28,987 nt of DNA from Gemmatimonadota bacterium. Its GTDB lineage: Bacteria > GCA-2686955. The notes under the pieces were generated by a model. That model saw only the letters and a list, made by a program, of their open reading frames with translations. It made no database searches and had not been told where the DNA came from. A program made the translations under genes and the position numbers. Location: assembly GCA_002686955.1 (NCBI GenBank), contig NYZA01000051.1, forward strand, positions 1 through 28,987, given 5' to 3'. Shown here piece by piece: positions 1 to 28,987 of the stretch; the stretch's first letter is position 1; each line of letters opens with the position of its first letter.

Positions 1-1506
1 GGAGAGTTTCCCTTCGGAAGTCACGGCGACCACCGCTTCAGCGCTGACGTTCACCATCGCCTTCTCGAGCTCTTCGGCAAGACTGTCGAGGGTGGCGAAA
101 TCGTCGCCCGCGACGAACGATGCCTGGAAGGTGAACGCATCGGACTTGCCGGTGCGGTCGGTGGCGTCCAGCTCTCCCTGCAGATCCGCGACCGCGTTGT
201 CGAAGATGGAGTTGCTGGTGGCGGTGCGGATCTCGACCGTGATGTCGGTGGCGGCGTTGTTGTTGACGATACGCAGAGTGCCGTCTTCCTCCTTGTCGAT
301 TATGATGTTGCCCAGGCCGGGGTCGTTCAGCTCGGTCTCTATGGCAAGAAGAAGCTCCCCCCAGGTGTCGGTGGCTGGAGCGGCGAGGTCAATCGCTACG
401 TAGTTCGCGATTCTCTGATCTCCATCAATGAGCCCTATCGTCGTGATATCGCCGAGGACTTCGTCGACTTGGATGTCGGTAGTCTGATTCAGTGGACGAA
501 TCGTGAAGGTGCTGCCGCCGTCGATCACCTCCACCGGCGCGCCACTGGCCTTGATCGCCTCGATGATCTTATCAACACCGTCGGAGGCGCTCTCTTCAGC
601 CAACGCTGGAACCGATACACTGTATGTTACGGGAAGGCCTCCCTCGCTATGATCCGCCATCGTGATATCGAAATCGATCTTCGTTCCGAGGAAATCGTCT
701 TTGTCCAATGTCGCCGAAACGATTTCCCCCAGATAGCCCGAAGCGTAGATCGTATCCCCCAACTGCAATCCCAGCGAAGTCCCCGACCCGTTGTAGAGCT
801 GGTTCACACCGGTTCCGTCGCTGGCGAGCGAATTGAAATACACCTGATCTCCTTGAACGACATCGAGCGCCACCCCTTTGCCATCATGGAGAGAGAAGAT
901 GCTGTCGGTATCCTCCGGTAGCGAGAGCACCCCTTTCGACTGCATGATCGTCTCGATCGGAGCGACCGCGGCATCGAGATTGCCGGTCCAGTCGACCTTG
1001 GTCGAGGCGCGGGCCGGGAATTTCTGCCCGAAAGGCAGAGCGATATCGCCGAGGGTGGGCGAGGCGAGCAGATCTCCGTCGGAATCGGCCATGCTGCCTT
1101 GCAGCACCAAACCGGTTCCCGGATCGACCAGGCGCCCCATTCCGTCGAACTGGAACATATTGGTGCGCGTAAAGTACTGGTTTTCGCCATCCGCCATGAT
1201 GAAGAAGGCGTCGCCCTGGATCGCCAGATCGGTGGTCACGCCGGTCGTGACGATCGAGCCCTGCACGAAACGCTGGCCGACCGTGTTCACACCCATGCCG
1301 AGGCCGATCTGAATCGGGTTGACGCCTCCGCGCTCGGCGGAGGGCGTGGTCCCACTTTGCAGCGTCTGCGACATGATGTCGGCGAACGCCACCCGTCCGC
1401 CTTTGTAGCCGAAGGTGTTGATATTGGCGATGTTGTTGCCGATCACATCCATCCGCGTTTGGTGGTTGCGAAGTCCGGAAACACCGCTGTAGAGAGAACG
1501 CAACAT
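1..1506 (-). CDS. flgE: Flagellar hook protein FlgE (C-terminus beyond window)
   Basis: Builds the hook, the extracellular universal joint between rod and filament; exported by the flagellar type III system. The frame is open from an ATG at 1506 to the left edge, giving 502 visible residues. The N-terminus (LRSLYSGVSGL, then IGNNIANINTFGYKGG at about residues 22-37) is the conserved axial-protein domain that forms the D0 coiled coil. A GGAGGG Shine-Dalgarno lies about 7 bases before the ATG. FlgE of E. coli is about 400 residues, so this one is enlarged; the middle (about residues 100-450) looks like expanded outer D1/D2 domains rich in Asp, Gly, Thr and Ser, as expected for a surface-exposed region. 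It is the last visible gene of the operon, after flgD, the hook cap. FlgF or FlgG is less likely because of the NTFGYKGGRVAFADM context and the position after flgD. Confidence 0.9.
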   Translation of the reverse strand, partial: MLRSLYSGVSGLRNHQTRMDVIGNNIANINTFGYKGGRVAFADIMSQTLQSGTTPSAERGGVNPIQIGLGMGVNTVGQRFVQGSIVTTGVTTDLAIQGDAFFIMADGENQYFTRTNMFQFDGMGRLVDPGTGLVLQGSMADSDGDLLASPTLGDIALPFGQKFPARASTKVDWTGNLDAAVAPIETIMQSKGVLSLPEDTDSIFSLHDGKGVALDVVQGDQVYFNSLASDGTGVNQLYNGSGTSLGLQLGDTIYASGYLGEIVSATLDKDDFLGTKIDFDITMADHSEGGLPVTYSVSVPALAEESASDGVDKIIEAIKASGAPVEVIDGGSTFTIRPLNQTTDIQVDEVLGDITTIGLIDGDQRIANYVAIDLAAPATDTWGELLLAIETELNDPGLGNIIIDKEEDGTLRIVNNNAATDITVEIRTATSNSIFDNAVADLQGELDATDRTGKSDAFTFQASFVAGDDFATLDSLAEELEKAMVNVSAEAVVAVTSEGKLS

Positions 1507-1601
1507 GATTTGGCCCTCCGGCGCCGGGCTTGGCCCGCGCACGGGAAGAGGTTCTATTTGCTCTTCATGTCCCGCGTCGATCGGTCGGCGGGACGGGGCC
1601 T

Positions 1602-1620
1602 CCTCGAGCAGGGCTCGAGG
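1602..1620. other. Stem-loop in the TIGR02530-flgE gap
   Basis: A perfect 7-bp inverted repeat (CCTCGAG / CTCGAGG) with a 5-base loop sits in the 136-base space before flgE, the longest gap in the operon. No T-run follows on the minus strand, so it is not a classical intrinsic terminator. It could slow transcription, stabilise the downstream flgE message, or be chance in GC-rich DNA. Confidence 0.4.
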
Positions 1621-1642
1621 TCCGGCCCAGATTCGGTTTCGA

Positions 1643-2023
1643 TCAGATCATTACCGCGGCATCGATCCCGGTGTAGACGTGCGCCCGTGCTTCCGCGCTG
1701 GTATGCGCGGTGACGACCACTCGATTCGGAATATTGACGACGAAGGCACGATCTTCCTGGAGCAGTACGGCGTCGCGTGCCCCCTTCGCGGCAGCGGCGT
1801 CGACGGCTTGTTCCAATGCTTGTTGGTCTCGATCGTCGAGTCGTATGCCGCGACTCTGAAGGCGGGCCGTCGCATGGGCCGAGAATCGGACCGGCTCGGG
1901 CAGCTCCTTCCGAAGCGCGTCGGCGAACTCGGTCGAGCTCCGCGGGGGCGCATTGGAGCGCGACTCCGGGGGCCGAGCGGCTACGCCCGCACCAGCAATG
2001 CGTGCAAGTGTGATTCGGTCCAT
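1643..2023 (-). CDS. Flagellar operon protein of the flgD-flgE interval (TIGR02530-like)
   Basis: A 126-residue protein starting 3 bases after flgD stops. It matches what is known of the TIGR02530 flagellar operon family: a small soluble protein typically encoded between flgD and flgE in Firmicutes, Geobacter-type and Bdellovibrio-type genomes, with no settled function. Visible features are a Pro/Arg/Ser-rich N-terminus (about residues 12-40), then a compact part with RFSAHATARLQSRGI and the end AFVVNIPNRVVVTAHT. The RFSxHAxxRLxxRGI stretch and the VVNIPNxVVVTA strand are the traits I recognise. There is no signal peptide or membrane segment. Assignment rests on these motifs plus position. 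A role in hook assembly or its timing is inferred from context only. Confidence 0.75.
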   Translation of the reverse strand: MDRITLARIAGAGVAARPPESRSNAPPRSSTEFADALRKELPEPVRFSAHATARLQSRGIRLDDRDQQALEQAVDAAAAKGARDAVLLQEDRAFVVNIPNRVVVTAHTSAEARAHVYTGIDAAVMI

Positions 2024-2026
2024 AGC

Positions 2027-2728
2027 TTAGATCTCCTCATCGGGTGGGTCGGTGTTGACGGAATCCTGTTCATTGATCTCGAGTACATCTGAGAGCAGAA
2101 CGACACGTTCGCCGAGCAAGAGGACCGATCCCCCTCCGCCGAAGCGGACGCCGGTGACGGTGCCGGATGTGAAGGTCTGCGTTTGAACGAGCTCTCCGGT
2201 ATCGGAAGTGGCGGAGACGGTGAATGTGTAGTCGCCGGCCGCGAGATCGTTGCCGTAGCCATCCTTGCCGTCCCACTCGATCGTGTTTCTTCCCGTCGAC
2301 ATGGCGGACTCCTCGATCGTGCGAACGGTCGAGCCTGCGCTGTCGGTTATAGTGATCGTCACATCGGCATCGGACTGAAGCTCGAAAGTGAGATCGTGTG
2401 TCTCCGAAGAAGTGTCGCGGTCGATCGCGTTCCCATAGGCAAGCACCTCCTTTCCGATGAACGAAGTCGTCAGGGAGTTGGTGTTGCCCTGGATGAGTGA
2501 TTGCTGCGCTTCGATGTTCTCGTTGACGAGTGTCATCTGCTCGAGAGCCGAGAACTCGGCGAGCTGCGCAACGAAGGCGGTGTTGTCCATCGGTGAGAGG
2601 GGGTCCTGGTGGCTGAGCTGGGTCACCAGCAGCTTCAGGAATTCGTCCTTGCCGAAGTCGGACGATTGGGCGGCCGTTTGGGGAGAGGTGGGGTCGCTCG
2701 GGTTGGGGTTGGTCGGTGTAACTTCCAT
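2027..2728 (-). CDS. flgD: Flagellar hook cap / scaffolding protein FlgD
   Basis: FlgD caps the growing hook, guides FlgE polymerisation, and is later replaced by the filament junction proteins. The 233-residue protein has the canonical FlgD N-terminus (FGKDEFLKLLVTQLSHQDPL at about 25-44, then FVAQLAEFSALEQM), which carries the export signal and cap contacts. It is followed by an Ig-like FlgD domain (about 125-190, with VTITITDSAG and IEWDGKDGYGNDLAAGDY) set in a Tudor-like beta fold that ends near LLLGERVVLLSDVLEI. The start is an ATG with an AAAGGA Shine-Dalgarno 6-7 bases upstream. It lies directly after fliK and before the TIGR02530 gene, as in the Bacillus fla/che order. The length is normal for the family. 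Confidence 0.95.
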   Translation of the reverse strand: MEVTPTNPNPSDPTSPQTAAQSSDFGKDEFLKLLVTQLSHQDPLSPMDNTAFVAQLAEFSALEQMTLVNENIEAQQSLIQGNTNSLTTSFIGKEVLAYGNAIDRDTSSETHDLTFELQSDADVTITITDSAGSTVRTIEESAMSTGRNTIEWDGKDGYGNDLAAGDYTFTVSATSDTGELVQTQTFTSGTVTGVRFGGGGSVLLLGERVVLLSDVLEINEQDSVNTDPPDEEI

Positions 2729-2751
2729 CTGTGTTCCTTTCGTATTTGGGA

Positions 2752-4536
2752 TCAGACGACCAGATCGAGCTGACCCGCTATAAGGGCGGCGCGGCGGGGC
2801 GGGGAGCCCCCCGGCTCAACTTCTGGAAGCGACGAAGTCTCCGGAGTCCGCCGGCGCGGGCGGGCGGGACGCTCCGGCCGATGGTCTTGACCTCCGCCGA
2901 CGGAGACCTCGAGGCCACCGAAAGTAATGCCGTTTCTGGTCAGGGCGGCCTTGAGCGATCCGAGTCGACTTTCCAACGCGATTCGGGCCGCTTCGGTTTC
3001 GACCCTGATGAAGGCATGCACTCCGCGTTGCTCATCAGAGCGGATCTCGATTCGCAGACGACCGAGGTCATCGGGGTCGATGTGCAAACGGAGCTCCTGG
3101 CCTTTTCGCGCTATGCGAAGGTCGGAACGGCGGTTGAGGGTCTCGAGCAGTTCATCGAGGCGGAGCTCCACCGGGGCTTTGGGGGAGGAAGAAGCGTTCG
3201 GTGTGGCGGGCGCGCCTGGCTCCTGAGGCGCTTCGACGCCCGGGGCGGAGAGCGGTTGGGTCGGGGCTGCGTGAGATGGCGCTGGAATCGGGCGCTCGAC
3301 GGTGACCGAGCTCTGCTGGGACTCGGCGGGGGAGGCGCCTGGAGAGGAATCCGGGGGAGTCGAATCGGCCCGATGAGGATTGCTGGCTGCCGGAGCCGGA
3401 TCCCGCTCGATCGCCTGAGCGGCGGGTGTTGCTCCCTTGAGCGGCATCGACGGCGTTTGTCTATTATTCGGATCTGTTGGCGATTCGGGCGGTCGTGACT
3501 CGGTGGCCGGCGGCGGTACAGGGCGAGGAGCCTCGCGCTGCGATTCCGGAGCCGCGGTGGGGGAGGGGGGAGGCGCCGGCTCGGAAGCCGGGATCGACCC
3601 CGCAGGGGTTGGGATCGGGCGCGATGACGCGGAACCCGAGCGGGGCTCGCCGATCGGCCGGAGATGACCCGGAGATTGGGTGCCGGAATGGGGAGTCATT
3701 CGCTCACGAACCCCTGGGGCTGGAGCCGATACGGGTGCTCGATCGCCGGGAGAGATCGGGTATCCATGGCGAGCGGCCGCAAGCAAGCGTGCGATTGCGC
3801 CGAGTCGCACCGGTGCTCGGATGCCCTCATCGCCGAGGGCGGTGCGGGAATCGTTCGACGAGCTGGACTCGACGCTGGGCGGCCCCGCCGTCCGGGAGAT
3901 CGATAGGGGAGGCACTCGCCTTTGTTCGAGCGGTGCCGGGCGGTTGGATTCGAAGCGCCGTCGCGCGAGCGCGGCGACCCGATCGCTTACTTCGATCGGT
4001 GATGGGGGTGATGTCTTGCCGATCTCCGGGTCGGCTGGGACGGCGGATGGCTGGGCCGGAGCACGCGTCTGTCTTGCGGGCGCCGGCTCGATCCGGACGC
4101 TCGTCCACTGGACCTGTTGAGGCCGGTGGGCCGTCTTCGAGCGGACGGGAACCGCTTCTTCATGGGGAGAGGAGGCGCCGACTTTTCTCGTCGCATTTGA
4201 CGCGAGGCCCCCTCCGGCTCGAACCAGCGGCCCCAGGAGCGCATCGATCCGCGTGGCCGGCCTCTCTTCAAGGCTTGGGTCGGCGACCGCCGGGAGCTCG
4301 ATCGCCTCTGCTTCTCCTCTCCCCCTGTCCGGCGCCTCTGGGGACTCCGCCCACGTCGATGCCCCGAGCAGCCGGTCGAAGAAGGGAGAGCTCTCCGCGT
4401 CATGAGTCTCCTCGCCTTCGATCGCGGGCGCAGCGGGATCAAGCAGACGTGCACTGCGGGCACCACCCCGCTCAGGCCCGCCGTCGATTCGATCCCCCAT
4501 AATCGAGGGCACCCAGGAGAGGAGATCAACCGCCAT
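2752..4536 (-). CDS. fliK: Flagellar hook-length control protein FliK
   Basis: FliK is a secreted molecular ruler that measures the hook and triggers the export switch through FlhB. The 594-residue product has a long low-complexity middle (about 130-440) very rich in Pro, Ala, Ser and Glu, typical of the extended ruler part. A C-terminal Flg_hook domain follows (about 460-555), recognisable by LRLHIDPDDLGRLRIEI and the following VHAFIRVETEAARIALESRL. A basic/proline tail of about 40 residues ends the protein. The ATG overlaps the end of motE by 11 bases, and a GAAGGGGATGG purine stretch inside motE serves as ribosome binding site, suggesting translational coupling. An in-frame ATG 12 codons later is an alternative start. 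The ruler region is poorly conserved by nature, so the call rests on the C-terminal domain and operon position. Confidence 0.9.
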   Translation of the reverse strand: MAVDLLSWVPSIMGDRIDGGPERGGARSARLLDPAAPAIEGEETHDAESSPFFDRLLGASTWAESPEAPDRGRGEAEAIELPAVADPSLEERPATRIDALLGPLVRAGGGLASNATRKVGASSPHEEAVPVRSKTAHRPQQVQWTSVRIEPAPARQTRAPAQPSAVPADPEIGKTSPPSPIEVSDRVAALARRRFESNRPAPLEQRRVPPLSISRTAGPPSVESSSSNDSRTALGDEGIRAPVRLGAIARLLAAARHGYPISPGDRAPVSAPAPGVRERMTPHSGTQSPGHLRPIGEPRSGSASSRPIPTPAGSIPASEPAPPPSPTAAPESQREAPRPVPPPATESRPPESPTDPNNRQTPSMPLKGATPAAQAIERDPAPAASNPHRADSTPPDSSPGASPAESQQSSVTVERPIPAPSHAAPTQPLSAPGVEAPQEPGAPATPNASSSPKAPVELRLDELLETLNRRSDLRIARKGQELRLHIDPDDLGRLRIEIRSDEQRGVHAFIRVETEAARIALESRLGSLKAALTRNGITFGGLEVSVGGGQDHRPERPARPRRRTPETSSLPEVEPGGSPPRRAALIAGQLDLVV

Positions 4537-5137
4537 CGGCCATCCCCTTCACCCGCACGCTTTTCGGCGGCTTCGCTCCGGAGAGTAGCGTGGAGAGCTC
4601 GACGGCGCGGGAGGGGTCGAGCGCCGCCAGAATCTTCGCGCTTTGACGCGGCTTCAGGCGCGCCAGCACTTCGGCCGCCAACCCGAGATCGAGCCCCCTC
4701 AGCACCCGGGCCGCGTCGACCGGTTTCATCGAATCGTAGAGCTTGGCCAACTTGGCGATCTCGGCGCCGCGCCTGGCCGAGAGTGTGTCGGTGAGCGCGG
4801 CCATCAGATTCTCTACCAGCCCGCGCTCATTCAGGCTGGTCTCGCGATCGATCTCGATCCTTGCCTCGATCGCGAGGAGCTCCCGCTTCTCCTCTCTGAG
4901 CAGATCGCGCTGATTGAGAAGGGAATCCCACTGGATGAGCAGCTCGGAGGATTGCAGAGTCTCGTCTCTCAGCGAGGCAACGATCTCAGCATCCGATTCG
5001 CGCAATCCGAGCGCGACCAGGCCTTCTTCCACGGTGATCCGTCCGGTCACGAAGAGCATCGCTTCGAAGACCAGCGTCATTGAGAGAAGGGTCAACAGGA
5101 TCGGAATGGCATTGGAGCCGGTCTTGCGGTCGGCCAT
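4526..5137 (-). CDS. MotE/YlxF-like flagellar protein with MgtE_N-type domain
   Basis: A 203-residue membrane-anchored protein. It has one N-terminal transmembrane segment (about 11-31), a charged coiled-coil stretch (about 45-110), and a C-terminal MgtE_N-type helical repeat (about 125-187) with the lines KLYDSMKPVDAARVLRGLD, AAEVLARLKPRQSAKIL and AALDPSRAVELSTLL. This is the layout of MotE, a periplasmic chaperone of the stator protein MotC in alphaproteobacteria, and of YlxF, encoded between fliJ and fliK in Bacillus. The position here is identical (fliJ ends 3 bases before it, fliK overlaps its end). The anchored topology would place the coiled coil and MgtE_N part outside the cytoplasmic membrane. 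Function in this organism is inferred: probably stator or basal-body assembly. It is not a magnesium transporter, since it lacks CBS and channel domains. Confidence 0.8.
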   Translation of the reverse strand: MADRKTGSNAIPILLTLLSMTLVFEAMLFVTGRITVEEGLVALGLRESDAEIVASLRDETLQSSELLIQWDSLLNQRDLLREEKRELLAIEARIEIDRETSLNERGLVENLMAALTDTLSARRGAEIAKLAKLYDSMKPVDAARVLRGLDLGLAAEVLARLKPRQSAKILAALDPSRAVELSTLLSGAKPPKSVRVKGMADGG

Positions 5138-5140
5138 CGC

Positions 5141-5575
5141 CTACTCCCCCTTCCTGCGAGCGGCCAGCTCGTCAATTCGAGCGACCTCTTCTTTGAGCGA
5201 GGCCTGCCGGTGCCGCTCCCTCTCAATCTCGCGAAGCGTCTCCAGTCGCCGCGCCTCGACGCGCGCATTGCGCAACGCATTTCGCGCGGCGGCGACCGCT
5301 TGCGAGCACCCGGATAGAGACGCTTCGGCCTGCGCGAGGGCTTCCGCGGAGTCGACGAGATAGTCGGACAGAGCGGAACGCTCTTCGACGGCAAGGGGGC
5401 CGGGTGGCGTGTGGCCTACCTCGATCGCCTTCACCCGCGCCGTTTCGATATCGAGCACTTTCCCCCTCGCCACGTCCTCCTTGTCGACCGCGCGCACGAG
5501 GGCCGTCCGGCGCTCACGCGTCGCCTGATTCAAGATCTGAGAGAGCACGTCAAGGCGGAATCGGAATCGCTTCAT
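5141..5575 (-). CDS. fliJ: Flagellar export apparatus protein FliJ
   Basis: FliJ is the central stalk of the export ATPase; it couples FliI to the FlhA export gate and escorts chaperones. The 144-residue product is almost entirely heptad-rich, charged helix beginning MKRFRFRLDVLSQI, a typical FliJ start, and ending in a Lys/Arg/Glu-rich helix. The length matches E. coli FliJ (147). The ATG overlaps the fliI stop in an ATGA arrangement, with GGAGG just upstream inside fliI, so the two are likely translationally coupled. Sequence conservation of FliJ is weak; position directly after fliI is a large part of the evidence. Confidence 0.88.
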   Translation of the reverse strand: MKRFRFRLDVLSQILNQATRERRTALVRAVDKEDVARGKVLDIETARVKAIEVGHTPPGPLAVEERSALSDYLVDSAEALAQAEASLSGCSQAVAAARNALRNARVEARRLETLREIERERHRQASLKEEVARIDELAARRKGE

Positions 5576-6897
5576 GACGCACCTCCGGCGCCGGGTGCGA
5601 GCAGGCCGGCCAGCCCCGCCAGGGTCTCGTCGAAGAGCGCAACCTCGCTCCGGTCCTGAGCGAGATAACGTGCGATCGGCTCGTGGAGCTGCACGGCGCG
5701 ATCCACATCGGCCGCTCCTCCAGGTCGATACGCCCCGATTCGCACGAGGTCCTCGACTTCGGCATAGGTCGCCATGATGCGCCTCAGCTCCGCGTCGAGC
5801 CGGGTGTGCGCCGCGTCGGTTACGTCCTCCATGACGCGGCTCTTGCTGCCCAGAAGATCGATCGGTGGATAATGATGCCGCTGCGCGAGGGCCCTCGACA
5901 GCACGATGTGTCCATCCAAGACCGAGCGCATATGGTCGGCCACCGGTTCATCGAGATCGTCTCCCTCGACCAGGACCGTGTAGATCCCCGTGATGCTGCC
6001 CTCGGCCGCCGTCCCTGCCCGTTCCAGAATCCTCGGAATGAAGCTGAAAACCGAAGGGGTGTAGCCGCGCGTGGTGGGCGGCTCTCCGGCGGCGAGTCCG
6101 ATCTCACGCTGTGCCATCGCCACGCGCGTGATCGAGTCGACCAGGAGCATCACGTCCTGGGCATCGTCTCTGAAGTGCTCCGCGATCCTGCACGCGGTCG
6201 CCACCGCATGCACCTTGCGTATCGCCGGTTCGTCGGAGGTGGTCACGACCACCACGGCTCGCCGAAGCCCCTCGTCCCCCAGGGAGTCCTCGATGAACTC
6301 CTTCACCTCGCGCGCCCGCTCTCCTACGAGGGCGATGACGCTCACATCGGCGTCGGTGCCTCGCGCCAGCATCCCCAGCACGGTCGACTTGCCGACCCCG
6401 CTCCCGGCGAAGATCCCGACCCGTTGCCCCTTGCCGAGAGTGATCGCCGCATCGATCGCACGGATCCCGGTGGAAAGCGGTTCCGAGATCCGCTTGCGGG
6501 CCAGCGCCGAGCGTTGGCGACTCTCGATCGGTACGAGGGTGGTTCCGGTCAGGGGACCCCGATCGTCGATCGGCCGGCCCTGTGCATCGATCACCCGCCC
6601 GAGCAGTCCCGGCCCGACCGGGGCGCCCATCGGGGAGCCGGTCGGCTCGATCGAGCTGCCGGGCGAAATCCCTTCGAGCTGGTCGAAGGGGGTGAGCACC
6701 AACCGAGCTCCCCGGAATCCAACGACGACGGCACCCGCGCTCGGACGGCCATCGGGGCTCAGAATGTGGCAGAACTCCCCAACAACGGCCTCGACCCCCC
6801 GCGCGATCAGGATCGAGCCGGAGACCTCCTCCACCCGACCGATCCGCCGAATCGTCTCAGCCGATCGGATCGCGGCGATCGCGGCATGCTGCGTCAT
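5572..6897 (-). CDS. fliI: Flagellum-specific ATPase FliI
   Basis: The cytoplasmic hexameric ATPase of the flagellar type III exporter, homologous to F1-beta; it acts with FliH and FliJ at the base of the motor. The 441-residue protein has the N-terminal beta-barrel, Walker A AGSGVGKST (164-172), GERAREVKEF (192-201), Walker B MLLVD (250-254) followed by SITRVAMAQREIGLA, and TTRGYTPSVFSFIPRILERAG (about 275-295). All are hallmark FliI/SctN motifs. I chose the ATG at 6897 because it overlaps the fliH stop as ATGA and has GAAGAAGGG upstream. A longer reading from 7005 would add 36 Arg/Gly-rich residues that are only the fliH frame shadow. Given the surrounding basal-body genes it is flagellar rather than an injectisome ATPase. 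Confidence 0.97.
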   Translation of the reverse strand: MTQHAAIAAIRSAETIRRIGRVEEVSGSILIARGVEAVVGEFCHILSPDGRPSAGAVVVGFRGARLVLTPFDQLEGISPGSSIEPTGSPMGAPVGPGLLGRVIDAQGRPIDDRGPLTGTTLVPIESRQRSALARKRISEPLSTGIRAIDAAITLGKGQRVGIFAGSGVGKSTVLGMLARGTDADVSVIALVGERAREVKEFIEDSLGDEGLRRAVVVVTTSDEPAIRKVHAVATACRIAEHFRDDAQDVMLLVDSITRVAMAQREIGLAAGEPPTTRGYTPSVFSFIPRILERAGTAAEGSITGIYTVLVEGDDLDEPVADHMRSVLDGHIVLSRALAQRHHYPPIDLLGSKSRVMEDVTDAAHTRLDAELRRIMATYAEVEDLVRIGAYRPGGAADVDRAVQLHEPIARYLAQDRSEVALFDETLAGLAGLLAPGAGGAS

Positions 6898-7721
6898 TGC
6901 GATCGCCCTTCTTCGGCCCGGGCGGGACCGGAGTCCACGCTTGTCGACGAACGCTCCGAATCCCCCGCATCCCGTTGCTCCACAGCTTCCGCCTCGATGT
7001 CGCAATCGGCCTCCGCGACCCGCTCGTTCGAGTCCTCCTGTAGGGCCTTGGCCAGGGCCTCACCGACACGATCGAGCTGCCGCCCAATCCTCGCATCGAT
7101 CGTGGTCTCGCCCGCTTCGACGAGGCAGCCACCCCGCTCGATTTCGGCATCGCCGACGAGTTGGAGCGCGATCGTTCCGAGCGACTCCACCTCGGCTTTC
7201 CGCAGATGCGCGGCATCCTTCGGGTGCAGTCGCACGCGCACCCTTTCTGTGTCGGGATCGACCGCGTCGATGCACTCGGCCAGCACCCGTCCCGCCACGT
7301 CCGGATCGAGCTCGACGACCCACCGAACGATCCGAGCAGCCAGCTCCACCGATATCGCTCCGATCCTCTTCGCCGTTTCGTGTTGCAGCCCCTCCATCTG
7401 CTCCGAATGCGCGCGCACGAGCTCCTCGACGAGCCCACGGGTCCGTTCCGCCAGAATCTCGATCCGCAGCTTCTCCTTCTCCGCCCGCCGCTGCTCCCGC
7501 CGCGCCGAGGATTCCGCGGCCGCCACCGCTTCGCGCCGGCCCTCTTCTCGCCCCTTCGCCTCCGCGGCGTCGAGACGCACGGCGACCTCCGCTTCCCATT
7601 CGGCGCGCAACGACTCCGGCGAGGGCCGCTCCGCGCGGGCCTCGATCGGGCTCCGCACCGGCAGCCGCACCCGTCCACTCTTGAAGACGGGACTGGAACA
7701 GAAGCTCGCTCTAGTAGACAA
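6894..7721 (-). CDS. fliH: Flagellar assembly protein FliH
   Basis: FliH binds FliI as a dimer, regulates the ATPase and links it to the C-ring. The 275-residue protein has an Arg-rich start, a long charged coiled coil (about 45-110), and a conserved C-terminal region (about 115-225) with ISVELAARIVRWVVELDP, VRVRLHPKDAAHL and AEIERGGCLVEAGETTIDARI, the last being the typical FliH/SctL GGCxVxTxxGxIDA-type motif. The start is a TTG at 7721 that overlaps the fliG end by 11 bases, with AGGGGAGGAG immediately upstream; a GTG about 17 codons in is an alternative. After the FliI-binding region there is an unusual acidic, Ser-rich tail of about 45 residues. Because FliH is poorly conserved, the start is less certain than the identity. 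Confidence 0.88.
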   Translation of the reverse strand: MSTRASFCSSPVFKSGRVRLPVRSPIEARAERPSPESLRAEWEAEVAVRLDAAEAKGREEGRREAVAAAESSARREQRRAEKEKLRIEILAERTRGLVEELVRAHSEQMEGLQHETAKRIGAISVELAARIVRWVVELDPDVAGRVLAECIDAVDPDTERVRVRLHPKDAAHLRKAEVESLGTIALQLVGDAEIERGGCLVEAGETTIDARIGRQLDRVGEALAKALQEDSNERVAEADCDIEAEAVEQRDAGDSERSSTSVDSGPARAEEGRSQ

Positions 7722-8742
7722 ACTCCTCCCCTCCGCTACCGCGTGCGGCGCCGGCGATCTCGCCTTCCTCTTCGAGCTTGCGCACGACGGCCACGATCTT
7801 CTGCTGCGACTCCTCCACGTTTTTGAGCTTCACCGGACCCATCACCTCGAGCTCGTCGGCGAGCGTCTGAGCGGCTCGTGTCGACATATTCTTGAAGATG
7901 TGCTCTCTCAGCTCCGGCGACGCGGCCTTCAGGGCAAGAGTGAGATCGGATGTCTCGATGTCTTTCATGACGCGTTGCACCGAGCGGTTGTCGAGCAGCA
8001 TCAGATCCTCGAAGACGAACATGCTGTTGCGGATCTCTCCCGCGATCTGCGCGTCTTCGGTGTCGATCCCCTCGATGATTCGCTTCTCGGTCGTACGATC
8101 CGATTCGAGCAAGATGTCGACGATCGCCTGCACTCCGCCGATCCCCGATTCATCGCGGGTCGAGAGATTCTCGGTCGTGCTCGACAGGATCCGTTCGACC
8201 TCGCGCACCATTGCGGGGCTCACCGCATCCATCGTTGCGATGCGGTAGCCCACGTCGCCCTGGATGTCCTCGTTCATCCGGCTCAAGATGTCGGCCGATT
8301 GACGCGCGTCGAGGTGGGAGAGCACCAGCGCGATCGTCTGCGGGTGCTCGTTCTGGATGAAGTTCGCCAGCTGCGCCGGATCGACCTTGCGCAGAAGCTG
8401 GAAATCGCGGCGTTCCAGTGCGCACTGCACACGGCGAAGAAGCTCTTGAGCTTTCCCCCCACCCATGGAGGATTTCAGCAAATCGCGGGCGTACTTCATG
8501 CCTCCGAGGGAGATGTACTCCTGGGCCAGAGCCAGCTCGTAAAACTCCTCGAGCACCGAGGCACGCACCTGCTTGGGAATGACCTTCAGATCGGAGATCT
8601 CCAGAGCGAGCTGTTCCACCTCGTCGTCGCCGAGATGGGCGAAGATCTTCCCCGCGACTTCGGGACCGAGCGCGACCATCAGAACGCCGGCCTTCTGGCG
8701 ACCGACCAGGCTCTCGTACTTCAGCTCAGTGACTTCGGGCAT
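7711..8742 (-). CDS. fliG: Flagellar motor switch protein FliG
   Basis: FliG is the C-ring protein that contacts the MotAB stator and transmits torque; its N-terminus binds FliF. The 343-residue length is standard. Visible features are the N-terminal domain (AGVLMVALGPEVAGKIFAHL), the EHPQT motif (132-136) of the middle domain followed by IALVLSHLDARQSADIL, the GGVQAIVDILL helix, the MFVFEDL segment (241-247) of the C-terminal domain, and the charged torque helix DNRSVQRVMKDI (251-262). It starts at an ATG 3 bases after the fliF stop. No key charged positions appear to be missing. Identity is not in doubt. Confidence 0.98.
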   Translation of the reverse strand: MPEVTELKYESLVGRQKAGVLMVALGPEVAGKIFAHLGDDEVEQLALEISDLKVIPKQVRASVLEEFYELALAQEYISLGGMKYARDLLKSSMGGGKAQELLRRVQCALERRDFQLLRKVDPAQLANFIQNEHPQTIALVLSHLDARQSADILSRMNEDIQGDVGYRIATMDAVSPAMVREVERILSSTTENLSTRDESGIGGVQAIVDILLESDRTTEKRIIEGIDTEDAQIAGEIRNSMFVFEDLMLLDNRSVQRVMKDIETSDLTLALKAASPELREHIFKNMSTRAAQTLADELEVMGPVKLKNVEESQQKIVAVVRKLEEEGEIAGAARGSGGEEFVY

Positions 8743-8745
8743 CGG

Positions 8746-10275
8746 CTACCTCCGCTCCTTCTGCGGCGCATCCGCCAACCAGGTTCGCACGAGCTGAGCG
8801 ACGTTCTCGGGGCTGTCGACGGCGAGTCCGGTCACCTCTTCATGGATCTGACGGCGTCGCTCCTCCTCGACGGAGATCTCGGCCTTCTCGAGGCCCATGA
8901 ACTCCGGATCATCGCTCCCTTCTCTCGCCTTGAAGGCGGAATCGAAGTGGGGGAACAGTCGGAGCAAGCGCTTGATCGGTCGATAGGCCGAGATGATGCC
9001 CACCAGGAGGATCAGGCGCAGGGCGATGGTGTAGATGAGATCGTTGCGTTGGGCCTGCTCGATGGCGGCCTGGTAGCCATGCTCGACCGTTCGATCGAAC
9101 TGCTGGTCCATCACGGTCACAATGTCGCCGCGTTTCGTGTCGGAGCCCAGGGCCGAGCTGACCATGCTTCGGATCCTCTCCAGCTCCTCGGCGGTCCTCG
9201 GCACATACTGCGGGCCTTCGTCGCTCTCGGTGTAGGTCCCCTCGACAAAGACGGCGGCGGAGAGGCGCAGAATCGACCCGGGTGCCGACGCGACACGTTC
9301 GACCCGGGTGTTCAGCTCGTAGTTGGTGATCGAGCTTTCCGATCCACCCTCATCGACGGCCCCGGTTTCCTCTTTTCGCTCCTCGGAACGCACCGATGAG
9401 CGATCGGGATCGTAGGTGGTGACCTCTCGTTCCACGGCGTTGAAATCGAGGGTCGCGTTGACCGCCACGGTCGAGCGGTGTGGACCGAGCACGTCTCCCA
9501 GCAAGATGCTCACCTTCTCGGAGAGGTGCGTCTCCACGTCGCGCTGCAGCTTCAGCCGGCGGTCGGAGAGCAGCGCTTCGGAGTCGGTTCTCCCTCCTCT
9601 GGCCAGAAGGCGACCGAGGGAGTCGGTCACGGTCACCTGGTCGGGCGAAAGACCGGAAACGGCCGCCGCGACCACGCGCCGAATCGAGTCGACACGGTCA
9701 CCGGAGAGGTTGACGCCCGGAACGAGAGAGAGCATCACGGCGGCCGTCGTCGGAACCTTGTCCTCTTCGAAGAGCACGTCGGGGGCGACAGCCAGATGGA
9801 CCCGGGCGTCCTTGACCTCGAGGATGCCGACGAGGGTGGTCTCGATCTCCTGCTCCTGCGCACGCAAGAGCTTCGCATCGATCACTACCTGGGTTTCGCC
9901 GAGGCCGGAGCCCTCGAGCAGGCCGAGGCCGGAGCGCTTGTTGCGCGGGAGGCCGTCCTTGGCGAGCGCGAGGCGTGCCTCGATGACGCGATTCGGGGGG
10001 ACGAGCACCGCCGCGCCGGTCTCCCCCAGCCGATATGGGATCTGGAGCGCGGTGAGCCGCTCGGTGACCAATCCGGCGTCTTCTAGCGAGAGATTGGTGT
10101 AGACCGGCCGGTATTCCGCCCCTCCGCCCTCCGAGAGGCCGCGCGCGAGCAGGAGCACGACGGCCGCCGTGATCACGACGGCGATCGCGATATGCGCGAA
10201 CGCCGGCAGCGCACGAAGCCGCGGCAGAGCGCTTTCGTTGAACCACGCTGTCAAAGACTGCATCGATTCGGGCAA
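8746..10275 (-). CDS. fliF: Flagellar MS-ring protein FliF
   Basis: FliF forms the MS-ring in the cytoplasmic membrane, the base on which rod, C-ring and exporter assemble. The 509-residue product has two membrane helices (about 28-45 and 412-432) around a periplasmic part with ring-building motifs (VYTNLSLEDAGLVTERL, LGLLEGSGLGETQVVIDAKL, VSGLSPDQVTVTDSLGRLL). It ends in a cytoplasmic tail with NVAQLVRTWL, the FliG-binding sequence. The start codon is TTG at 10275 with GAGAGG about 9 bases upstream; the ATG four codons later has no ribosome binding site at a useful distance. Length is a little below that of enterobacterial FliF (about 552). It is followed at 3 bases by fliG. Confidence 0.97.
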   Translation of the reverse strand: MPESMQSLTAWFNESALPRLRALPAFAHIAIAVVITAAVVLLLARGLSEGGGAEYRPVYTNLSLEDAGLVTERLTALQIPYRLGETGAAVLVPPNRVIEARLALAKDGLPRNKRSGLGLLEGSGLGETQVVIDAKLLRAQEQEIETTLVGILEVKDARVHLAVAPDVLFEEDKVPTTAAVMLSLVPGVNLSGDRVDSIRRVVAAAVSGLSPDQVTVTDSLGRLLARGGRTDSEALLSDRRLKLQRDVETHLSEKVSILLGDVLGPHRSTVAVNATLDFNAVEREVTTYDPDRSSVRSEERKEETGAVDEGGSESSITNYELNTRVERVASAPGSILRLSAAVFVEGTYTESDEGPQYVPRTAEELERIRSMVSSALGSDTKRGDIVTVMDQQFDRTVEHGYQAAIEQAQRNDLIYTIALRLILLVGIISAYRPIKRLLRLFPHFDSAFKAREGSDDPEFMGLEKAEISVEEERRRQIHEEVTGLAVDSPENVAQLVRTWLADAPQKERR

Positions 10276-10306
10276 GGAAGATCGCCTCTCGGGGCTGGTC
10301 TTGGGA

Positions 10307-10651
10307 TCAGATCTGCATCCGCATCACTTCCTGGTACGATTCGACCAGGCGATTTCGGATCTGGATCATGAGCGAAAGAGAGAGTCGGGCCTCTTCGACC
10401 GCGACGGTCACCTGGTGCACATCGGTGACCTCACCGGTCGCGAGTCCGGTCAGCTGGGCGTCGGCGTGCTTCTGCGCCCCGTCCACCTCGGCGATCAGCC
10501 TGCGGGCGGTCTCGGCGAAGCCGCTAGCCTCGTTCGCGCTCGCCGCGTCGCGCTCCGGTTTGGAGGGCAAGGGACGGGGGGATCCACCGAGGCGGTTCGG
10601 ACCCACATCGAGGGGTCGGGTGCGGCCGCCGATCTCGGGAAGAGTGCTCAT
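10307..10651 (-). CDS. fliE: Flagellar hook-basal body protein FliE
   Basis: FliE joins the MS-ring to the proximal rod and is an early export substrate. The 114-residue protein has a disordered Pro/Arg-rich first 40 residues and a helical C-terminal half ending VEEARLSLSLMIQIRNRLVE then SYQEVMRMQI, the standard FliE ending. A GAGGAG ribosome binding site lies about 7 bases before the ATG. It stands between the small 76-residue gene and fliF, with 31 bases to the fliF start. The length is normal (E. coli 104). Confidence 0.95.
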   Translation of the reverse strand: MSTLPEIGGRTRPLDVGPNRLGGSPRPLPSKPERDAASANEASGFAETARRLIAEVDGAQKHADAQLTGLATGEVTDVHQVTVAVEEARLSLSLMIQIRNRLVESYQEVMRMQI

Positions 10652-10668
10652 GTCTCGACTCCTCGGCT

Positions 10669-10899
10669 CTAGGCCCTCAGATCTACGTTGCGCCCTTTGG
10701 CCAGCTCGGCGACCGGATCGGGCAAGGTCCCATCTTCGGCGGTGGAGAGGAGCTCATCGATGAAGGCTCGCTCCTTGGCGCTGACCGCGGGTCTTTCGGC
10801 GCTTCCCTCCGGCTTGGGTGTGGGCGCCGGTTGCGTGGCCTGCGGCACACGGAGCTGATGCTGGTAGCGGGCCAGCAGCTGCGTTGCGTCGAGTCTCAT
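10669..10899 (-). CDS. Small unrecognised protein inside the flagellar operon
   Basis: A 76-residue ORF between flgC and fliE. A strong AAGGAG Shine-Dalgarno 6 bases before the ATG, a 17-base gap to fliE, and the same strand and GC-rich codon use make it a real gene. The N-terminus is amphipathic (MRLDATQLLARYQHQL), the middle is Pro/Ala-rich linker (about 20-38), and the C-terminus is a predicted helix (AKERAFIDELLSTAED) followed by DPVAELAKGRNVDLRA. There is no signal peptide, membrane segment or cysteine. It is small, acidic and partly disordered like a type III export chaperone, an anti-sigma factor (FlgM type) or a rod accessory, but I see no FlgM signature. I do not recognise a family. 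It is absent from the classical Bacillus and E. coli orders, where fliE follows flgC directly. Confidence 0.72.
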   Translation of the reverse strand: MRLDATQLLARYQHQLRVPQATQPAPTPKPEGSAERPAVSAKERAFIDELLSTAEDGTLPDPVAELAKGRNVDLRA

Positions 10900-10942
10900 C
10901 TACCGCTCCTTGCTCGGGTCGATCGGTGCCGCGTGGCCGTCA

Positions 10943-11446
10943 TCAGATGTCGAGCGCCCGCATGGCCATCTGCTTGGCGGCTTCGATCGCGGTGGCGTTC
11001 GCCTCGTAGGCACGCGAGGCGGCCATCAGCTCGCCCATCTCGGTCACGATATTCACCGCCGGATAACGCACATAGCCGTCGGCATCGGCGTCGGGGTGGT
11101 TGGGATCGTGTACGAGGGGGCCGAGCGCGCCGGAATCCCGCACCTCGACGGTCACCGAGACCTCGCCGGAGGGATCCTCGATTCGGTTCGGAAGGACGCC
11201 GGTCGGCAGATGCCGGCCGTCGCTCGTTCCAAGTCGTGATGGCCCTTCGCGCATCCGCTGAGTGAGCCGTTCGGCGAAGTCGGTGCCGCGGAAGACCGTT
11301 TCCTTGCGACGGTACGGTCCCCCCTCGTCGGTTCTCGTCGTCTGTGCATTCGCGATGTTCTGCGAGATCACATTCATCTTGACGCGCTGGGCCGCCAGGC
11401 CGGCCGCGCTGATTCGCAGGCTTCCGTGAATTCCAGGTTCGGGCAT
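10943..11446 (-). CDS. flgC: Flagellar proximal rod protein FlgC
   Basis: FlgC is one of the proximal rod proteins that cross the periplasm; it is exported without a cleaved signal. The 167-residue protein begins with the axial domain (ISAAGLAAQRVKMNVISQNI followed by ANAQTTRT) and ends with the family motif HDPNHPDADADGYVRYPAVN then EMGELMAASRAYEANATAIE. It starts 15 bases after flgB stops and is followed by 43 bases and then the 76-residue gene. A slightly longer loop than usual (about residues 60-95) sits before the conserved C-terminus. Length is somewhat above E. coli FlgC (134). Confidence 0.96.
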   Translation of the reverse strand: MPEPGIHGSLRISAAGLAAQRVKMNVISQNIANAQTTRTDEGGPYRRKETVFRGTDFAERLTQRMREGPSRLGTSDGRHLPTGVLPNRIEDPSGEVSVTVEVRDSGALGPLVHDPNHPDADADGYVRYPAVNIVTEMGELMAASRAYEANATAIEAAKQMAMRALDI

Positions 11447-11461
11447 CGATCACTCCCTCGC

Positions 11462-11887
11462 TCAACCGCCCGGGCGGCCGTTGATCGAGTTGCGGAGCAT
11501 CCCGATCTTCGTCTTCATGTAGTGCGTCATCGTTTGATAGCGAATGTTCGTGTCCGCGAGCTCGGCCATCTCGCGGTCGATATCGACGTTGTTGACTCCC
11601 GAGGCGAGCTTGCGGTCGTCGGCACGTTCGATTCGAGGTCGCAGTTCGTCCACCGTGCTCCGCCCGAGCGGCAGGTGCGCGCTGTCGTCTCTAGCCCCTC
11701 GCATACGACCGCTCGTATTCAGCGCATCGCGCAGATCGTCCTCGAAGGGCACCTTCATGCGCTGATAGCCGGGTGTGGCGATGTTCGCCATGTTGCTGGC
11801 GATCGCCCGTTGCCGGGTCGCATAGGCGTCCATCGATCGCGTGATGACCGGAAACACCTTGTCGGAGAAGAGAATGCGTCGAAGCAT
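11462..11887 (-). CDS. flgB: Flagellar proximal rod protein FlgB
   Basis: FlgB is a proximal rod subunit and the first gene of this flagellar operon. The 141-residue product shows QRAIASNMANIATPGYQRMK (about 28-47), equivalent to the conserved NIANxxTPGYK motif, then a variable loop, and the C-terminal helix VDIDREMAELADTNIRYQTM. The ATG at 11887 has AAAGGTG about 7 bases upstream. The leader is very short: the sigma-54 promoter lies only about 35 bases before the start codon. Length matches E. coli FlgB (138). Confidence 0.96.
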   Translation of the reverse strand: MLRRILFSDKVFPVITRSMDAYATRQRAIASNMANIATPGYQRMKVPFEDDLRDALNTSGRMRGARDDSAHLPLGRSTVDELRPRIERADDRKLASGVNNVDIDREMAELADTNIRYQTMTHYMKTKIGMLRNSINGRPGG

Positions 11888-11920
11888 GGCGCACCTTTCG
11901 CGGGTTTGGTGCGTCGCACG

Positions 11921-11937
11921 AGCAATCGTCGTGCCAA
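11921..11937 (-). promoter_or_regulatory. Sigma-54 (RpoN) promoter of the flagellar operon
   Basis: Read on the minus strand the site is TTGGCACGACGATTGCT. It matches the sigma-54 consensus TGGCACG-N4-TTGC(A/T) in every conserved base, with exactly 10 bases between the invariant GG (11935-11934) and GC (11923-11922). The predicted transcription start near 11910 gives a leader of about 23 bases to flgB. A sigma-54-dependent response regulator is encoded about 6.6 kb to the right. Confidence 0.88.
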
Positions 11938-12010
11938 GATCTGATAAGCAGCCAAGTCGTTGTTGGACTGGATCGAAGGCTCGCGGAGCGATCCTCCTTT
12001 GCTAGATGAT

Positions 12011-12025
12011 CGGCAGGATCTGCCG
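12011..12025. promoter_or_regulatory. Palindrome in enhancer position upstream of the flgB promoter
   Basis: A perfect inverted repeat CGGCAG-GAT-CTGCCG, centred at 12018, about 108 bases upstream of the predicted flgB transcription start. Fis-type helix-turn-helix domains of NtrC-family activators bind such dyads at -80 to -150, so it is a candidate enhancer for the sigma-54 activator. It also lies about 100 bases before the divergent hydrolase gene and could act there. No T-run follows, so it is not a terminator. Confidence 0.4.
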
Positions 12026-12122
12026 GAGCGCGATGCGAACTTTTCCGGACGGGCAAAGAGCGCCTCCCCAGCCGCGGATCGATCGCCTACCCTTCGTGAC
12101 CACCAGTCCACAGGAGGTCTCG

Positions 12123-13415
12123 ATGCCCCGTATTCACGTTCGAATCGCTCCCGTGGTCGCGCTCGCAGCGCTTGTCCTCCTCCCGGCCAAGGCCGAGGCA
12201 GCGGAACCTGAGCGCGTCGAGGCGATCACCGAAGACGACATCGTCCTGCGGATGGTGCGCTACGCCAATCCGGGTGGCGTGCCGGTGATCTTGCAGACCG
12301 GCTTCACCGCCAATCATCTGGCGATGGACCTGCCCGTCGAGGGCTATTCGATCGCCCAGTGGTTCCACTCGCGCGGGTACGACGTCTATGCCACCAATCT
12401 GCGGGGGCACGGGGAAGGGGAGATCCGTTCCGATGGACCTGCGGACTGTGATTGGACCTACGACGATTTCGTTGCCTACGACGTCGGGGCGATCATCGAT
12501 CGGGTCACCGAGATCTCCGGGCGGGAACCGTTTTGGGTGGGTCACTCGATGGGAGGGATGGTCGCCTACGGATACCTGCAGGGAGCCCACTTCGAGAATG
12601 TCATCGTCGATCGGGAGTGGGTGCGCAGGGGCCTGTTCGATTGGGAACTGGTCGACATCATCGAGCCGCGGATCGTGGCCGACCCGACGCTGGCGGACGA
12701 TCGCCAGGAAGGGCTCGCCGGATTGGTGACGATCTCCGCCGCGCCACGGGCCGCGTGGGAAGTGTACGTCACGTGGTGGAACTGGCCTCTTCTCCTCTTC
12801 GATGTCGACAAATTCTGGGCCTACAACCTGATAATCGATCAGCTCGCCCACGACACTTATGCGCAGATCGCCGTCTCGATTCTGAATTGTATTCCTATCG
12901 AAGATGTCGCTGAGTTCATGACCGCGGATATTCGCGACATTCCATTCGTCGGCGGGCTCTTGGCCGATTTCCTGGCATGGGTTTTCGACGTGGTGGCAAC
13001 AAGTTTTCTGTTGGCCGACATCTTCAATCCTCAAAACATGGATCAACAGGTGATCGATGTCTTCGTCGCGCGCGGTTTCGACAACATTTCAGGGAGTGTC
13101 ACGCAGCAGTTCATGCAAAGCGTGCGCAAGCGTGGGCTCCGGGCCTACGACCACCGCGACTCATTGCACGATCCGTTCCGCTACGGGCAGGCGATGGCCG
13201 AAATCTCGCTACCGGTTCTCTTTGTCTCGGGCCAATTCGACAAGCTGGCCAACGACAATGTGATCAGGCGGCACGGTTACGATGCCGTTTCGAGTGAAGA
13301 TCGAACCCTGCATAGGGTCCTCGGCCACGGGCATGGAGACATCGTCCTCGGAATCGACGCCTTCGATCTGACATGGGAACCGGTGGAGGAGTGGATCGCG
13401 GCGCGGATTTTTTGA
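12123..13415 (+). CDS. Exported alpha/beta-fold hydrolase (lipase/esterase-like)
   Basis: A 430-residue alpha/beta hydrolase. The ATG at 12123 has a perfect AGGAGG 5 bases upstream and opens a signal peptide (residues 1 to about 27, VVALAALVLLPAKAEA). Catalytic features: oxyanion region VILQTGFTANHLAMD (about 55-69), TNLRGHGEG, nucleophile elbow GHSMGG (Ser142), likely acid Asp373 in VSGQFDKLAND, and likely base His402 or His404 in GHGHGD. A large insert (about 165-330) between nucleophile and acid, with aromatic and hydrophobic stretches, looks like a lid/cap domain, as in lipases and PHA-synthase-like hydrolases. The substrate is unknown; a lipid or ester is likely. It is transcribed away from the flagellar operon and has no partner gene on its strand except the small secreted protein beyond a terminator-like palindrome. 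Confidence 0.85.
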   Translation: MPRIHVRIAPVVALAALVLLPAKAEAAEPERVEAITEDDIVLRMVRYANPGGVPVILQTGFTANHLAMDLPVEGYSIAQWFHSRGYDVYATNLRGHGEGEIRSDGPADCDWTYDDFVAYDVGAIIDRVTEISGREPFWVGHSMGGMVAYGYLQGAHFENVIVDREWVRRGLFDWELVDIIEPRIVADPTLADDRQEGLAGLVTISAAPRAAWEVYVTWWNWPLLLFDVDKFWAYNLIIDQLAHDTYAQIAVSILNCIPIEDVAEFMTADIRDIPFVGGLLADFLAWVFDVVATSFLLADIFNPQNMDQQVIDVFVARGFDNISGSVTQQFMQSVRKRGLRAYDHRDSLHDPFRYGQAMAEISLPVLFVSGQFDKLANDNVIRRHGYDAVSSEDRTLHRVLGHGHGDIVLGIDAFDLTWEPVEEWIAARIF

Positions 13416-13428
13416 GCCCACCGCCCAA

Positions 13429-13515
13429 GGGTCCGCGCGAGAATGACTTGTCATTTGGCATCCCATCTGCGGCACATCTGGGCGCCAAGATGACAAGTTT
13501 TTGTTGCGCGGACCC
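13429..13515. repeat. Palindromic repeat element, copy 1
   Basis: An 87-bp imperfect palindrome. The outer arms GGGTCCGCGC / GCGCGGACCC (13429-13438, 13506-13515) are perfect. The inner arms at 13447-13459 and 13484-13497 pair over 13 bases with one bulge. The right half (13465-13497, 33 bases) recurs exactly, inverted, in copy 2 at 14079-14111. Size, nested stems and conserved ends resemble a REP/MITE-type element; no transposase is visible nearby. Confidence 0.75.
13447..13503 (+). terminator. Likely intrinsic terminator after the hydrolase gene
   Basis: The inner stem of the palindromic element (13 paired bases with one bulge) is followed directly by TTTTTG at 13498-13503 on the plus strand, about 30 bases after the hydrolase stop codon. 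This has the shape of a Rho-independent terminator, supplied by a repeat element. The long loop (about 24 bases, which can form a further short CCCA/TGGG stem) makes it less compact than usual. Confidence 0.55.
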
Positions 13516-13584
13516 CAAGAAAAGCGAATCCAGGGGCGTCCTTTGTTTCGGGAGCACAGTAGCTCACCACGAACGGAGGACCCC

Positions 13585-14034
13585 ATGAAGTTCACAGCCA
13601 AGTTCCAAACCGTCTGCTCCGCCGCACTGCTCACTGTCGCTTCTCTGATTCTGACCGCTCCGGCAAGCGCCGTCGACTGGGCGGCCCTGGAAGGGGATTT
13701 CGACTTCGACAGCGTTGATTGGGTCGAAGTCGGCGAGGACAACGTGCTCGCCATCGAGATCCAGGGCAGTTGGCAGGGTGCGTGCGAGCGCGCCAACCAG
13801 GTCGTCTACACCGGCGGGCGCAAGGACATCACGGGATCGGTGACCAACACCGGCGAATGCCCTCTGCAGATCATCGGCAGGAAGGGTCGCACCGTCGTTT
13901 TCGACACGGGCGCCCTGGCACCCGGGGCCACCATCCTCGTCGGCGGATGCGTGGATTCCGTCAAGGTCAACTGTGGAGACCAGGGGCTCCAGTGCTCGTT
14001 CCGCTACAACATTTCGATCGGGCCTTGCCAGTAG
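13585..14034 (+). CDS. Small cysteine-rich secreted protein, unknown family
   Basis: A 149-residue protein starting at an ATG with GGAGGA 5 bases upstream. A clear signal peptide covers residues 1 to about 29 (AALLTVASLILTAPASA, cleavage after ASA). The mature part of about 120 residues is acidic at its start (LEGDFDFDSVDWVEVGEDN) and then beta-rich with six cysteines (in QGACERAN, GECPLQ, GGCVDSVKVNCGDQ, LQCSFRY and the C-terminal GPCQ), enough for three disulfides. The pattern of alternating hydrophobic strands suggests a small beta-sandwich domain. I do not recognise the family and infer no activity. The gene stands alone between two inverted palindromic elements, so it may belong to a mobile or recently acquired cassette. 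Confidence 0.75.
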   Translation: MKFTAKFQTVCSAALLTVASLILTAPASAVDWAALEGDFDFDSVDWVEVGEDNVLAIEIQGSWQGACERANQVVYTGGRKDITGSVTNTGECPLQIIGRKGRTVVFDTGALAPGATILVGGCVDSVKVNCGDQGLQCSFRYNISIGPCQ

Positions 14035-14060
14035 ACAACGAGCTAGCTGGATCGAGGTTA

Positions 14061-14137
14061 GGGTTCGCGCAAGAATAGCTTGTCATCTTGGCGCCCAGAT
14101 GTGCCGCAGATCTGGTCGATCGGTGAGTTCCGAACCC
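14061..14137. repeat. Palindromic repeat element, copy 2
   Basis: A 77-bp element whose ends GGGTTCG (14061-14067) and CGAACCC (14131-14137) are inverted. Bases 14079-14111 are the exact reverse complement of 13465-13497 in copy 1, and its first 26 bases align with the left end of copy 1 with a few changes. It begins 27 bases after the small secreted gene stops and ends where GH13-like coding similarity begins. Confidence 0.75.
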
Positions 14138-14450
14138 GGAGGAGCAGCAGTGCTACTTCGAGGATTTCGGGGCTCGCCGATTGGCCGATTGTGGTGCAGA
14201 TGGACTGCGTTTCGACGGGCAGTGGGATGAGAACTTCGTGCATCCGATTCGAGACACCATCATTCGCACCGATGACCCCGGGCGAAATATGTACGCCGTT
14301 GGGGATGCGATTGAACATGGCTACAATCTAGACACTTTCGGTGACTTTGGAAGCTCTGTAGTCACCGCACAGGCCGGGAGCTGGGACGGTATGGACCAGC
14401 ACGGATCGATCTCGATCGCGCCCTACAGGGCGTTGAGCCTCTCGCAATAG
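14138..14450 (+). pseudogene. Fragment of a GH13 (alpha-amylase family) glycosidase
   Basis: An open stretch of about 104 codons without a credible start codon or ribosome binding site. The translation contains CYFEDFGARRLADCGADGLR then FDGQW, the pattern of conserved region II in GH13 alpha-amylases and branching enzymes (DGxRFD, with the catalytic nucleophile Asp), followed by VGDAIEHGYN where the acid/base Glu of region III would be expected, and a tail IAPYRALSLSQ like the helix after region IV. The catalytic (beta/alpha)8 barrel is far from complete: the N-terminal 200 or more residues, region IV and the C-terminal domain are absent. The similarity starts at the end of palindromic copy 2 and stops where a further repeat-end-like sequence begins. 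It is most likely a decayed remnant, not a functional protein. Confidence 0.5.
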
Positions 14451-14464
14451 GGTTTGCGCGAGAT
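14451..14464. repeat. Possible third repeat end (partial)
   Basis: GGGTTTGCGCGAGA matches the first 14 bases of each palindromic element with two differences, and follows the GH13 remnant stop codon directly. It touches the stop codon of the minus-strand membrane gene. No matching inverted arm was found nearby, so chance similarity is possible. Confidence 0.35.
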
Positions 14465-16587
14465 CAACTCGCCACTGGCGTGCCCGCCGGCGCCGGCCGC
14501 AGCAGGACGGCGGCCGCGCCGTAAGCGATCAGCGCGCACAGGGCGAACGCCGTCTGGCCGAAGGGGATCAACGTGAAGAAGATGAGCGCCATGGCGGCCA
14601 GGGCGCCGAGCGCGTCGGCCAGCAGGCTGGAGCCCACCAGCTCGTGGCGCGCCGCCGCCAGGCCGAGCGGGAAGAAGATCCCCATCAGGACTCCAGCGGG
14701 GAACAAGGTCAGGGCAGGGAAGAGCTCGCGGATCCACCATCGCGCCTCGGCGAAGGGGATCCATGCCAGCGCCGCGAGATGGAGCGCCAGCACCAACACC
14801 GTGCCGGCGACCCGCGGGAGGACCGCCAGGGCGCGCGGCGGTAGGCGGTGCGCGAGCGCGCTGCCGATCGCACCGTAGACCAGGAAGTAGATGACCAGTC
14901 GAACCATGGTGTGGACCTGGTCCACAAAGAAGCCGCGGTAGGCGTGAACGGTCGCGAGCTGCATGCAAGTATGGGCAACGCCGATGGCGAAGAAGAAGAT
15001 GATCGGATTCCAGGCGGGTCCCGGCGTCACCCGCCGGCGCAGCACCACGAGCCCCGCGATGCAGCCCGCCACCAGCCCCGCCGCCATCCGCACGAGTTGT
15101 CCCCGTACGCCAGCCTCCAGGATGCCCCAGCTGAAGAAAGGAGTGTCGTCGCGCAGCCGATAGCGGGTCCGGGGCGCGTGATCCAGGAAGGGCCGCTCCA
15201 CCTCCAGCCCGAGTGCCTCGATCTTCTCGTCGAGCGCCTCCGCATCGCGGCAGGCGAGGATCTGAACGTGTCCGGTGCCCGGGTCGTGGAAGGTCCAGTG
15301 AGGCGCCCCAAGCTCCTTGAGCGAGAGCACGATCTGGGCGGGCAGGTAGCGGTGCGGTCGGGTCACCACGTTGGCCAGGCCGATGAGCAGGAAGCCGGTA
15401 TCTGTGAGGCGCTCCAAGTAGGTGGCAATCGCCTCCTGCGTGTAGAGATAGCGCGGTCTCACGGCGGCGGAGAAGCCCTGAGTGCCGACCCATCGGGCCG
15501 ACTCGATGAGAATCGCGTCGAGATCGCCGGGATGCTGCTCGGCCACGGTGCGACCGTCGGCGGCGACCGCGTTGACCCGCTTGAAGAGCCCGCCGTTCCA
15601 CTCCGGATGGCGATCGCGCAGGACCCTCACGACCGTGGGATCGATCTCGACCGCGGTGATTCCGGCGTGTGGTGCGAAGGGAAAGGAGTAGAGCCCGCGC
15701 CCGCCGCCGGCGCCGATCACCAGCGCCCGGCCCTCGGGTGGCAGGAGGGCGTAGATCCGCTCCCTCAGGTCGTCTTTTGGGCCGCGTAGCGACTCCGGTC
15801 CCGTCAGCCACATGAAGTGGTAGTTGTAGAAGGCCCCGATGCCCGCCCCGACCGCGCCCGCATCGACGAATCGGAGCTGTGAAAGACGGCTCCAGCCGTG
15901 GAAGAGCGGTGTTTCGAGCTGGTCGTAGAGCGGCTGGAAGCGCGACGAGATGGCGCGGCCGCGGCTGCCCAGCCGAGGGGCCAGGAAGTCGTAGCGTTTG
16001 CCCAGGTCCTGCTCGGTTCGACGCAGGCGCTCGAGCTGCCAATCCAGGTCTAGGGGCGGCGCGGCCCAGAGCACGCCGGCCAGCACCACGATTCCCAGGC
16101 GCGGCAGGAGCAGGAGCGAGAGACTGGTCGCCACCACGATCACGTTGGCGCCGGCCGGGGCGACCAAGAGATCGAAGCCCAGGTAGCCCACCACCAGTCC
16201 CAGCAGGTGGACCGCCCATCCGCGACCCACCCAGCGCGGCCCGGCGCGATGTGCCTGGCGCAGCAGCGGCCCCAGCGCCAGTCCGATGCACACGAACCAG
16301 GCGCTGAGGGTGATGAGGTGGGCGGTCGCCGCGACTCTCAGCTCGCCTGGGTCCACGGTCATGAAGTGCGCCCGGAGTGAGACGGCGAAGAAGGCGAGCA
16401 GCGCCAAACCGGCCGCGCGCGAGGGAGCCGAGGCTCGCAAGCGCGGCAACCAAGCCTGGCCGGCGGCGGCGCCCAGCCCCACGCAGGCAAAGGCCACCGG
16501 GTAGAGGAAAAGCACCAGGGTGCGGGTCAGGATGCCCTGGCGGCTGAGGGTGACGCCGAGCTGCAGCGCCACCGCAAGGTGCGTCAA
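14464..16587 (-). CDS. Polytopic membrane protein with spermidine-synthase-like domain; 5' end probably frameshifted
   Basis: At least 707 residues: N-terminal membrane helices (to about residue 175), a cytoplasmic methyltransferase-fold domain (about 265-440), and 5-6 C-terminal helices (about 495-700). The central domain has a nucleotide-binding glycine loop ALVIGAGGGRG (288-298) and an acidic strand end TAVEIDP (311-317), as in the SpeE-like fused membrane proteins. The aminopropyl-transfer residues of true spermidine synthases are not evident, so polyamine synthesis should not be assumed. The listed start is a TTG without a ribosome binding site. The frame stays open upstream and encodes more hydrophobic sequence (ASLFHIGLALS), so the true start is earlier. 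Adding one base to the G-run at 16623-16628 would join it to an ATG at 16664. It is convergent with the GH13 remnant. Confidence 0.75.
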   Translation of the reverse strand: MTHLAVALQLGVTLSRQGILTRTLVLFLYPVAFACVGLGAAAGQAWLPRLRASAPSRAAGLALLAFFAVSLRAHFMTVDPGELRVAATAHLITLSAWFVCIGLALGPLLRQAHRAGPRWVGRGWAVHLLGLVVGYLGFDLLVAPAGANVIVVATSLSLLLLPRLGIVVLAGVLWAAPPLDLDWQLERLRRTEQDLGKRYDFLAPRLGSRGRAISSRFQPLYDQLETPLFHGWSRLSQLRFVDAGAVGAGIGAFYNYHFMWLTGPESLRGPKDDLRERIYALLPPEGRALVIGAGGGRGLYSFPFAPHAGITAVEIDPTVVRVLRDRHPEWNGGLFKRVNAVAADGRTVAEQHPGDLDAILIESARWVGTQGFSAAVRPRYLYTQEAIATYLERLTDTGFLLIGLANVVTRPHRYLPAQIVLSLKELGAPHWTFHDPGTGHVQILACRDAEALDEKIEALGLEVERPFLDHAPRTRYRLRDDTPFFSWGILEAGVRGQLVRMAAGLVAGCIAGLVVLRRRVTPGPAWNPIIFFFAIGVAHTCMQLATVHAYRGFFVDQVHTMVRLVIYFLVYGAIGSALAHRLPPRALAVLPRVAGTVLVLALHLAALAWIPFAEARWWIRELFPALTLFPAGVLMGIFFPLGLAAARHELVGSSLLADALGALAAMALIFFTLIPFGQTAFALCALIAYGAAAVLLRPAPAGTPVAS

Positions 16588-16622
16588 AGAGAGAGCCAGC
16601 CCGATATGAAACAGGCTGGCCA

Positions 16623-16628
16623 GGGGGG
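16623..16628. other. Six-G run at probable frameshift site
   Basis: On the minus strand an ATG at 16664 opens a short frame that reads to a stop overlapping the TTG at 16587. The spermidine-synthase-like frame is open alongside it. One extra C in this C6 run (minus strand) would fuse the two into a single start, with MEYAPAGNRAQPPP leading into LASLFHIGLALSL. This could be a sequencing error, a phase-variable tract or a real mutation. Confidence 0.5.
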
Positions 16629-16718
16629 AGGCTGGGCTCGGTTGCCCGCTGGAGCGTATTCCATCCCCTTTGGTAAGGTGTCTACAAAACCGGAGGAAGG
16701 TCCAATGCGACAGTGCCT

Positions 16719-18416
16719 CTACCTCTCGCGCCCGTCCCAGCGCCGAGAAATCCTGTTGATCACACCTTTCGATGTGTTGATCATCTTGCGCCCCGTATGC
16801 GGTCCGAACAAGCTAGCGGCGGCCTGGTAGCCTCCTTGCCAGTACTCTTCCCAGGTCGTCATGTACGAAATGTAGTTGTTGGTCAACCCGAAGGTCCACA
16901 CATCTTCGTACCCCTTCCCGTGGGCATGATCTCGAATCTTGACGCCGACATCGTAGATCGCTTCGCCCGGAATCGAGTGGATCAAGAGGTCGTCGATGCG
17001 CAGCGCGGCGACCCGCGCCTTGGTTTCCACCGTTCCGCTCAGAGGCAAGACGAACCACCAGGGCACCATCGGATACTCGGAATCCCACAATCCCGGCCGG
17101 CTGTGAGGCGATCCCATCCACTTGATCTTCCGTTCGACATCGAGCTCCACTTCGTCCGCCGGCACGATCGTCGCCCACAGATCGAGCACCTGCGCCCCGA
17201 GCTGCTCGCCGACCCAGATCGCCGCGTCGAGATTGGAGCGACCGTGCGAATCGGAAACCTGATCCCCTTCGGCGCCGTTCACATGGAAAGCGACCACATT
17301 CTCACCGAGTCCGTCCTCGACCCAATCCTCCGCGAAGCCGGAGAAATCGCGGCTCATGTATCGCCATTCGCTATCGAGAGCCGTTACATGCGCCGCGAAG
17401 TTGAATAGAACCGCTTTTGGCGATCCGTCCGCCTTGTCGATCCGCAAGACGCCGATCGTTGGGTCCACCTTCTCCACATCGTCTCGGGAGTTGCGGGAGA
17501 GTCCGACCTCGTCCGGACCGGTGACATAACCAATCCTCGCCGGCTCCAGATCGGCCACCGCCGCCCGAACACCATCGGCCATCTCATCGATCAGCGGCTC
17601 GGCGACCCTCGCGTCGTAGATATCCATCGCGCCGAACCAGAGGAAGGGGAGCAGGTTCATCGCACCCGGGCCGGAGTGGTTGTGCGTGGCGGAGATGAAA
17701 AAATTCTCGCGGTGGATGCCGAGATCCTGCAACTGATCGGTCATCGTGCGGAATAAATGGGCGCTGAATCCGACCGTATCGAGCCCCCCCAGCACGATCC
17801 GCCGCTGTCCGTTGTCGAGCACGATGAACTTCGCCAGAATCGGATCGTGTACATCCTCGGGAGGCCAGAAGAACTTCGAATACCACGCTGGATCGAGCTC
17901 GTCGTCGTGGTGAAGCAGATCCTCGCGCCAGCGCCCGGTCCCTCCCAGCGGGCATCCGCGCGGTGGCGTGATATCGACGACCGCGACTCCCGCCATGAGC
18001 GGGCCCGGTTCCGGATCGGCTCCCATACTCCTCGGCGCCTCCAGATCGTCCAGGGCCATCTCCAGATCGGCCGATCGGGCGTCCCCCGCACCGCTCTGGA
18101 TCGAGAAGGGCGGCGCTCCAGGCCGATCCAGTCCCGCAAGCTCCGACCACACCGCCCCGTCATCGTCGTCCGGACGGTTGAACGCACGGAAGAGCAGGCG
18201 ATAGAACGCCCTCTCCGCCGGAGAGAGTCCCCGAATCAGTCCGAGCAAATACTCACGAATCTCCTCAGGGGGAGCATTTTCGGCCGGCGGGTCGGTGGCC
18301 AGCAGCTTCTCCCCGTCGAAGGGGGGCAGGCTGTGGGCTCCCGCGGGCGGCGCCGGGATGGTTCCGAATGCGAGGGCGGCGAGCGCACAGGTCGAGGCAA
18401 CAAGCTTGGAGGACAC
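16719..18416 (-). CDS. Secreted neutral/alkaline ceramidase-like hydrolase
   Basis: Neutral ceramidases are zinc amidases that cleave ceramide to sphingosine and fatty acid. The 565-residue product starts at a GTG with GGAG about 9 bases upstream and has a signal peptide (1 to about 27). After a 110-residue N-terminal region comes the catalytic domain with family motifs: VVDITPPRGCPLGGTG (146-161), VHDPILAKFIVLDNG (189-203), the zinc-site sequence ISATHNHSGPG (241-251), FNFAAHVTAL, HVNGAEGDQVSD, and SYMTTWEEYWQGGYQ near the C-terminus. The C-terminal Ig-like domain of classical neutral ceramidases appears to be missing, and the N-terminal region (helical, with LSPAERAFYRLLFRAFNRP) is extra. 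Sphingolipid turnover or attack on foreign lipids is inferred; the substrate could differ. The spermidine-synthase-like gene follows 131 bases downstream on the same strand. Confidence 0.85.
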   Translation of the reverse strand: MSSKLVASTCALAALAFGTIPAPPAGAHSLPPFDGEKLLATDPPAENAPPEEIREYLLGLIRGLSPAERAFYRLLFRAFNRPDDDDGAVWSELAGLDRPGAPPFSIQSGAGDARSADLEMALDDLEAPRSMGADPEPGPLMAGVAVVDITPPRGCPLGGTGRWREDLLHHDDELDPAWYSKFFWPPEDVHDPILAKFIVLDNGQRRIVLGGLDTVGFSAHLFRTMTDQLQDLGIHRENFFISATHNHSGPGAMNLLPFLWFGAMDIYDARVAEPLIDEMADGVRAAVADLEPARIGYVTGPDEVGLSRNSRDDVEKVDPTIGVLRIDKADGSPKAVLFNFAAHVTALDSEWRYMSRDFSGFAEDWVEDGLGENVVAFHVNGAEGDQVSDSHGRSNLDAAIWVGEQLGAQVLDLWATIVPADEVELDVERKIKWMGSPHSRPGLWDSEYPMVPWWFVLPLSGTVETKARVAALRIDDLLIHSIPGEAIYDVGVKIRDHAHGKGYEDVWTFGLTNNYISYMTTWEEYWQGGYQAAASLFGPHTGRKMINTSKGVINRISRRWDGRER

Positions 18417-18522
18417 GATCGATCTCCAGTTCTCGATATTCCGCGAGCGTCACCGTCTCAGCGTACCGCAACCGTGGTTCGACGTCTACCGCTCGACGAT
18501 TCGTTCTCTCCGCGCCGGCTTC

Positions 18523-19887
18523 TCAGCGCCGCTCCCCCGGTGGGGGCACCAGCGAGGCATCCTCTTCTCGATAATCGTGCAGCTTGTTGCGAAGCGTGCG
18601 AATCGAAATCCCAAGGATCTCAGCCGCCTTGGTCCGGTTCCAATCGGTCTCGTCGAGAGTGCGCAGAATCAGAGTCCGCTCCGCCTCACGCACCGTCATG
18701 CCGACTTTGAAAGGCAGCTCCTCGATGCTCGGCTCCTCTTCCGGAATCAGGCTATTCGCCAGCGACACGAGATTGTTGCGACTCATCACGACCGCACGCT
18801 CGATGAAGTTCTCGAGCTCGCGTACATTGCCCCGCCAGGGCAGTTCGGTCAGGTAGGCGATCACATCCTCCGTCAGTTCTACGTTTTTTCCCATATCGCC
18901 ATTGAATCTGCGCAGGAAGTGATCGATCAGGAGCGGGATGTCGCTGGGGCGGTTTCGCAGCGCCGGCACCACGATCGGCACCACATTGAGGCGGTAGTAG
19001 AGATCTTCCCGGAATGCGCCCCGCTCGACCTCCTGTTTGAGCGGACGGTTGGTCGTGGCGATCACGCGACACCTAGGTCGCACCACATTTGTTCCTCCGA
19101 TTCTATAGAACTCTCGCTCCTGCAAGACCCGTAGCAACTTCGCCTGCAAGCTCGACGCGATCTCACTGATCTCGTCGAGAAGAATCGATCCACCATCCGC
19201 CGCCTCGAACTTACCGATCATCCGCCGATCCGCGCCCGTAAACGCACCTTTCTCGTGTCCGAAGAGCTCCGATTCGAGCAGTTCGGAAGGCAGAGCAGCA
19301 CAATTGACCTTGATGAAGGGCCCCTCGGGCGTCGTCCCTCCCTGATGGATCGCCAGTGCGATCAACTCCTTCCCCGTGCCGGTATCTCCCTGGATCAGCA
19401 CGGTCGAGCTGCTCTCGGCAACCATCTCGACCGTTTCGAAGACCGCCTGCATCGCGCGCGACTTGCCGATGATTGCGTCTTCCCCGAACTGTTGTGTGAC
19501 TCGACGCCGCAGCTCCTTGTTCTGCCGTCTCAGCTCGACCACTTCGCTCGCCCGGCGAACCAAGGAACGCAAAGCGTCCACCGGCGTCGGCTTGGTGAGA
19601 TAGTGAAAGGCGCCCTTTCGCATCGCCTCCACCGCTCCCTCCACCGAGGAATTGGCGGTCATGACGATCACCATCGATTTTGTCTGGATCGTCTCTACGA
19701 GATCGAGTCCGTTCGCGTCGGGAAGCCCCACATCCAACAACACCAAATCGGGCGCGAAAGAGTCACACTTCTCCATCCCCTCGGCTCCGGTCTCAGCCGT
19801 ATCGACCTGAAACTCCTCGCCGAGAGCTTCCCCGATCAGTTCGAGGACGAGCGGATTGTCGTCGATGGCGAGAATGCGTTTCATCAT
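18523..19887 (-). CDS. Sigma-54-dependent response regulator (FlgR/FlrC/NtrC type)
   Basis: A 454-residue NtrC-family enhancer-binding protein. The receiver domain (1-120) has acidic pocket Asp9/Asp10, phospho-acceptor Asp52 (LVLLDVGLPD), Thr77 and Lys99. The AAA+ domain (about 137-365) has Walker A GDTGTGKE (167-174), the sigma-54-contacting GAFTGA loop (214-219) and Walker B ILLDE (235-239). A Fis-type helix-turn-helix follows (about 400-437, NRTKAAEILGISIRTLRNKL). All residues needed for activation are present. I chose the ATG at 19887, which overlaps the kinase stop as ATGA; the longer reading adds 16 residues inside the kinase gene. The cognate kinase is directly upstream. A sigma-54 promoter before flgB makes flagellar control the most likely job, although general NtrC-like roles cannot be excluded from sequence. 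Confidence 0.93.
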   Translation of the reverse strand: MMKRILAIDDNPLVLELIGEALGEEFQVDTAETGAEGMEKCDSFAPDLVLLDVGLPDANGLDLVETIQTKSMVIVMTANSSVEGAVEAMRKGAFHYLTKPTPVDALRSLVRRASEVVELRRQNKELRRRVTQQFGEDAIIGKSRAMQAVFETVEMVAESSSTVLIQGDTGTGKELIALAIHQGGTTPEGPFIKVNCAALPSELLESELFGHEKGAFTGADRRMIGKFEAADGGSILLDEISEIASSLQAKLLRVLQEREFYRIGGTNVVRPRCRVIATTNRPLKQEVERGAFREDLYYRLNVVPIVVPALRNRPSDIPLLIDHFLRRFNGDMGKNVELTEDVIAYLTELPWRGNVRELENFIERAVVMSRNNLVSLANSLIPEEEPSIEELPFKVGMTVREAERTLILRTLDETDWNRTKAAEILGISIRTLRNKLHDYREEDASLVPPPGERR

Positions 19888-20675
19888 CGCTGAGACCTTT
19901 CGGATGTCGCCGACCATTGCGGGAGCATCATGCAAACGCGCGTTCCCCCCTCTTCGGCCGATTCCAGACGCAGATCGCCCCCGTGGAGAAAAGCGATCTT
20001 CTCGACCCGATTGAGTCCGATGCCATCCGCACCCGGCCGAGTGCTGAAAAAGAGGCGACGGATCCGCGCCATCTGCGTCGCGGGAATCCCCTCGCCGTCG
20101 TCCTCAACGACGATCTCGGCTTCGTTCGCGCCGGCCCGCCGACCGGTCAGCTCGAGCCGGCCGGCTCCCGCTTCAATACCGTTGCGCAGCAAGTGAAGCA
20201 CCGCTTCCTTGGCAAGGGTGGAATCGACATGGAGCATGAGATCGGCTTCGATCGTCCGAGACAAAACCCAGCCGCCCTCGGCCGGCGGATACTCCGCGCG
20301 CAGCACCGACTCGGCGCCGTCGATGATCTCCACGGCTTCGACCGCTTCGAGGCACGGCATCTCCGTACGGCTCATGTCGACCATGGCGCTCAGAACCCGA
20401 TCGACCCCGGTTACCCCTTCGAGGATCCGTCCCACCCACTGGCCGACCTTCGGATCGGCGGGATGGCGGGAGCCGACCAGCTCGGCGAAACCTTCGATGC
20501 TGAAGAGGGGATTGCGGAGCTCGTGGGCGATCTCGCCGGCGCTCTCAGCGATCTGCGCCGCCGCCTGAAGCTCACGACAGCGCTGCTCCAGAAGGCGCCG
20601 AGCCTCGCGCTCCTCCTCGAGCTCCAGCTCCAGTCGCTTTTTCTCTTCGGCGAGCGAGAGGGTGCGGATGCTCAT
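19884..20675 (-). CDS. Soluble sensor histidine kinase (FlgS/FlrB-like)
   Basis: A 263-residue cytoplasmic kinase with no membrane segment and no recognisable PAS domain. An N-terminal coiled coil (about 8-45, mostly Glu/Leu/Arg) leads into the H-box GEIAHELRNPLFSIEGFAEL (His51), a dimerisation helix pair, and a HATPase domain with N-box HLLRNGIEAG (Asn165), G1 EDDGEGIP (191-198), an F-box-like LFFSTRPG and G2 GADGIGLNRV. The likely start is the ATG at 20675, which overlaps the TPR gene stop as ATGA; the longer reading from 20789 is in the TPR gene. Small soluble kinases paired with NtrC-type regulators in flagellated bacteria (FlgS, FlrB) monitor basal-body assembly. This assignment is inferred from size, pairing and the flagellar context. 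Confidence 0.88.
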   Translation of the reverse strand: MSIRTLSLAEEKKRLELELEEEREARRLLEQRCRELQAAAQIAESAGEIAHELRNPLFSIEGFAELVGSRHPADPKVGQWVGRILEGVTGVDRVLSAMVDMSRTEMPCLEAVEAVEIIDGAESVLRAEYPPAEGGWVLSRTIEADLMLHVDSTLAKEAVLHLLRNGIEAGAGRLELTGRRAGANEAEIVVEDDGEGIPATQMARIRRLFFSTRPGADGIGLNRVEKIAFLHGGDLRLESAEEGGTRVCMMLPQWSATSERSQR

Positions 20676-22060
20676 GGAGAACGACCCGAAGCCAGTTTCG
20701 GCGCGCTCCCGGTGAGTCGCTCCACCTCCCGCGCCTGCGAAAAGGCCCAGAGCGAGATCTCTTTTCGCCATTCGGCTCGCTGCCGCCATCGTGCGTCGGG
20801 GTGCTCCTCGGCGAACTCTCCGTACGCCGCCGCGGCGCCTTCGAGCTCACCGGAACGTAGGAGGGTGTTCGCCACCTGGAAGCGCGCCCACTCTCCGTCC
20901 CCCCGCTTCGCCCCCTCCTCCAAGACCAGGCGATAGTCGGCGCGTGCGCCCTTCATATCGCCCGCCCGGAATCTCAGATCCGCCCGATCCAGCAGGAGCT
21001 CCAAGCGCGGCGCATCCCGCAGCCCGAGCGCCGCATCGAGATGAACCACCGCGGCCTCAAAACGCCGGGCCTCCTTCTCGATTCGCGCCCCGACGCGGCG
21101 GAGCCTGAGAGCATGGGCCGGATCTGCGGCTCCCTCGAGGCCCACTTCGATCGCCTCGCGGGCATCCGGGTATCGGTTCAGAGCGAGCGCCGCCTCGGCC
21201 ATCGCGGCTCCCGCTTCGAGAAACGCGCCGTGCGCTGGAAAGCGCTCGAGCAGCTCTTTCGCCCGCGTGTAGGCGCGATAGGAGCGATCGGCGCCCGCGT
21301 GCGCCAGCGACGAGGCCCAAAGAAGATCGGGCCGCGCCAGGGGATCGGCCGAGCCGTAGACGGAGCGCCCCAGGGCCCTTTCCAAGGCCAGTCCGGCCTT
21401 TTTCGAATCGCGGAGATCATCGAAGACCAAAGCGATCTGCACCATCGCCGCCGTGGCGTAGATCGACGAGGGATGGCGCTCCAGCAGCAGCGAGAAGCGG
21501 TGGTTGGCGATATCGTGAGCGAGGGTACGCCTGTGCAGCAGCCCTTCCTCGAAGAGCAGGCTGTCGGGCGAGCCGACCGGCTCCGGCGCGGCGACGATCT
21601 CGAGCGGCGGAACCGGAGGGCTGACCGGATCGGGCTGCCCCCGGGCCACGATCTCTCGCATCGCGAAAGCCGCCGGGAAGAGATCGACGAAGACCCGCTC
21701 GTCGAGAACGATCGCGTCGAGCCGCGCACCTGGCACGATCGGCTCGATCTCGACCCACGACTCCTGCCCCTCTCTCGGTCCGATTCGTAGCGCGGCGACC
21801 TGGTCGAATGCGGTCGGTGCGATCGAGGAGCGGCGGAGCTCGTCCACCCCGGTCGTCACAAGGATCGTCAGGCCGCCACTTTCCCTATAGCGCCACGAAA
21901 CCGGCGCCCTGAAAGGGATCTCAAACGAAAGCCGAAGCGTACCGTCCCCGTGGCTTCCCTCCGGGAAGGGAAGCGTTTCGGCAACGGCGGGCATCGACAG
22001 GGCGGCGGCGCTCACGACGTGGCACACGCCCCGCGAAACGGGTTGAAGCAGAGTACGCAT
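20672..22060 (-). CDS. Exported TPR protein, first gene of the two-component cassette
   Basis: A 462-residue protein, taking the ATG at 22060, which opens a signal peptide-like segment (to about residue 27, SAAALSMPAVAE); a GTG at 22099 would add 13 residues. Neither start has a strong ribosome binding site. Residues about 35-140 form a beta-rich domain resembling AMIN (LRLSFEIPFRAPVSWRYRES, LTILVTTGVDEL, RVFVDLFP), which in other proteins binds cell-wall or pilus components. Residues about 175-450 are helical, with tetratricopeptide-like units (for example RFEAAVVHLDAALGLRDAPR, MKGARADYRLVLEEGAKRGD, LEGAAAAYGEFAEEHPD). The gene overlaps the kinase gene by 4 bases, so it is probably translated together with it. 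It may act as an envelope-side sensor or scaffold for the kinase; that is inference. AMIN identity is tentative. Confidence 0.78.
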   Translation of the reverse strand: MRTLLQPVSRGVCHVVSAAALSMPAVAETLPFPEGSHGDGTLRLSFEIPFRAPVSWRYRESGGLTILVTTGVDELRRSSIAPTAFDQVAALRIGPREGQESWVEIEPIVPGARLDAIVLDERVFVDLFPAAFAMREIVARGQPDPVSPPVPPLEIVAAPEPVGSPDSLLFEEGLLHRRTLAHDIANHRFSLLLERHPSSIYATAAMVQIALVFDDLRDSKKAGLALERALGRSVYGSADPLARPDLLWASSLAHAGADRSYRAYTRAKELLERFPAHGAFLEAGAAMAEAALALNRYPDAREAIEVGLEGAADPAHALRLRRVGARIEKEARRFEAAVVHLDAALGLRDAPRLELLLDRADLRFRAGDMKGARADYRLVLEEGAKRGDGEWARFQVANTLLRSGELEGAAAAYGEFAEEHPDARWRQRAEWRKEISLWAFSQAREVERLTGSAPKLASGRSP

Positions 22061-22145
22061 GTTCGACGTATCGGACCAAAGCGGACCAGCTTGACTCACG
22101 TTCGACGCGAGTTTCGGCGAGAAAGCACCGCGTTCCGGCCTTTCA

Positions 22146-22214
22146 GAGCGGAGCCTTCAGCGGAACGCTCGACGCCGCCGGGGCCTCGACGACGGTTCCG
22201 GTCCTCATCCCGCC
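22146..22214. repeat. Diverged direct repeat, copy A
   Basis: The first 19 bases (GAGCGGAGCCTTCAGCGGA) are identical to copy B at 22780, and 57 of 69 positions match overall by hand alignment. Read on the plus strand, differences are mostly conservative in the frame SGAFSGTLDAAGASTTVPVL, and this frame runs on to a stop at 22321-22323. This suggests former or present protein-coding sequence. Confidence 0.65.
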
Positions 22215-22779
22215 CGGCCTCGCCGTCGCGACTCTCCACGCGGCCTCGATCTCCTGCATCGAAGGGGATCCCGATCCGGAGATTCGCGAGATCACCGACC
22301 GGGTTTCGATCTCGATCGAGTAGCGGAAGCCAAGAGAGGAGGGATGCGGCCGGCTCTCGCAAGGCGGGGTAGGCCGCGCGCGCGGCCATTGCGGGCCCCC
22401 ATGCAACCGGGTGAAATCCTGCTGCTATTGACGCCCCGCGCCAGCAAAGCTCTCATCGAGGGCAGGCAGAGCGCCACGAGCGTTCGGGCGAACTCGTGCG
22501 TTCGCCTTCATGTCGATCGTTCATGGGCCGGATCGTACGACAAGCTCCTTGCAAGAGCACGTCTCGCCCCACGATCCGGGGGAATCAGGAGGGGGGAGGC
22601 GACAGTGACCCTCCGCGAACCGTCATTCGCGGCCAGGCATGCGCGACCGCTCCGCTTCGGTCGAACTTCCCGCCCTGGTTGCTCACGAGGTTGCCGGGCC
22701 CCTCGCGCCCCACGCTGTTCCAGAGCCCACGCGCAACACACTCCTCGCCCCGGATCGCTTCCCGGCCTCCGCCTTCGCG

Positions 22780-22848
22780 GAGCGGAGCCTTCAGCGGAGC
22801 CTTCGATTCCGCCGGGATCGCGACAACGATTCCGGTCGTCGTCTCGCC
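22780..22848. repeat. Diverged direct repeat, copy B
   Basis: The partner of copy A, 634 bases further on in the same orientation. In the matching plus-strand frame it reads SGAFSGAFDSAGIATTIPVV. It contains two tandem copies of AGCGGAGCCTTC at 22781-22804. Weaker similarity continues past the aligned part (CGATTCCACATGCGGCC compared with CGACTCTCCACGCGGCC in copy A). Confidence 0.65.
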
Positions 22849-23020
22849 GCCCCCTCCCGCGCGATTCCACATGCGGCCGACTCGCGCGAAGCCCGGTTGG
22901 CGGCGCATACAGAGGGGGGTGAAATCCAGTGTGACCATTCCCTAATCGCGCCGGGCCTGCCCCTCGTCTCGTGATGCGCGACTCGGGAGTTCCGCTCGAG
23001 GGGGTCGCCAAGCGCGACCT

Positions 23021-24124
23021 TCAACCTCCCGTCGTCAACCACACGCGGGATCCCGGTCCACCATAGGCCCCGATGTCGGAGAGGAGTTGACTGTTGCGGT
23101 AGAACGTGGGCCACGGAGTTCCGTCCCCCATGGTGGGATTCCCGGTGTCGATGCACGGTGAGCCGATGCCGAGAACGTGGTTCAGGCATCGTACCCGGGT
23201 GAATCTCGGGGGTAGGCTGATATTCCCCCGACCCGGCCAGCCACCGTGCACATCACTGTAGGTAACCGCGCCGAGTCTCCCCGCCAGCGGCTCGAGACCG
23301 TTGCCCCAGACGATCGTATTCTCGATCGTCACGTCTGGGTAACCGGCGCTGAAGACCCCGCCACCTTTGTCGGTTGCCCGATTGTCCACGAAGGTGCAGT
23401 TCACCAGGCGAATCGGCGAGGATACTGAGTACACACCGGCGCCTTTTCCACCGGTGGCCTGGTTCGCCACGAATATGCAGTTGGTGATTTCGAATCCGCA
23501 CAGATGCGTGTGCAGCGCTCCGCCGGATGGCGCACTGTTCTCCTTGAAAACACAGCCCGAGAGTGTGAGCCCAGACCCCTGAGCATCGATGCCGCCCCCC
23601 AGGCGACCCGCGGTATTCCCGGACAACCGGCATCGAACCAAGGAAGCGTGGCTGTTTTCTGCGAATATCCCTCCTCCAATCTCTGCGCTATTGGCAACAA
23701 TGTTGCAGTGGGTGAGCGTCGGAGAGGAGTCCAGACACACGACGCCCCCTCCCCTCGTCTCCCACCCGAAGTCTCTGCCCGTGCCGTTTTCGATCGTGAT
23801 GCCGCGCAGTTCGGAGCGGAAATCCTCTCCACCGGTGAATTCGACCCCCGTGTGCTCCGCCGGTGGGCTGATGACCGTGGCCATCACCGCACCCCAACTC
23901 CGGTGGTCGATCGACGAGACCAGAATGGCCTTGCCTCGAAACCGGATCGGCTCGGCATACGTTCCTTCGTCCACCAGCACGGTATCGCCGTTGGATGCGG
24001 CGTCGATCGCGTCCTGGATCTGCCGGAAATCCTCGGGGACAAGAAGGGTCCGTCCCGGAGAGCTTCCCGAGATTGCGATCGTCAGCATCACCGCGGCTTC
24101 TCTGAGCCCAATAAGTCTACTCAT
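23021..24124 (-). CDS. Exported right-handed parallel beta-helix protein
   Basis: A 367-residue protein starting at the ATG at 24124, which has a perfect AGGAGGT 6 bases upstream; a signal peptide-like segment follows (EAAVMLTIAISGSS). Residues about 28-60 (VPEDFRQIQDAIDAASNGDT then VLVDEGTYAEPIRFRGKAI) are the standard entry to a pectin-lyase-like helix. Repeated rungs of about 23-26 residues follow, each with N-x-A-x-x-G-G-G-(V/I) turns (for example ANSAEIGGGIF, GNTAGRLGGGID, ENSAPSGGALH, DNRATDKGGGVF). The C-terminus (GIGSPCIDTGNP, SDIGAYGG) is the usual ending of such right-handed repeat proteins. No catalytic lyase residues are evident, so it is likely a structural or adhesive surface protein. 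No sorting domain is recognised. It is transcribed divergently from topA. Confidence 0.85.
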   Translation of the reverse strand: MSRLIGLREAAVMLTIAISGSSPGRTLLVPEDFRQIQDAIDAASNGDTVLVDEGTYAEPIRFRGKAILVSSIDHRSWGAVMATVISPPAEHTGVEFTGGEDFRSELRGITIENGTGRDFGWETRGGGVVCLDSSPTLTHCNIVANSAEIGGGIFAENSHASLVRCRLSGNTAGRLGGGIDAQGSGLTLSGCVFKENSAPSGGALHTHLCGFEITNCIFVANQATGGKGAGVYSVSSPIRLVNCTFVDNRATDKGGGVFSAGYPDVTIENTIVWGNGLEPLAGRLGAVTYSDVHGGWPGRGNISLPPRFTRVRCLNHVLGIGSPCIDTGNPTMGDGTPWPTFYRNSQLLSDIGAYGGPGSRVWLTTGG

Positions 24125-24143
24125 GGCTAACCTCCTAACGAAG

Positions 24144-24149
24144 ATCATA
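24144..24149 (-). promoter_or_regulatory. Possible -10 box of the beta-helix gene
   Basis: TATGAT on the minus strand, 19 bases before the start codon, differs from the TATAAT consensus at one base. No good -35 hexamer lies 16-18 bases upstream. If used, the leader would be only about 10-15 bases and would just contain the ribosome binding site. Confidence 0.3.
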
Positions 24150-24322
24150 CCACCATGGTTGGATTGCCGGGTCCGCCCCCGGCTGGAGCGCGTCCCGCCC
24201 CCCCTCGACTAGGGACCGATCAGGTCCGCCGGTTCGGCCGGAGCGGAGCCACGGGGCATGCCTGGCGTCGTGTCACGGCGACCACATCGCCAGTGCGCAA
24301 TCCCCCTAATCACACCCCGGAG

Positions 24323-24350
24323 TTGACATCCACCGTCCAGGACGAATACT
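24323..24350 (+). promoter_or_regulatory. Sigma-70-type promoter of the topA operon
   Basis: A perfect -35 hexamer TTGACA (24323-24328) is followed after 16 bases by AATACT (24345-24350), 4 of 6 matches to TATAAT. The predicted start near 24357 gives a leader of about 30 bases to the topA start codon. The remaining divergent space (24150-24322) holds only short GC-rich inverted repeats, such as GGACC/GGTCC at 24213-24227. Confidence 0.55.
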
Positions 24351-24387
24351 CCTGAACCAACTCCCAATCCCCAGGAAGGACGCGAAA

Positions 24388-26658
24388 TTGCCGCAGAAGA
24401 CGCAGGACGGACTCCCCTCGGGGCCGAAGCTGGTGATCGTCGAATCGCCCGCGAAGGCCCGGACGATCGGCAAATACCTTGGGGGCGACTTTCGGGTTCA
24501 GGCCTCGATGGGGCATATCATCGATCTGCCGCCGAGCGCGCTCGGGGTCGACACCGACGGCGATTTCGAGCCGGTCTACCGCACGATCAAGGGGAAAGGG
24601 AAGATCGTGAAACAGCTCCAGGACGCGGCCAAGGATGCGACGGCGGTCTATCTGGCGCCCGACCCGGACCGGGAGGGGGAGGCGATCGCGTGGCATATCG
24701 CCAATGCGATCGGTGAGCGGGACGGGGTGTACCGCGTGCTCTTCAACGAGATCACGTCGCGGGGGGTGAGCGAGGCGATGCGCGCGCCCGGGCGGATCGA
24801 TATGAATCTGGTCGATGCCTATCAGGCGCGACGGGTGCTCGATCGGGTCGTGGGCTACAAGGTGAGTCCTTTTTTGTGGAGGACGATCACGCGGGGGCTT
24901 TCGGCGGGGCGGGTGCAGACGGTGGCGCTGCGGCTGGTCTGTCAAAGGGAGGATGAGATCGAGGCGTTCGAGCCGCAAGAGTACTGGACGGTCGACGCGC
25001 TTTTCGCCCGCGAGAGCGGCGAGACCTATGCGGCGAAGCTGGAGAAGGTCGACGGCAAGAAGCTCGATGTGGTGCCGGGCGACGACGCGAAGGGGTTCGC
25101 GGAGCGGGCCCGGGGGGCGAGCTTCGCGGTGAGCCAGGTGCGCAAGCGTGAGAAGAAGCGGCAGCCCTATCCGCCCTTCATGACGAGCACCTTGCAGCAG
25201 GCGGCGTCGGCGCGATTCGGCTTCGCGGCGAAACGCACGATGCGCCTGGCTCAGCAGCTCTACGAAGGAATGGATCTGCCCGGCGAGGACGCGGCGGGGC
25301 TGATCACCTATATGCGGACCGATTCGCTGCGGATCAGCCAGGATGCGCTGGCGGAGTCGCGGGCGTGGATCGAGGAGCACGAGCGCGAGCTCTTGCCGGA
25401 GAAGTCGCGGGTGTTCCGCTCGCGCAAGGGGGCGCAGGATGCGCACGAGGCGATCCGGCCGACTTCGGTCTTCAGGCATCCCGATCGGCTCAAGAATATT
25501 CTGAGCAAGGACCAATGGCGGCTCTACGACCTGATCTGGCGCCGTTTCGTCGCGTCGCAGTGCCTGCCCGCGGTGTACGACACGACCACGGTGCTCGTCT
25601 CCGGCGACGGGCTCGATTTCAAGGCGGTCGGGTCGGTCCTGCGGAAGCCGGGCTTTACGCGGGTCTATCCTCTGGGCAGCCGCAAGAGCTCGGGGGGCGG
25701 CGAGTCGGACAAGGAGGATGCCGAGCTTTTGCTCCCCGCGATCGAAGAGGGGGAGGCGGCGAAGCTCTCGAAGCTCGATCCGGTGCAGCATTTCACGAAG
25801 CCGCCGCCTCGCTACACCGAGGCCTCGCTGGTGAAGGAGATGGAGGCGCAGGGGATCGGACGGCCCTCGACCTATGCGGCGACGCTGGCCACGCTGACCG
25901 ATCGCGATTACGTCACGAAGGAGCAGAAGAGGTTGCTGCCGACCGATCTCGGACGCGATGTGACGCGGATTCTGACGGCTGCTTTTTCGCGGATCTTCGA
26001 GGTCGGCTTCACCGCGCAGATGGAGGAGCTGCTCGACCAGGTCGAGACCGGTTCCAAGGACTGGAAGCTGCTGGTGCGCGATTTCTGGGGGCCTTTTTCC
26101 GACGAGCTCGAGAGCGCGATGGGCAAGCGGAAGGAGTGGAAAGCGCTGATCGAGGAGCGCAGCGGGGAGCTTTGTCCGGAGTGCGGGCGCGACCTGGTGA
26201 AGAAATGGGGGCGAAACGGGCGATTCTTGGCGTGCGAGGGCTTTCCGGAGTGCAATCACTCGCAGCCGATCGGTCTGTCGGAGGGGGAGGCGCCGGCGGA
26301 GGCGCCCTGCGGTGCGTGCGGCGCGGATATGACCCTCAGGGAGGGGCGTTTCGGCCGCTTCTGGAGCTGCTCCGCCTATCCGAAATGCAAGGAGACGCGC
26401 CCCTATCTGATCGGCGTGCCCTGTCCGAGCGAGGGCTGCGTGGGGCAGGTGACCGAGAAGAAGAGCAAACGGGGCCGCCTCTTCTACGGGTGCAATCGTT
26501 ATCCCGAATGCAAGTTCACTTCGTGGGATCGACCGATCGACCAGGCCTGCGGAGAGTGCGATTCCCCCTATGTCGTCGAGAAGAAGGAGCGGGTGATCTG
26601 TCCTTCGTGCAAGCGGAAGGTCGAGGTGGCGGTTCCGGCCGAAGAGGTTGTGGATTGA
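24388..26658 (+). CDS. topA: DNA topoisomerase I
   Basis: A type IA topoisomerase that relaxes negative supercoils through a 5'-phosphotyrosine. The 756-residue product has the TOPRIM domain (KLVIVESPAKARTIGKYLGG at 14-33, with Glu19; DPDREGEAIAWH at 92-103 with the Asp-Asp-Glu metal triad), the hinge region (LSAGRVQTVALRLV), and the catalytic motif GLITYMRTDSLRIS (Tyr308, Arg310). The C-terminus (about 595-750) carries four cysteine modules: three zf-C4 topoisomerase units (CPECGR...CEGFPEC, CGACGA...CSAYPKC, CPSEGC...CNRYPEC) and a final CGEC...CPSC unit. The start is TTG with AGGAAGGA about 8 bases upstream. It heads an operon with xerC, hslV and hslU. Confidence 0.97.
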   Translation: MPQKTQDGLPSGPKLVIVESPAKARTIGKYLGGDFRVQASMGHIIDLPPSALGVDTDGDFEPVYRTIKGKGKIVKQLQDAAKDATAVYLAPDPDREGEAIAWHIANAIGERDGVYRVLFNEITSRGVSEAMRAPGRIDMNLVDAYQARRVLDRVVGYKVSPFLWRTITRGLSAGRVQTVALRLVCQREDEIEAFEPQEYWTVDALFARESGETYAAKLEKVDGKKLDVVPGDDAKGFAERARGASFAVSQVRKREKKRQPYPPFMTSTLQQAASARFGFAAKRTMRLAQQLYEGMDLPGEDAAGLITYMRTDSLRISQDALAESRAWIEEHERELLPEKSRVFRSRKGAQDAHEAIRPTSVFRHPDRLKNILSKDQWRLYDLIWRRFVASQCLPAVYDTTTVLVSGDGLDFKAVGSVLRKPGFTRVYPLGSRKSSGGGESDKEDAELLLPAIEEGEAAKLSKLDPVQHFTKPPPRYTEASLVKEMEAQGIGRPSTYAATLATLTDRDYVTKEQKRLLPTDLGRDVTRILTAAFSRIFEVGFTAQMEELLDQVETGSKDWKLLVRDFWGPFSDELESAMGKRKEWKALIEERSGELCPECGRDLVKKWGRNGRFLACEGFPECNHSQPIGLSEGEAPAEAPCGACGADMTLREGRFGRFWSCSAYPKCKETRPYLIGVPCPSEGCVGQVTEKKSKRGRLFYGCNRYPECKFTSWDRPIDQACGECDSPYVVEKKERVICPSCKRKVEVAVPAEEVVD

Positions 26659-27599
26659 GCGGATCGGCGATCGCTCGCTTCTTGGCGCACATCGAGGGGG
26701 AGCGGCGCTGCTCGCCCCATACGTTGCGTTCCTATTCCACCGATCTGAGCGATCTCGAGCGCTTTCTGGCCGAGCGGGGGATCGAAGATCCGGCGGCGTC
26801 GACCCGCTCCGATCTGCGCGCGTATCTGGCGGCGCTGCACCGCCGGGGGCTCGCGCGGGCGACGGTCGCGCGGCGGCTGGCCGCGCTGCGGGCTTTCTAT
26901 CGATTTCTGGAGTCGGAAGAGGAGATCGGGGCCGATCCGGCGGCGCATCTCTACGGTCCGAAGAGCCGGCGAGATCTGCCGGGATTCTTGACCGAGCCGG
27001 ACGCGGCGCGGCTGATGGAGGCGCCCGATGCGTCGACGCCGGGGGGGAGCCGCGATCGGGCGATTCTGGAGCTGCTCTACGGCTCGGGGCTGCGGGTGTC
27101 GGAGCTGGTGGGGCTCTCGAACGGAGATGTCGATCCGGGGAAGGGCTCGGTGCGGGTGACGGGCAAGGGGGCGCGCCAGCGACTGGCGCCGGTCGGGAGG
27201 GTGGCGGCCGAGGCGATCGGAGCCTATCTGGCGATTCGCTCTTTGCTGCTCTATCCGGCTCGCGCGGCGATGGCCTCGGAGCTCGGGCGGGCCGAGGGGC
27301 CGCTTTTCATCAATCGCATGGGTGGGCGTCTGACCGCCCGGTCGGTTCGGCGGCTCGTCGATACCTACAGCAAGCGGACCTTCCTCGGGGCGCGAGGCCA
27401 TCCGCACCGGCTGCGCCATTCCTTCGCCACCCACCTGCTCGCCCGGGGCGCCGAGCTGCACGCCGTGCGGGAGCTGCTCGGCCACGCCAGCCTCTCCACG
27501 ACCCAGATCTACACGCACGTCACACCGGATCGGCTTAGGGAAACGCTGGAGCGGGCGCATCCCCGAGGCGGCGATTCAGCAACAGAGGGGAACCCGTGA
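26655..27599 (+). CDS. xerC: Tyrosine recombinase XerC
   Basis: Site-specific recombinase that resolves chromosome dimers at dif, usually with XerD and FtsK. The 314-residue protein has the SAM-like core-binding domain (about 3-95, CSPHTLRSYSTDLSDLERFL) and the catalytic domain with Arg147 (GSGLRVSELVGL), Lys171 (VTGKGARQR), His251-x-x-Arg254 (HPHRLRHSFATHLL), His277 (LLGHASLSTTQIYTH) and nucleophile Tyr286. The start is TTG at 26655 overlapping the topA stop (TTGA), with GAAGAGG upstream. Its place between topA and hslV argues for the housekeeping XerC rather than a phage or integron integrase; XerD identity cannot be strictly excluded. There is no trmFO gene between topA and xerC, unlike the common Firmicute order. 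Confidence 0.93.
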   Translation: MSGSAIARFLAHIEGERRCSPHTLRSYSTDLSDLERFLAERGIEDPAASTRSDLRAYLAALHRRGLARATVARRLAALRAFYRFLESEEEIGADPAAHLYGPKSRRDLPGFLTEPDAARLMEAPDASTPGGSRDRAILELLYGSGLRVSELVGLSNGDVDPGKGSVRVTGKGARQRLAPVGRVAAEAIGAYLAIRSLLLYPARAAMASELGRAEGPLFINRMGGRLTARSVRRLVDTYSKRTFLGARGHPHRLRHSFATHLLARGAELHAVRELLGHASLSTTQIYTHVTPDRLRETLERAHPRGGDSATEGNP

Positions 27600-28162
27600 G
27601 CACGAATCGATCTCCACACCGAGAGGGCTGGCGCTCCACCACGATCGTCGGGTTGATACACAAGGGGCGCGCGGCGATCGCCGGCGACGGGCAGGTCAGC
27701 TACTACGATGTGATCGCCAAGCAGGGGGCCGTCAAGATCCGCGCGCTGTACGAGGGGCGGGTTCTGGCCGGGTTCGCGGGAGCGGCGGCTGACGCGCTCA
27801 CGCTCTACGACCGCTTCGAGCAGCATATCGAGACCGCCGCGGGATCGCTGCCGCGCGCCTCGGCCGAGTTCGCGAGAGAGTGGCGCTCCGACCGGGTGTT
27901 GAGGCGCCTCGACGCGGTGCTGGGGGTGCTCGACACGGAGCACGCGCTGATCATCAGCGGAACGGGCGACATCGTGGAGCCGGACGACCGCATCATCACC
28001 CTCGGCACCGGGGCGCCCTATGCGCTGGCGGCGGCGCGGGCCTTTCAACAGAGCTCGAGGCTGTCCGCCTCCGCGATCGCCAAGCGTTCGATCGAGATCG
28101 CGGCCGACGTTTGTGTCTTCACCAACAAGCAGATCACACTTCTGGAGCTTGGTCGTGGCTGA
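27596..28162 (+). CDS. hslV: ATP-dependent protease peptidase subunit HslV (ClpQ)
   Basis: Threonine peptidase of the HslUV proteasome-like complex in the cytoplasm. The 188-residue product contains STTIVGLIHKGRAAIAGDGQ (14-33), RVLAGFAGAAADALTLYDRF, RLDAVLGVLDTEHALIISGT and GTGAPYALAAARA, all family marks; the catalytic Thr is in the TTI of residues 15-17. Instead of starting at or near that Thr it has 14 extra residues, so maturation must remove a propeptide longer than the 1-5 residues usual in many species, or the start is misplaced. The GTG start overlaps the xerC stop (GTGA) and has GAGGGG 6 bases upstream, and I see no later start codon before the Thr. hslU follows with an 8-base overlap. 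Confidence 0.95.
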   Translation: MSTNRSPHREGWRSTTIVGLIHKGRAAIAGDGQVSYYDVIAKQGAVKIRALYEGRVLAGFAGAAADALTLYDRFEQHIETAAGSLPRASAEFAREWRSDRVLRRLDAVLGVLDTEHALIISGTGDIVEPDDRIITLGTGAPYALAAARAFQQSSRLSASAIAKRSIEIAADVCVFTNKQITLLELGRG

Positions 28163-28987
28163 AAAGGAAGGCGCCGCGGGAAGAGGGGGGGACTGGACTC
28201 CGGCGGAGGTCGTCGCGGCGCTCGACCGGCACATCGTCGGCCAGGCGGCGGCGAAACGTGCCGTCGCGATCGCGCTGCGGAACCGGTGGCGAAGGCGGCG
28301 GGTTCCCGAACCGCTCGGAACCGAGATCCAGCCGAACAATATCTTGATGGTGGGACCCACCGGTGTAGGCAAGACCGAGATTGCGCGCAGGCTCGCCGGC
28401 CTGGTAGGGGCGCCTTTCGTCAAGGTGGAGGCGACAAAATACACCGAGGTCGGATACGTCGGCCGCGACGTGGAGTCGATCGTTCGCGATCTGACCGATC
28501 TGGCGGTGGCGATGGTGCGCGAGGAGTGGGGGCGAGCAGCGAGCGCCAAGGCCGAGGAGCGGGCGCTCGGACGCCTGCGGGAGGCGGCCGATGCGCGGGG
28601 GATCGATCTGCCCATGGATAGCGACACTCTTATGGGTGCGCTGCGGGAGAGCGAGCTCCCGGAAGGGCGGGTGGAAGTGTCGCTCGCGTCGCCGATAAGC
28701 GACATATTTACGCCGGCGGACCCCATTCGCGAGTTCGCGGATTCGCTCCGTCCCGCCCGGCTGAGAAAGGTGGAGCTAGATCTCGGCGGCGCTTTCGAAG
28801 CGCTGAAACGGCACGAGATCGAATCGTCGCTCGATACGGCAGGCGTCGTGGCCGAAGCCCGCGCCCGCACCGAAGAGAAAGGAATCGTCTTCATCGACGA
28901 GATCGACAAAATCTGTGGCGATCCGCTCCACGATGGCGGCGAGATTTCGCGCGGGGGCGTGCAGCGCGACATCTTGCCGATCGTCGA
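28155..28987 (+). CDS. hslU: HslU (ClpY) unfoldase ATPase subunit, C-terminus beyond window
   Basis: AAA+ ring ATPase that unfolds substrates and feeds them to HslV. 277 residues are visible of an expected 440-460. Seen: the N-terminal RHIVGQAAAKRAVAIALRNR (25-44), Walker A GPTGVGKTE (67-75), the pore-region sequence KYTEVGYVGRDVESIVRDL (95-113, containing GYVG), a shortish I-domain (about 115-235), Walker B VFIDEIDK (245-252), and SRGGVQRDILPIV (265-277), which leads into the sensor region. The start is GTG at 28155, with GGAG about 7 bases upstream, overlapping the end of hslV. The motifs are all intact as far as the window goes. Confidence 0.96.
   Translation, partial: MAEKEGAAGRGGDWTPAEVVAALDRHIVGQAAAKRAVAIALRNRWRRRRVPEPLGTEIQPNNILMVGPTGVGKTEIARRLAGLVGAPFVKVEATKYTEVGYVGRDVESIVRDLTDLAVAMVREEWGRAASAKAEERALGRLREAADARGIDLPMDSDTLMGALRESELPEGRVEVSLASPISDIFTPADPIREFADSLRPARLRKVELDLGGAFEALKRHEIESSLDTAGVVAEARARTEEKGIVFIDEIDKICGDPLHDGGEISRGGVQRDILPIV

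What the first reader, a model, noticed from the sequence alone, without database searches (positions are those of the whole stretch)
13429..14137. Two inverted palindromic repeat elements bracketing one small gene
An 87-bp and a 77-bp palindrome share a 33-base segment that is perfectly identical in inverted orientation (13465-13497 and 14079-14111), and both have inverted terminal arms starting GGGT(C/T)CGCGC. Perfect identity beside diverged arms suggests recent copying or gene conversion. They could be REP-like or MITE-like elements, and the enclosed gene could move or invert as a cassette between them.
Basis: seen in the sequence. Interest (0 to 1): 0.6.

Follow-up and report, generated by a model that had tools for sequence, protein, structure and literature searches.

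The report
Small jumping DNA hairpins (MITE family)
The two palindromes are two damaged copies of a small, gene-less jumping DNA element with about 100 copies in this bacterium's genome; the element family is new, but the kind of thing is well known.

Summary
The 87-bp palindrome (13429-13515) and the 33-base inverted identity are real. The "77-bp palindrome" is not a hairpin: 14061-14203 is the left four fifths of a 179-bp element whose right end is lost.

Both belong to one interspersed family: at least 96 copies in the sequence fetched, 152 terminal-repeat matches in the 4.28-Mb draft against 0 in controls. Sizes are discrete (40, 87, 98, 179/180 bp). Terminal inverted repeats read GGGTYCGCGCAAGAATARCTTG, and flanks carry a 3-bp target duplication at C|TNA|G; window copy 1 has CAA/CAA. 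It is therefore a MITE family, probably moved by an IS5/PIF-Harbinger-type transposase. No such transposase was found in the draft, and RAYT is not supported. The shared 33-mer is family consensus (20 exact copies), so gene conversion or a mobile cassette is not needed.

Two features are less ordinary. The same terminal repeat sits on unrelated interiors in a Lentisphaerae MAG and two of its relatives. The 179-bp interior also pairs by G-T wobble on one strand only (294 G-T against 12 A-C cells; 45 against 29 in the terminal repeats), and this bias is absent from private mutations. That suggests past selection on the mobile lineage, not on resident copies.

The parts
13426..13428 (.). left copy of the 3-bp target-site duplication, CAA
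   Evidence: flanks read ccCAA|GGGTCC...GGACCC|CAAga
13429..13515 (-). 87-bp copy of the MITE family: internally deleted derivative of the 179-bp form, consensus orientation on the minus strand
13429..13450 (+). terminal inverted repeat (right end in consensus orientation)
   Evidence: GGGTCCGCGCGAGAATGACTTG, 2 mismatches to the family repeat
13494..13515 (-). terminal inverted repeat (left end in consensus orientation)
   Evidence: GGGTCCGCGCAACAAAAACTTG, 2 mismatches
13516..13518 (.). right copy of the target-site duplication, CAA
13585..14034 (+). enclosed gene: 149-aa protein with a signal-peptide-like N-terminus, no Pfam or NCBIfam match; not part of the element
14061..14203 (+). copy 2: nucleotides 1-145 of the 179-bp form, right end lost (profile match extends to 14209)
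14061..14082 (+). intact left terminal inverted repeat of copy 2
   Evidence: GGGTTCGCGCAAGAATAGCTTG, 0 mismatches
14100..14198 (+). internal hairpin of the truncated 179-bp copy
   Evidence: fold of 14061-14203, z -4.7
14204..14450 (+). sequence that replaces the lost right end; open frame with a weak glycoside-hydrolase-like match, probably a gene remnant
   Evidence: PF14872 E 0.16, below cut-off; 89-aa ORF 14181-14450

Best explanation
The palindromes are two copies of a non-autonomous DNA transposon (MITE) family. The full element is 179-180 bp. It has terminal inverted repeats starting GGGTYCGCGCAAGAATARCTTG and a long palindromic interior. A transposase made elsewhere recognises the two ends, excises the element and inserts it at C|TNA|G, duplicating 3 bp. 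The target and duplication point to the IS5/PIF-Harbinger (PHIS) class of DDE transposases. After insertion, slippage across the central hairpin between direct repeats AGATGTG at positions 37 and 129 deletes 92 bp and gives the 87-bp form (window copy 1). A deletion between AGAT at 48 and 129 removes 81 bp and gives the 98-bp form. Copy 2 lost its right end. Copies settle between genes, mostly just after a stop codon, and then decay. Shown: copy number, ends, sizes, target duplication, deletion repeats and context. Inferred: the class of transposase, movement in trans, and slippage as the deletion route.
For: 81 places for a 21-nt core and 152 for the 22-nt terminal repeat in the own genome, 0 for reversed controls. 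Discrete lengths: 179 x18, 180 x10, 87 x10, 40 x3 among 59 paired copies. At least 96 distinct loci in the stretches fetched. Direct 3-bp flank identity in 28 of 58, shuffle mean 10.0, maximum 20 of 2000. Rebuilt empty sites read CTNAG in 16 of 55 against at most 1 at any shifted offset, and TNA in 39 of 55. Repeat spacing of 92 and 81 bp predicts the 87- and 98-bp forms exactly. 49 of 55 copies intergenic by a rough gene caller; in tandem gaps 26 of 30 lie nearer the upstream gene's 3' end, median 13 bp. The C|TNA|G target is described for NuwaII of the PHIS superfamily, and TWA for PIF/Harbinger (PMC4482050).
Against: No autonomous partner was found. Pfam PF13586 and PF13359 are absent from this draft and from the two genomes searched with it. 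The two PF01609 matches in the draft are not flanked by this repeat; one is an IS701 transposase. The draft is 84.5% complete and no contig under about 6 kb was met, so a multi-copy IS could be missing. No empty site in a close relative could be compared: the only relative held lacks the family.
Confidence: 0.85

Rival explanations
1. REP/BIME elements moved by a RAYT (HUH/Y1 transposase) through single-stranded DNA.
For: Extragenic palindromes near gene 3' ends; the interior hairpin pairs on one strand only; weak antisense bias relative to the upstream gene, 20 to 10, or 16 to 4 within 30 bp of its stop.
Against: One Y1 match in the draft, a truncated IS200 TnpA. A 3-bp target duplication and long matched terminal repeats are not features of REP or IS200/IS605 elements.
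Confidence: 0.05
2. Static gene-end hairpins (terminators or mRNA 3' stabilisers) kept by selection at each site.
For: Median 13 bp from the upstream stop codon in tandem gaps; very stable folds.
Against: About 100 near-identical copies with precise ends and target duplications, no T-tract or intrinsic terminator, and private mutations with no bias towards keeping the fold, G-T 9 against A-C 8. A secondary effect on mRNA remains possible.
Confidence: 0.06
3. The two copies bracket a mobile or invertible cassette that carries the small gene.
For: Inverted orientation and an enclosed single gene.
Against: Copy 1 has its own target duplication, copy 2 lacks its outer end, the sizes differ, and the gene is present once. 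Recombination between any two of about 100 copies could occasionally invert the segment, as for any dispersed repeat.
Confidence: 0.03

Closest known systems
Bacterial MITEs such as QMITE2 of Coxiella burnetii, Chunjie of Geobacter, Correia/CREE of Neisseria, and ERIC (review PMC10969869)
   Same: Under 500 bp, terminal inverted repeats, palindromic, mostly intergenic, tens to over 100 copies, truncated and internally deleted forms; QMITE2 is about 190 bp and mostly in 3' untranslated regions
   Different: Different sequence and target: 3 bp at C|TNA|G here against 7-9 bp for QMITE2; the same 22-bp end carries unrelated interiors in other genomes; strand-specific interior
PHIS transposons (PIF/Harbinger, NuwaII) and bacterial IS5 family (PMC4482050)
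   Same: 3-bp duplication; target TNA, extended C|TNA|G, exactly that given for NuwaII; terminal repeats starting with G (the last point from my own knowledge of IS5)
   Different: No transposase found; that paper gives ANT for bacterial IS5, so the subgroup is unknown
Type II MITEs (identity with the partner confined to the ends)
   Same: Only the outer 22 or so bp are shared between genomes while interiors differ
   Different: No partner IS known
REP/RAYT elements
   Same: Extragenic palindromes near gene ends; single-strand hairpin asymmetry
   Different: Target duplications, 179-bp unit with long terminal repeats, no RAYT

Membership tests
Bacterial MITE | short, gene-less, many interspersed copies | tested here: met
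   40-182 bp apart from one 237-bp compound copy; at least 96 loci
Bacterial MITE | conserved terminal inverted repeats with precise ends | tested here: met
   59 paired copies with discrete lengths
Bacterial MITE | target-site duplication | tested here: met
   3 bp in 28 of 58; shuffle mean 10, maximum 20
Bacterial MITE | related autonomous element with the same ends | tested here: inconclusive
   none seen in the 84.5%-complete draft or around the ends read in three other genomes; drafts are broken at these repeats and a partner is often missing for MITEs
IS5/PHIS-mobilised element | 2-4 bp duplication, AT-rich TNA-type target | tested here: met
   C|TNA|G (PMC4482050)
IS5/PHIS-mobilised element | cognate DDE transposase acting on these ends | tested here: inconclusive
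   PF13586 and PF13359 absent, PF01609 matches unrelated; draft incomplete
REP/RAYT | RAYT (Y1) gene in the genome, flanked by the repeat | tested here: not met
   only a truncated IS200 TnpA
REP/RAYT | no target duplication | tested here: not met
   duplication present
Known RNA family | match to an Rfam model | tested here: not met
   0 in the window at gathering score; only below-threshold matches elsewhere
Mobile or invertible cassette | shared outer target duplication or intact outer ends | tested here: not met
   copy 2 lacks its outer end; copy 1 has its own duplication

The most novel reading that the evidence does not exclude
The element is a DNA transposon whose interior must form a hairpin on one particular strand in order to spread: the mobile lineage was selected as a single-stranded RNA or DNA hairpin, while its ends act as ordinary double-stranded transposase sites. 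Resident copies then decay without that constraint. One end sequence shared across phyla drives unrelated interiors of this design.
Probability: 0.2. Interest if true: 0.75.

Novelty: new member of a known kind. Interest (0 to 1): 0.38.

Why it matters
It describes a MITE family in a phylum of which only two genomes are held here, and a 22-bp end sequence shared with a Lentisphaerae MAG, which implies a transposase lineage that crosses phyla. The contrast between shared and private changes in the interior gives a way to ask, from sequence alone, whether a hairpin is needed for movement or for host function. For this window it explains the repeat and removes the cassette and gene-conversion ideas.

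Tried and rejected
RAYT/REP: searched Y1_Tnp, found only a truncated IS200 TnpA. Autonomous IS: terminal-repeat scan of the own genome shows only short elements or pieces; PF01609, PF13586 and PF13359 gave no partner; the IS701 gene at C143 lies between different inverted repeats. Rfam, plasmids and phages, viral contigs: nothing. Literature: no paper held prints the end sequence. Strand asymmetry in the Lentisphaerae elements: not seen in the two complete ones (-113.8 against -117.1; -163.0 against -162.5). Gene conversion between the two window copies: unnecessary.

Full report
WHAT IS THERE. The window is G000:C51, part of a 4.28-Mb, 270-contig draft that is 84.5% complete. The palindrome at 13429-13515 is real: 37-nt arms, RNA fold z -8.8 and DNA fold z -7.9 with no shuffle as stable. 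The second 'palindrome', 14061-14137, is not a hairpin (z -1.4; 22 of 200 shuffles at least as good). It is the start of a longer homologous stretch, 14061-14203, that matches nucleotides 1-145 of the 179-bp family consensus at 90% and folds internally. The right end is gone. The sequence that follows contains an open frame with a weak, sub-threshold glycoside-hydrolase match.

IT IS A GENOME-WIDE FAMILY. A 21-nt core occurs 81 times with up to 3 mismatches, 0 for the reversed control. The terminal repeat GGGTYCGCGCAAGAATARCTTG occurs 152 times, control 0. A profile of the aligned copies gives 96 distinct loci in the stretches fetched. Pairing the ends gives 59 copies in discrete sizes, mainly 179/180 and 87 bp, with 98/99 and 40 bp as well. 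Several contigs end inside a copy, as expected when a repeat breaks an assembly.

IT TRANSPOSES, OR DID. In 58 copies with flanks the 3 bp on either side are identical in 28; shuffling partners gives 10.0 on average and at most 20 in 2000. The rebuilt target is C|TNA|G: 16 of 55 read CTNAG exactly against at most 1 at any shifted position, and 39 of 55 have TNA. Window copy 1 carries CAA on both sides. This target is described for NuwaII of the PHIS superfamily, the group of PIF/Harbinger and bacterial IS5, and TWA is given for PIF/Harbinger (PMC4482050). The class of transposase is therefore an inference from the target. No such gene was found, but a multi-copy IS could easily be missing from this draft.

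HOW THE SHORT FORM AROSE. The 179-bp consensus holds AGATGTG at positions 37 and 129, 92 bp apart, and AGAT at 48 and 129, 81 bp apart. Deletion between them gives 87 and 98 bp exactly. The 87-bp copies differ at the junction (CC, GT or GG between the repeats), which suggests more than one deletion event. Copy 1 is such a derivative; copy 2 is a truncated full-length copy in the other orientation. They are independent insertions.

CONTEXT. By a simple codon-usage gene caller, 49 of 55 copies are intergenic. In 30 tandem gaps, 26 lie nearer the upstream stop, median 13 bp from it and 97 bp from the next start. Orientation is weakly antisense to the upstream gene (20 to 10, p 0.10; 16 to 4 within 30 bp, p 0.012). 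The caller is rough, several cut-offs were tried, and I do not rest on this. No intrinsic terminator or sigma-70 promoter is seen at the window copies.

OTHER GENOMES. The only other genome of its family and phylum held here has no copy. An exact scan of one genome per species finds this end sequence only in Lentisphaerae bacterium RIFOXYA12_64_32 (9 contigs; 23 ends with mismatches), on unrelated palindromic interiors with the same CTAA/CTTA flanks and TTA duplications at the two complete copies. Records of the window's own or very near genomes may be left out of that scan. Two relatives of that MAG carry close variants of the end, 10 each. Only the ends are shared. The Lentisphaerae MAG is large (10.6 Mb) and binning error cannot be excluded, but the interiors differ from those of the window genome, so it is not contamination by this genome.

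A STRAND-SPECIFIC INTERIOR. On 32 full-length copies the whole-length hairpin pairs in 94.9% of cells, with 30 pairs changed on both sides (shuffles 15.9, slid versions at most 11). Mismatch type is skewed on one strand: in the interior 294 G-T against 12 A-C cells, in the terminal repeats 45 against 29. All 32 interiors fold better on the forward strand, mean difference -28.7 kcal/mol; the ends alone differ by -2.1. The pairing was taken from the forward fold, which favours G-T. A register that also fills the symmetric loops keeps the skew (342 to 41 over the whole element), and the register from the reverse strand's own fold still gives 69 to 35 in the interior. Consensus pairs in the interior are 8 G-T and 0 A-C. 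Minority pair types are 25 to 10. Singletons, the most recent changes, are 9 to 8; shared ones are therefore 16 to 2 (p 0.001; shared against singleton, Fisher p 0.027). So the skew belongs to the spreading lineage or its founder and is not kept up in resident copies. Copies share ancestry, so these are not independent events; a founder that already had many G-T pairs, for example a captured RNA hairpin, would give much of the signal. The two complete Lentisphaerae elements show no skew.

VERDICT. A MITE family, new in sequence but of a known kind. The cassette, gene-conversion and RAYT ideas are not supported. The strand-specific interior and the cross-phylum end sequence are the parts worth following.

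Noticed in passing
window 14450-14471: A decayed look-alike of the terminal repeat (GGGTTTGCGCGAGATCAACTCG, 5 mismatches, flank caata) overlaps the 3' end of the minus-strand gene 14464-16572; could be a third, very old end or chance.
   Followed up: partly
G000 C1:14958-15136, C240:4566-4745, C165:12302-12480: Copies whose two arms belong to different subfamilies of the inner terminal-repeat segment (for example CTTGTCAT on one side and CTAGCGAG or GAATGCTA on the other), as if by recombination within the conserved interior.
   Followed up: no
G000 C181, C93, C17:4471, C197: A second end type, GGGTCGGCGAAGAAATA, on both ends of some copies, with mixed copies at C139, C56, C58 and C17:5509; may reflect a second transposase specificity.
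   Followed up: no
G000 C8:32786, C176:6984: 40-bp elements that consist of the two terminal repeats only, still with a TAA/TAA duplication.
   Followed up: no
L160, L168 (Lentisphaerae MAG) and L181-L193: The Lentisphaerae-group interiors share a motif, roughly CGAGG...CATA-loop-TATG...GACCGAGTAACG, with repeated GA internal loops; the window family has tandem GA/GA loops too.
   Followed up: partly
window 1-12000 and 24388-28985: Flagellar gene cluster (fliI, fliH, fliG, fliF, flgC, flgB) followed later by topA, xerC-like and hslV-like genes; only two genomes of this phylum are held, both about 84% complete.
   Followed up: no
window 13585-14034: Single-copy 149-aa secreted-protein candidate with no family match and no homologue in the other two genomes searched.
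   Followed up: partly
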